A stretch of 64,000 bases of DNA from Undaria pinnatifida (lineage: Eukaryota; Sar; Phaeophyceae; Laminariales; Alariaceae), in contig JABAKD010000021.1 in assembly GCA_012845835.1 (NCBI GenBank), forward strand, positions 62,001-126,000, written 5' to 3'. A program made the position numbers and the translations under genes. This document shows, piece by piece, positions 1 through 64,000 of this stretch (its first letter is position 1; each line of letters opens with the position of its first letter). Below the pieces are notes generated by a model, which did no database searches, was not told the origin of the DNA, and saw only the letters and a list, made by a program, of their open reading frames with translations.

Positions 1-1053
1 TGGCCGTGGCCCTGACCATGGACGCCTTTCCCGCCTTGTGCTGCTGACATTGGGGGCAGTCCCGCTGCTTGTGACCTTGATTGTCACACACAAAACACTG
101 GTTGTTGTCGTACCGACTGTTCCGCCCTGTTTGCACACCAGCGGCCTTGGCACTCTCGCGTGAATTGTGCTTGTCAGCAGCACGTCCCTGCGGCTTGGTC
201 CCCGCAGCAGCCACCGACCTAGCGTCAGCCAGTTTGCCGCTTGCCGACGTTCAGCATTGCTACCCCTCAAACACGGCTTGGTCCCGTAGTTGCTTGGCAA
301 TACTGTTGATCAATGCGTAAGGATCATGTGTTACTATATTAAATCGCGTCTTCCTGTCCACCTTGCGGCGAAGCTTGAGTGGTTCGATTCCCGCTGCTGT
401 TGCTTTAACCAGCACCTTGCCATGCTTCAGCGTGTACTGACGACCCTCGGGCTTCACCACCTCCGTGAGCCCGCTGCCAGCAAGGTATTTCCGCATGGTA
501 CGTTTTTTAGCATGAACACCCTGCTATCTACCGGCACGTTCGCATCAATCTTCCGCACACGGAAACCCTGGCGGCAAAAATCCTCATGACTCGTCTGCTG
601 CATATCAACGCCCTTGCATTGGCTCCTCGTTGGAGAGGTCGACCCGGGGCTTGCCATCGTAGATTTCATTAGACACCAATATTTGGATCGTCGAATCTAC
701 CAGCTCTCGCTTTCTCGAGATCACCGGTCTCTTCGCCCTCGGTTTGTGATAGTCGTCTGCTGCTTGTACTGCGAGCACGCAACAAGAAAATTCGCGCATA
801 TCGTCGAAGATAACAGCATCACCCCCCAACCTAGGTGGCCTGTCTCTTCCTATCGGTACCTTGACTTCTGGCTGCAGCCGACCGCCGGCTCGTCCTCCAC
901 CTCTCTGGTTGCCCCAACTTGCAGAATGGACTCCACCATCGCCCTGTGCTTGCGCTCTTCCCACTCCTGTGGGGTCTTCCATTGCTCCGGGCTGGAGTCC
1001 AACACCAACAGGCAAAACACTGATTTCCGGCCACCGAAAACCAAATTGGTCAC
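1..1053 (-). pseudogene. Broken LTR-retroelement gag with CCHC knuckle (element A)
   Basis: Nucleocapsid-type gag remnant, which in an intact element would package RNA in cytoplasmic particles. The clearest signal is a zinc knuckle encoded at 56-97, CFVCDNQGHKQRDC, an exact C-x2-C-x4-H-x4-C. The same frame is open at 260-496 and 605-1015. Between them, 454-669 is open in a shifted frame with similarly protein-like composition, so a pair of compensating frameshifts plus stops at about 260 and 605 broke the gene. A further frame at 850-1053 contains EQWKTPQEWEERKHRAMVES, typical of a helical gag region, so a third shift lies near 1000. The element continues past the left edge, where protease and pol would be expected. 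I see no similarity to the gag at 11.1-12.5 kb, so it is probably a different lineage. The gag identity rests on the knuckle and its context. A cellular CCHC protein is possible but less likely. Confidence 0.7.
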
Positions 1054-1110
1054 GGTTTTGGGCAGTACGCAGAACTTGCCCGATTTAATTAAATTTTACC
1101 GACTCACGCG

Positions 1111-2950
1111 ACCGTAGACCCGGTGGCATCAGCTCCGAGGACTTGATGTCGTGGGCTCGGAGTGTGTTTGTCCACAACGCAAATGTTCGTTCGTTTATTA
1201 CACGGGTACGTGCCATGCTATCGAGCATGGTGGACCTTCCCTTATGTTTCGCAATATGTCAACAGCTCACAAGAAACACCAATAACAGTGGGACTCCCTG
1301 ACAAAATGTATTCAGCCAATCTATGGACGGTAAAATGCCCTAAGAAACGACCAGAGCATTACAAGTTTCATGCCCTATGTATTAAAATGTAACATTTCCT
1401 AAACACACATACATGGTACTTCGACGATATCACGTATATTCGCAGATGCGGAACCCCGTCCGTCCGATATATTGTAAAGACAAGCAGCCCGTATCGTAAT
1501 TCGCGTGAAACAAACGTAACGGTGTGGTGAGGTGCTCTTCGGAATGTTTTTTTACTCAATCAGAAACCACCTATCCTTGATTGACGCACGTCGTCTCTTG
1601 TATCCTCCAAGTGGCTATATCCATCGAGGCTTTGGCGCTCGCGCCTTGCGGTGAATCTCCCCTCGTGATCAACGATACTTACGAGTCAGATGCAACATAT
1701 CTTTACTGCAATATAATGCAGACGGCATTCGGTCATGCACCCCCAACCGGTACACGTAGGGTCAACGAAAGTACTCCTTCTTTTTTTGTTGTGCGCTGCA
1801 CGCAACAAAAGCTCTGTCCCCTACGCGTACCGATCACGCCAGGTTCCTATTGTTTTCTATCATTTGCCTTTATGCACGTTCTGAACCACTGCTTGGACGT
1901 TACGAAACTTGTGCCGCAGACATTGTTTTTTGAGGGGAATCTTCCACGACCAATGGGCTGCTCCTGGCAAGTCGTGGCTTTAGCCATTATCCGTGCTGCG
2001 AGAGGTGAGCTTCGCCTGTCTCACCATTGGCCCCTATTTACAGCTTCGGCCGGAGGCTTAGAAGAGATATGTTGCGATAGATATGTTATGACTGCTGTTG
2101 TTCACCTAGAGGATCCAGGGTCCCGTGATAAAGTTTGAAACGTGTGAAGATTCAGGGTTGCGCCATTTGGTTTCTATAGTGCGACATTTTGCACAACTTC
2201 GCGAAAAAACGTCTTGCGCTCTTTGAGGTGCAAAACGGATGAGAAGGGTGGGCTGTGAATGTCTTAAAATTAGGATCTACCGTGTGTGGTCTGTGGTGCG
2301 ACGGCGCTGACAGTGGCAAAGCATGCACAACAGCATAGCACATCTAAAAACGAGCATCACGTCAATGAGGGTATATCACATTACGAAAAAAACAGTTTCG
2401 ACTGGCACGGCTCGCCTTCTTCTGAGAGAATACTGCATTCAAAGTTGTTGAAGCTTATTTTGTGATTTACAGTACAGTACTCGATGAATAATGACGCCTG
2501 GTAAATGCTCATCCTGATACAGCTTCGATTTTCTGAGAGTCAGACGTGGGAGAGGTACATAGCTCCTCAAGTGAGACGGTTTAGAAACATTAGCATATCT
2601 ATCGCAGGATGCCCATTCATGCGGACGCGCATTTGATTCCTGCACGCTCTCACATACCAGTCGAGTGTCGAGAACTTGGCAGTTTCGCAACCGACGTTCC
2701 TGTCTGACCAGATTCGTCCACGTGTCTCCAAATGTTTGCCGGTAGTTTTGAGACCCGACCTCGGATTTGTTCATGTTCCAAATCTGTAGACCGCATACAA
2801 GACGACTCCATTAAAGCCCCGTTCCCGCTCTTCGCTGACAACCGAAGCCCCCCCTTCCGTATTGCCCGACACGCAATCAACGACTCTCCCGTCTCCAACT
2901 CTACCGTGGCGGCAATTACGGTTATTTTGGTTATTGTATATAGGTTGTGG
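1111..2950. other. No supported gene
   Basis: This stretch holds only one moderately long open frame, on the plus strand at 1581-2138 (185 residues). It has no recognisable domain, scattered Cys residues and no splice or promoter context that I can defend. I treat it as chance-open. Nothing else is seen apart from short AT-rich tracts. Confidence 0.4.
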
Positions 2951-2994
2951 AATGAATGCTATCGTCACGAAGTAGGACGTTAACCATTATATCC

Positions 2995-3250
2995 ACATCG
3001 GGGGGGATACGCGATGCCGTGTCAGTAACCGTACTCGCCGACAGTGTTTTCGTCTGGCTCAACACAGACTCTAAGCCGGTCACTAGAACTACCCCCAACC
3101 AATTATTCGTCTCTCCACAAGGTCGTTTGCAGTTACGTTTTCTGGCTGCTATGTCTTGCTACCATGTCTGCGCAGGTGTGAACTCCTGTCTTGACCCTAC
3201 CACGGGAACCACGGACCAGATCGTGAGGAACCCAGCCACCAATCGAGTGT
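2995..3250 (+). CDS. Candidate exon ending at a strong splice donor
   Basis: An open segment of about 80 codons ends at GTAAGT, a consensus-like 5' splice site at about 3250, followed immediately by a poly-T run. The encoded segment is mixed and protein-like in composition (for example GVNSCLDPTTGTTDQIVRN near its end) but has no family I recognise. The left boundary is undefined and no matching partner exon is visible downstream, where the DNA becomes a minisatellite within 400 bases. If real, it is an internal or first exon of a disrupted gene. It could equally be chance. Confidence 0.22.
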
Positions 3251-3639
3251 AAGTTTTTTTTTTATATGCTTTCTACGTGTCGTTAGAGTTTGGACGAAGG
3301 TTGCTAGTGAAACAAAATCAGCGGTATTCTCCAACGGGACCCAATGGTTCTAAATGGGTTCTTTGAGGCAACTCCGCATGGCTTAAATCTCACATTTATC
3401 GTTTCCAAGTCGAACAAGTATCCTAGATAGACTTAAGGTTTCGTGCCCCCGTGATGAGAACGAAGTAGTCTTAGAGATACCAAATCGAGGCGGGATATTT
3501 ATTTACCAGTACGCTCTCTTCTGTTTCGCTATTAGGTTGATCGTGATGCTTCTGTTAGCAACCACAATGATTCCCAGATTGGATGTTAATTCGGTGACTT
3601 CGACGGCTGCGACTACACCGTTCTACCTTCCTGCTTTGG

Positions 3640-4465
3640 TGCTTACAGTTTAACTCCAGTGGCATTCGCCCCATGCAGTTTTAGTGACTTTCGAGCGCTC
3701 AACTTCAGTACCGGTAAACCTGTTACCCTGACTGAGTAACCTTGAATCTCTTTTCCTCAGTGACATTCAACTGTTCACTTTCGTCAGCGGATTTTAACTG
3801 TTCAACCTCAGTGAGATTACCCGTTCAGCCTCAGTGGGCCTGAATCGTTTAGTATCAGTAGCCTCCAACCGTTGAAACTCAGCCTTCTTCATCCGTTCAA
3901 CATCAACGACCTTCAACCGTTCGGCTCGCGACTTTCAACTGTTCAACTTAAGTGACATTCAACCGTTTAACATCAGTGATCTTCCACCGTTCCACATCCG
4001 TGAAGCCGTTCAACCGCGATGACGTTAAGGCAGTCGCATGCTTCGTCCGTTTCGTTCAACCTCACGGGCCTTCAATGCGTGCTCTGTGTTGATGCTGTCA
4101 TTTTACCGCAGCGATCTTCAACCGTTCAAATCTTTGCAGTCTTCAAGCCGTTCCTTATTTGACCATTCCATTTAACATCGTTGACATTCTACCAGTCACT
4201 TTCATCCGTTCGATCTCTGTGGCGGCCATGAATCCTATAACCGCAGTAGCCTTCACACTTTCAACGTCAGTGACCTTCAGCGCTGCAAGTTCAGCGCTCA
4301 AATGGCTCTTTCAAAAATACAGTGACCGTTAACCGTTCAACCTAGTGGCTTTCGACCAGCATCTATAACCTCCGTTCGTTCCATCTCAGCGATCTTCAAT
4401 CGTTCAATCTCAGAAACCTTTACACATTCACCGTCAATGAGCTTCAACCAATCATGTTCAAACGA
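3640..4465. repeat. Degenerate 24-bp minisatellite
   Basis: About 30 imperfect copies of a roughly 24-bp unit whose halves read CCGTTCAAC and TCAGTGACCTTCAA run through this stretch (for example around 3800, 3890-3980, 4100 and 4390). Copies have diverged strongly, so the array is old. Some units differ by a few bases in length, so no reading frame is kept. Confidence 0.8.
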
Positions 4466-4656
4466 TGGTGGACCGTTTGATCAACAGTGAACGTTGACAC
4501 CCGTAACCGTGGTCGCCATAATGAAATTCCTTTCGCTAGACTTGACATGCGAACCAGGCGAGTGGACTATCCCTTCCGGCATTTCATGCATGCTGTCATG
4601 CGGGTAGCAGTCTCGTTGGTCAGATTAGTTTTGGATGGTGCGGCAGCCCATTCTTC

Positions 4657-4803
4657 TGTTATTCGGGAGGGGACACAGAGTGTCCCACGCACGTCTATCT
4701 ATTGAGCAGGTCCTCGGTGAGTACTCGCTTTCTTGGCCGTAGTAGAGAAGCAGCTTTATAATTTCCACATAGCCCCGGATAGCAACTGAGAGCCGAGGCG
4801 TAT
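4657..4803 (+). repeat. Left arm of a 10-kb-spaced inverted repeat
   Basis: The segment 4699-4803 is matched base for base in length (105 bp, with about ten substitutions) by the reverse complement of 14701-14805. Outside that core, TGTTATTCGGG at 4657-4667 is matched by CCCGAATAACA at 14824-14834, with a 17-bp length difference between. The similarity fades just beyond these points on both sides. The TG...CA ends resemble LTR termini. The opposite orientation means the pair is either two LTR fragments from separate insertions or terminal inverted repeats of a larger unit. Confidence 0.75.
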
Positions 4804-4809
4804 GCCTCG

Positions 4810-5660
4810 TTTTCGTTTCCCGACTACCCCTAATAGATAATGGCAACACATGATAGGAAAAAAGCCAATTTACTATCAAACCAGACAATTTGCAGGCCTT
4901 TCAAGGCCGTACCTTAACACTAGCCTACCCTGATGTGCCGCATATGGAGAAATATGGGAGGTTCGGAGAAACTCTGTTCTACAATCTAGACCATGTGTCG
5001 AAGACGCGGCTCCTCAAAACCCACTCCCACACCTCGAGCGGCCTGGCTATGGAGCCAGGAAAACGCGAAGAATAGCAGTTGAAGGAAACGCAGACCGTAC
5101 AACAAGGCAAACCACCCATAAAGATCCCGTCGCGTACCACCGATATGGCTGGGGGGGAACATAAAAGGCTCGACGGCAAACAAATCACAGAAAAGGCACC
5201 ATGGTGAGGCAAATCTTTGTTGAAAGAAAGGGGAATACAGGCGCTAATACAAGAGAGAAATCATGACAAATATCTCCCGCAGACCATTGGCATTGCAGGG
5301 GTTAGGTGGGAAAACGACAAATACACGAAATGGAAGGTGACACCAACTACAGACATGCGAGGGGGGGAAGTATTTAGCCGAAAAAATTAGGACAATTACA
5401 ACCCAAAAAAAATTAAAGATACACATAGTCACATATGTAGCCCTGTCCCAGGTTATGCGCGAACAGGGTCCCCTGCTCGCCCCCCGGCTCTGGGCTGAGA
5501 AGGGTGTCGGCAGGGCGAAATTCGACAAACACGAAAAGCCGGCAGTCCTGCGCCTCGGATAACGGCGTGAATACCCTGACCCTGGCCCGGCACAAGGCCG
5601 GGGTGGGCGCTGGCAGGACTAAGAAAACAATGGTTATAGCCGCCCCGCACCCAGTAGTAA
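4810..5660. other. Untranslated/3' region of element B, no gene seen
   Basis: The sequence between the inverted-repeat arm and the recognisable pol C-terminus has several overlapping open frames on the minus strand (5413-5794) but none with a domain I can name. It is probably the decayed 3' untranslated region or LTR of the minus-strand retroelement. No direct partner of this segment is visible upstream of gag, so an LTR pair cannot be demonstrated. Confidence 0.3.
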
Positions 5661-5666
5661 ATACGA

Positions 5667-6696
5667 TCAAAAAACCACGAACAACCCAAAGGAAAAAACA
5701 ACAAACCCCGTAACCCAGAAAAAAGGATGTGGAACGATCGAGGGGCGGCGGTGGCTTGAACGTCCACTGGCCACGGTCGCGCCTCGAGATTCATCTACGT
5801 TACGTTGGATCCCCCGAGGAAACGCGCTGGCGATGTGGACGTGCAGGCACCAAGAGCCTCGTACGGCTTCCGTCGAAATCGTGTAGCGCGCCGAGGGAAG
5901 AAGAAATTGAATCGTCCCCGGTTTGTCCAGAAAGCGAACCAGGTTAATCTTGTCCTTGGTTGTGCTCGCGCTGATTTTTCCAAGCCACCATAACCCATCG
6001 TCTCCCTTGTACCAAAAGTGGGCGACGTTAGGAAGCACCGTGTCATGGTAGCGGCGGAGCCAATCGGCGCGGGTAACACAAGCGTAGCCCCGCGTTAGAA
6101 AACGCTCCCCGTTGTTGCGGGAGAGCTCGCTTTATGCCACCCCGATCCGAATTCGGCGGTAGAGGGGGTTGGTGTGGTGGTGCTAGTCCGACGTGCTGGC
6201 CTAGTAACGCAAACTGTGGGGAAGGGAGAGGTGGAAGTCCATTTCCCGCTCCCAGGAAGGTTTGAGAGTCCCGCCCGATGCGTCTTGTATAGCACCTTGA
6301 TGATGCCATCTCACCGCCGGACTGACTGATGGCCGGTAATCAGCTCAAATTCCAGCCGTTGGAGGGTGTTTGAAAGACCGTCTTGAGTGACGTGGTACTG
6401 ACAGACGACATCGTATTGAGCATATACTGCGTCAGCCCCACCGGATGGTATTTGGGCGTGTCCCCGCTGTCGAGGGGGTTGGGGCAGGGATTTCAGCGTT
6501 CAATCATCACACGTCGACTAGCGTCCGAACCGGAAAGGTCGGAAGGGACGTTCAAATAGAGGAAGTTGCTCTCGATTATCGAGCCGGCCGGGGTCTCGGC
6601 GGCTGAGCAGGAACCGACTGCCAGGATCTTGAAAGGGCCCGTCCAGTTAATCGCGAGTTTGACCTTGAGCACCCCGGCGTCCGTGTTCGCCTTCAC
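5667..6696 (-). pseudogene. C-terminal part of gypsy-like pol (post-integrase domain)
   Basis: Continuation of the integrase-bearing pol reading frame region, broken into several frames. At 6493-6696 the segment VKLAINWTGPFKILAVG resembles the short barrel that follows the core in Ty3/gypsy integrases. At 5667-6038 the segment WYKGDDGLWWLGKIS looks like a small Tudor/SH3-like barrel of the kind that could tether integration complexes to chromatin, which is inference. Frames at 6043-6309 supply a low-complexity Pro/Thr-rich linker. At least three frameshifts separate these pieces, so no continuous protein is possible. Its position directly downstream of integrase on the same strand supports membership of the same element. 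Confidence 0.55.
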
Positions 6697-6699
6697 ACT

Positions 6700-7600
6700 C
6701 CGGCAGATGGTGGAGGTAGAGTTGTAAACTCATGCCACACCACCCTCATTGGAGTTTGGTGCCGGACGAAGCGCTTCCGTGAGGGCGGAGTTCTGCGGTT
6801 AACACGAGAAACTGTGAGGGCGTGGTGTGCGGGAACAACGTCGTTCGCGCGCTTTTGCCTGTCGATGACCAATTCGCAATAGGCCAGGTGGTCGCGGGCC
6901 AGACTCTGGTATCCCACGACGCCGGTGCGGTCGAAACCAGTCAGGGGGAGGCATGGGAGCCTGCGCACGTGGACCTCGTTCGTCGCCAGGCCCGTCGCCG
7001 TGCTGACATTGTTTTTGTAAGTAAATTCGACGCGAGGAAGATGCCAGTCCCAATCGTCTTGTCGCTCTTGGACGACCATATCCTTCATTCGGGCCATAGT
7101 GTGGTGTACTCACGCAACGCTCCTGTTACAGTTGGGATGGTAGGAGCTTGTAGCAAGCTTGCGCACGCCCAACAGCTGATATACAAATTGTGAAAGCTTG
7201 GAGCAGAACTGCAGGCCGTTGTCCGGGAGTATGGTGCGCGGGCACCCCTACAAGGGAATGTATTGGTTCACCAGAATATTGGCTATACCCTCCGCGGTGA
7301 TTTCAGCGGCGGTGACGAGAAACATGTCGGCCCGACGACTGAAGCAATCGGTGAACAGCAAGATGTAGGTGTTACCTTGTGACGTACCCGGAAGGGGGCC
7401 GAAGTAGTCAACACTTACATCGACACCTGGACCTTCCGGAGGAATGGAAAGTTTGGCCAGCGGACAATCAGCCGTGGGGGTTTCCGCGCTTGGCACTTCA
7501 AGCAGTGGCGAAGCCACCACCGGGTGCATATATTCATGCCAACCCACCAACAAATCCGCTCCAGCATGCGCAACGTGTGCGTTGTGCCAAGGTGGCAGGA
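6700..7600 (-). pseudogene. Ty3/gypsy-like integrase, catalytically broken
   Basis: Integrase would insert element cDNA into the host genome. The N-terminal zinc finger at 7493-7594 fits H-x4-H-x24-C-x2-C (HLGTTH through CLKC) but lies in a different frame from the core, so one frameshift separates them. The core begins VDYFGPLP, with the first catalytic Asp at 7407-7409. After an in-frame TAG at 7248-7250 the second Asp is in LPDNGLQF (7221-7223). The Glu expected after exactly 35 residues is Ala (GCG, plus-strand 7113-7115), and the next codon is TGA (7110-7112). Downstream, WDWHLPRVEFTYKNNV is typical of the end of gypsy integrase cores. The missing Glu and two stops make it non-functional. 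Family assignment is confident; activity is excluded on sequence. Confidence 0.88.
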
Positions 7601-8429
7601 GGCTGTTGAATGACAAGCTTGTATGATCCAAGAGTGCATGAGCAGGGGATCGCGGCGGTCGACGGGGTCGGCCACGGCCGCGGGATTCGCGGTGGGGTGT
7701 TGACACTCCCGGCAGATGGTCGAGGGGCGCCGCCGGGCCCGAATCCATATTCCACGGCAGGGTTGCATCACCGGTTGCTGTCACTGTTCGTCGGCGCGTG
7801 TTCGCCGACGGACGGGCTGGAGTGCCAAGCAGGTCAAAGACGGACACGGTTAAACCGGCGGTCGCGGTGGAATCCGCCTCCTGTATAGAACTCCTTGGTA
7901 GAGTATTCGGCTCTGCGATGGTCGTCGCTGCAGTCAGGGTTTCTGCGGAGCCCGTGCCGCCTCGGATGATTATGGCAGAAACCGAAGCAAAAACGGTGTC
8001 AGCGGCAGGCGAATTCGACCCGCGGCCGGTACAGCCTTCGAATATGACGACCGAGGCAGAAACACGAGCGACAACTATCCCCGGGGGAGCAGAAAGACCG
8101 TCAATCCTTATACGTGGCTCGTGTGTGCGAAAATCGTGAAATGCCTTAAAGGCGGGAGGGAGTCCATCCAAGACAGAATCTTCAGTGCGGGGCACGAATC
8201 CACCCAAGGCAGTGCTTTCGGCTCGGGGCCCACACAAAGCAGTGTTTTCGTTGGGAGGCACGACTCCACCCAAACCAACCTCTGGGATCGGCGAGGAGGT
8301 AGCTTGCAGCCCGCCGGCCCGTAAGAGGTAGATACTGCAATCTCCAACGGCGTTGGGGCTTTTCAACCCCACAGGGTGAAAGCTTGTCCAGCCACTGCGG
8401 TCGTACTCCGTGGCAGGCTCAGGCAAGCG
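7601..8429 (-). pseudogene. Pol linker between RNase H and integrase
   Basis: An open frame runs through this stretch (the ORF spans 7248-8486 in total) but its composition is unlike a folded polymerase domain. It is rich in Ser, Thr, Ala, Gly and Pro. It contains a short repeated motif around GLG/GGVVPPNE and GGFVPRTEDSVLD near 8180-8260 that looks like an internal duplication. Just upstream of the zinc finger the reading switches frame. I interpret it as the linker between RNase H and the integrase finger. No catalytic motif is visible in any frame. Confidence 0.4.
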
Positions 8430-8560
8430 GATTAGAAAAAGTCGGTGATACCATTGGCGCTGCCTTTGCGGTACTCGAGTGTGCAATCGAACGCCGTGAC
8501 GACTCCAAGCTACCGCTGGACTCGTGCATTTATTGTCGTTTCCTTACCAATGCTCTCCTG
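8430..8560 (-). pseudogene. C-terminal tail of RNase H
   Basis: RNase H removes the RNA strand during reverse transcription. Only its last 40 or so residues are recognisable: NARVQR, then an in-frame TAG where the family has Trp, then FDCTLEYRKGSANG at about 8450-8491. This block closes the RNase H domain of Ty3/gypsy polymerases just before the linker to integrase. A frameshift in a run of A (plus strand near 8435) separates it from the downstream frame carrying LPEPATEYDRSG. The RNase H active-site acids and all RT motifs that should precede this block are not found in the 240 bases before the NADAR segment, so most of RT-RNase H appears deleted or eroded beyond recognition. Confidence 0.65.
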
Positions 8561-8799
8561 TGCCTCATGGCCGAATGATATGCGGAACTTTGTTCCCCAA
8601 CGTACCCTCGGAGGCATTCGGGGCCCCAATACTTCTGGTCCCTAAATCTAGAGGGGTCCAGTGTGCATCTCCGAGTCGAGCGTTGCTCGACTGATGTACG
8701 CGATTTTCATAGTGAACGAAACGCCGTCCAGCGTCACAGTACCCCCGACAAAACAAGGGCCGTGTTCTGACAGCGCAAGGGAAGGGCCGACGCCGGAAG

Positions 8800-9529
8800 C
8801 TATATCCCAACCTTCACGGCTTTTTGTCGGCCATCACGTTTGAGAAAAAGGTCGGCAACTCCGAAGGGGAACCTTTGCGAGCGCTGGCCACTGTTAACGG
8901 CCCGGTCGCGGCGCGGACGAGATTTCTTGGCTCTTGAGTTCGCAGTGGAGGTGAAGAACCGACTAAGGGAGGCAGGGTATGCTGACCCGGTCTTACTGTC
9001 GCGAATAGCTTCGCGAACGGCAAAAAGTGCCTCACCGAGCATTTTTTTCCCTCAAATATCAATGGTTGTTGGCCCTGGGATCATCCGCCCGAATACCAAT
9101 GCCCCACGCTGGGGCCAGAAAGCTGGCTTCAGCCAAACGCTTGTTGTCAGAGCTCAAAAGGTGATTTTTCATCGTTTCATTCTGCGTGAATTTAGCTCCA
9201 GATAACACGGCATTTTGCTTCTCCCTGTCCCCAACGACGGAGTCAAAGTTGTGCACACCTCGACCGATGCGTTTGCGTGTGTTTGGACTAGGCCACGACA
9301 TGATGACCCCCACTGCTCGATGGTCTTGGAAAAGCTTGGTCTTTTCGGCCATCCTATACTGCTCCGCGCAAGAATATGGCGCGTCGTCCACGACAAATGA
9401 CGAAGGGGACCACGGTGGAAAATAGAATGGGGGCTGCCAGAACGATACCACTTTGTCCGGAAAGTTTTCAAGGGAAGGGTCAAAAGCCGTGTTGGAATTT
9501 GGGCGTGCAATATCCTCGACCGGGAACAC
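8800..9529 (-). pseudogene. NADAR (YbiA-like) domain inside the retroelement
   Basis: The ORF 9059-9529 (156 residues, starting MFPVEDIARP) is a clear NADAR-superfamily domain: residues 52-67 read YSCAEQYRMAEKTKLF, the EQYxMAxKA signature, followed by SPNTRKRIGRGV (81-92), the NKRLAEAS block and WGIGIRADDPRA (142-153). NADAR proteins are N-glycosidases. YbiA acts on riboflavin-pathway intermediates and related proteins are reported to remove ADP-ribose from guanine bases. After residue 156 there is a stop and a frame change at a run of seven A (plus-strand poly-T near 9043-9049). The expected C-terminal helix (LLGEAL-type, here MLGEALFAVREAIRDSKTG) continues in the next frame to about 8960. 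The acidic residue usually three before the WGxG Trp is Ala here (9113-9115, GCC where GAC would give Asp). Both lesions suggest it is inactive. It sits between the 77-residue repeats and RNase H on the same strand. Confidence 0.88.
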
Positions 9530-10110
9530 CAGGCCTCGCGAGCACGACGCGAATCCGAACCCGCGGTTTCTCGTTTCGGATCCTCTTCGCTGGTTGACGG
9601 GAAAACACGAGAATCCGCTCTAACTGCGCCCGAAAATGGTCAAAACCCGACGGTGCCAACCCGTCGGTAGCCTCGTTGGACATTTGGGTCTGCACCATCT
9701 CCTTCTGCAAACACCAGTTCCCGGTTTTTGGGCCTGCATTGTCCCCTTGTGTAAATATCAGGCTTCGGTAGAATGATGCGAGTCCGAACTCGCGGTTTGT
9801 TTGCGTCGAATTCTCGTCACTCGCTGGCGGAAGCTCGTAAGAACCCGCCCTCACTTCACCCGAAACAGAGTCCAACACCGACGGTGCCAACCCGTCCGTA
9901 GCCTCGTTGGGCATTTGGGCCTGCAATGTCCCCCTCTGGCGGCACCTGTCCTCGGCGTTTTGGGCCTGTAGTGTCCCCGTCAAGAGCACCAGGCCTCGGG
10001 AGCACGACGCGAGTCCCAACGCACGGTTTCTCGCATGGTAGCCTCTTCGTTCTTTGGCTTATATTTGCCAGAAACGGCTCTAACTGCGCCCGGGGAGACA
10101 GGGGCTCTGA
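9500..10110 (-). repeat. About 2.6 tandem copies of a 231-bp (77-codon) repeat
   Basis: Segments starting near 9527, 9759 and 9989 repeat the same order of motifs at a spacing of 230-232 bp. Examples are ACCAGGCCTCGGGAGCACGA and, further on, CCGTCGGTAGCCTCGTTGG (near 9660 and 9892). A period close to 231 keeps the minus-strand frame. The 179-residue ORF at 9480-10019 therefore contains two related blocks around NEATDGLAPS with different following sequence. This suggests amplification of a protein segment immediately N-terminal to the NADAR domain. Copies differ by about 20 percent. Confidence 0.8.
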
Positions 10111-10239
10111 GCTGTTTCTGCTTGACGAGAGGGGCGAGTTTTGCCTAGTTTTACGGGGAATAGCATCCAGCTGGCCCGTAGCGCAGTGTCGGATATTCTT
10201 CCGTTACCACTGTGGCAGACGTATCCTGAAACACGTGGG

Positions 10240-11124
10240 TCAGCGTGCTAGAAGATTAAGCAGGGCCCATAGACCCTCTGGATGTCTTCTGGAGTAGGGC
10301 TCGGGCAGGTGGCAAATTGTTTTCACCCGAGAAGGCTCATTTTGGTTGGGCCTCTTGGAGAAGGGAGACGAGGTAGCAAATCTTGTCGGCTTCTCCTTGA
10401 TGGAAAAAAAAGACAGAGCGCCCGCTGCTATCGCGAGTAAACAACGGATCGAGCTTCGCAAGGGATCTCGGTGTTTTAGTTTTGGCCTGCCCACACCTCA
10501 AACCGACCGCCACCACGTGGCCAAACGAATGTGTTTGAGGGTCGGCCGTCCCACACCTCAAACCGACCGCCACCGCCTGGTCAGGGAGAGGCGAGGATGA
10601 ACCCGTTCGCGTAAAAAGGCGACGCACCGTCACCGCAGCTACATTGCTGCGGTGACTGCGCCATGAGAATCGTCAGCAGACGGCGTAGGCGCCCGTGGCC
10701 TCTTGACAGATGCAACTTGTGCTGCATTATTAGACATTCTAGCAACAGGTACACAAGCATCTTCTGAAACCAGAAGAGGTGTCCCCGACAGTGCTGTCGG
10801 CGGACAGGCTGGGTGTGCCATACCACCATCGAGCTGTCCATTGCTGGTACGGAATGTGCCAGGCTGGCGCGCGTTGGTATTTCCGCCCGGGTTATGGGTG
10901 GCTCCCAACCGCATTCCAGGAGCAGGAGCGGGGACGGGAGAGGCGGCGAGGCGGGATACCACCACGGTGATCCGACGTGTATGATATCGTTGTGACATTT
11001 TGCCAGGCCCTGATCCTGGTGGTACCTCTGCGATTGAACTGAATGATGACGATAGTTGTTCTTGTGGTTGTTCGGGCGAGAAGATTTGTCGTCTCGGCGT
11101 TAGCAAACGATGCGTGATTGCCAA
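10240..11124 (-). pseudogene. Gag-pol linker region, Pro/Ser-rich, no domain recognised
   Basis: Between the gag knuckle and the 77-residue repeats lie two open segments on the minus strand, 10639-11124 (161 residues, Pro/Ser/Ala-rich) and 10337-10633. Neither shows an aspartic-protease DTG/DSG motif or an RT YxDD motif in the frames I read. The 10490-10574 part contains a 60-bp tandem duplication that repeats the residues VAVGLRCG. Its position suggests it once encoded protease or a linker. The sequence alone does not show which. Confidence 0.3.
10490..10574. repeat. 60-bp direct duplication
   Basis: The block CCCACACCTCAAACCGACCG plus CCACC occurs at 10490-10514 and again at 10550-10574, exactly 60 bp apart, with related sequence between (GGCCTGC/GGCCGTC just before each). 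It is in frame (20 codons) with the minus-strand ORF. Confidence 0.85.
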
Positions 11125-12479
11125 CGTCGGTATGCGTCATCGTCGCCAAGTTGGCCAGGTTCAGGGTTCAAACAGCTGCTCGCATTAATTAAACGATGCC
11201 TACAATGCTTGAAGGAGTGGTTGTCTTCGTGGCAGTTGAGGCAAAGCTCCCGGTTTTCTCGGAGGGCATCAACGCGAGTGGAGGGTGAAAGGAGGCCGCT
11301 CCAGAGGAGAGGGTCGACTGTCTTGAACGAGGCACTAACGGCGAATACGTCTGCATAATTATGATCCTCTAGTGGCCAGCGGTTCGATGTCTGGTCAAGC
11401 CTAGGATCAGATGAATCATCGATGGGCATGACAGTTGGATGATGGCTCGATCCCGTCTGCGACGAAAGCGACTGGTGCGGCACTCGGCCCTGGCCGCGCC
11501 TATGATCGGCGGGCCGGGGCTCCGACGGGGGGGATGGCCGCGCTCCCATCGAAGAAACAGGTTGGGATTTTTTTTATTTGCTTTTGCCGGCAGGCGTGTT
11601 GTTGTGCGCCAAGCCACTATAAGCTCTCCACATAGCATCTAACAAGGCGAATGGCCGCGGGTGCGTTGCCTTCGAACCAGGGTACAACGTCAAGGTAGAC
11701 ATGAGTATCGGAAACTTCTTATTACCACCATCCGAACCACCTCCAACACCACATCCGTTCCCGGAGAGAAACCACGCGCACCCCCCGTGACTGTCGATAC
11801 CAGCACGTTGACCTCCCAACTGAAAAAAAGGCGTGCCGTTACACACTCCAAACGTATGCAACTTTGTATAGCCCTCCCCCATGTCGACCGGGTCGAAGTG
11901 CGTCACAAGCAAGCGCAGCAGGAGAGTGAAGGCCTCAGGCCCCGATGCGCCGTCATCCATTGCTCTCGACACCTGTACGAACCCGTCGTCGAGCATGGTG
12001 GTTATGCGGGCGGTCGTGTGCTTGTCAGGCGTTTTGAATGCCACTTTTAGCGGGTGGGTCCAACCGGTTACCCGCGTGGGCGCTCGTGCGCTCTCTGTGC
12101 AACGGTCATCGCAGTGTATTAGTATGTCAGACATTGCAGACCCAACCGAATGTGTAAGTTGCTGTGTGCCGTCAGACTTGTTCAAAGAAGACGAGAACCG
12201 AAGCACAGAGATGTGGGATACGTCTTTGTAGGAAAGCTTAACGCAAGCAAGCCGAACCGAGTCATCAAGCGTGGCTTTATCTGTAGCCACGGCAGTGGCA
12301 ATCTCGGCGGTACACGCGCGGGCCAAATCCGAAGAAATAGGCTTGGTGTGGACACCCGACACAATTAGTTTGCTCAGCCGTTCAGCGGAGGAAGCAATAT
12401 CCACCAGGGAAGGAACTACTTCCCTCTTGCCTGCTACCCCACGGTCACCTCGCCGTGGTCCGTGCTCGAGCCCGAACAC
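11100..12479 (-). pseudogene. Gag core with CCHC knuckle (element B)
   Basis: Structural gag of the gypsy-like element. One frame runs from 12479 to 11100 with a single in-frame TAA at 11574-11576. The first 301 residues (from MFGLEHGPRR) contain a hydrophobic, helix-rich capsid-like part, a Gly-rich stretch (about residues 228-258) and TLYPGSKATHPRPFALLDAM near the end. After the stop the frame continues to the knuckle CLNCHEDNHSFKHC, encoded at 11202-11243 as an exact C-x2-C-x4-H-x4-C. It lies upstream of the pol remnants on the same strand, as expected for gag. The TAA could in principle be a readthrough site like those between gag and pol in some viruses. It sits inside gag rather than at the gag-pol border, so decay is likelier. 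Confidence 0.75.
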
Positions 12480-12499
12480 GAGCGGGAGGAGGTGGACGA

Positions 12500-14203
12500 G
12501 TCATCCCACGCTGAACGACCTCGTTCGATGTTCCAATGCCCTCCGGCGCCTCCCCCAGAGCTGCGGCCATCACCCCGGTTGGTTCGGTCCTACTTGCTTC
12601 ATTGGCGGCGTCCTGAGCCACCACCATTACCCGACGCGCCAACCTCACTTCCACCACCGCTGCTGCCACCCCCGCGGCGGTGGTGGGGGTTGCCACCCCC
12701 ATTATTTTTGCCGCCACCCCCGGAGCCACCGCTCCCACGGGTGCGGTCCCCGCGGTCGCGGCTGCTGCTGCCTCGCTGTTTACCGCGGTTGCTTTCCGCA
12801 GACTCTTCCTCCGGGATCGGCCAGAAGACGGGGTCGGGGGCCTCGTCGTGGGCCATCCGCGGGGATTTGACGAGGGCAAGGGTCGAGGCGGCTCTCGCCT
12901 TCCCGGCATAGAACGTACAGTCCATGCGAACCCACGCCGCCTACACTAAAAGGGGGTCCTCGTGCCGTAACGGCCTCCACTGAAAGGGTGCCCTCGTGCC
13001 GTAACGCCGGCCTTTCTGACGTGAGCAGCGGAGGCCGTTTCCACCACCGCAGTCGCCAACGCTGAGGAAAACTCTATCCTCGGTGCAGACACCATGCACG
13101 CGACGCTGCCCTTGAAAAAGGCGTGGTTCCCGGGCCGTGGTCGCTGGGAAGCGACACTCTGCGGGCGGGGCGAATACCAGGGGGCCGCGATAGCTCCTAC
13201 CGCAGCCGCACTAGCTCGGCGCGCCCTGTCCAGCAACAGGGGCGCCTCTCGAGTAACGGCCTTCGCCTGCTCGACGTCCTCGCCATGGCGATGTCGGCGT
13301 GCCTCGCACTGGACTACAGTCGCGTGTGCGTCGTGGAGCGCTCGCTGAGCTCGCGTCACCTTAGAAGCTAAGGCCGAGTGGGTGTCGGCTTGGATGCTCG
13401 GGTCCTACCGCAGCCGCACTGGCTCGGCGCGCCCTGTCCAGCAACAGGGACGCCTCTCGCGTAACGGCCTTCGCCTGCTCGACGTCCTCGTCATGGCGAT
13501 GTTGGCGTGCCTCGCGCTGGACTACGATCGCGTGTGCGTCGTGGAGCGCTCGCTGAGCTCGCGTCACCTTAGAAGCTAAGGTCGAGTGGGTGTCGGCTTG
13601 GATGCTCCGGTCCCGCGAGCTCTGGGGTGGTGCTCTGTTGAGCGCGGAGAGTCCAGGTGGCGGCGGTGGTGCTCTGTCGAGCTCGGGGAGACCAGCTGGA
13701 GGCGTTCCCCCGGGGCTGGCGACAGCTGGTGCCGAGACGCCCCCGAGCCTGGTGGAGGATGATCCCGGTTCCTCCTTGTGAGCAATCGAGTCGACCCGGT
13801 CGGCTGGGGTGCCCTGACGGTGCCCCCTCTTGTTGTCCTTATTGTCACCTCCGGAAACTTCGTCCGGAGGTCGTCTCCGTCTCGAGTCATGCAATCCCCC
13901 GTGTGAGTCCGGGCGTGATGTCGAGCGCTCCCCTCCTGTCTCTTGGGCCTCCGGGTTGGGGCGTGTGGCGGACCGCAGCCTGCCCGAGAAACCTGCATCG
14001 TCGCTGGTAGACATGTGGTTGTCTGTATGGAGGGCGGCGGGAGGGAGGGGGAACGACAGACACACGTTAAGGAGCGCTGAAGGTCGATATATTGTCGCGG
14101 TGTCCTCTCTGCAAGTGGTGTCGAAATCTGAGTGCCAGAAAATAGCAAGGTGTGAGCCTTGGCACTGTTCAGCATCAGGGGGCGATGGCAGTATCAACGC
14201 CAA
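12500..14203 (-). pseudogene. N-terminal gag/ORF1 region: coiled coil and Gly-rich segment
   Basis: Minus-strand open segments 13361-14203 (280 residues), 12946-13359 and 12599-12925 form the upstream part of the same element. The first is hydrophilic and Pro/Ser-rich, then enters a long Ala/Arg/Glu helical stretch (TRAQRALHDAHAIVVQREAR and following) that should form a coiled coil. The 12599-12925 part is a Gly/Ser-rich RGG-like low-complexity region, which often contacts RNA. A 208-bp tandem duplication (13195-13610) shifted the frame: position 13359 plus 208 falls exactly in the frame of the 14203 ORF, so the duplication alone explains that break. A 36-bp near-duplication at 12949-13010 is a second local expansion. 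Whether this was one protein with the gag core is inferred from strand and order. Confidence 0.5.
13195..13610. repeat. 208-bp tandem duplication, two copies
   Basis: Copy 1 is 13195-13402 and copy 2 is 13403-13610. They differ at only about a dozen positions across TCCTACCGCAGCCGCACT at the start and TTAGAAGCTAAGG...TTGGATGCTC at the end. Because 208 is not a multiple of three, the duplication is frame-breaking for the gag ORF that crosses it. Confidence 0.95.
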
Positions 14204-14409
14204 CTAGCAGCATAAACGGAAGGAAGTGTTGGCGCTCACGGCATGATAAAGAATGGCGCCCACTCAAGACGGAGGATGTAAGGAGCGTCGAAACAACCGC
14301 TGTAAGGAATGCATCTTCCACTAAGACCGCTACACCAGCACAGCGCTCAGGCCGCCCGTAGGGTATACCGGTAAGGCCTGATCAACCGCAATAAAAGAGG
14401 TCATAATAG

Positions 14410-14700
14410 GCAGCACTGACCCTAGCTGCAGCGAAGGGGGGAGAGCACAGTAAAGGTACGACTGCACCCAACGAATCAAAACAAGCAGCATTTAACCTAG
14501 ATGTGGGGGGGGTAGCACAGGAATGCGTCCCCAAATTCCCACGCCCATCGAACCAAAACAGGCAACATTTAACTTAGGTGCATTGTAGGGGTGGGGTAGC
14601 ACGGTAAATGGTCGCCCAAGAAGCCCACCCATCGCACCAAACATGCAGCATTTGCCCTAGGCTCAAGGGGGGCATAGTAAAGGGTTGCACCAAGAAGCCC
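14410..14700. repeat. Four imperfect copies of a 75-83-bp repeat
   Basis: Units start at about 14410, 14485, 14562 and 14645. Each has a GCAGCATTTAACCTAG-like start, a G-rich run, then AGCACRGTAAAG and CCAAGAAGCCCA-like ends. They abut the right arm of the inverted repeat and lie upstream of gag, so they may be internal repeats of the element's 5' leader or LTR. Confidence 0.75.
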
Positions 14701-14834
14701 ATGCGCCTCGGCTCTCAGTTGTTATCCGGGGCTCTGTGGAAAATATAAAGCTGCTTCTTTACTACGGCTAAGAAAGTGAGTTCTCACCGAGGACCTGCTC
14801 AATAGGCAGACCCGCAGGACCCACCCGAATAACA
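14701..14834 (-). repeat. Right arm of the 10-kb-spaced inverted repeat
   Basis: The core 14701-14805 is the reverse complement of 4699-4803. CCCGAATAACA at 14824-14834 is the counterpart of TGTTATTCGGG at 4657. In minus orientation this arm lies upstream of gag, the position of a 5' LTR. No same-orientation copy is found at the 3' end of the element. Confidence 0.75.
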
Positions 14835-15382
14835 TAAGAAATGGCGTCGTCTTGGCTTCATGTTGATTTTGCAGCAGAGCTCTTCGTATCTCTTCGATGC
14901 CTTTTTTTTTGTTAGTACACTTTGTCTACTTTTCATCGAGCCCAAAACCCCTGTTCCCTCGCGGGTATCAACTCAACGGAGGGAGACTCAACTGGGAACC
15001 GATCTTATGCCCACGGAACATCATGAGTTTATGGTATGCACTGTTTTTTATATCTAGTGTAGGGAATGACATGAGAGTTTTCATCGAGTTCGGTGCTCAT
15101 TTGTAGTGCAACTCACATTTATTTGGGTGTAGTGGAGAACTCTTCTTCTAGTGAATTCCTCCACAATACCACAATACCACAATACCTAGGACTAGGCGCA
15201 ACTCGGTTGTAGCATCGGTCATGTTCGTTATGCATGTTTTTTTTTTTATTTGTTTGCCAACCTCATCTCCGTCAGGTGGGCCCCGAGACGCTCCATTAGT
15301 TCATCAGGTTTAAGGCAATATCAGGAAATTGGACTTGCTTCGGCAGTTTGATGATGTTCGTGAAACATAACGATGCCATAAA
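14835..15382. other. Intergenic, no feature seen
   Basis: AT-rich sequence with a poly-T run near 15237-15246 and a small ACAATACC triplication near 15163-15185. No coding segment or repeat longer than this is visible. Confidence 0.4.
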
Positions 15383-15849
15383 TTGTGGCTAAGAGGAGTC
15401 ACTAATCTAGAGCTAGGCTTTACGTTAACGTGTTGCGCTGTGTTTGGCGCACGTTCGGCTGACTGCACCGCTGATACGTGCAGTATAACTGAGTTTAGCA
15501 CGCACGTAAGCTCGACGTGTGCACGACATGTTATCACGTTTGCGATATCCAGTCTTCTGGTTGTGGGTAACACCTTCTTCGTGTGTGGATACATTATGGT
15601 GGCGGTTTGTATATATAGCGTCTTAAGCTTTTTTGTGCATGCGTGGACCTGTTCGGATTGTGAGCGCAGCACCGGCAAGGAGGTCGCGGATACGTTCGCT
15701 GTGATCGCGGAAAGGCGGTCGTTGTCAACAGAAGAAGCTAAACCGGTTGTCTCTACATTTTTCGAGCTTGCTACCGAGCGCTTCGAGGCTCGAGCAGATT
15801 CATCGGCTGCGGACAAGGAGGAAGACGGCACGTTTAAGCATTTGCAGGT
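15383..15849 (+). CDS. Candidate exon with membrane segment and acidic helical tail
   Basis: An open frame gives about 155 residues before a plausible splice donor, CAG|GTAATA at 15849. Residues about 49-85 are strongly hydrophobic (ITFAISSLLVVGNTFFVCGY and following), enough for one or two membrane spans. They are followed by a soluble, helix-prone acidic tail (AKPVVSTFFELATERFEARA) that reads like real protein. The start at MWLRGV is only the first in-frame Met. No family is recognised. A competing minus-strand frame (15310-15996) overlaps it and is less protein-like. Without transcript support this is a candidate only. Confidence 0.3.
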
Positions 15850-16703
15850 AATAAATTTCGCCCACCCCCAACATTTAAAGTGTGTGTGAGTTTTGATGTT
15901 GTAAGAATTTGTTAAAACCCGCCACTCCCCCTCTATATAGATAGTTAGGATCTGCCTTGGAGTGGGAAATTGGTAAATAATGTCGCGATTTAGCATAAAT
16001 CAAGTAAATGGCGCCACCCACCAAACGCTTGTCTGTTATCGTTGATCGCAAAACGACACAAGAATGCAACAATAGGCAATCGGCCGTAGGCAATAGGTGT
16101 GGTCTTCCCGGAAGATGGAAATAAATTAATGACTACTACTGTACTGTATGATTTGCCGGTATGCTTCATTGTTGGTTTAGTGCGTCATGACGCAAGCCAC
16201 TCTGGACGTCTTCTGGGTGTCTTCTGGGTGTGGTGAACAATCTGGGTTCCACCTTTACCCATGTAGACCTGCAACGGCGGTGTGTAAACGAACCGCTTTC
16301 AATTTGTGTGGGGCATGTTTTGCGGTGATGAATCAGTAAACCCACCTGTTTCCAACTCCGAAAATAGCCCCACACAATTTCCAAGAGAGCTTCCGATCAC
16401 GGGAGTGCCGTGTTAGAAGGGTCAAGAGGCTTCGGGCCGATTCAATTAATAGCGCGATCGAAATATAGCACGCACGCATAATGCAAGAATGACAGCAGCA
16501 ACACTGGCCTGTATCGAGAGGCTCTTATATCGGGTTCTCCACTGCAGTTCATAGTAAAGAATAGAGTGGGGTGTTCCCAACGGTGCCGGTTTATTCTAGC
16601 TCTATACGAAGTCTATACCGGTACTATTCAGGGCACCGGAACCATTCGTACTAATGCTTCTACAGCGAATTACTGTATGGAGTCCCAATCATGCCAAGCG
16701 ATT

Positions 16704-17010
16704 TCACCGGCAATCTTGAGATCAGTGGTGAATTTCAACCGGCACTGTCGAGAGCAGTGTTATAATCCAACCGGTACTATCAAGAGCAATGGTATAATTC
16801 AACCGGCACTATTAAGAGCAGTGTTATAATTCAACCGGCACTATTAAGAGCAGTGGTATACTTCAACCGGCACTATTAGAACAGTGGTATAATCAAACCG
16901 GCTCTATAGAAAGAAGCAGTGATACGATTGAACCGGCAGTATAACGAGCGGTGGTATAGTTCAACCGGCGCGACAGAGAGCAGCGGTATAATTCAACCGG
17001 AAGTATAGAC
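16704..17010. repeat. 32-bp minisatellite, about nine copies
   Basis: Units carrying TTCAACCGGCACTATTAAGA followed by GCAGTGGTATAA recur at exactly 32 bp over the best part (CAACC at 16736, 16768, 16800, 16832, 16864). Copies become irregular after 16894. The CCGGCACTAT core reappears in inverted form near 18836, 19014 and 63390-63530. Confidence 0.9.
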
Positions 17011-17778
17011 TAGGGAGCATGGGCCCTAACTATTGGGAACCGCCCACCATAGTAGGTGCCCTGTACCGTCTGCTACTGCTACTGCTACCGTACACTGTAC
17101 TCTCTGCTACTGTACCCTCTGCTACTGCTATCGTACCCTCTACTACTGTATCCTTCGCTCAATTCGCCGCATTCAGCTTTATAGTATATCAACAACCGGG
17201 AGCGAGTGGAGGAGGTTATGCGGTGGTATTTCACGGGCAAATTGGTTGTAGAGTAAATCGAGAGTGTATAACGTCTTCCAGGTCCGATACCAATAACGCC
17301 CGTGATGTATTTGGAAATGTTTTCGTTGTGCATGACTATGAAAATATGCCCACAACGAATTTGCTGCAACGAATTTTCTGGGAAGATTCTTGTTGGAAAA
17401 TTCCGGCAACATTATTGCATACCGCGGTAGAAATCAATGGGCTTTCTTCGTAGATCGCGATGTGTCCTATAAACTGGGGGCAGACGCCTTTCTTTCCTTT
17501 TGCGTGGGCAACCATCGAGGTGCATTAGAGTAGCACTACCGTGCGCGCCCGCACGTGCGCCACCCCTCACAGAACTTCACCCGTGCTGCTGTACGGCAGT
17601 CTTTCACACGCGGTTGCTATCTGCCGCTGGGACACGGGAATGCGCGTGCCAGAAAAGGACGGTAGCGGAAAACGCGAGACACATGCATGATGAGCAAAAC
17701 AAGGGCACGCGTGTGGCGACGCACACAACCAAGGACGAGAGCACGAATTTATGACGACAAACGCGAAGAAGACACCGC
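17011..17778. other. No supported gene
   Basis: A short CTGCTACTGTACC imperfect repeat lies at 17067-17155. The plus-strand frame 17019-17453 begins inside that repeat and then becomes unremarkable. No domain is recognised. Confidence 0.35.
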
Positions 17779-18282
<504 letters not shown>

Positions 18283-20160
18283 CCGCCACAGCACAGCCGA
18301 GAGAGGGCCCTCCCGGCCTTGCTGTGGTGACACAGCCGCCACTACCTCGTGTCCGTGCGTGACAGGATTGATGTAGAACGTTTGGAGGGGGAGGAAGTGA
18401 TATCGTCGTGTGGGGCGGGTGGGTTGTTTCAGGCAATGAAAACTGGCTTGCTGCTGGCGGGATGAAGGATCAACTTCAACCAAAGAGCCCCCCTCGCAGG
18501 ATTTTTATCGCCTTGTGTTGTGATCCGGGATCGTTCGGGTTCATTCTATCAGCACACCACCAGACTATCGCCATAAAAATGCAATGCGTCCATCGCTGAA
18601 GATATTTCCAATATTTCTGTTTCTTTTGAATCGCCGTGCTCAGCTTATAAGAGTTCCTAAAGCTGGGAGCAGTGAGGCCAGTGTGATAGCCAGGATTCTG
18701 GCTGGATGCAAGCCGCGCGGTCCGTGCTGCACCGAACACGGGAGGGCAGGTACCTGCCCTCCGAATCTTCAGAAGAAATGCCGACAAGTGAGTTGTTAGT
18801 AGTGGTGCCCCCGTAGCCGTAATGCCCGTTTGGTAGTGCCGGTTGTCCGCTATAATGCATGTGAAAAGACTTGTCGTACATACAGTGTACTATGGTGGTG
18901 GTCCATCCACAGTATCGGTTGAGTCGTGTAGTCTGCCTGCCCGCTATGGCGCAATACGGCACCCGTGAAATCACCTAGTGCACAGTTCGGAGTTCAGTGA
19001 TGCCTCGATAGTGCCGGTCGAGTAGGGCCGGTTGCACGTGATATTTCCTTTGGCATAGTTTGGGGGGTTACAATAAGGGTGACCCCGTGAGAGACCAGGT
19101 TCCATATAGTGCTGGGAGCTAACCAAAATAAGCATGCCCAATCAAGTATATCTGGCTTACGACTGATAACAAGCATAATCAAGGCAGCCATGTCGCGCTT
19201 ATTTGCTTATTTGAGTTTTAGCGGTTTTCGTGTAGTGAACCGAACCACATACTGTACCTGGTACAAAACAGGGGTACGATGGCTTTTAAGATGTCTATTG
19301 AAAACTCTATACGAGAAAACGGTGTGTTGCTTTAATATAAGCGTAATCGTGTGGGTTCTACTTAGGACAGCCATGCTGAAATTGAGTGTAGTTATATATA
19401 TATTGATTCTAGCATGCACACACTGAACGCCGAAAACACAGGGGCCATAAGAGGTATCACTTACCTTTGGCCGATTTTGGTTTTTGGTGGGACGGAGGGG
19501 GGGCGGGGGCAAAATATTCCAACGTCAGCCATTTGGGTACAACTGCCATATAGTCGAACAACCATGCCTGGTTATGTGCAATCGAACGACCATGCCTGGT
19601 TGTGTATGTATAGGTAGACTAATAGAACATGACCGCTTGGAAAGGTCGCATGTAGGCCTTCGGTGAAATAGTCGCAGGACAGGCTCCCACTACTCTGAAA
19701 TTGACGATTTCCTTGGGGGAAATAAACCATGGGCCAATGGCTGCGCTTTTGCCACACGCATGTGCCTGTAGACACTGCTTGTTTACTTTGTTCAACCTTA
19801 TATCACCACGTGTACGTCCCTCCGCAGACAGCAAGTGCTGTGGCCGAAAAATACCTGAACCTGTCGAAGCTCGCGTCCACTTTGCGAAATATTGCTCGCG
19901 TTCCTGTATCTTCAAACCCTGGTGTTTGTCAAAGCGTACCGCGTGCCATATGGGGAAAAGAGGATCGCGACGTGGATTGGAAGCCTTTTCGTTGTTTTCA
20001 GAGTCTCACCCCAACACCCTCTTGCTCTTACCTTATCCCCAATGACAACGTTGTCGTGTGTCGTGAGATGCTGTCGGAACACCACGTACCCTAACCCATG
20101 AAATAAGGGTGGTGTGTGTTGTGAAAGGGTAGCAAGTGTCCTTGGCACGACATGGGATTA
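18283..20160. other. No supported gene; small duplications only
   Basis: Open frames here are short and lack motifs. A 28-bp near-duplication containing CGAACAACCATGCCTGGTT lies at 19553-19605. The frame 19729-20094 has a moderately protein-like middle (ASAVAEKYLNLSKLASTLRN) without a known domain. It leads directly into the family described at 20165-20250. Confidence 0.35.
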
Positions 20161-20164
20161 AATG

Positions 20165-20250
20165 AGATTCGTCCCATTGAAAAAGCGTTCATCTTTGCCG
20201 TGTCCCACCTCCGCGATATCATCGACCCTAACCTTCCCCAACCCAAAACC
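20165..20250 (+). pseudogene. Coding-like piece, family S copy 1
   Basis: This frame reads KAFIFAVSHLRDIIDPN, closely parallel to SVFSMSHIRDIVD at 22180-22220 and SVRSMSYLRH at 21640-21670. A CCTAACC tract follows directly (20228-20240). The shared residues with many synonymous differences suggest decayed copies of a once-coding sequence. The family is not recognised. Confidence 0.35.
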
Positions 20251-20389
20251 TCGCCGTGGTCTTAAGCCCAACATTAAACCTGACTCCAAGAGCAAGGCTA
20301 CGGTATTTTAGTATATTTCCCCCAGGTGGTCACAATCATACTCTTAACATATGCCATATCATATCGTACCATGTCATATCATATACTCC

Positions 20390-20390
20390 G

Positions 20391-20413
<23 letters not shown>
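20390..20413. repeat. TA dinucleotide microsatellite
   Basis: About twelve TA units followed by a run of nine T. Confidence 0.95.
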
Positions 20414-20421
<8 letters not shown>

Positions 20422-20633
20422 CTCACACGTTTCCTTTCCAGCTTCTGGACAAGCCGTGGTCACAGGTGTCGTCCCTGCTTCCCCTCGGTTCTTTCCTTCA
20501 ATTTTTATCGCGCATAGGGTTCGGTACTCCCACTGCTCGTCGATTTTGCATCGAGTGTTGCTAACTCACGCTCTCGCGCTTTCCGCAAGTCAATTTGTGA
20601 ACAAGAAGAAAGTCCCCACAAATTAATACGAGT

Positions 20634-20709
20634 ATTCGCTCGGGGGATTCGAACTCACGGAACTGACCTATACCAGGCTCGAGGTTAACCTGATACGCCA
20701 CCGGGCGAC
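20634..20709 (-). tRNA. tRNA-like sequence, possibly decayed or a SINE head
   Basis: On the minus strand the segment has a near-complete seven-pair acceptor stem (TCGCCCG with CGAGCGA, one mismatch), a TGGCGTATCAGG stretch in A-box position and GAGTTCGAATCCCCC in B-box position with a TTCGAAT T-loop. The T-stem pairs poorly and the anticodon arm is not clean, so I cannot assign an anticodon. It could be a tRNA pseudogene or the tRNA-derived head of a short interspersed element. Confidence 0.4.
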
Positions 20710-21070
20710 CATCATATCATATATCGTATCATATCATAACTATCATACTATACTCGCACGAACGAGTGACTCTGTACCTCACTGACCAGAACACGTTAGT
20801 TAGGTGGTTAGGGTTGGGGTTAGTTTGACGCAACGTATTAATAGCTAAATCATCCCATTGAGGACTCGCATCCACCAATGAGAACAGCACCGAAACACTA
20901 TAAGAAACCCTATGACCGCAAGGAACAAGGGGCTCACTTGAGCGAGTGACCCCGAGCCACTGCAAAATAAAACTTCAAAAAAATATTCAAAAAAAAATCA
21001 AAACAAGTTTCAAAAATAAACAAAATAGAATATATATATACATGATTCACTTGTTAAACTGATGCATTTC

Positions 21071-21300
21071 CTTCCACAGCTGTCAGATTTTGTCCCCCTC
21101 AGAAACAGGTTTCATAGTTTCCGCGCACAGACTGCCTAACATCACCCTGTGGACCCTGGTAGCTACACTGTAGTTGCAAGGGGAGTCGCCGACCTATATC
21201 CTTAATGAGGACACACAACCCGTAATACGCGCGATCGGAGTATCACACACAGCTTGCAAAGATGAGTTTCGACAAAATATTCGATCTCACAGCTGGAGTC
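21071..21300 (+). repeat. Dispersed repeat family R, long copy
   Basis: Two-part repeat. The first part contains TTTTGTCCCCCTCAGAAAC and ATAGTTTCCGCGCACAGACT. The second part (from GTAGCTACACTGTAGTTG) runs through GGGGAGTCGCCGACCTATAT, the CGCGCGATCGGAGTATCACA block and CGATCTCACAGCTGGAGT. A second long copy is at 37316-37550. Minus-strand copies of only the second part are at 38836-38935, 40741-40887 and 45682-45825. No coding capacity; probably a non-autonomous element. Confidence 0.85.
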
Positions 21301-21584
21301 CATTGTTATTTTTATTATATACATATTTAAATTGTAAAAAAAATCCAAAACAAACCCAAAACAAAATAAAACAAAACAAATAACAAAACAAAACAAAACC
21401 AAAAGCGACTCACCCCCCTACGGTACGCAGGTTTGGTCCATCCCACCTTAGGGTTAGCTGAAACTTTGTTCTGTTTTGTGAAATATTATCAGGTGCCATG
21501 CACGCCGACAGGGAAGAAAGGACAAACGTGCCCAACCCTACCCCTAATAATAACAACGATCTTCACCCTCAAATAGACACGGTC

Positions 21585-21695
21585 GGGTGTCATGGACACA
21601 CAAAAGGAGGAACGGAGAATCGTGCGCTCAACACGGCTTCCGTACGTTCCATGTCTTACCTCAGACACACCGCGTACCCTAACTATCGCTGATCC
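21585..21695 (+). pseudogene. Coding-like piece, family S copy 2
   Basis: Reads GCHGHTKGGTENRALNTASV then RSMSYLRH, aligning with GCNGHRMSEKENRVLADASV at 22130-22190. It is followed by ACCCTAAC and by degenerate telomere-like CTTACCCTGACCC at 21708-21735. No intact frame. Confidence 0.35.
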
Positions 21696-21777
21696 CATCC
21701 TAAACGCTTACCCTGACCCTTACCCTCATACTGATTCTACGACACCCCGCCTCCGACAAAAACATCGATATTCTCCA

Positions 21778-21990
21778 GTGAACGTTTCATGACTGGTCGA
21801 CACGAGGAAGGATGCTTCACAAAACGTATCTTCATACATTATGTTGTTTGCAAAGGAATATCGAACGATGACATCGGGGAGGGTGGCAAGGGGCACCGTA
21901 ATTCAGGAGGGGTACGGCCAGGATCTGGTTTCAAAACCGGCGATTTCGACAAATAAAAGTTGGAGCGCTACCGCAGAACAACTTATAAGC
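21778..21990 (+). repeat. Dispersed repeat T, copy 1
   Basis: GAACGTTTCATGACTGGTCG through GGTTTCAAAACCGGCGATTT matches 43305-43505 over about 210 bp with small gaps. Both copies lie beside CCCTAA tracts. Confidence 0.85.
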
Positions 21991-22009
21991 GCTTCTAAAC
22001 CCAATCCTT

Positions 22010-22115
22010 ACCTCCCTAACCCTAACCTTGCCTAACCTTGCCTAACCTTGCCGTGTCCTTGCCGTGTCCTTGCCGTGTCCTTGCCGCGTCCTTGCCGTGT
22101 CCTTGCCGTGTGTTG
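22010..22115. repeat. Degenerate telomere-like tract grading into CCTTGCCGTGT repeats
   Basis: CCCTAACCCTAACC (22014-22028) is followed by CTTGCCTAAC units and then six CCTTGCCGTGT-type 11/12-mers. The unit drifts stepwise from CCCTAA to a different sequence, as in decaying or recombinogenic interstitial telomeric DNA. Confidence 0.8.
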
Positions 22116-22124
22116 TCCAAGGTC

Positions 22125-22319
22125 GTCGGCTGTAACGGGCACAGGATGAGCGAAAAGGAGAATCGTGTACTGGCAGACGCCTCGGTGTTTTCCATGTCAC
22201 ACATTCGGGATATCGTGGACCGGCTTGTTTCCGGCTTCTTCTACGGCTCCGGTCACGCTCCTCAATGCGCTAAGGAGAACTCTGTGGTACGTGTTTGGTT
22301 GTTGGTTGAGACATCGTAA
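22125..22319 (+). pseudogene. Coding-like piece, family S copy 3 (longest)
   Basis: The best preserved of three related segments: GCNGHRMSEKENRVLADASV then FSMSHIRDIVDRLVSGFFYG. Charged, helical and plausible as protein, but no domain is recognised and it stops at 22319. The three copies at 20.2, 21.6 and 22.15 kb each adjoin telomere-like DNA. Confidence 0.4.
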
Positions 22320-22616
22320 AACTCATGCTACAAGGAAGCGGCTCACCCACGTTTTCTGACAATTCTCAAGAGGAGCTCTCTTCTGCCATCCAAAACCTGC
22401 CCTCGAGAAGAAAATGACCGATTGTACTTCAAGAACAATGCTATGGTCTTATACTAGACTATATATAATACGTCGACCAAGACTTCGAACTTAATAACAA
22501 CCAACCGCGAACTCTAGTCCCAAAGGTAAAGAAAGGGCACTTCCCCTCCATGTCACAAATCACAAAAGCAATCGAGACCGAGCCACCCCTATCGTGCCTA
22601 AAGCTGTTCATTTCCA

Positions 22617-22749
22617 TTCAATCACAGTCATGTTCAATCACGGTCATGTTCAATCACAGTCATGTTCAATCACAGTCATGTCCAATCACAGTCATGTTCA
22701 ATCACGGTTATGTTCAATCACAGTCATGTTCAATCACAATCATGTTCAA
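22617..22749. repeat. 16-bp minisatellite, eight copies
   Basis: Unit TTCAATCACAGTCATG, nearly perfect, with single-base variants (CGG, TAT, CAA). Confidence 0.97.
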
Positions 22750-23509
22750 CAGATAGTGACGGACATGCTGTACGGCGATGCGACGCCTTCTTGTTCAAGT
22801 GCGAGGCACCGTGGTCTTCAGAACCCGTGATGCCACCAAACAAAACATATGTTCCAGCATTGTCGTTAACCATGTTCTGATCACGATTCATACCTGGCAT
22901 GTTCCCAGCGCAGCCGTCGTTTACCACGTCGTAGTCAACGCCCTGGGGATGCTCCAGTCCTCGAGTGTTGGCGACTGACCTTCAAGTCTTCCCGCCCGCT
23001 ACGCAAGGAGTACATCCAACATCTTCTGAGCCTTCTCGCTGGAGGAGGTCTATGTTTGACCGACCCTGACGCTGACCTGATATAAATGATGAACACCTCC
23101 CACCGCCCAGGCATAAACAAACAAACAAAACAAATGATCGCACTGAATGGGTTAGGATTCCACTGGCCATGGGCAGTTAGTCAGTCCAATTGTCTATTAT
23201 TTGAATAGCGCCATCAGCCATAGAGAAATGTTATGTGAGAAAATGTGCCAGCCGTATTGTAACCCTTGTAGCACGTGTATCTTGCCGTCCACGTTAGGTG
23301 TTTCCCTTTTTGCAGCGTCTAATTACATCTCATTGACGGACCTCTTCAATTCAAGAGCTACCAAAGGCGGTTTGCATATAGTCTATCCGTGCTGTGCTTT
23401 TTCGCCATTCATTAGTATTGGGTTGGATACCTAGGTCGTGCCAGCTACGGGTGCTACGAGAGGGATATCGCCTGTTATCCATTTGTTTGTGAGAGTCAGT
23501 ATTTTGAGG

Positions 23510-23586
23510 GTCTTTCCGCCTCACCCAAACACCGACTTTGACCGAGAGCTATCGTATCCAGAAGTATCCTCACCGAAGATAGAGGT
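23510..23586 (+). CDS. Candidate exon before a GTATGT donor
   Basis: A segment encoding FPPHPNTDFDRELSYPEVSS is open up to GAG|GTATGT at 23585. It is hydrophilic and protein-like but short, with no partner exon identified and no recognised family. Confidence 0.2.
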
Positions 23587-23644
23587 ATGTACCAGGTAGC
23601 GCTTTTCCAAGAAAAAAACATGCTCTGAATGACGGGGCTCCTTC

Positions 23645-23756
23645 ACACATCTTAATTCATCTTAACACATCTTAACGCATCTTAACACATCTCAACGCAT
23701 GTTAACACATGTTAACACATGTTATATTAACACATGCTAACACATATTAACACATA
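23645..23756. repeat. 10-bp minisatellite
   Basis: Unit CTTAACACAT with variants CTTAACGCAT, GTTAACACAT and ATTAACACAT, about eleven copies. Confidence 0.95.
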
Positions 23757-25180
23757 TTTACCCAAATTGGTCGGAGTGTCACCATTCTTGTCTCGCAACC
23801 TGAAGGTTTCTACGGTGACGCCGTGGGGTGTTTCATCGGGTTGCCCTTTCAGTTTGGTCAAACACGATTTATGTTAGAGGTATGCAGCTCCTCGACGAGC
23901 TACACCCCTGAAAAAACAGGTGCATCGTTATCGTAGCAAGTGTCCTCCTGTACATCATAGGTAGAGCCACAACAATCAAAAGGCGTCGCCACGAATCATC
24001 CAACGATGCATGGGGTATGGGGTATCTCTTCTTGGTCTTCTTAGAGTTGGGAGACACGACACTCATATGTATGTTAGATAATAGCTGCAAAGGCCGTCGT
24101 AGAAAATGACGATCGCCATCGCCATTGCCGGCTGTACTGTACGCTTGCCCTTGAAGTGGACAGTATATGTTAGATAAGTCGTAGTTTATCAACGAAGCCA
24201 CATCTAACAATTTCAGCCCTACCTACATGTACCATTAGTGCCGTTAGTACTACTTGTATTATTACTCTACTATTTGTATCATGTGTCACGTATGACCCCT
24301 GATATTTAACCACATAGTATGTTGCGTGTGGTTCTAAATCGATCGTCGGCTTCGCACGGTTGTCAGTCGTGTACATGCTCGGCTGCTAAAATTCGATGGG
24401 CGGTAGATTACGTGTGTGAGACGTTGACTATATCCACCGTTGAAATGTACCGTATCTACGGTATGTATATGCAACGTACAGTGGGAACCCGCAGTGGCGC
24501 CGGTACGTGCCAGCCATGCGCAAAGGCCATATTCGGGGCACTGGCCCAATTGAGAATACGGGCACTCCAGCAGAGTTGCTACGGGGAGTTCTACTCGTAG
24601 TGGTGCCAACCGATTCCACCAACTAACAGGTATTACAGAGATAGGCGGCCCTATTCAAACGCCGCTACTGGGGGCCCTACATTATTTCACTACTTACCCG
24701 AACCGCGGTCCGTCGTGAACTGCCCTGGGCCACATTAGTAACATAGTACCGAATGACCACTTCACCAACCAACAGGCTCTCACCAGACCTAAACGTCGTG
24801 TATGAGTTGTCACCCAAACGAAGAATACCCTTCGCAGCAATGCAGTCGGTCGCGTCGTCCTCATGGGCGTTTTGAGGAGCACCGCTCGCAACATACCAAG
24901 AACCACTTGATCCCCAGGGATCAAGTCGGGTCGACATGCCCACGCGTCGCTATGCCACGAAAGCCTTTCGTCAAGGTAACCGGCGTTAGTCACGGCTGCG
25001 CTGCCTTTGCCACGAAACCATCACGACACGCCAGCTAGCGTTAGATTGCGAATGAAATTTAGTTTTACTGACAAGGCATGTTCGAAAATAGCTGGTGGTG
25101 TGGTGTCCTTTGTCTCATCGGCCGGAAGATAAAACATCTAAAAGAAGGCATCGCGATATTGTAATAAGCAGGGTCATTGT
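23757..25180. other. No supported gene
   Basis: Several overlapping short frames on both strands (23869-24210, 24319-24609, 24677-25038), none with a domain or a splice context. The phrase ACCAACAGG recurs near 24625 and 24766. Confidence 0.35.
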
Positions 25181-25194
25181 TCCGATGCGTCTCT

Positions 25195-25454
25195 CATCAC
25201 CTCCTCGGGAATACGAGGAGTGCTTCTCTGATGTTACAATCCTTCCGCGCTACAAGAACGTCGCATCTAGAATCGCGTTGTCATTGGGTGGAGGAATAAA
25301 CACACTTGATAACCATGTGGTTCGATGGTTGGATCGATGCAGCATGACGAATATACCGGGGTGCCCGATAGAAGATAGTGAAGAGCCTTTAGTCCGAGCC
25401 GCTCGATGTAACCGCTTTTGTGCCTTTGCCGCTTTTATCTCCTACCTGGTGTGA
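25195..25454 (+). pseudogene. Exon-like segment, diverged copy of the 25.6-kb exon
   Basis: Encodes EYEECFSDVTILPRYKNVAS at 25213-25272, the counterpart of EYEECFSEMTTLPRYQNVAS at 25624-25683. Several differences are silent (CCG/CCT, GAG/GAA, AGA/AGG), which suggests past selection on protein. The acceptor position reads CGG before GAATACGAG instead of the CAG found in the other copy, so splicing here may be lost. The downstream part (IALSLGGGINTLDN) does not match the second copy. No known domain. Confidence 0.45.
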
Positions 25455-25620
25455 GATGTAACACGGGAGTTAGTATGGCGTCCACATCATTAGGACTTTA
25501 CTATAGAGGCCGCGCAAGGCGATGCAAGTATATTTGACGGTTAAGTCCGCTTTCTGACATAATGGTCGTTCTTAACAGGTTACCTCCACCGCAACTGTGT
25601 TTGCATCCCCCCTCATTTCT

Positions 25621-25806
25621 CCAGGAGTACGAGGAATGCTTCTCTGAGATGACGACCCTTCCTCGCTACCAGAACGTCGCATCTAGGATGTTCTCCGGGC
25701 ACGACGCGTACGACGGCGATATTCGCGTGTGCATGCGGGAAGATTCGGGAGAAATTTGCGAAGAATATTTAGAATCTGTCGTGGCAGGGGCGTGCAACGT
25801 CAACGT
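25621..25806 (+). CDS. Candidate exon of unknown gene
   Basis: Preceded by a pyrimidine-rich tract ending TTTCTCCAG, a good acceptor. The frame then reads EYEECFSEMTTLPRYQNVAS and continues FSGHDAYDGDIRVCMREDSG and EICEEYLESVVAGACNVNV before running into a 5-bp microsatellite. The composition, the acceptor and the conserved copy upstream make this one of the better coding candidates in the window. I do not recognise a family. The 3' end is uncertain because the microsatellite starts at 25824 without an obvious donor. Confidence 0.45.
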
Positions 25807-25823
25807 CATAATCATAACGCGAG

Positions 25824-25963
25824 TATGGTATGGCATGGGATGGGATCTGATCGGATCGGATCGGATCGGATCGGATGGGATGCTGTGCTGTGCTGTGCTG
25901 TGCTGTGCTGTGCTGTGGTATGACATGGTACGGCATAGTATGGTATGGTACGATATGGTATGT
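25824..25963. repeat. 5-bp microsatellite with drifting unit
   Basis: The phase of five is held for about 140 bp while the unit changes: TATGG, GATGG, GATCG (five copies), TGTGC (six copies), then TATGG and TACGG variants. Confidence 0.9.
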
Positions 25964-26379
25964 TTTAGTGTGGTGTGATATGGCAATTTTTAGCACTGTT
26001 GACCAACGTATTTATGATCGACCAGACTCCTCATAGGAGAAATTGTGCATTATCTCCTGCGATTTACAACATGATTATGTGTCTACCTAGGCCGAGCGGT
26101 CGAATATCGAGCTGAGCTTTCAGGGTTTACTCAAGCGTAAGTTTTGATGTGAGCTATAGACCTTGGATAAGTAAGGAGGTGACGAAACGCGACGTGCACC
26201 CCTGCCATAGATTAAGTAAATACGGTAGCATACTGTAGCATACTCCTTGTGCTATGACTGATATCAACATGCGTATTGGGATGATGCTGCCGGCATGATA
26301 AGAGGGCCCGATGTTGCACGTAGCGATAGCCGTGGCGGAAAGGCGAACGGTCGCTGTCAATGTTCTGCCAAGCAGCACA

Positions 26380-26472
26380 TCCCGAGTCGAAATCGAAATG
26401 GACGATACCAACCCTGACTTCCCGATACGCAGTCGATATATTTTCATGTGTCGCGGTTTTCCTAAATACCAG
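26380..26472 (+). CDS. Candidate exon before a CAG|GTACAC donor
   Basis: The frame encodes VEIEMDDTNPDFPIRSRYIF then MCRGFPKYQ and meets a weak donor at about 26472. It could belong to the same transcript as the 25.6-kb exon. It is short and has no recognised domain. Confidence 0.2.
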
Positions 26473-26688
26473 GTACACCGGATTCAAACCTTGGTTCAAA
26501 GTTATCGTGGAGGGGCGCTTTCGGGATTAGTTATTTCAGCCGCCTCTTGTCTATCCCATTTGGATGCAAGTTGAAACATATCGGGGTGTCTTTGCTTGGC
26601 GATATTTTTAACTCGAACCGTTTTTTGAGCATAATACAGCGTCGTCAGTGCGAGCGGCTTCAACCCGGTAATGGAAATGATTTCAGCC

Positions 26689-26704
26689 CCCCCCCCCCCC
26701 CCCC
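26689..26704. repeat. Poly-C tract
   Basis: Uninterrupted run of 16 C. Confidence 0.95.
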
Positions 26705-28480
26705 TGACCAAGCCTGCGGCAGCGGGGTCACTTTTACGGTCTCCTCTGCAGAGGTTTGCAGCCAGTTGCGCCAGTGACCACCCTATTGTTTACAGTTTTC
26801 GCGATAAGCACTAACACCGTGGAGGTCTTTGCCACGCCGCGCCAACAAACAATTAAAATTAAGGTTTTTTAACGAGGACCAGAGCCCCTTGCACGTCTTG
26901 CCCCCAAACTGTGTACTGAATATGAAGACGCCCCTCCTGCTGCTGCTGTTGTGTTGGTCCCCTACCGTACCTGAAATCGTCCCTGTCTTGCCTTTTGTGC
27001 TTTAATCGGCGCGTTTCGTCTATCTTTGCTAACGTGCGCTACGTCTACTTGCTGACGGAAGGCCTTCTACGCGTGCTACGGTATCGATGAGGGTAGCACT
27101 CTTATCAATAGTACTGTTTCGTACATTTTTTTCAGACTGACGGAGCCCGTTAACTGTCTTAACCGGGGCACAACGAAATGCTTTGGAAGTTCCTGCAATG
27201 CATTATTGCTCATCATTACTCATTGATCAATATTGCTCAGCTGGGTAAGGATACCGTTTGCTCTCAGAGCCCTTTCTTATACGAGGTGTGGACCTGCTCC
27301 AGCAGGGAGTCTCCCTTAAAAAAGAGTATAAGTTAGCGTGTAAATTAGAATATCACCTAGTTTAAATATTACTATTTTAATAGGTGTCACCCCTACCGTT
27401 GCGTAAGTGCTGTAAGCTGCTTGCCGCGATACCACTGCACTCGTATTCTCTCATTAGTGCCATGCCTTGCCAGGTGAGACTACCCCCAATAAATTGATCT
27501 CCTTCGATATCGCCCTATTTCGCGCGATGACGTCAAGACTCTCGATTATGCTCGCGCTAAACAGGGGACCCGTCGTAAAGGCTGCCTAGCCAAAGCCTGC
27601 CTGAAAGCTAAAGCTAAAGGCGACCGCACTACAATAGCGCGGGACTACGGCTTTATACGAGTTGCGGGGCGATGAATTCAATCTGTTTTTACGGGGCTAG
27701 AGTGATCTCACCGTCCGGTATCCCCCCTGCCTGACCTTAACATGAATGGATGCGCCCGACCAACGTCTGCTACGTGCTCCGATCTAGACCCTCCGATCCT
27801 GCGTAACCCGCTGCTACTGATCGTTGCTGGCAATGCAGGGAGCTATGGCAGACATCCGTTCTTCTCCTTTTCGAGACGTTGCCGTGGGTACAGCCCACCC
27901 TGGATTTCTTCCCCATTGGACAGACTGACACCGGTAAGTGAATGGTATGAGTCATCTGCGTTCAGTGACAGATCTGACGCGCGTCCTCCATCATACAACA
28001 CAGGTGACTTCATCATACAACAAAATGCAACACAATACGACACGATATTATACACTGCAACACAACATTGATCTCAACCACAACTGCGCTGCTTGAGGAG
28101 CTGTCCTCCCCCAGGACTTCGAGTACCCACCTCCATTGGGCCTTAGCTATCGCCACCTCCAGGCTGGGCAATGTGTTTCAGATTGAAACCAGGGCTAGAG
28201 TTGTATGATACGAACTGCATAGTGCATGTGAACCCTAGCAGCGCTCACTGTATCGATATCGTCCGCCAGATTTCGAGGGGTCAAATACACCATAGCACGA
28301 GCTTCGATTCAATCTCAAGCCCAAGCGTGTTTGGTAGTTTGGCGGCATGGCTCGCGATGTATGACGCACCGTTCTTCTGAATCACAACTTCGTTATGTGT
28401 GCCGCTGTCTTTCGATAGACGCCCATCGCCCAAACACAATCTGAGTGAATGAAGATGATTAAATCTGGAGAGAGAATAAT
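26705..28480. other. No supported gene
   Basis: No long frame until 27742. A Lys/Ala-rich open segment without a Met lies at about 27493-27672 (DYARAKQGTRRKGCLAKACL) and is not recognised. Frames at 27742-28071 and 28171-28380 have no domain; short CAACACAATACG-type repeats lie near 28015-28070. Confidence 0.35.
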
Positions 28481-28699
28481 ATGTGCTTTCACGACGCAAC
28501 GACTATGACAAAACACGAAGGGGGGTTGAAGCTAATATCGCGATACCAACTACGAAAAAGGAACACGATATAGCTCATCACGTCAGAGCCAAGAGACGCT
28601 CTGCCATAGCGCACTTTCAAACCATGGTTCTCATTCCAAAACGTCCATCTGATCCACATCTGATGTACTTGCTGCTATGTTTGTGCTGTCGTATGTCAG

Positions 28700-28980
28700 A
28701 GGTCGAAGTCTCAAATGAATCAGAAGATGGACCCCACCTCGAGTCTGAGGAATTTGTGTTGTCACGACATAACACCAATGCCCGGCATGAGGAAGGAATA
28801 AAGCACATCACGCCAGAGCTGAGAGACGCTGCTCACCAAGCGAACCCTGTCGACAACGCCCTTCACGAGTTTGTGTCTGCTAAATTCTGCCGTCGCTTGC
28901 AAGAGACTGGCCTCCTGCAGCACCCGTTCGTGCTAGAAGAGCTGGTTACCTTCGAGCTCCTACACGAAAGGTGGGATTAA
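28700..28980 (+). CDS. Candidate terminal exon, possibly sulfotransferase-like C-terminus
   Basis: The frame is open from 28483, but the protein-like part begins after TTTGTGCTGTCGTATGTCAG, a possible acceptor ending near 28699. It then reads EVEVSNESEDGPHLESEEFV, ITPELRDAAHQANPVDNALH and EFVSAKFCRRLQETGLLQHP, ending with a stop at 28978-28980. The last part, an amphipathic helix with Tyr/Phe-x-x-x-x-F and Arg-Arg-Leu, resembles the C-terminal helix of membrane-bound carbohydrate sulfotransferases, but this is a weak analogy. A 30-bp stretch (28573-28604) is repeated 230 bp downstream (28803-28833), so the upstream open frame may be a decayed duplicate. No catalytic PAPS-binding loop is in the window. 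Confidence 0.35.
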
Positions 28981-29580
28981 AGGGGTTTCTTGGAAGTTGC
29001 GGCTGCTAGAATATTGTCTGGAGAACACGTGTATTGTATCTATCTGTGAACGCGACAGCCGGAGTTTGTGTGGCAAAACTAGGTTTCGTATATACCAGGT
29101 GTCTATAATTCAGTCAGTGGCGGCATAGTGGCGAAGAGTTCGCACGTTTTCTGGTTATATCCGTGCCGAAGGTTGCACTGCACATATCCTCGCCGAGGCT
29201 TGCACGCTTCGATCCGAAGTGAGACGAAAACTGACCTTACGAGATTCAGCTAAAGTGGAAAAATTTAAGGTCGTGGTGTTTGCAGCCGACCACCCTGGGA
29301 AAAGCGTGGAGAAAATGGAGCTCACCCTAGTTCCGTGGCTTCAAGGAGCGCTAGTCGTACTTATAGTAGTACACACGACCTTTCTTTTTTCTGCAACGGC
29401 ATGGCTGCGGCTTACTCGGGCCGCTATCTCCTTCCCCGTATAGTACCTACGCGATGTAAATACAGTATCAGACGACGTGCATGGATGAGCACTGAAGTCA
29501 CCACCACGGTGGAAAACTCTCAGCGCTTTGGACGCGATGCTGCCATCTGTTCGGGTTGGCGTTAGCGACATGAGTGCCGC
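28981..29580. other. Weak coding-like segment only
   Basis: The frame 29219-29443 includes KFKVVVFAADHPGKSVEKME and a hydrophobic stretch that could span a membrane. No domain, no splice context that I trust. Confidence 0.25.
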
Positions 29581-29589
29581 TCTTTCACG

Positions 29590-30165
29590 CCGTACATACT
29601 TGCGCTCGCCTGATGCTAACGCATTCTCTTGGCCACTGGCGAATGGATGACATTTGGATCACACACTGGCGAACTATACACCTTTATTCCCGCATCATGT
29701 CGTTAGCTTAGGTTGACGACAACATGATGGTTGCTTACACAGGCGCACATCCTTGACCGCTGTCATACTGTCTGCATATACCTCAACCGGTTCATAGGTG
29801 ATGAGCGTATCAGAAGCACACTGGAAAACTATACGCCGTTCGTACACGATCTCGTCGTTTGCTAGGTGGAAGACAAAACCATGAGTGTTGCTTGTTCAGG
29901 CCGAACATCCTTGACCGCCGGTACTTTATGTTTCCGTCTTTGTATACCTCAACAGGTGCATGGATGATATTTTGACCACGGTCACGCTGCAGGACAATAA
30001 GCACTTGATACACGATCTCGTCGTCTCTTAAGGTTGACGGCCAAAGCATGCTTGTCGCTTATGCACGGCGTACATCCTTGTCTGCCTATGCGTTTTGACC
30101 GGATTTACTTACCTGAACAGGTGCATGGATGATAACTGGATCACAACCACGCTTGGGCACTTTCA
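29590..30165. repeat. Four copies of a 153-167-bp tandem repeat
   Basis: ACATCCTTGACCG-like anchors lie at 29594, 29747, 29905 and 30072. Each unit also contains an ACCTCAACAGGTGCATGGAT-like block and a GATCTCGTCGT-like block. Copies are considerably diverged. Confidence 0.85.
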
Positions 30166-30340
30166 GCCCATGGCATCGGAGGACTGCCGGCTCTATGAAC
30201 CGTTCACTCTGCCGTAGCTAGCCCTCAGCGTCCGGTGTAGCTCTTTAGATGTGTGCAACGGGAGGGGTAGGATGTGTTTAGGCTAAAACGCTTCTGAATT
30301 GCCGACCTCGTCAACTGAGGGACCACAAAGTATAACTCAA

Positions 30341-30575
30341 AGTACCATTCGAGTATCATTCGAGTAACATTCGAGTAACATTCGAGTACCATGCGGATAA
30401 TTCGAGTACCATTCGAGTACCTTTTGAGTACCATTCGAGTATCATTCGCGTACCGTTCGAGTATCATTCGAGTGCCATTCGAGTATCATTCGAGTACCAT
30501 TCGAGTACCATTCGAGTACCATTCGAGTATCTTTCCAGTATCATTCGAGTACCGTTCAAGTATCATTCGCGTTTC
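30341..30575. repeat. 11-bp minisatellite, about twenty copies
   Basis: Unit ATTCGAGTACC with ATC, AAC and CGT variants. The run is interrupted once near 30395. Confidence 0.95.
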
Positions 30576-30579
30576 ACTC

Positions 30580-33500
30580 CTGTTTTACAGTAACGATTAT
30601 CAAACATACCTGCCTAGGATACGGGATTGGTTTTCAGGTTGCCCTTGCTTTTGTTTGCTTGGAATTCATTATTGAACTCTTCTGCGAGCAACCTCCGAGT
30701 GCCATACGTGCATCCCTTCGTTGGCATGTATCTTCCATGCCGAATGGCTTACCAAGGTTACCGTCTCATGGTGCTATATCATTCCCTAATTGACGCTAAT
30801 TGACGTTGTCCAGGATAAACAAAGGCTACTTATGTAGGGAGTTTAACCCTATTTTTGTTGCAGAGTTTAGGCCAAAACTCGGTTGAGTGGCCCCGATATT
30901 TTGTTTTTACGTTGGCGGAGCGTAAAAACTCGATGGCGGTGATGTCGCCAATCCGGATAACTTAACCTTAAGACTGCAAAGAGCACTCTCGCGCGAGTAG
31001 CTCCGACCCGCCGAAAATCGATACAGTACCCTGAAAGTGATAGGTGCAATACAAGGGGTATCCACCCGATATACCGACTGCTGGGGCTCCCCACATGCTG
31101 GGACACCATTCCTAATAGCGTCTGTCCTACGTTATTCGCTCAGATGCGTAGGCCATGATATGGCACATCGGAGTGCATTGTGTGTTTGCTACTCTGGCTT
31201 TCCATCCATTGGTTTAAATCGCTCCGCTTTCATAACTAGGCCGAAAAACATTGATGGTTTTGCTTTGCTTCCCGCCAATCTAGTGTGCCCCGCGTTCGAA
31301 ACTAGGCCGCAAACCTTAACATGTTTTGATCTTGTTTCCGCCGCATCAGCTTTCCTTGTCTAGCAGCCCGTGAACCCTCTTGGCTCTTCCTCTACTCTCT
31401 GCGCTATGTACGTCATAGGTGTGTATTTGAGGCATTGTGCTTGTCTTCTTTCTATCAAAGCCCTCTCAACCAGCCCCCCAGTCCTCGGTTGGGCATGGGT
31501 GTGCTTTCGCGTACGCCTTTTGTTATGGCTTGCGTGTCTCGGGTTCCAATTGGACAGAATCTATTGTAACCCAGCTTTCTGGAGCATGATGCCATCAACC
31601 TTTCGCTAGTATTTCTTGGTCCAAGCTTTGTTAGACCCCCCATGTACGCTCACTTATTGTATCAGCCCGTGAAACCGTTGTAGTTTTCGCCTGATCCTTT
31701 CGTATCCTGAAATTCGCTCGAACCGTGCGCAATCGCGGCGCTAGCTTTTTTGAGTTGCGTGTTAGTTCATGCCTCCCCCCTGTACCCGGCTTTGGCGTCA
31801 GCCCGCGTATATGTTCTGTGATTATTTGCCAGACGAGATATCGCCTGCACCATGAAATTGCTGTTTGGTAGCAACCCTGGACCGTACGTTGTTTCACTAC
31901 CCCCTTTTCGCTTTTCCTCGCCTAGTACTTTGGCGAGTTCGTGTTGGTTTTGCATTTTCCTCCTTGGCCTTCTTTCCACCGGCACCGTGTACCCCATGAA
32001 AACCTACGTCCTCCCGTCTCTACCCTGCCTGCATGCTCGGAACGTAGACTATACCCTTTCGTTTTCGCGTTCTTGCCACGCGGGAAGTGTTTGGTTTATC
32101 TCTCCATTTATGGGCGCCCTTGCCCCTTAACGGCTGTAGATGCTAGCAGATATCGAGCGTAGTAGTCGTTTCCCCGTTTGTCCTGGAAACTCGTTCGTCG
32201 ACGCGTACTGCGCACATTATACTTGAGCCGTACTGTCTCAAAAGAACTTACCGATCAATATGGTCAGTATTATCGCCTCATGACTCTTCAGCGCAGCCCC
32301 TCCAAGAGTCTAGTATCCTTGTGGAACTGTAACCGGATTTCTCAACTTAGCTGTATGCCATCTTTTTTCCACCCCCAAGAGAGCATTTGCTCGTGCTTTG
32401 GGTGTTCAAGACGGTGAATTTGGTTGGAACTTGACCTCGTGACTTCAGTTGCTCTACTTGTCTACAACTTGATGAGTGCTCGTCTTTGTGAGTTTTGCCT
32501 CGACATTGTATAGAAACATCCCTCTATAGTGCGGTATAGTGCGGTATAGCACGGTAGGGGTTGCGAGTTGTTCAGTTAACTACTAATGTTCCTGATAATG
32601 TGTCCGGTTGCGCTCCTCAAGTTCGAAACAACTAAGTGGTTGGTCATTGATCTAGTAATTTTACGAGTATAGAAGCCTTCTTAGGATAAAGGCATAGAAG
32701 CTTGGTTGTGTTGTGCGAACGAATGACTTTGAAGGTCGTGTTTCGCGTGATGGTGATGACGTTGTTGATGTTGATGAGATGTTGATGATGATGATCATGA
32801 TCATGAGCTCCTCATGTTAGGACCTCAGAAAATCTCAGAATGTGCTGCACAGGTACCCTACCGTGGGTTGGCTCTACCAATGGTCGGTGTACCTTGCCTA
32901 TGTTTCGTCCCCACCGACGACCCATGGTGTTTTCGTGCCACACAATGGCTTTCGTCGTCTCTTTTTTCTCTCGCCCTATGGCCCTGGTGTAAACATCCTA
33001 CACGTAGTAAACATAGTTATGATGATATTGATGACATTGTCGATATTGATTTGATTGATTATATTGATGGTATTGATGGTATTGAATACTCGTATATTGA
33101 TTATGTCGAGACGCTTGCAGCTGGTGGGAACTGTAAATGCTTCCAGCCTTGTGAACTCCTTTTCGTTTTCGCGACGAGCGACTTCTTTCTTTTTTTTGGT
33201 ATTTTCCTTGCATCTTGGCGTACCAGGTACTTGTTTTCCACGAAGATCTTCGGTGTACATTAGCCCCAGCTGGTCGGGCGTTTCACTACTGCTGCCTGCT
33301 ACCATGATGAGGTCGCACGTTGTCGACCTACAGGGGCTCCCCGTCGAGAGCCCCTGTAGGTCCCTTGGCAACGGTTCCGTGCTGGCACTCCAGGCCAGTA
33401 GTAGATTATGCTTGAGCCATTTTCTTCCTGTTTGACTGTACCTGCGCCCGAGCGCCCGCCGTTATCGAATCCTGTTCCAGCTTTGCAGCCAACAGGTCAG

Positions 33501-34860
33501 TTTATCTTGACTCCATGTTTTCTCCAGTCTTTGGCGTACCTGCCCCAACGGTCCAACGGTACCGACCTTCATCCTGGTTTTGCAGCCGACAGGCCTGTTT
33601 TACCTTGACCCAAATATCTCGTTTTTTTCGATATGCTCGCCCCTTCGATCCAACGACACCAGCCTTCGCCCTGGCTTCATAGCCCGCCCCGACTGTGCAG
33701 TCCACAGGTCGTCCCCTCTCCACCCCCAATTTTTCCCGTCTTGTTTGGCGTACCTGTCACATGGATCCTGCGGTTTGTACCCCAGCTTGGCTTCACAGCC
33801 CATGATAGTCGTTTTCTGCCGACTCCCTTTTATGACCAACGGCTTTACTACGCACTTCGTGATGCTAGTAGTCCTTGAAGCTATTGTCATTAATAGTGTT
33901 TCAAAGTCCCTTGGTGTGGACCCCCTTTTTCGAACTACCGCACGTCGCTCGCTGGCACCACTTGCCTACTTTCTTGTTTTGCCTACTTGTACCTTTTTTG
34001 GTTCCCCTCATAGGGTTGATCCACTCTACCACTCTACCACTCTACGAGTACAAACCTAGGGTTTCCGACCTACGATGCCCAGCCACAACTTTCTTCTTGC
34101 CGTGTTCTCCCTTCCCCACCACGTTCTGCAGCTAGACACTTCCAGCGTTGATTCGACCTCCACGAGCGTCTTCTTGCCGACTCCCTTTCGGCTTGCATTA
34201 TGTACGGTTGAAAGCTCTTGCTACGCTTGCTGACATTGCTCCCGTAATTTGCTAGCCTCTCAAGACGTCAGAATGCCGACCCCCTCTCTCCTTCTTCCCA
34301 AGTATCTTCTGACTTCTGTGTCGGCGTTGCAGTTTTGTGCTTGTGTATTGCTTTCGAGAGGCTGCATCACGTTCCATTTTTTCGGGTACTTAAGTCTAGC
34401 CAGCTTGCTTATCACGATGCCCTGCTGTTGACCCTGTTTCAGCTTTCCCGTGTATCTCATGTCTCCAGTTCCACCCTTTCGGTGTTGTGCTTTATCGTAT
34501 TTTCGCGACTTGTTCTGGTAGATCCGGCTTTCCCTTTTACAGATCGACCGAAGGCCTTGTACCTAAGGCCTTGAGCTAGCCTCCCCGGTCCCACCTTACG
34601 CCTCCCGCGTTGATTACTTCTTAACGTGCGTTCTTTTAGACCAACAGGCCAGTGGCCTCACGCTCCCCTCTTAGGCCCCACGTTACAGGCCTCCAATTTG
34701 GTTCCCCTTCGCAGCGGCGACATGCTTTCCGTTCTCCCTTCAGGCTGTGTTTCTGCTTATAAATATATAGACTATATGATCATTCTTTTTTGCGGGGATT
34801 TGGTCAGGAGTTTTTTTCGTCTCGGCCCCTGTATGTGATTCGTCGAACGGGAATTTTGGG
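30580..34860. other. Pyrimidine-rich stretch without a gene
   Basis: About 4 kb in which the plus strand is visibly richer in T and C than A and G, with many short unrelated frames and no domain. Local repeats include two AACTAGGCCG-type units near 31235 and 31302, GATATTGATGA/TGATGT runs at 32752-32812 and 33010-33110, and CAGCCAACAGG/CAGCCGACAGG units near 33485 and 33582. The asymmetry could reflect a long intron or a transcribed repeat. Confidence 0.35.
33325..33362. repeat. Perfect 15-bp hairpin
   Basis: GACCTACAGGGGCTC and its exact reverse complement are separated by an 8-base loop (33340-33347). Confidence 0.9.
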
Positions 34861-35828
34861 TCAAACAGCTTCGTTCGAGCGCCGTCTTCGGGGGGCGGCT
34901 CAAACGCCCCTCGCCCTGCGGTATCCGTTCCGCACCTGGCCGGGATTGGGTACGTGGGCTGATTGAGACAAGAGAGAAATGCGCAAAGTTTTGTATTTTG
35001 GGCGGTATACATCCGAGCTATTCTTGGATCTTGGCATATATATACAGGTATGCAGAGCTTGAACAAAGAAATCATATGGGAAAACATGTATATCCAAGGT
35101 GGCACAATTTCAAAATTGGTTTCTTATTTAGTCCCCACCACAATTTTTTCATAGTCACACCTCGAAGCGTTTGGCCTGTTGTTGTGCACATCGTCCGACT
35201 GACTGCTGTGCCATTGCCTTTCGATATCGGATTTCAAGGTTAAATACGTTTGTACGAGCGTTCGTTGTCTTCGAGGGGGGCCGTTCCCTACCCAACAACA
35301 TCACTACTCCCAGAAGTGTCCGTGCTGATTCTTCATCCTAGAGAGATACGACTTATTATTATGTGGTCACAGACTGTGAGACAGAGTAAACCAAACAATC
35401 GCAGTGAATCAAGGTATAAATCATGTGAAATGCTAGCGTACCGGGTACGAGAACACAGCAAAAAACAGGCCAGACCATAAAACAAATAAAAAACAAACAC
35501 AACGAACGGCGTCGCTTTTAAAAATCGCAGTACGAGAAACAATAACAATGTTCTGTTAGTCTTTATCATCGCCGCTCCAAAGAGTCGTTCCGTATATATA
35601 TATATAAAAAATATTCTAGCTTTCGATCCATGTATCATACAACAACAAATTTTGAAGATTTAACACGTTATTTACTACACTTAAACAATGGGTTGCATGC
35701 TGCATCTAACATCAAACCTTCTAGGATAGTAAACATTACAAGCCAGATGATATAAAGGGATGTCTTATTGCTTCAATCGTCAGGTTTGTTCCCTTTGAGA
35801 ATTTATAGTTTCCGCGCACATATTAAAA

Positions 35829-37280
35829 TGTCCCGCCCCCCGCCCCCCCCCCCCCCCTCCCCTCCCCCTCCACTGACCCCTCTTTTTCATCAAAAACCCC
35901 AACCCTTCCCCCCCCGCCCCTCCGTCCCCCGATCCCCCCCCCCCCTCCCCTTCCGCCTAGTCTGTCCAAACGCCCCACTCACAATCAAAATCGGCCTGAG
36001 TAATAAACACCTATACGCAGTTGATATCACGTCATTATCTTTCTGACCATCCATGACGTAGTTTTCAATTATTCCCCCCCCCCCCCCCTCCAACGCCCCC
36101 TCTTTTCCGACCACCTGCACGATCGCCTAGACCTAGCACCACGCGTATAACAAGCTGCTATATATCTTTGATCTCACAGCCGAAGTGTATTTGAATATTC
36201 TTTGTGACCTAAACCTCCTAAAAACTCCCCCCCCCCCCCCCCCCCCCCCTCTTGCTCTCCCTTACTCAAACGCCCCACCAAATATCGAAATCCGCCACAT
36301 TAATAAACACTTCACGCACAGGATATCACCTCATTATCTTTCGAGAGCCATCTATGCCGCTGTGTTCCCCCCCCCGCCCCTCCCCCCCGCCTCGAACGCC
36401 CCCTTGTTCCCCATCACCCGCACCATCGCCTAGACCTAGCACCACACGTGTAACAAACCCCTCACCTAAAGCCCTTCTTCCCCCCCTCCAACGCCCCCTC
36501 TTTTCCGACCACCTGCACGATCGCCTAGACCTAGCACCACGCGTATAACAAGCTCCTATATATCTTTGATCTCACAGCCGAAGTGTATTTGAATATTATT
36601 TGTGACCTAAACCTCCTAAAAAATCTCCCCCCCCCCCCCCCCTCTTGCTCTCCCTTACTCAAACGCCCCACCAAATATCGAAATCCGCCACATTAATAAA
36701 CACTTCACGCACAGGATATCACCTCATTATCTTTCGAGAGCCATCCATGCCGCTGTGTCCCCCCCCCCCCCCCCCCCCGCGTCGAACGCCCCCTTGTTCC
36801 CCATCACCCGCACCATCGCCTAGACCTAGCACCACACGTATAACAAACCCCTCACCTAAAGCCCTTCCCCCCCCCCCCCCCCCCCCGCCCCCCCCTGCCC
36901 CCCCCCGCCCCCACCCCCCACCTTCCCCCCCAACCCATCCCAACCCCACCCCCTCGAACACTCCACCCTCTCTTTACTCACTGATTGTACGACTTACCCA
37001 GGATATACATGATAAACTGATGTATTATTTCCAAAACCGTCACATTTATCCCCTTAAAATAATGTATAGTTTCCAGGCACATATTAAGCTGCCCCCCCCG
37101 CCCAAACCCCCCCCCCGCCCAACCCCCCCCCCATACCCCCCCCCCCCGCCCCAACCCCCCCCCCCCGCCCCCAATAATATATACTGGTGCCAAAACCGTC
37201 AGATTTATCCCCTCGAAAGGATTTATAGCTTACATGCACAAATTGCCCCTTCCCCCCCCCCCCCCCCCCCCCCCTCCAAA
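35829..37280. repeat. C-tract-rich block with 397-bp tandem duplication
   Basis: Runs of 12-20 or more C recur at about 35836, 36075, 36229, 36627, 36759, 36868, 37093, 37131 and 37250. A unit of about 397 bp is repeated twice (CTATATATCTTTGATCTCAC at 36158 and 36555), each with AACGCCCCACCAAATATCGA and CCATCGCCTAGACCTAGCAC. ATAGTTTCCGCGCACA-like fragments of family R lie at 35808, 37066 and near 37225. Pro-rich frames here are by-products of the C tracts. Confidence 0.9.
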
Positions 37281-37315
37281 CCCGCTCGCTTTTGATCAAA
37301 ACCAGGCCCTCTTTC

Positions 37316-37550
37316 CCTTCACAGCTGTCAGGTTTTGTCCCCCTCAGAAACGGGTTTTATAGTTTCCGCGCACAGACTGACTAAAATCATCTTGTTGACC
37401 CTGATAGCTACACTGTAGTTGTAAGGGGAGTCGCCGACCTATATCCTTAATGAGGACACACAACTCGTGATGCGCGCGATCGGAGTATCACACACAGCTT
37501 GCAAAGATGAGTTTCGACGAAATCTTCGATCTCACAGCTGGAGTGTATTT
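37316..37550 (+). repeat. Dispersed repeat family R, second long copy
   Basis: About 90 percent identical by eye to 21071-21300 over both parts, ending CACAGCTGGAGTGTATTTT. It abuts the C-tract block, whose fragments belong to the same family. Confidence 0.85.
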
Positions 37551-37910
37551 TCATTTTTTATAATATTATTATGTCGTTTTTCTTTGAACACCCCATTTTT
37601 GTTTGGAATTAATTGTGCTTATAGCCGGGGGGGGGCTGAATCCTGCATGCATACAAATGGCTCTAATTCGTCCATTTATATTGCGTTTGGTGCTGTTGTT
37701 GCTGTTCAAGTATTTCTCATCCTCATTTTGAGCGTGCTTGCTCGGCACGCCTACCTGATATAGGCTCAAAATCGTTTTTTTGTGCGACCTATCATGCAAA
37801 TAACTCATTGAACTGCGCTCGCATTGCAAATGTTTGCCGTATTCGAGAGGTATGCGAGAAAACCCGACTCACTCGAAAAAATTGTGAGCTTTTTGGATCA
37901 AAGCCTACCA

Positions 37911-38540
37911 GCCAATAACGAGAAATCAGCCAATCAATGAAGTCGGGGTTGACACGCCGTGCGGGGAGGTATATCGACCCGTGAGATCATCGTTATAGTT
38001 CCCGCGTTACTGGGGCTGTAGAGATTGTCAGAGGATTTCTGAACCGGGGATGGGGCCCTATCTCCCCCGTGTGCGACGGAACTGCCCCCTATCGGTTGGT
38101 GAGCCTCTATCATCCTCCTACTAGGCTGGGAGGCCGCTGTGGAGCTCGAACCAATCAGCGATTCAAGCCAATGGAACTGGGGTTTCCACACCGTGGGGGG
38201 CAGTGTCTACCCCAGAGGACTCGGTTTCTTCCCCCGTTTGTCTAGCTTTTAGATATATATATGGAATGACCCCTGGACCGGGGATGGGACTATATCGTCC
38301 CCGGCTGGAGCTGGCTCTATAATATACGAACCCCAGCCAATTAGAGATCGACCGGTCGGCGGTATTGGGGATTTCCACCATGCGCGGGGAGGAATCAATC
38401 CTGGTGATTTTCCGTGTTCGTTCCCGGGTTGTCGGAGTTGTACTTAGGTGAATTGATTATGATTCTGGGAATGGACCCTATCGCCCCCAGATGACGGTTA
38501 CATTATGTAAGATCTCCGGCCAATGAGCGAACATCATTCA
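37911..38540. repeat. Three to four copies of a 183-239-bp tandem repeat
   Basis: CCAAT anchors at 37912, 38151, 38337 and 38520. Each unit has GGGGTTTCCACACCGTG- and GGGGATGGGACTATATCG-like blocks. Related sequence recurs at 63070-63300. Confidence 0.8.
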
Positions 38541-40255
38541 GACAAAAAAGGTCATACCAGGAATTTACTGCATATATTTTTGTCTAAAACTCGCTCGAGC
38601 CTGAAATTCTCAAGTACCAAATTCTTTGTTCAGTGATATCGCGTACTGCTAATATTCCATCGACCAGGCGAGAATGGTCTACAGCAACAAGTAGCAACAC
38701 TATTATGATAGCATTCGAGGAATTGAAAAACGAAGGCAGCGACACCGTGTTTTCACGCCTAGAACACCGTCAGCAAGTCTCTCCACGATCATTATACACA
38801 CAGAGACACGGTCGGTCTGCGAGCCTCGGATCTAGATATTATAAAAATAAAAGTACACTTCACCTGCTGTGAGATCGAAGATTTTGTCGAAACTCATATT
38901 TGCGAGCTGTGTGTGATACTCCGATCGCGCGTATTATATTATGGTATCATGCATGTAGTAGCAGAAGCTGGCTCAGTGCGCGCCTGTCAGTTGCAACGTA
39001 GAGAACATGCAGCAAACCTTTGGTCATCCGTCTTCTGGCCCTGGGCGCTTCGTTGAGTTGAAACGCCAAGAAACACACTCGAAACGTCTCTTCGCGGCTA
39101 GACTAGAGGGTCAGTCTGCGTGGGCTCGGATTTTCCGATCGAAACATATATGATGAAGCTCGGAATCGGATTCAGGCAAGAAACGAAGAAACGGAGGAAA
39201 CGGCAGAAGTAGTAAGTGGTCCACTGTTAGTTTTTTTTTTTTTTTTTTTATCCTCCGGCGGATGGGGAAAAATAAAGCTTTAGCTCACCACACTTCCACT
39301 GTTAGTCTATATCAATATCTTGGCATTACTTTACGTTCTACACGCGTAACAGCTTTTACTCTCTATCGAATATTGAAACGAACATGTCGAAGTGCTGCCC
39401 TGCTCTGCCCAGAGCATGGGTGCGGGCGAATGCCGGTACACATGCGGAGCCCTTGTGTACCTTTATATTGTTTCCCTTCGCGTCCTTGCTCTCAGTTGCC
39501 TAGCTCTTTGCACTTTCGTAGCCCGATCGTTGTTGGTATATCAAGTACAGACGCGATCTCCACCGTTGTGGGCTTCATCATTTTGGTTTGTTTCGAATAG
39601 CCTCGGGGTCGATCCCCATTCCAATTGGATGCTTTGTTACCATCCTTGTGTTGTCGTATGATCTGCATCTGCGCGTATCCAGGGTTGCCTAATCTTATGG
39701 AGTGCTCTCCATAGACTAGATTTATAGGCTTTAATAAGGCGTGACACGATTTCATTTCCTTTATATGACCTGCTTAATGTGCCATACCATAGTGCCGTTT
39801 CTCGTTTAGGTGGTTCTCAGTCACAAGTCGATGTTTTCATGGTGGAAGCATTGCACACCGGATCAGTGAGTGTGCGTGTGTTTTTTCCATGACGTACAAT
39901 AAATATCTGGTTTGGGATGATGTTTCGATAAATGAAAGATTGGAGGATACAGGAGAATCGATGCCATGAGCCGAGAAGGTAGGCGACCTACCCAGCAATG
40001 CCACCCTGCATCCCGACGGCATACCATCACAATTAAAATTCGTCAGTGCTCGCGCGTGATTTAAAGATGTTCGCATGAACATAATAATCAAACTTAGGTG
40101 CTCCGCTAAAGTAGCAAAGGGCGATCAAAATTTACCGCAGAAATGCCATTGTCTTGCGAATGACTCCCTACCTTGTTCCAAAACGTAGAAAACAAAACAT
40201 GTTGGCGCAGCGTGACAATTAATTTGATGGTGAACCAACCCAAGGTAAAAAGGAG
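38541..40255. other. No supported gene; contains a short family R copy
   Basis: The minus-strand copy of the family R second part is at 38836-38935. A poly-T run of about 20 lies near 39231-39249, flanked by CCACTGTTAG on both sides (39222 and 39296). Short frames lack domains. Confidence 0.4.
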
Positions 40256-40259
40256 GGGG

Positions 40260-40740
40260 GAGGTGTACCCGTTTCATGCATAGCCGTTGTCGTATGACTG
40301 TATACCCTCGCATCCCTGCTATGCCGGGACGGAGCACGTCGGGTTTTCACCGACCAGGCAGACATTGAGTGCACCAAAGTGCGAAGCGCCGTGAGGTGTT
40401 CGGCGAGTCGCATGAAGGGTGAACTGCATTCCACCAAAAATCGCTTGTGAGAGGCGGACTTCCATATTATATGGATGACAGGTTCAATGAGTTAATTTTA
40501 TTTCGGCATGGCCACTTCCAGAGACAGCAATGGGCGTACCATGTAACTACCTCGTGGGCGCACTACAAAAAGCACTGGGTGATACGATTATTCCCCTCGT
40601 GCGGAGTAATAATTCACCACCACGCACAAGTGATCTAATTCGACCGCCAGCTTGATCGACCGTAAAAACAAAACAGTCTAGCTCATGCAATGAGCGGCGT
40701 GTATTATATTGCCGTTGCCAACCGACGCCAACCCAACCTA
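40260..40740 (+). repeat. Dispersed 500-bp repeat U, copy 1
   Basis: Matches 49425-49945 along its length, for example GCCGGGACGGAGCACGTCGG, TTTTCACCGACCAGGCAGAC, ATGGCCACTTCCAGAGACAG and CCAACCGACGCCAACCCAAC. A partial third copy lies at 40920-41045. No coding capacity. Solo LTR or non-autonomous element are both possible. Confidence 0.85.
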
Positions 40741-40887
40741 TATATTATGAAAATTAAAACACTCCAGCTGTGAGATCAAGTATTTTGTCGAAACTCATCT
40801 TTGCAAGCTGTGTGTGATACTCCGATCGCGCGTATTACGGGTTGTGTGTCCTCATTAAGGATATAGGTTGGCGACTCCCCTTGCATC
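40741..40887 (-). repeat. Family R, second part, minus strand
   Basis: Carries the reverse complement of the CGCGCGATCGGAGTATCACA block and ends at GGCGACTCCCCTTGCA. It lies exactly between the full and the partial copies of repeat U. Confidence 0.85.
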
Positions 40888-40919
40888 TATATATAGCATA
40901 GGCCAGGGGTGAGCAGATG

Positions 40920-41045
40920 TGCTCGGTTCAATCATAGCCGTAGTATTAATAGTACGATCACAGACGCTCGCATCTCTGCAAAACGCGTACGGAGCACGTC
41001 GGGGTTTCACCGGGTAAGCAGACATCGCGTGCACCAAGGTGTAGG
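40920..41045 (+). repeat. Repeat U, partial copy
   Basis: ACGGAGCACGTCGGGGTTTC and GCAGACATCGCGTGCACCAA correspond to the first 130 bp of the copy at 40.3 kb. Confidence 0.75.
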
Positions 41046-41113
41046 AAGGATTGATGAGGAAGGTGTCCGTTACTACTGCAATGGTTCCTCCTCTGAGGAC
41101 TTACATGCCCCTA

Positions 41114-42061
41114 TAGTGCGTTAGGGGACCGCCGCGTGAGGGAACCGCCAGAGCGTTTTTGGGCAGCGGGACCGCCGAGCGAGAGAACCGCCAACGGGTT
41201 TTGAGCAGCGGGACCACCGAGAGAGGGGACCGCTAAGAGGTTTTGGGTAGCGGGACCGCCAAATGAGGGGACAAAGACTTTGAGGCAGCGGGACAGCCGA
41301 TTTGACTTTATACTACAACGTGCAGATTTCCTATTTTTTTATACCGTATATAAGTTAAATACGCGTTCGGGAAACGAGGTATCCGGACCGAGTTTATACT
41401 AAAACATACAGATTTCCCTGTAGTTTAAGTTTAATACTTACGCGTTCGGAAAACGAGGTATCCGGACCGAGTTTATACTTAAACGCACAGATTTTCCCAA
41501 TTAAATTTTTACTGAAACGTACAGATTTTCCCTATGAAACCGAATTTATACTAAAACGTACATATTTTCCCTATTACACCGAGTATATACTACAACGTAC
41601 AGATTTCTTTATGAAATTCATACTAAATAAACGTACAAATTTTCCCTAATAAATTATATTTAATACAGAAGATCTGTACCACATGTAACAGAGAAAATCT
41701 GTGCGTTTTATTATAAACTCGGTCCGGATACCTCGTAAATTAATTAGGGAAAATCTGTACGTTTTGGTATAAACTCGGTCCGGATACCTCGTTTTCCCAA
41801 CGCGTATATAACTTATATACGGTATAAATAATAGGAAATCTGTACGTTTTAGTATAAAGTCAAATCGGCTGTCCCGCTGCCTTCGGCGGTCCCCTCACTC
41901 AGCGGTCCCGCTACCCGAAACCTCTTAGCGGTCCCCTCTCTCGGTGGTCCCGCTGCTCAAAACCCGTTGGCAGTCCCCTCGCTCGGCGGTTCCGCTGCCC
42001 AAAAACGCTCTGGCGGTCCCTCACGCGGCGGTCCCTCACGCGGCGGTCCCGTAACGCACTA
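41114..42061. mobile_element. Foldback/MITE-like element with long terminal inverted repeats
   Basis: The two ends are inverted copies: TAGTGCGTTAGGGGACCGCC at 41114 and the reverse complement of GGCGGTCCCGTAACGCACTA at 42042-42061. The inverted match continues for about 230 bp, through tandem GGGACCGCC-containing units of 40-45 bp, to TCAAATCGGCTGTCCCGCTG. The centre (41330-41860) holds further copies, in both orientations, of GAGGTATCCGGACCGAGTTT and ACGTACAGATTTTCCC motifs. A TA at each end would fit a TA target duplication as in Tc1/mariner-type elements. No transposase is encoded, so it is non-autonomous. Confidence 0.88.
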
Positions 42062-42966
42062 CACCTCACCTACACCTACATACACTACTTCAGTACTTCC
42101 AACACAGCGTAGGCTTGGAATATTTTGGGACGATGCCTAGACCAGGAGACGTTCATCAGCTTCAGTGTTATTGAAGTGTTATTGGTGGCCTAGAGCATGG
42201 CATTTTTGATCGAGTTGGACTTGGTTGGTGGCAATGCTTTCCGACCTGTGCTACGATGATAGAGTTAGCATGGTATGTTGGGCCACCTGCACATCTCCAT
42301 TTTTGGTGGAAGCTCGTGGAATCTTCCATGGAAGCTTCCACGGCTTCCACGGAAGCTTCCATCGCTTGGAAGCTTCCAAGGAAGTTGTGGAAGCTTTCAT
42401 AGAAGTGGTGGAAACATGCAATGGAAGCTTCCACGCTTCCATGCAAGCTTTCACACTCCCATGACTTGGAAGCTTCCGTAGAAGTTACTTCCACGGAAGT
42501 TTTTCGTGGAAGCTTCCAGGGAATTTACTTCCACGGAAGCTTCCATGAATGCTTCCACGAAACTTACTTCCACGGAAGCTTTCATGATAGATTCACGAAA
42601 GTTACTTCCACGGAAATTTGCACGAAAAGTAAATTTCTTTCACAGAAGCTTTCGTGGAAGTAAATTTTATTTCATGGAAGCTTCCGCGGAAGTAAATTTT
42701 CTTCAACGGAAGCTTCCGCATAAGCTTTCACGGAAGCTTTCGTGGAAGAAAATTAGTCTACGGAAGTTTTCACGGAAGATTTCACGGACTTAAAATTGCT
42801 TCTACTGAAGCTTTCAAACTGGAATATATTTGCTTTCACGAAAGGTTTCACGGAAGCTTTCACGGAAGCTTTCACGGAAGCTCTCGTGGAAGTAAATTGC
42901 TTTCACCGAAGATTTCGCGGAAGTAAATTTGCTTCCACGGAAGTTTTCACGAAATATCTCACGGAA

Positions 42967-42993
42967 CCTAACCCTAACCCTAACCCCTAACCC
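42967..42993. repeat. Interstitial telomeric tract 1
   Basis: CCTAACCCTAACCCTAACCC then CTAACCC, entered from ACGGAA and left into TTCGTGGAAGC. Confidence 0.95.
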
Positions 42994-43193
42994 TTCGTGG
43001 AAGCTTTGGTGGAGCGTTCTTGGAAGCTTTCTACCGAAGCTTTCAAACTGGAGTAAATTGCTTCAACGAAAGTTTTCACGGAAGCTTTCACGGGAGCCGT
43101 CACGCAAGCCTTCGTGGGAATAAGTTGCTTTCATCGAAGCTTTCGCGGGAGTAAATTTGCTTCCACGGAAGCTTTTACGGAAGCTTTCACGGA

Positions 43194-43221
43194 ACCTAAC
43201 CCTAACCCTAACCCCTAACCC
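43194..43221. repeat. Interstitial telomeric tract 2
   Basis: Same sequence and same junctions as tract 1. Confidence 0.95.
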
Positions 43222-43304
43222 TTCGTGGAAGCTTTCGTGAAAGCTTTCTACCGAAGCTTGACTGATTCTACGATAGCCCCCCCCAAAACCAGCTGTTTTC
43301 TTTA

Positions 43305-43510
43305 ACGAACGTTTCATGGCTGCTCGACACGAGGAAGGATGCTATGAAAAGAGTATCTGCATATATCATTTTGTTTGCGGAGGACTATCAAACGATGGAC
43401 GTCCGGGTGGTAAGGGGGACCGTATTTCACGATTTACGGCCAGGAGCTGGTTTCAAAACCGGCGATTTCGTTAAAGAAAAGTTGGGGGGGCTACCGTAGA
43501 ACCACACGCT
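43305..43510 (+). repeat. Dispersed repeat T, copy 2
   Basis: Counterpart of 21778-21990, including CTGGTTTCAAAACCGGCGAT. It lies inside the AAGCTT satellite between telomeric tracts 2 and 3. Confidence 0.85.
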
Positions 43511-43656
43511 TTCAAACAGGGGTAAATTCGCTTCCACGAAAGGTTTCACGGAAAATTTTACGGAAGCTTTCACGGAAGCTTTCGTGGAACGGAAGTAAAT
43601 TTCTTTCATCGAACCTTTCGAGTACGTAAATTTGCTTCCACGGAACCTTTTACGGA

Positions 43657-43697
43657 ACCTAACCCTAACCCTAACCTTAACTCTAACCCCTAACCCT
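43657..43697. repeat. Interstitial telomeric tract 3
   Basis: CCTAACCCTAACCCTAACC with variants TTAACT and CTAACCCC, again entered from ACGGAA and left into TTCGTGGAAGC. Confidence 0.95.
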
Positions 43698-44344
43698 TCG
43701 TGGAAGCTTCAGTGGAAGCTCTCGTGGAAGTTACTTCCATGGAAGCTTTCGTGGAAGTTACTTCCATGGAAGCTTTCGTGGAAGCTTACGTGAAAGCTTT
43801 CGTGGAAGCTTTCGTGGAAGCTTTCGTGGAAGTTGCTTCCATGGTAACTTTCGTGGAAGCTTTCGTGGAAGTTACTTCCATGGGATCTTTCGTGGAAGTT
43901 ACTTCCATGGAAGCTTTCGTGGAAGTTACTTCCATGGAAGCTTTCGTGGAAGCTTACGTGAAAGCTTTCGTGGAAGCTTTCGTGGAAGCTTTCGTGGAAG
44001 TTGCTTCCATGGTAACTTTCGTGGAAGCTTTCGTGGAAGTTACTTCCATGGGATCTTTCGTGGAAGTTACTTCCATGGAAGCTTCCGTGGAAGCTGAAGC
44101 TTCCGTGGAAGCTTTCGTGGAAGCTACTTCCATGGAAGCTTTCGCGAACGATTTTGTTTTTGCGTGGAAGCTTTCATATCTTCCATGTAAACTTCCTCGG
44201 AAGCTTCCGTGGAAGCTACTTCCATGGAAGCTTTCGCGAAAGATTTCGTTTTTGCGTGGAAGCTTCATATCTTTCATGTAAACTTCCACGAAAGCTTCCA
44301 TGAAAGCTTTCAAGCTTTTATGAGCTTCCACGCAAAACGCAAGT

Positions 44345-47110
44345 AGTGCAGGAGATCGGGTTTGTTCAATGCGTTTCTTCCTGACAGAGCTTGTCAGCGA
44401 AGCAACTATGCACTGCCTCAACTCGTTGAAAACAGCAGCAGTTAATGTTTTTTGCTATATTTTGGGTCTTTCGACCATGAGGTTGTTGATTAGGTTGACA
44501 CTGTGTGTCTGGCGGTACGAAGGTTTGGTCAGCGTACCGATTGCTGAACTCGCTGACACTGGGGTTAATAGCTCAACTCATTGGAACACCTATATATGAT
44601 GGCATGTTTTGGGTTGAGACCTATTAATAGAGCGTGGGGTCGTTGAACGGGTTGGCCTTTGTTGATGATAGATTTTCTGACGTGTGCTGCGATGAAGGTA
44701 TCAGAGTTTGGTCAAGGTATTTTTTACCGATAGAGCTCCTCCACTTGGGAATGATCTACTTCAAATAATTGGAATACACTCGTAAGTCATGTTTGGGTAT
44801 GGTTGTTTGTTTGAATACGATGAACGCCCACTCAGGTGCAGGTGGCTGACCGACGACATTCTTCAGAGGCTAGCACATAATCGTCGTGATTCGAGCTTGA
44901 GCACCACTGGTGATGAACTAGACGGTAGCGGATCACAAGACATGGGCTACCCTTGGGCCAGAAAAATGTACCTGGTATAGTGCAATGAACTGTACACAGT
45001 TCAGATGCGGATGAGAAGAGTGATTTCGGTGAGCAATCACTTCTCTTCTGCAAGCGCTCCTCTTCCGCATCGCCTCGTTCTCGAGGTACACAGTTAAGTT
45101 AGCTTGTACGGCCACATCCACCATACGCGATACAAAGGCCAATCTACGTGACCTCGTTCAGCACTTGAATCCTATGCACGTGACCCCAGTGACACGTTAC
45201 TTGGTGGAATATCGTGTCAAATGTGTGTCTTCTTCTATACTCAAAGCAAGCGACATTCAACCCGTGGTTGGACAGCTTACCCGAGCTTGCATAACGACCT
45301 GATCGCGCGGAGATTTACTCATCCAGTGCTCTCCATACACTTGATGACTATGTAATGAATATCTCTTTTGTGAAGTGGATCTCTTACGGGTCCTACCTTT
45401 CAATAGTCCTTCTTACATGAAGAAATCACATCAAATGTGTTCATCCTTAACCACCTCGTTACGCCTAGTCGAAAGCGTAAGTTTCAATCAAATATCGTGC
45501 CAGAGGGTTTCTTACTTTACTGCTCGGCTTGCTTGTACTGCACATTAATCTTTCGACGATCGTTCCAGCGCCCACCCCCTGTCGGCCGGTCATGTTTTCT
45601 CTAATAACGTTGCGCATGCCAGCTCTGACATTACGGTGGACGTCATGCTTGAAACGTCTGCTCAAATCTCCGAAATATAGTCTATATTATAAAAGTTGAA
45701 ATACACTCCAGCTGTGAGATCGAATATTTTTCGAAACTCATCTTTGCAAGCTGTGTGCGATACTCCGACCGCGCGTATTACGAGTTGTGTGTCCTCATTA
45801 GACTAAAGGATATAGGTCGGCGGCTTAATATATATATCGCTTCTGACTGCTTCTGTTCGAGTTCGGCAACACATGCTTCATGCTTTCGTTGTCTCTTTAT
45901 TGTCTAGCTTTCGTGCGACTAAGACCGTTCCTGCATCTGTCTACTCCTTGAGACGCTTCTTAAGGCAGCACTTAAGGTAGAAGTGATGCCATGCCGCCCG
46001 TTGGCGGTGAAGTCCTGGTGTCATACCTCATAACATTCCCTTCGGGAAGGGGTTGACTTGGTACTCTGGGGTCATCGCAAGCCGACGAGCGGTAGCACAA
46101 TCATTCCGACGACACGCGCAGGTTCGAGCTACATCAGTAGTGGTTTTGCACCTGATGTAGGCTTTGGTTACACCAGGTATGAAGTCCGACGACGTGTGTT
46201 CGATGGTTGCTTTGGGCGTGTCAACGCTATCGTGGTTCGATCTCCTGCCGCTGTGCACCAGACACACGCGCATACCCCGTGGCTACTGGCAAATGGCGAG
46301 ATATTAGAGCGCGACTGCCGTTGTACCGCTGCTGCTGCTGTTCTGCTTGCTGCTGTTCCGCTGTAATACTGAAGTGTGTTACTGATTACTTTGGTTGAGC
46401 GGTTAATTTTGCGCAAAAAAAAACACCGATGTTCTTCTCGATCGTATGCCCAAGATGACAGCACACACCCCACTCATATATACACAGAAGCGCACAGACA
46501 TACACACAGAAGCACCGTCCGTGCATGTCACCAAGGAATGCGGGCGTTGCTAGTCGTCGATTGCTAGGTCGTCGCAGACAACAGAGATGGTAAACCAATT
46601 GACTGATGATTGATCTACGGCGGCCGGGAAAAACACGGGTCGAGTTTGAATACCGAAATGCGAGAAGGGAGCGGGCCACATAATAAAAAAAAATGTGGGA
46701 TTTTTCAATGGGTCTGCTCGGTTAACAGCGAGGCGGAACGCTACCCCTTAAAAATAGAAGCACATCAGTTAGGTCGGATGTCTAGAGCACCACCACGGAG
46801 CCCCGCCGCGATCGAGACGTGCGTCGCAATGTACCGATGGGCGCCTTGCTTGCCCCACGGCCGAAAGCACCACAACAAAACCTCGGCCGCCAGAGAACAC
46901 CAAGCCATAAAAACAAAGTGCATATTGTTTTTGCATAAACATGTGTACGTATGGAACCCGTACCGCTCCCCCCCCGCACTCTCCCCCCCCCCGCCCATTT
47001 GAAGTAGAAATAGCGCTGAGCGAGTGGGAAACAAAATACTAAAAGGCCTTCCATCGCTGATCAATCCAACTAGTTTCTCCTGTCTGATCACGATATCAGC
47101 AAGAGCCCAG
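44345..47110. other. No supported gene; diverged repeats and a family R copy
   Basis: An imperfect tandem pair of about 190 bp around TTTGGTCA...TACCGAT lies at 44523 and 44708. The family R minus-strand copy is at 45682-45825. The frame 46028-46366 carries no domain. A CAC/ACA-rich tract lies at 46460-46515. Confidence 0.4.
45682..45825 (-). repeat. Family R, second part, minus strand
   Basis: Matches 40741-40887 with a small insertion (GACTAA) before AGGATATAGGTCGGCG. Confidence 0.85.
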
Positions 47111-47118
47111 ACTCGCCC

Positions 47119-47320
47119 GCATTCGGTGTGCGTTTGCTAACCTGTACGCGACAAGCTCCACACGAGACTGATTCCGGTGTGCTCGTTTCCAAGTTCTACC
47201 ATATACTCTGACCCGGATTCCCGACACAGGCAAGCCTCATTCTTACTTCAAACTAAACTTAGTTTTTTTCCGCCACTGTATTTTCGTGGGTTTACAGACA
47301 GACTTATCCTGTATTGTTTT
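47119..47320 (+). repeat. Dispersed repeat V, copy 1
   Basis: GCATTCGGTGTGCGTTTGCT through ATATACTCTGACCCGGATTC matches 51936-52140 at roughly 75-80 percent by eye. No coding capacity. It lies just downstream of the tyrosine recombinase remnant and may be its terminal region. Confidence 0.75.
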
Positions 47321-47622
47321 TGATTGGAATTGCGTTGTCACTGTGTTTTTCCTGGGTGATGGGAGAGAGATATCTCCCCTTCGCCAGATACACCCATCGC
47401 AACCTCCTGCGATCTCCTGTGTACCTCGCCCACACATAAACCGTCCCTCCCTCATATGATACCAGCCTGGTTCTCAACTATTACCGCCTACAGTCGTCTC
47501 GGGTGACCAAGCCTCAGAACGGTACCGTACCATTCGGCTCCTCCAACTCCGAGGTAACTTGATGCTGCTGTTGCCGTACACCAGTTGTCTTGTCCTACTC
47601 CGGCTGCATCTTCCCCCGGTTG

Positions 47623-48345
47623 TCAATCCTTCCCTTGGCTTGCCACGACTAGTTTAATAGACACCCTTATCGAATCCTCTACTTCGAGGTATGGTAATGT
47701 GCGTATGCGCTCGTAACGCATTGAGCCTCCACCGCCCTTCTTTCCGATCATTCGATCCGATATGCCTCCTTGGGCTGCGAGCGTGGTCGTTCCCCCGAAA
47801 CCCAACGAGCGCAGGGCGAACTCATTGGGGTTACGGTTGGACTTCGCCACTAACTCCATAATTTCTCGAAGAGCACGACCGTACCTCACCGCTGTTGAAG
47901 ACTTGCCACAACAATGCAAGAAAAGGGGGGCGTGGTCGGGGAGACTGGAGAAGCATGGCACCGACTCCAACACACGGGCGACGGTCCCGCCGTCCGCGAA
48001 CCCCATTCCGTATCCGCACGCATGCGCTTACAATCTGTACCAGGTCACACTTGTGTCCCTCAAAACGGATGTCTACCTTCTCGGTCCGTTGACATGGCAT
48101 ATATTCCAACTGCGTGCTGCTGGAGTGGAACACGGCCCCGCCCCGCATCATACCATGCACGCGGTGCGCCACCTCCGAGTCGACGGCAAACCTCTCGCCC
48201 GACGTTGCCCTCATACAATGACTCAGAAAAAAACGAAGCCAGCACACCTTCACCTCTATAACCCAGTGGGGTATCCGATTCCCCCCATTGAAGCATACCG
48301 AACAAGACCGGTAGAGGAACGCGGCGGGGAGTTCCCGCCGTCATG
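47623..48345 (-). pseudogene. Tyrosine recombinase (DIRS/Crypton-like), decayed
   Basis: Such enzymes cut and rejoin DNA through a catalytic Tyr to integrate circular element DNA. The N-terminal half of the core is in the frame 47831-48253 (RFFLSHCMRATSG with the first catalytic-type Arg, then VDIRFEGHKCDLV). The C-terminal half is in the frame 47623-48006 (REIMELVAKSNRNPNEFALR, then GGTTTLAAQGGISDRMIGKK and RVSIKLVVASQGKD). The frames are offset by one near 48010. The HxxR box is R-S-L-G here (47800-47811): His to Arg and Arg to Gly, each one base from the expected codons. The position of the nucleophilic Tyr near RYERIRT also looks altered. RT and RNase H of a DIRS element are not seen nearby. 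Repeat V lies beyond the C-terminus. Confidence 0.75.
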
Positions 48346-48980
48346 TGCTACCGGGATCGCAGACACGCACGCCCACACGTATACAACTCCCCTCCCCCCC
48401 GCATCCCCGTTCCCGTTCTCGTTCTCCTTCACAACACATGCTACGGCAGGATGCACCATTTTTCACGAAACTCCTCGCATGAGAAGCCATACAACTGACC
48501 CAAACCCAAACCCAAACGTATCAAGGTATATGAAAGAAAGAATGGAACCCGCTAGGCAAAGCCATGCCATCACATCACATCACGTACACTAGGCGTGCCA
48601 CAAGCTGTGCTTTACAGCAAGAATGCCCTTTTGAACCTATTGGGTAAAGGAGCGCGATGTTTTTCTTCAAACACAAACCAGACAGAAAAAACAATGCTAC
48701 CACCAGGGTAGCACGCCCCCCCCGCATACGCAGACACACCGACACACCCAAACACATGTGGAGCGCACACTGGGCCATGGGCCGTGGCCGGTAGCTCCAA
48801 TCCTACACCCCGATGGATTTACTGCACGGCATCGAATTTACGGAACGCCTTCAAATGAATACATTCGCCAGGTTACCTGGCGGGCGACATCTAACGGCAA
48901 ACTCAATTGATGCCCAGGCCTTGCTTCTGAATCGCTCGACTTCAACACGCCCGGTAACCCATTGACCCGCGAAAGATACA

Positions 48981-49286
48981 TCAAGACTGGCGACCAGGCT
49001 CGTACGAGCGAGTAGGGTTAGGGTTAGTGTTAGGGTTAGGGTTAGGGTTAGCGTTAGGATCTCGCCCGTGAAATTGTCGGGGCCTCCCCATCTGCCTCCG
49101 CCGCTGGTCGAACAGCACCTCTAGCCTGAAACGGCAGCTGCGTATTCCCTTCTCCGCATAGAACTCACCAGGCCCGCCCGCCGCTCCTCCTCCGAATAGG
49201 TCGATTAGGCCCGCTCCTCGGCTAGCGGCGGGACCTCCGCCGTCGCCACGCGTGGTTGCCGTGCCCCTTCCACGTACAATCGTCAC
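48981..49286 (-). pseudogene. Open frame reading through a telomeric tract
   Basis: A 101-residue frame with Gly/Arg-rich and then protein-like sequence (GPGEFYAEKGIRSCRFRLEV) ends by translating the telomeric tract as Asn-Pro repeats. No domain is recognised. It lies upstream of the recombinase remnant on the same strand and might be a piece of that element. Confidence 0.3.
49013..49058. repeat. Interstitial telomeric tract 4, TTAGGG orientation
   Basis: Seven units of GGGTTA with variants GTGTTA and GCGTTA. Opposite orientation to the tracts at 43 kb. Confidence 0.95.
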
Positions 49287-49424
49287 ATTACTTCCACGAC
49301 CGGTTTTCGTCCCCGGGCCCCGCCAGACCGCGGCATGCCGGCATTCCTAATTACCGACGGCATCCCGTCGCAGGAATGGGCGTGTCTTCGTGAATCATAC
49401 GGGGCAAGGGGGGGAAGGGGGTGT

Positions 49425-49945
49425 ACTCGTTAATGCATGCATGGCCGTAGTGGTATGACCGTATCTATTAGACCCTTGCATCCCTACAATGCCGGGACGG
49501 ACGACGTCCGGTTTTCACCGACCAGGCAGACATTGCTTGCACTAAGCGCGAAGCGCCGTGATTTGTTCGGCGGGTCGTGCGTAGGTTGAGCTGCATCCTA
49601 ATATTAATACTAAGAGCCGCTTGTGAGGCGGACTTGCATACTTCGCAGTATGGCTAACAGCTCCAATGAGTTAACTTAATTTCCGGTATGGCCACTTCCA
49701 GAGACAGCGATGGGGAGTACTATGTAAAGCCTCGTGGCTGTCTTTACCATAAACTCTAAGTGATACAGTGGTTCCCCTTGGGCAGATTTCTCCACCCCGC
49801 ACAAATGATCTAACTCGACCGCCAGCTGTGATTGACTGCCAAATAAATTAAGAAACGATACCCAGGTGGTCTAGCTCATGTAGTGAGCGGCATGTTTTAC
49901 AGTGTCGCTGCCAACCGACGCGAACCCAACCTGTATATAAAAGAG
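49425..49945 (+). repeat. Dispersed 500-bp repeat U, copy 2
   Basis: Full-length counterpart of 40260-40740. A poly-G run of 12 (about 49952-49963) follows, where copy 1 is followed by family R. Confidence 0.85.
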
Positions 49946-51930
49946 GCCATGGGGGGGGGGGGTAGGAAAAAACCCGCTCCAAGGGTGAGGGAGGAGCCCC
50001 ATCCCCCCGCGCCCCCGTAACGTTGACAGCTTTTTTTTCTATCCGAGCAACCAATGCCCAAAAAACAGGGAGGTAATATATAAAGAAAATTAGACGGAGC
50101 GAGGCGACGTGGGAGCGTCGTGCCTCCAATCGTACAACCAACTACTGTGATGGCGACCTCCGAACCGGTACTGCCTTGTCCCAAATGTGCTGACCAAACC
50201 GGCAGCCGCATGACCCCACGATACTCGCCGTGGGTCATGTGTGTCCCCGAGCACGGGAAAGCCCCCCCCGCACAAACGTCATTCGGGAAACAGGGGGATT
50301 CATAGGATAGGGCCCAACGCACCATATGCCTGGCTTCGTTATCCTGTATTAATGTGCTTCTTTGGTTGCTTGTGTTTCTCTGTCATATTTTTTCCATCCG
50401 TACCGTCCACTTCACGGACGGAATCGTAATCACGCGCCCACGCAAGGCGACTGACCGACTGACTGTCTCCTTTCAGTCGTACCAAAAGGGGGCACCCAAG
50501 TAACTCGTGCCGTTCGCCCTAAATGAGATTACGGCTCCAAACCTAACAGCAATGATCGTACAGGAAACCTTCTTCAGTGCGGAGCTTCCACTAAATCTGA
50601 ACATTAACGTAGGTCTGCGTCGATGATGGACAGAGCAACGGCTCACTATCAGTTGCTAACGAGGCTCCACAACCTCAGCCGCCAGGATGTGCATGAGATG
50701 CATCGCTAAGACGGAAACGAGCAGCGTGTAGAGTGTTTGCGAAAACCGCTCTGCGTAAGAATGCCCCTTCCAAAAAAAAAACATCCGAAATTAAGAAGGA
50801 TATGCGGTACTTTTCTAAAGAAAAGACAAAACGTACATTGGCGAAGGTAGGGTTTTATCGAAAACCGCGGTACGGTTTGGCTCTCCATTGCATGGGCCTA
50901 CAAGGCATCGAGCATTTGTCGGACGCAGCTCCAATCACTATCCACGGAGCATCTTCCTTGCCCGGCCCGCGCCACCAGCTGCCTGCCGTTTGCTCAGTGC
51001 TGTATCGACACAGCACAACAACAGCCGCTGAGAGCACACAGACTCGAGAGGTGTAGCTGGAGGATAACGCGAATGAGCGGTGTTGGGGTGTGCCAGCGGG
51101 CCGCTGCTAAGATGGTGCGTTCTCGCCCGTTTGCTATCGTGGAGAATGCGTCGGCTACTCGCACTGGTACTTGTGCGCTATGGTGGTATCATAGCCCGTG
51201 ACAACAGCACGGTGTATCACTGCAATTCTACCACACCGTGATAGCAGCAGCAGCAGCGGCGCTGTGTGAGGCCGCCACGGTCTACGTGTCGGGCGCCGGG
51301 CGTGCTCGGAGCGGAGCGCGCCTGCACGGTGGCGACGTACGCTGAGCGCAGCGGCAGCACCAGCAGCACATGGCGAGAAGAATGCGGAGCTGGTCTCAAA
51401 ATTGGAAAAAAAAAAAAAATAGAAGTTGTTGCCGGTTCCGGTGCTAAGAGCTGGTGCTGCTTGTTTTTGTTGCTGAAGCGGATGCTGCCGCTAGCTGCCG
51501 CTAGCTGTGTTGTTGCTTGCTGTGGTGGGATAGCGGTGGCGGCATTGCGGTGAACTCCGCCGTCGCCGCCGTTGCTTGGCAGCCGTCGCTACTCGAACCT
51601 GGCACGCTTTCTTAATTCTATTTTTTTTCTCTTTTGTTTGACCTTGTTGCCGCACATCTTCACTTCCCCTCTCAAGTTGGGAGGCATCCCCTGCACGATT
51701 TTGGAAAATTCCAACGCAAACACACCAATATACTGACGGGAAGGGAATTCACGATTTTTAGTGGAAGTGAAGTATTTTTCCGAAGACCACTTTTCGCAAA
51801 CACTTCCTTTCGCGCTCCGTGTCCTCTCGTGTGTTTGCCGCACTATGAGAACAGGCTCAAATGCCTGGCTTGGCTAGCCACTCCAGCAACTATCTCATGT
51901 CCGTTCAAATTATCAGCAAAATTCCCAAAT
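49946..51930. other. No supported gene
   Basis: Frames at 50733-51056 (Lys-rich start, no domain) and 51266-51553 (over an A14 run and CAG/GCC-rich DNA) are not convincing. A short imperfect hairpin (ATGACCCCACG/CGTGGGTCAT) lies at 50210-50240. Confidence 0.35.
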
Positions 51931-51935
51931 CTCTT

Positions 51936-52140
51936 GCATTCGGCATGCATTTGCTAACACGCACGCAACGAGCTCAACGCGAGACTGATCCCGGCGTGTT
52001 GGCTTTTAAGTTCTACTATATACTCTGACCCAGATTTCCGACACAGACATGTCCCATTCTCATTCTCACTACGAAACAAACGTCGCTTGGTCCGTAACAC
52101 TGTTTTGGTACGTTTATGGATAAACCTATCAATCATAGAC
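51936..52140 (+). repeat. Dispersed repeat V, copy 2
   Basis: Counterpart of 47119-47320, with TATATACTCTGACCCAGATT and ACACAGACATG blocks. Confidence 0.75.
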
Positions 52141-53985
52141 GTTTGGGCTATAACACAGATTTCCGTTCTGTAGAGAAAGAACGGTATTTTTGCAACAAAC
52201 AAAAGCGATATGTAGCCCCTGATAGAGAGTGTCAAGATTAAGTACTGCGTAGAAGGACGGGCGCACGGTTGCAGCTGAGATATAAAACCTCACGAGCACG
52301 AGACACTACCGTCGCTGTCAGGCTAGCAGCTAGCGCTGATGTTTTTTCAATCTGGGTCAGCAGGCCTACCAATAAAAAGTATAACGTCGGCAGTAGTGTA
52401 CTTTGCTTAAGCAAGCGCGTGGTATGGTAGTTGCTTACCTAAACTGTCAGAGGCTCCTGATCGGGGGTGGTCTGTACCTCGAAAGAACGCCTGCGAGAAG
52501 CAACTATATTGTAACCGGATGGGCAATCTCGTGGCCAAGGTACTATTAGGTACCTGGTACTCAGTCCTAACCCAAAAATACCTAAAGCATAAACGGTACT
52601 CTAACGGCAGTAGTACAACGGTACTAGTACAGTGCAGTACAGTGCATGTAGTACAGTGCATGTAGCACAGTGCATGTAGGGTAAATCCTTCGTTGAGGAG
52701 CACTTCAGTCAGACCGTTTCTTGCCAAAACGTGCTACTGTCGCAGCGCACGCGTCGGCACCTAAAAGCAGCGGGGGGGGGGGGGTTGTTGCAGCAAACAA
52801 CAGACGTAAAAGCCTACTGAGGAGTCGGAATCAGATTGGTCAATGGAGACTGCCTTGCGCACTTATAGAGACTGCCTTGCGCACTTTAGTTGGCCTTCGT
52901 ACGGTATTTAGCGAAGCGCCCGGCGTGCGCCTCCTCTATCTGGTCGAGAGACGTCTCCTCCGACTTCCTCGAACACGCAAATTAAAAGGAGTCCTGGCCA
53001 TTTTGGAAGCGGATAGAATGTTTTAAACCATTCTAATATCATCCAGCTCAAGATTTTTCGGTTGGTAAGACTAGGTATATCAGCTTGTCACGAAAACAGG
53101 TAGTTGGATATAGTATGGAGCCGTCTTAGAGCCTGGTTCAAGTGAAATGGCGAAAAGGATCTCCCCCACGAATGCCGCTCGAAATATCTAGCTAAAGGGT
53201 GAATAGGTCGTATCGTACGGACCCCCATGACCAGTGTAAGAGGGTGACGACACATGGCAAGCTTTTTTTATAACGGCCTCGGGCTGTCTCTTAGAACGAA
53301 ACTCGTATCGACCAGTGACAGGCCTTCAAAGTTTGCAAAAATATTCAGGCTGTTTTCCAAACGAGAGCGAAACTAACAATTGCGCCGCATTTTTTGTTTG
53401 ACCCGGTTGGAGGTACTCCAAGGCATGTCTTAATCTTTGGCGCGAAAAATCGAGTACCTGACCTGAGTATAGTCAATGTTAAGCAGACTAGAACGAAAAA
53501 ACTCCATCCTGCAGTAAAACCAAGTCATGTAAAGGATTCACGTATCTTACTCATTTTTCCCACGAAAGTCCAAATTTCTACCCCTGTTTTTAGAGATAGA
53601 CGCTGACATTTAGCACACGTGTTCTATATGCCCATGCCGACGCTTGGTCTCCGGGTTTTTTTCTGGTATTGCCGAAAATGGCTCGTCTATCGTGGTCCAA
53701 AACATCTACCAACTAACGAAAAATCAGGCAAAAAAAAACAAAAACGACAGGCGACGTCTTCGCAACGGCACATAGAAGACGTGTAAAACTTTCACGGTCT
53801 GAATCGAAAAAACGGCGTGGACATTCGCCGGGGAGTAAATGTCCGTCGTTTAAGTTGAAACAGCCTATATCAGTAGGGACATAGAAGACCATATACAAGT
53901 ACAGCAGAGGGTGTAGGTTAAATCACCTAAATTGGCTTGTCAGGGAGTGGTCTTCAAATAGGAACACCATTATACCGCCGTCGTT
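52141..53985. other. No supported gene; 15-bp repeats at 52620-52680
   Basis: GTACAGTGCATGTAG units occur about four times at 52620-52680. A poly-G run of 12 is at about 52772-52783. A 26-bp segment with CTGCCTTGCGCACTT is duplicated at 52848-52885. The frames 52721-53026 and 53394-53606 have no recognised domain. Confidence 0.4.
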
Positions 53986-53989
53986 AATG

Positions 53990-56900
53990 GAGTGCGTCGT
54001 GCCCTACTTGGTCGAAGACCAGCGTCCTCGAGTTCCTCCAAGGCCTGTAGTGGACGGGCCACCGTGTTCCTTCATGGAGTGCGGTGTGTCGTCGCTATAT
54101 GATCCATGGAGGAAGACTGCATCTCCCTATTAATACTATACTTCAACGCGCCCTTACATTTTGCATGCTCGAGAAAAAGGACAAAGGTCTTCCTTGCCAC
54201 AACAGAGAAAGCGCCAGGCATCTACACGCCGTACTTCGCGAAAGCCCTCGCAGGGAGTTTTCTCTGTCTGGCCGAAAAAGAGCTTCCGCGGATTCCTCCA
54301 ATGCCTACAGTGGGGCGGCGCCTGGCACTGTTGGACTGTTGGACGAGGGTGTCGCCTTCTTCACGGAGTGATTTTCGAAAAGATAGACGACACAAGAAAT
54401 GTCGACTGTCTCTTCGCAGCCACTCCACGAAGGAAAAAGGTATCCGTACTCAACCGGGTCAGTTCCCTGCCACCAAACGTGTTCGAGGAAAACCATGCAG
54501 CCTGCGTGTACTTCGCTGCACCCCTCCCCGCCTGCTGGCGCGTTAGCTTCCTTGCGTCGTATTTTAATTGTTTCGTTTTTCGTCTTGCACTTTCTCTAGT
54601 CGGGCGACTTCCGCGAAAACGTGAAATAAATAGGGGGCGTAGTATCGGATGAGGATGTCGTCTTCCTCGATAGAGTGTGCGTGTCGTCGAGACACAATGC
54701 ATCGCAGAAAACGATATCCTTAGCTGAACCTACCAGAAGCCCTTCCGATTCACGTGCTCACGGAAAGTCTAGGATACCTTTCCTCGGGTAAGTGGACGGT
54801 ATCGACTGGCCCATTGACGACCTCTCCATCGAGGAAGTTGACATATCCATCCAACACGACCAGGCGCCGTTCCACTTTACGTGTTCATGGTTACTTCCTC
54901 GTCGACGACCTCTCCATCCAGGAAGTTGACACGTTCATCCAACACTACCAGGCGCGGTTCTTCTTTACGTGTTCGGGCCACAGAGACTATGACGAATGCC
55001 TCCACGACGATGGGATCAGGCAAGGAAGACGAGTTAACACTTTCGGTGCACGAGTTAACAATCTATTCAATAACCAACCCCGAACTAACCAATAAAAAAT
55101 ATCAAACAACCGCCAAAAACCCTAAAACAATTTACATCCCCCTATCAATCACTATCCGCATCTAACATCGCCAGGCGTTCTTAGAGGAAGTCGAAAACGC
55201 CCTTTTTCGTCCAAATAGACAAACCGCAGACAAGTGCTCCGTGAAATACGACGCGTTTGTCACGTCTCCAATCTTCGCCTACGCGCTGTATTTCGCGAAT
55301 AGCCCATCTTGCGTATTCTCTATTCGGCAGAGAAAAGCTTCCTCGACATCCTCTGACATGGAAAAGGAAAGGGCGCCTGACGGTGGTGGATGAGAGTATC
55401 GTCTTGCGAAGAACATGAAATATGTCTTCCGCGACACACTCCACGCAGGAAACCGACATCCCGATCCAAACCGGCCAGGCTCCTGTCCACCGTACGTCCT
55501 GGAACAACAAGTCTATTGCCGTATTTGACAAGGCGCTCGTCTTCTGTTCTCTCTACCCGAACGAGGAAGAGCTATATCGACATCCCCCGACACGTAAAGA
55601 GAGCGGGCGGCTAGGGGTGCCGGATAAGAATGTGGCCTTCGTTAACGGATAGTGACGTGTCCCTATGCGGAACCCCATCTCGATATGCGATACATACAGC
55701 CTCCCTTCCATTTTACGTGCTGAAGATGTACGTATCGCATACGGATATCGCAATCCCACGTAGAGGCGCGTCACTCTCCGTGAAAAAAGGCAAATGTTCA
55801 TATCCGACATGTCCAACCGCCCTTTCACTTTGCGCGTTTGAGGATGTCGAGCTAGCTCTTCCTCGGTCAAATCGACTCAAGACGAACACTTCGTCGAAAA
55901 CCGGCGTATGTTTCCCTCTTGACCCTCGTTACACGCCGTAAAAGGCAAAGCGCTCGTTGAGAGCGTTTTTTCCATTTCGCCAAAAAAGAGCATACTCGAC
56001 ATGCTCTTTAGTTAGGAGAGGAAGCGCGCGCTTCCTTAGGGTTATTGTTGGCTCACATCCTTCCTTCATGGAATGCGTCGTCGCACAGGCAGCGGCCAGG
56101 CGGACAACCAAGGTGAAACGGAATCTGGCATTGTCGTACGTGGATATCGTCTCCCTTGATGGTGGTCGTGAAAGCAGTCGAGACACGTGTGTCGACTGCC
56201 TTCGCGACCATCACACCCTCGAGGGAAGACGATGCCTTCGTCCAACACTGACTGGCGCCCTTCCACTATAAACGCTCGAGGGAGTGACGCAAGGCGCCTA
56301 AATCCTCGGCGAAGCAGTCATCTTTGCGGTTTCTCCTCTTTACCGAGAAAGAGTTTCCTCCTTTTCCTCGCACATTAGAATGTTAACAACATTACAGTGT
56401 GGCACGACACGCTCCACGAAGGAAAACGAAAACAAGATCCAGAACAGCCCAACGCCCTTCCTACTAAACGTGCTAAAAAAAGTCGACCATGTCTTCCTCG
56501 CATAATTAATAGACTTCGTCGACTGTCTCCGTGACGACCACTTGCGCGAAGAGGGAAAAGCTTCAGGTTGAAAACCTGTCCTTCTGGCACACCATAATTT
56601 ATCGACTCTCCTCCCTGTTACTATCCGCGTGCAAACCATCCACGCGCCCGTCCACTTGGCGCGTTCGAATGACTCGAGGAACCCTGTCCTCGGCTAGAAT
56701 GAGAAACTGCAATACACCCACGCGCCGTACGTGGCAACGTGCTTGTCTTCAGTTTTCCCTGCACGGTCGAGGAAGAAATCCCTCTACTCCTTCGGAAAAT
56801 GTATGCTGGAGGGGCGTCTAGCAGCATTAGGATAACGTGTTCCGTCATGGAATGTGTGGTCAAGACACAATCGATGGTCTAAGATGACAACCTAACCCAA

Positions 56901-59900
56901 AACCGCCAGGCATACTCAACGTCTCTGAGGAAGCTGCGGACGCTCTTCTTCAATCAAATGGAAAAATGCAGGAGGAGCGCTTCGCGAAACACGGCGTGTC
57001 TTTTACCTCCAAACATTTCGCCTACGCGGCGTAGTGTACCGTGAAGTGCTTGTTTTGAGTTTGCTGTTTTTCTTTGAAGAGGTCCTTGACGAATCCCTCG
57101 GACACGGGTAACGAAAGGGTATCTGGCAGTGTTGGATCAGGATGTCCCCTTGCTTGCTAGAGCGTGTCGCGATGGGTTGTGTCATCAAGACCCACTCCAT
57201 CGAGCAACGAGACATGCGCATCTAACACTGCTAAACGCTCTTCCATTTTTGCGAGAGGAATTCAAGGAAGACCTTCTTCGGCCAAATTGAGCAAACTCAA
57301 GACCAGCACTTTGCGAAACACGGAGAACAGGCGAACTTTACAAGCGCGTAGAAGAGCTTCCACGACCTCCGCGAACACGGACAACGGAAGGGCATTTGGC
57401 AGTGTCGGATCAGGATATGATTTTCCTTGATAAAGCGCGTTACGATGAGGTATGTCCTCGAGACACACTCCATCCAAACAAAACAATACTAGCTTCACAC
57501 AAAGCAATACTAGCTTCACACTGCCAGGAGCCTTTCCACTTCACGTTCTCGAGGAAGAGTAGGCAGCCTTTCCTCTCTCGAATGAGGACTGTGCCGACGG
57601 CCTCTGCGACAACCACTCCATCAAGTAAGGAAGTCTGATCATCTAGCACTGCCAGGCGCTCTTCCCGTTTACGTGTTCGGGTCGAACAGAGCCTGCGTCC
57701 ACTGCCTACGCGACAACCACTCCATTATAGGAAGAGGATACATATCCTGCTCCAACACTACCAGGCGCTTTTCCAATTTAGCAATTTAGGCGTTTTCATT
57801 GGAGGTCAAGGAATCTCTTCCTCGACCAAACAGAGAAACATTGTAGCTCCTACGTTCCGCACTCGGCGAAACGCTCGTCTTGCGCTTTCCCTACTTGTCC
57901 AAAGAACTGCTTTCTCGACATCCTCGAAGACACAAAGCGGAAGGGCGTCCGGCACTGTGGGACAGGATATCGTCTACCACCATGGAAGGCGTCGTCACGA
58001 CACACTTCATGAAGGAATAACACAACCTGATCCGAAGCTGCCACGCGCCCTCCCAGTGTACGTGTTCGAGAAAGAGGAGGTGCTTTCCAGGATAAACAAA
58101 AAAAGAAAGTCATGCGCGTCGCGAAACATATAGCGTTTTTGTCTCTTAAATATTCTCTTACGCGCCGTGCTGGTGAAGCGATCGTTTAGCGGCTTCTGAA
58201 TGTGGTCGAGGAAAAACTCTCTTGGCCTTCTCGAACACGAGTAATGAAAAGATTCGTGGCTGTATTGGATGATAAGGTCGTCTTCTTTGATACAACGTGT
58301 TGCGATTGAGTGCGTCGACGCACGCTCGTCAAAGAGGAAGACATCTGCATCCAACCATGTCAGGCATCTTTCCGTTTTGGGTGCTCGAGAAAGTCGATGA
58401 AGTTTTTCCTAGGCCGAATAGGAAAGGTGACGACTGCGTCATTGACGACCTCTCCATTAAGGAAGTTGACATATTCATCCAACACCTCGAGACGCCATTC
58501 CACTTTAAGTGTTCGGGCCACACTGAGACCACGCTCACCGCCTCTGCTATCCCATCGCCTCGTCTGATAGAAGAAGAGGTGTCCTTTCCGGTACAAAGGA
58601 ACAGAAACGTTAAACAATCCCGAAAAAGACGGAAAGTTAATTAACCAACCGGCAATCGCTTCACGAGAAAAATTATTACTTCCCTCTATTGCCATCCGTA
58701 TGCAATACTGTCTGGCGCCCTTCAAGGTTACTTGCCAGGGGACGTTGAAGCTCTTCCTCAGCCAAACAGAGGAACCGCAAGTCAAGTGGCTCGTGAATAC
58801 GTCGGGTTCTACACGTCGGCAAAGGTCGGTTACGCGCAGTCAATTCTGCGATCACATATCATACGTATTCCCTATTAGGCAGAGCAAGGGCTTTCTCGGC
58901 TTCCCCAACAAGAAACACGAAACGGGGTGGATAAGAGTATCTTCTTGCTTCATGGAGAATGTCGTCTGCGACGCACTCCATGGAGGAAGGCGACGTCCCG
59001 ATCAAAACCAGCGAGGCTCCCGACCACCTTACGCCTTCGACGTAGCAAGCCTATTGCCGTATTTAAGATGTTCCGTTTCCTCTACCCGATCGAGGCAGAG
59101 CTACCTGGACATCTTCGAACACGTCATCAACGCCATCAACGTCATCAACGCCATCGATGTCATCGACGTCATTAAACGGCGGATAGAAGTGTCGGATAGG
59201 AATATTCGGCGGATCACTCGTCTTTGCGGCCTCTCCGTTTGGCCAAAAAAGAGTTTCCCCAATGCCATCGGACGCAAAAAGTGGAAAGGCGGCAGGCATG
59301 GGTGGGTCTGGATGTCGTCGCGACTCACTCCGTGAAATAAAACGATAACAAGATCCCAACAGCCCAGCGCCCTTCACATATCACAAACGATAACAAGTCC
59401 ACCAAGCTCTTCTTCGGCAAATATAGAGACTGTGTCGGACTGTCTCCGCGACGATCACTCCAGGGAGGAGCAAAACACTGTCCTCCCGGCACACCACAAT
59501 TAATCACCCCCCCCCCTGTTACTATCCGCATACAAAGCATCCAGGCGCCCGCCCACTTGGCGCGTTCGAGGACCTCGAGGATCCGTTATCTCAGCGAAGA
59601 TGAGAAACCGCATGACGCCCACGCGCCGTACGTGGCAAAGCGCTCGTCTTCAGCTTTTCCTGCTTGGCCGAGGAAAAGATTAATCTGTTTCCTCGGAAAG
59701 GTATGCTGCAATGGCACCTGACAGGATCAGGATGTCGTGTTCCGTCATGGAATGTGTCGTCGAGACACTGTCCATTATCTAAGACGAAAACCTAGCCCAA
59801 ACCCGCCAGGCACACATAACGTGCTCGACTAAGCTGACGAAGCTCTTCCTCAGCCAAATAGAAACCAATGCCAGTCGAATAGGTCCTAGACGAATCCCTC

Positions 59901-60280
59901 GGACAGACAAAATGAAAAGGCATCTGGCAGTGTTGGATCAGGATGTCCCCTTGCTTGATAGAGCGTGACGCGATGGGGCATGTTATCGAGACGCACTCCA
60001 TCAAGCAACGCAACACACCCATCCACCATTGCTAGACGCCCTGCTATTTTTCGTGTTCGAGGAACTCGAGGAAGGCCTTCTTCGGCCAAAACTAAGCAAA
60101 CTCAAGGAAATCAGTTAACGGTACACGCCTCATGGGCGAAGATTGAAGATGCGAAGAAGAGAGCTTCCCCGATCCCGGCGAACACATGGAAAGGGTGTCT
60201 GGCAGTGTTGGACTCGGATATCGGCTTTGCTTGATGGAGGGTGTAGCGTTGGAGTGTGTAGACACACTCCATTCAAACAA
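53990..60280. repeat. 6.3-kb array of alternating inverted repeats
   Basis: Throughout this stretch the same motifs recur on both strands: GGCAGTGTTGGATGAGGATG followed by GATGGAGTGTGTCGTC, and their reverse complements GACACACTCCATCAAGG, CATCCAACACTGCCAGGCGC and TTCCACTTTACGTGTTCGAG. Clear inverted junctions lie near 54675, 56068, 56853, 57170, 57450, 57990, 58300, 58960, 59750, 59985 and 60260 (about sixteen in all). The sharpest is at 60251-60270, where two 9-base arms flank 2 bases. Between junctions there are AAGCTCTTCCTCGGCCAAAC- and CGCTTCGCGAAATACGGCG-like blocks. Copies are perhaps 70-85 percent alike. The many short frames on both strands are by-products. No domain is recognised. 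Confidence 0.88.
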
Positions 60281-61700
60281 AACGAGAAAAAAGAGCGTTC
60301 GCTCGTAGTATACCGCAGGGCAAAAGCAAACACACACGATGTAGACCACAAACTTACGATACGCAATAGATCACCGCGACAACGTGCATGAAAGCATGGA
60401 CAGCTTTTAAAGGGTTTCTGCGGCAAGGAGATGGTAGACAACACGAAACGTACCCAGAAGTGATAGCATAACAGATTGGGTGTGCGTGTGGGGGGATATT
60501 TTTGCACTAGAAAAAAGTTACATAATTCTGAAGCAAACAGTGTTCGACCCCACCCAGGAACTTGCATTGGGCAGGCCTAAAAATTTCGCGTGGCGCAAGG
60601 TGTCCGGGACAAGTTTCATTCACCACACACATTTTCGTACGCGTCATACGAGCTCCAGCCAAAAAACTACTTACCAGGAATCTCCAAACAAATCTCCAAG
60701 TTGCATTCATAAACAGTACAGTTAGTTTTGCTACTTGAAACAAGCCTTGGGTGGTGGTCATAGGTGCGACTCGTGTAACCTCCGCGTTACTCGTTGCTTT
60801 CGTTTCGCAGTGCGAATGAATTCGGCGAGCAGCAAAAATGGCGAGCCCTAAGCGCAACAAAACAAAGACTGTACCGTGTGGAGCGGGGAGAGGACACCTG
60901 TGACCACAGAATGATCCCAAAGGTCGGCGAGGGCAAGGCCCGAAGTAAAGACTGACGAAATGGAAACGGAAACGGTAGTACCCAACCGACTTTCAACAGC
61001 ACGCCCAAAAAAAAAAAAAAAATGCCACTGACGCATGCTCGTTGCCGTGGGGGCAAGGACTTGAACATCTCGCGCCTGGTAGAACTTAAAACCCGAAACA
61101 AGGGAACATGGCAAGTGCATGAACGAAGCCATGACTGCCTTATCAACGGTACGCCAACCACTGCAATGGTACTAACGAAACCCAACTGGCTCGTGAACGC
61201 TACATTCAGCACCCTACCGCGCCCACAATGGCTCGCCCTGGCATTCAACACACACCTCTTGATAATTCTGGAGCATCTCCCGCATCTCCCACATTCCCTC
61301 GTATACCAGTCATTGCCACCCAATCAGCTCCGAGGCCGGCCTGATCATCCCCGCGTCCCCGCCCCGTCCAATGTCAGGCTGCTCGCCCTCCGCCTCCTCC
61401 TCCTCCCCCCCCCCGACCCCCTCCATCGCATCCGGTTCCCCGCTTCGTCGCCAGGTACGCCCTGTCCGCGGCCACAATAGGGAGCAATGAGTAGTAAGGG
61501 TCGATATATGGTGTGCCACAGCAAAACGATCACGTTATTGCTGGAGGTCGATTTATTCATTGCAGATCATGGGTGCAACCTCAGAGTCGAGGCAATCGAT
61601 TGTGACCGCCTTATGCCAGGAAACCGCCATAGGGTTAGGGATACCGCCCCATTAGGGGACCCCTACTGCAACTATAAATATCGTTCATCGTTCATCGTTC
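60281..61700. other. No supported gene
   Basis: Overlapping frames at 60507-61560 on both strands lack domains. A poly-A run of 15 (61007-61021) is present. The minus-strand frame at 61310-61519 is Gly/Glu-rich low complexity. Confidence 0.35.
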
Positions 61701-61757
61701 ATCGGAGTGGGAGTGGGAGTGGGAGTGGGAGCGGGAGCGGGAGTGGGGGCGGGTCGT
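61680..61757. repeat. CGTTCAT and GGGAGT short tandem repeats
   Basis: Three TCGTTCA units (61680-61700) followed by GGGAGT/GGGAGC hexamers (61706-61755). Confidence 0.95.
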
Positions 61758-61821
61758 AGAGGGATCAGGATGTCACCTGGGAGAAGGGTGTGTCAAAACA
61801 CAAATACATATCAATAGTCAA

Positions 61822-61890
61822 GTATGGTACTAGTGGAGTATGGTACTAGTGAAGTATGGTACTAGTCAAGTGTGGTACTAGTGAAGTATG
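61822..61890. repeat. 18-bp minisatellite
   Basis: AAGTATGGTACTAGTGGAGT-like units, four copies, each with the palindrome ACTAGT. Confidence 0.9.
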
Positions 61891-61915
61891 GCAGTAGCCA
61901 TTTTCACCCGGGCTA

Positions 61916-62460
61916 TGATAGGGGGGGTCCCCATTTTGACTACTTGGCAAGGCGGGTATCCCCCTAATCACTGCTGTGCAGGAGGGGTGCCCTCATTTTC
62001 ACTAGTACGTAGGGGGGGTGCCTAAGTTTTCACTGCTCCGGGTAGGGGGGGGGCGGGGCTCTTTTATCTACTGGCTAGAGGGGTTAGGTGTCCACATGTT
62101 CACTACTCTGGGTAAGGGGGGTATCTCCCCTTTCATTACTGGGCAGGGGGGGTATCCCCCTTTTTACAATTGGGTAGGGGGGTGCCCCCATTTCTACTCT
62201 TTTTGGGTGGGTCAGGGTACCCCACTATTCACTGCCCTGGGTTCCTTTCTTTTCACTTCTCCGGCTTGGGGGGGGTACCCCCCTTTCCACCACTGAGTAG
62301 GGGGGGTACCCCCCTTTCACTACTGGGTATGGGCGGATACCCCCTTTTCACTACTGGCTCCCCCTTTACCCCCTTTTCACAACTCTGGTTAAGGAGGGGT
62401 ACCCCCTTTTCACTACTGGGTAGGGGGGGGTACCCCCTTTACCCCTTTACCCCTTTTTCA
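61916..62460. repeat. About 31-bp minisatellite built on GGGGGGTACCCCCC
   Basis: About seventeen units of GGGGGGTACCCCCCTTT plus TCACTACTGGGTA. The core is a self-complementary 14-mer and the array carries G runs on both strands. Confidence 0.95.
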
Positions 62461-62930
62461 TCACTGTGTTATGCTTTTATACTCGTACTATTATACCTCC
62501 AATTTCACAACCCAGTTTAGGCCACCCTGTGTGAGGCTCTGCTGTGCCTTACTCGATCCCTGGCAGTACAAATGCTTTGTCGGCTCCGCGCAACAAGCAA
62601 TCACATGGCGGTGGATACCTCGTAATCGGAAACTTCACAAAGAGGCCCCTCGTAAAACTGCACCCCGTATCGGGGTCCCTGGCGACTGTGTCCCAAATAG
62701 AGATCTAGAATCGGCGCCAAGCATTGTTTCGACGACAGTTTTATTTTCCTGAACTGCCGTAGTGATTATTTGATGGCGAGCTACAACTGCAATCTAGCGC
62801 GCGATGTGTGATGACGAGGGCATCTCCGTACATTGGTCAGTATTAAATGGACATCTATTAATTGTCCCTTTTTGTATCAGGTGTAGTGGATGATAGTCAA
62901 CTTAGTTGCTGAACGTTCTGTATGGCGTCA
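62461..62930. other. No feature seen
   Basis: Short frames only; nothing recognised. Confidence 0.4.
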
Positions 62931-62969
62931 CGAACCTCAAGCAACAAATGCAGTATTCCCCCGGGGACT

Positions 62970-63330
62970 GCGGCCTCGCACGACTGTGAGAACACCAACA
63001 GCAAGCGCGCCATTGGCCATTGGCTGGCGCACCGGCCCCACCCAATGGTTAATTACATTCTTGTTGTCTTTGTTGTTACAGTCGTGTGGGGCGGTATCGT
63101 CTCGGGCGATCACCGTTTGGGTCCCCGATTGGTTGGAGTCGTAGATGTATGGAAGGCTCTCTGATCCAGGCATGCGACCGCAACTTTCCATCGTGCCTCT
63201 GTCCTTACGAGTCCCAGACAATGGTGTACCCAGATTTTGGGATTCAACCGCACCGTGTGGAGCGGTATCGTCCATGGGGATCAACATTTTTCGACCTTTG
63301 TTCGATGAGGTTTTATATAGACTTGTTGGG
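62970..63330 (+). repeat. Diverged members of the 38-kb CCAAT repeat
   Basis: GTGTGGGGCGGTATCGTCTC and CACCGTGTGGAGCGGTATCG resemble the ACACCGTGGGGGGCAGTGTC block of 37911-38540, with ATTGG/CCAAT phrases between. Confidence 0.55.
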
Positions 63331-63379
63331 AAATCTTCGTCCGGGGATGTAACGGATAATATTATTGAATACCAGATAC

Positions 63380-63550
63380 GGTAAGGCCCCCCCAATAGTT
63401 CCGGTTGAGTAGTGTCACTGCCCTCTATAATTCCGGTATGATCACGTGGCACGACTAGGAGTCTCAATAGTAACTGTGTATGGCAGCCTTACTCCCAATG
63501 GTGCAGGTGTCCTGAATAGTGCCGGTTTGTTGGGCTATTAATAACACATG
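63380..63550. repeat. Isolated CCGG(C/T)ACTAT motif units
   Basis: AATAGTTCCGGTTGAGTAGT, ATAATTCCGGTATGATCAC and AATAGTGCCGGTTTGTTGG recall the core of the 32-bp minisatellite at 16.7 kb in inverted form. Confidence 0.5.
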
Positions 63551-64000
63551 CCGCCACTTCTGGGAATCCCCCACAGTAGGATCTGGGGGCGCATACACGC
63601 CCAACCAGAAATAGTGCGTCCTTGAGCACTGTAGGAGTCCTTGGCCCAAGAACTGCACAATGCCCCTCGACGTGTTGACACGACTAGTGCTCCGTAAAAA
63701 AAAGAGTACAATACTGTATAACACTGTATAACATGTTTTTTTCTACAAGCTGACGTCTACAAACAAACCCACGCATCGGCCAGGTCAGATCCCTATCAAA
63801 CATTCATGATCTGTGTTATTGAAGACAGATTGATCCCTGGTCCACATTATCTACATGGCCTAGATCATGTTGCTGGGTTACAGCCGAATGGTCTCAATGC
63901 TCTCGCACATCCTTCCTCAACGGATTGCACATGCATTACACAGATTCTGCACAACATACCAAGACTACAGATATAGAAGCTATTCATCATAGATGGTCTA
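63551..64000. other. No feature seen
   Basis: No coding segment or repeat beyond ACTGTATAACACTGTATAAC at 63713-63732. Confidence 0.4.

What the first reader, a model, noticed from the sequence alone, without database searches (positions are those of the whole stretch)
8800..9529. NADAR N-glycosidase domain embedded in a gypsy-like retroelement
Seen: a clear NADAR signature (YSCAEQYRMAEKTKLF, RKRIGRGV, WGIGIRADDPRA) on the same strand between gag and RNase H/integrase remnants. Known: NADAR proteins are N-glycosidases linked to riboflavin intermediates and ADP-ribose removal from nucleic acid. Inference: the element carried an accessory enzyme that could counter an ADP-ribosylation defence or repair element DNA. 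I do not know of a standard retroelement layout that includes this domain.
Basis: partly seen in the sequence, partly recalled or inferred. Interest (0 to 1): 0.85.

Follow-up and report, generated by a model that had tools for sequence, protein, structure and literature searches.

The report
Dead NADAR copy in kelp retrotransposon
The window holds a broken, ageing copy of a virus-like jumping element, most likely of a farmed brown seaweed, whose intact relatives carry a bacterial-type enzyme thought to remove ADP-ribose from nucleic acids; such elements were already described in another brown alga, so this is a new case of a known kind.

Summary
The NADAR domain is real (Pfam E 4e-23, minus strand, 9442-9071; last helix in another frame). 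It belongs to a Ty3/Gypsy element, not to a host gene. The genome (511 Mb; one contig length equals the published Undaria pinnatifida scaffold N50) has 623 matches to a NADAR motif. Nine of 150 scored NADAR hits lie in a 2,473-aa open frame. Pieces of one such copy read gag zinc knuckle - NADAR - protease - RT - RNase H - integrase - sub-threshold chromodomain, between identical 267-bp LTRs.

The window copy belongs to a deletion derivative that lost about 2.1 kb (protease core, RT, start of RNase H); its junction has 430 matches. There NADAR is dead: the frame is broken in 10 of 10 copies read, by a shared deletion in 9, and later changes fall evenly over codon positions. In the intact families NADAR shows purifying selection, folds like Phytophthora NADAR with ADP-ribose (TM 0.88) and keeps the catalytic residues.

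NADAR at the N-terminus of Gypsy Pol was published for Ectocarpus in 2025 (PMC12477816). Added here: a kelp case, a second family with a divergent NADAR, and a large RT-less derivative. Best guess: removal of ADP-ribose from guanines of element RNA or cDNA (untested).

The parts
4657..4919 (-). 3' LTR of the element
   Evidence: 4919-4666 aligns with positions 1-254 of the 267-bp LTR of intact copy L004, same orientation as the element, 71%; TGTTATTCGG at 4657 on the plus strand
6397..7502 (-). integrase core and C-terminal part, frame-broken
   Evidence: tblastn with P0123, P0126 and P0129, 66-74% identity, frames changing near 6795
7454..7669 (-). integrase H2C2 zinc-binding domain
   Evidence: Pfam PF17921 E 6.9e-11 in 7418-7780; 69-85% identity to most relatives tried (P0132 46% over a longer stretch)
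8435..8704 (-). RNase H remnant, N-terminus missing
   Evidence: tblastn with P0127, 51%; P0127 carries Pfam RT_RNaseH E 4.6e-14
8684..8716 (-). 33-mer across the deletion junction (protease N-terminus fused to mid RNase H); about 2.1 kb with protease core and RT is missing
   Evidence: peptide VTLDGVSFT|MKIAYISRATLD; 430 genomic matches with 3 or fewer mismatches, reversed-pattern control 0; 0-3 mismatches in 10 of 10 derivative loci, 10 or more in all pieces of intact families tried
8995..9442 (-). NADAR domain; in frame 9442-9071, last helix 9051-8995 in another frame
   Evidence: Pfam PF08719 E 4.4e-23; frame break
9498..10092 (-). roughly 230-bp tandem repeats upstream of NADAR
   Evidence: self-BLAST 73-74%; repeats D3 and D5
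11103..14203 (-). gag region, frame-broken; CCHC zinc knuckle CLNCHEDNHSFKHC at 11243-11202
   Evidence: motif, and CLNCHEDTHSLRNC in the gag frame of the intact copy; tblastx matches
14326..14661 (-). 5' leader with remains of an 84-bp repeat array
   Evidence: BLASTN to L033 and L034, where the array is long
14700..14818 (+). fragment of a related LTR in the OPPOSITE orientation at the 5' edge; not this element's own 5' LTR
   Evidence: 79% to the intact LTR, plus orientation; inverted to 4693-4804 at 91%

Best explanation
Brown-algal Ty3/Gypsy elements of this lineage encode, at the N-terminus of Pol ahead of protease and reverse transcriptase, a bacterial-type NADAR (YbiA) ADP-ribosyl hydrolase. 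The window holds an old, non-autonomous deletion derivative of such an element, in which NADAR is a dead passenger. Shown: architecture, copy numbers, shared junction, frame breaks, purifying selection between the intact families, predicted fold and conserved active site. Inferred: in the intact element the enzyme is made as part of Pol, so it should enter the virus-like particle with RT, and it removes ADP-ribose from guanine bases of element RNA or cDNA that would otherwise block reverse transcription or expose the element to host control. Inferred: the RT-less derivative was copied in trans by the enzymes of autonomous elements with similar LTRs.
For: NADAR hit. 150 NADAR hits scored in the genome (of 1,454 candidates), all over the cut-off; 9 of 150 in a 2,473-aa and 5 of 150 in a 2,371-aa open frame without a stop. 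Order NADAR - LLDTGS - YLDDV/RNase H - H2C2 - rve - Chromo (E 0.039, below cut-off) in copy L004. Identical 267-bp LTRs, 4-bp TATA on both sides in AT-rich flanks. Derivative: 39 other matches at 80-85%, 430 junction matches, LTRs in direct orientation, one copy with a CTAG duplication and LTR distance 0.0465. NADAR: frame broken in 10 of 10 derivative copies, 1-bp deletion at nt 403 in 9 of 10, insertion at nt 276-284 in 8 of 10; singleton sites 28/42/45 at codon positions 1/2/3 (p 0.12) against fixed differences 18/12/36 (p 0.0008); the two differ at p 0.029. Families I vs II: pN 0.374, pS 0.762. Model pLDDT 95; 8bau TM 0.88, YbiA 2b3w TM 0.79. E27, K34, E107, D112 and W115, matching the ADP-ribose-contacting E43, K50, E125, D130 and W133 of the Phytophthora enzyme, invariant in 37 sequences. 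NADARs reversed guanosine ADP-ribosylation on RNA where the macrodomain and ARH-like enzymes tested did not (PMC11833690 passages).
Against: No activity, expression or packaging was tested. NADAR evolves faster than RT between the families (49% against 78% identity), and one old copy (L075) differs from family I at dN/dS 0.50, so constraint is moderate. No guanine ADP-ribosyl transferase was looked for in the host. The derivative amplified although its copies now lack a working NADAR, so NADAR is not needed in cis (it may act in trans). The insertion at nt 276-284 could be recurrent rather than inherited. LTR pairs were found in 1 of 4 intact copies whose ends were fetched and in 2 of 5 derivative copies. 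Fixed changes of the derivative may predate the deletion.
Confidence: 0.8

Rival explanations
1. The segment is a captured or inserted single-copy host NADAR gene that happens to lie in a retroelement.
For: NADAR genes exist in stramenopiles, for example Phytophthora (8bau).
Against: 623 motif matches in the genome, reversed-pattern control 0; NADAR in one open frame with Pol domains, and a second family with NADAR and RT; the junction has 430 matches.
Confidence: 0.01
2. The window element is a DNA transposon with terminal inverted repeats and a Gypsy-type integrase (Ginger-like), because 112-bp arms lie inverted at both ends and RT is missing.
For: Inverted arms 4693-4804 and 14700-14811, 91%; no RT.
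Against: An intact relative has direct 267-bp LTRs that include this arm; in the RT-less relatives where LTRs were found they are in direct orientation, one with a 4-bp duplication. The inverted arm is an LTR fragment of another insertion, or a local rearrangement.
Confidence: 0.02
3. NADAR acts on free metabolites (riboflavin-pathway intermediates, NAD or ADP-ribose signals) rather than on element nucleic acid.
For: NADARs are described as acting on riboflavin intermediates, and in viruses possibly on soluble ADP-ribose derivatives (PMC9503650 passages).
Against: Fusion to Pol places the enzyme with RNA, RT and integrase; tested NADARs cleave guanine-ADP-ribose on DNA and RNA.
Confidence: 0.2
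4. The NADAR fold in Pol no longer catalyses; it is kept as a nucleic-acid-binding or structural module.
For: Faster evolution than RT; the residues at Y84, D86 and R93 of the Phytophthora enzyme differ in family I (by eye).
Against: The active-site residues invariant in the alignment of 37 are kept in both intact families.
Confidence: 0.15

Closest known systems
NADAR-bearing Ty3/Gypsy lineage of Ectocarpus (Gypsy-12_Ec32; PMC12477816, section 5 part 1 and passages read)
   Same: [quoted passage not shown] its chromodomain after integrase is matched here only by a sub-threshold hit
   Different: Other host (most likely Undaria); here two families with 49%-identical NADARs and an RT-less derivative with 430 junction matches. 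No sequence of the Ectocarpus element was at hand, so kinship was not measured
NADAR / YbiA ADP-ribosyl hydrolases (P. nicotianae NADAR 8bau, E. coli YbiA 2b3w)
   Same: Predicted fold (TM 0.88 and 0.79) and active-site residues of the intact families
   Different: Fused inside a retrotransposon polyprotein; 29% and 26% identity in the structural alignment
Orchid Ty3/Gypsy elements with an AlkB m6A RNA demethylase (PMC9289625, abstract and section list seen)
   Same: A Gypsy element that acquired a nucleic-acid demodification enzyme, shown active in vitro
   Different: Different enzyme; in an additional open reading frame, not at the N-terminus of Pol
Tx1 LINEs of Crassostrea gigas with NADAR-like ORF1 (named in PMC12477816)
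   Same: Retroelement carrying a NADAR domain
   Different: Non-LTR element; seen only as a statement in that paper
Non-autonomous LTR derivatives such as LARDs and BARE2-like elements (recalled, no call)
   Same: Internally deleted LTR elements amplified in trans
   Different: This one keeps gag, dead NADAR and integrase remains but no RT

Membership tests
Ty3/Gypsy LTR retrotransposon (autonomous family I in the host) | Direct LTRs with TG...CA ends and target-site duplication | tested here: met
   L004 copy: identical 267-bp LTRs, TGTT...CACA, TATA on both sides in AT-rich flanks; pair found in 1 of 4 copies tried
Ty3/Gypsy LTR retrotransposon (autonomous family I in the host) | Order protease - RT - RNase H - integrase | tested here: met
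   LLDTGS motif, RVT_1 E 1.2e-27, RT_RNaseH E 3.7e-31, H2C2 E 1.8e-12, rve E 2.1e-4 below its cut-off
Ty3/Gypsy LTR retrotransposon (window copy) | Reverse transcriptase present | tested here: not met
   Deleted together with the protease core; hence filed as a non-autonomous derivative, not an autonomous element
Ty3/Gypsy LTR retrotransposon (window copy) | LTR at both ends in the same orientation | tested here: not met
   3' LTR present; the 5' edge carries an inverted LTR fragment. Two of five relatives have direct LTR pairs
NADAR/YbiA superfamily (intact families I and II) | Complete domain over the curated cut-off | tested here: met
   Family I (L004): 176.9 bits against 35.1, profile 3-163 of 163; family II: 171-172 bits, profile 1-163
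NADAR/YbiA superfamily (intact families I and II) | Catalytic Glu, Lys, Glu (E43, K50, E125 of P. nicotianae NADAR) | tested here: met
   E27, K34, E107 invariant in 37 sequences
NADAR/YbiA superfamily (window copy) | Intact reading frame and invariant residues | tested here: not met
   Frame-breaking indels; M30 to R, W71 to G, D112 to A at columns otherwise conserved (W71 to G is common among related copies). E27, K34, E107 and W115 are still there
NADAR guanine-ADP-ribose hydrolase | Hydrolysis of ADP-ribosylated guanine | not testable with these tools
   needs enzyme assay
Ectocarpus NADAR-Gypsy lineage | RT phylogeny joins the Ectocarpus lineage | not tested
Ginger-type DNA transposon | Terminal inverted repeats shared by family members | tested here: not met
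   relatives have direct LTRs where LTRs were found

The most novel reading that the evidence does not exclude
Kelp Gypsy elements took up bacterial NADARs more than once, or swapped one for another inside an otherwise conserved Pol (NADARs 49% identical, RT-RNase H 78%), because the host controls retroelements by ADP-ribosylating guanines of their RNA or cDNA and the element needs a changing eraser. That would be an ADP-ribosylation arms race between a multicellular eukaryote and its retrotransposons.
Probability: 0.15. Interest if true: 0.8.

Novelty: new member of a known kind. Interest (0 to 1): 0.42.

Why it matters
A nucleic-acid de-ADP-ribosylase kept under selection in the Pol of recently inserted retrotransposons suggests that ADP-ribosylation of RNA or DNA may restrain retroelements in brown algae; I know of no host enzyme for it (recalled, not searched). 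A kelp with an identical-LTR copy gives a system in which this can be tested. The RT-less derivative gives a natural control: the same NADAR with and without selection in one genome.

Tried and rejected
Terminal-inverted-repeat (Ginger-like) reading: suggested by the inverted arms, rejected after finding direct LTRs in relatives.

NADAR replacing RT as a new layout: rejected, since the intact copy has both and the window family shows one deletion.

One or two NADAR acquisitions: not resolved. Family I sits with Myxococcota and Planctomycetota (93/89), family II outside; one clade not rejected, p-AU 0.193 (36 of 80 bacterial loci used, the 80 being the best of 229 by likeness to family I).

Dead ends: no relatives in viral contigs or by megablast in phages; no Rfam family over its gathering score; no host gene recognised in 10 of the 150 ORFs (only a sub-threshold V-ATPase_G hit). 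The single-sequence structure was poor (pLDDT 40.7), so it was redone with an alignment. The count of full-length protease-start copies did not complete.

Full report
What was checked. The window is a stretch of a eukaryotic genome, G000:C28:62001-126000, of 511,146,479 bases in 68 contigs. The host is most likely the wakame kelp Undaria pinnatifida: contig C34 is 16,510,065 bases long, which is exactly the scaffold N50 in Table 1 of the Undaria genome paper (PMC7058681, passages read). The totals differ slightly (511,280,173 bases and 114 scaffolds in the paper), so small scaffolds may have been left out here. The NADAR claim is right: Pfam PF08719 matches window:9062-9619:- at E 4.4e-23, on the minus strand. 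The frame ends before the last helix of the domain, which continues in another frame at 9051-8995.

The element. On the minus strand one meets, in order, a leader with remains of an 84-bp repeat array (14661-14326), a gag region with a CCHC knuckle (11243-11202), tandem repeats of about 230 bp (10092-9498), NADAR (9442-8995), an RNase H remnant (8704-8435), the integrase zinc finger (7669-7454), the integrase core (7502-6795), and a 3' LTR ending at about 4657. The block is richer in G+C (0.573) than the rest of the window (0.492). Protease core and reverse transcriptase are missing. The 112-bp inverted arms first suggested a transposon with terminal inverted repeats; relatives rejected that (below).

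Relatives as proteins. The first protein search returned 199 proteins at E 1e-3 or better among 311 candidates; of the 120 listed, 116 carry Pfam NADAR, with identities up to 81%. Many of those read share the upstream repeats and the downstream tail, so they are copies of one element. Of the 121 retained proteins, 20 show the last helix out of frame by pattern and 9 show it in frame (one more, P0101, by eye); the rest do not reach it or match neither pattern. A search for longer proteins with the NADAR piece gave 1 hit among 1,280 candidates, and the integrase piece gave 11 hits among 81 candidates.

Relatives in the host genome. A NADAR scan scored 150 of 1,454 first-look candidates, all 150 over the Pfam cut-off; 9 of 150 lie in an open frame of 2,473 aa (family I) and 5 of 150 in one of 2,371 aa (family II). 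An IUPAC pattern for CAEQ[FY]MMAEK has 623 matches with up to 2 mismatches, and 0 for the reversed control. Pieces of copy L004 show gag CCHC at 12061257, the Pol frame at 12061677-12069095, NADAR at 12062898-12063347, protease motif LLDTGS at 12063687, YLDDV of RT at 12065187, RVT_1 E 1.2e-27, RNase H E 3.7e-31, integrase H2C2 E 1.8e-12, rve E 2.1e-4 (below its cut-off) and a Chromo match at E 0.039 (below its cut-off). Its LTRs are 267 bp, in direct orientation and identical, with TATA on both sides in AT-rich flanks, so it inserted recently. Of four intact copies whose ends I fetched, only this one gave an LTR pair; in the other three none was found in the stretches taken.

The window copy is a deletion derivative. 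The window stretch 8300-9530 has 39 other matches at 80-85%, each over at least 1,191 of 1,231 bases (40 of 1,132 candidates scored). In 9 of the 10 loci read (window included) the peptide junction VTLDDVSFT|MKIAYISRATLD, or a close variant, was found by pattern; by DNA all 10 of 10 carry the junction 33-mer with 0-3 mismatches, while the five pieces of intact families and the 30 family I loci have 10 or more. Against L004 the deletion removes about 2.1 kb, from the start of the protease to the middle of RNase H. The 33-mer has 430 matches in the genome with up to 3 mismatches, control 0. So one deletion event was amplified hundreds of times. For five such copies I fetched the ends: LTR matches on both sides in two, on one side in two, none in one, all in direct orientation. 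The L039 copy has LTRs differing at 12 of 267 sites (K2P 0.0465) and a CTAG duplication. These are therefore LTR retrotranspositions, presumably driven by enzymes of autonomous elements. The inverted arm at the window's 5' edge (14700-14818) is an LTR fragment of opposite orientation, and this copy's own 5' LTR was not found.

Is NADAR alive? In the derivative it is not. Against the family I NADAR, each of the 10 derivative copies has frame-breaking indels: a 1-bp deletion at nt 403 in 9 of 10, and an insertion of 1, 2 or 5 bases at nt 276-284 in 8 of 10. The insertion may be recurrent; in copies with both, the stretch between them is the part out of frame. Sites at which one copy stands alone fall 28/42/45 on codon positions 1/2/3 (no bias, p 0.12), while differences fixed in the derivative fall 18/12/36 (p 0.0008); the two patterns differ at p 0.029. 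The gene was thus under constraint before, and neutral after, the copies arose. The window copy has in addition lost residues conserved elsewhere (M30 to R, W71 to G, D112 to A in family I numbering); W71 to G is common among related copies (G in 68 and W in 35 of 114). Between the intact families the test points the other way: families I and II differ at pN 0.374 and pS 0.762 in NADAR (synonymous sites saturated; codon positions 65/50/92, p 0.0014), and at pN 0.159 and pS 0.778 in RT-RNase H. NADAR is conserved, but evolves clearly faster than RT. One old copy, L075, differs from family I at dN/dS 0.50.

Fold and active site. With an alignment of 37 sequences (families I and II, one old copy, 34 of the 80 bacterial loci) the family I domain models at mean pLDDT 95 and pTM 0.88. 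The two PDB matches at E 0.001 or better are P. nicotianae NADAR with ADP-ribose (8bau, TM 0.88) and E. coli YbiA (2b3w, TM 0.79). The residues that hold ADP-ribose in the Phytophthora enzyme (E43, K50, E125, D130, W133 among others; PMC11543638 section 12) correspond to E27, K34, E107, D112 and W115, invariant in all 37; R61 and W71 (R79 and W89) are at least 90% conserved. Y84, D86 and R93 are replaced in family I. The correspondence was read by eye from the alignments.

Origin. The nearest relatives found are bacterial, up to 61% identity in Nannocystis, in line with the Ectocarpus paper's bacterial blastp hits. A tree of 49 rows (8 element NADARs, 36 of 80 bacterial loci, 3 phage, 2 plasmid) puts family I with Myxococcota and Planctomycetota (93/89) and family II outside, but one clade of both is not rejected (p-AU 0.193). 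In both families NADAR sits in front of the same protease-start motif (EHGPCL..G..T.DD.SFTT), which favours one capture, or replacement in place.

What is known. A full-text search for NADAR and retrotransposon, and further ones, led to one relevant paper: PMC12477816 (Genome Biol. 2025), section 5 part 1 and passages read. [quoted passage not shown] It also names NADAR-like ORF1 proteins in oyster Tx1 LINEs. The layout is therefore not new. In the listings of those four searches (open-licence PubMed Central papers only) I saw no report of it in Undaria, nor of the RT-less derivative. The orchid Gypsy elements with an active m6A demethylase (PMC9289625, abstract) are the nearest functional parallel I saw.

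How it most likely works. Fused to Pol, NADAR should travel into the virus-like particle with RT (inference). NADARs removed ADP-ribose from guanosine in RNA, where the macrodomain and ARH-like enzymes tested did not (PMC11833690 passages), and from guanine in DNA (PMC11125620 and PMC11543638 passages). So the likeliest role is cleaning element RNA or cDNA of guanine-linked ADP-ribose, either as damage or as a host mark. That a host mark exists in brown algae is unproven.

Verdict. Observation confirmed; element-gene reading supported; this copy is dead; the kind is already known from Ectocarpus. The added value is the kelp case, the second divergent NADAR family and the large RT-less derivative, which separates selected from unselected NADAR in one genome.

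Noticed in passing
window 43687-44281: Long runs of short coding-like repeats (FVEVTSMEAFVEA / SFHGSFHGS) in several frames, a minisatellite-like stretch.
   Followed up: no
window 21171-21321, 37416-37549, 38840-38936, 40739-40889, 45727-45800: A dispersed repeat of 70-150 bp present in both orientations at 85-95%.
   Followed up: no
window 17567-18504: Long stretches of simple triplet repeats read as poly-Y, poly-L, poly-T, poly-S or poly-V in different frames.
   Followed up: no
L034:90-1500 with L033:1-487; L053:3523-3714: The intact copy L004 carries a long 5' leader with an 84-bp tandem array of at least 15 units and a 102-bp repeat; the leader of copy L006 is about 0.9 kb shorter by matched positions.
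   Followed up: partly
G000:C30: Contig C30 holds a large share of the first-listed NADAR and junction matches (lists are cut), perhaps a repeat-rich chromosome.
   Followed up: no
P0044, P0091, P0110, P0112, P0117: Proteins begin or end in letters such as MGSEMCIRDS, LSLIHI or LLYTSPSPRDRG, recalled as Illumina adapter read-through seen in transcriptome assemblies; possible hint that the element is transcribed.
   Followed up: no
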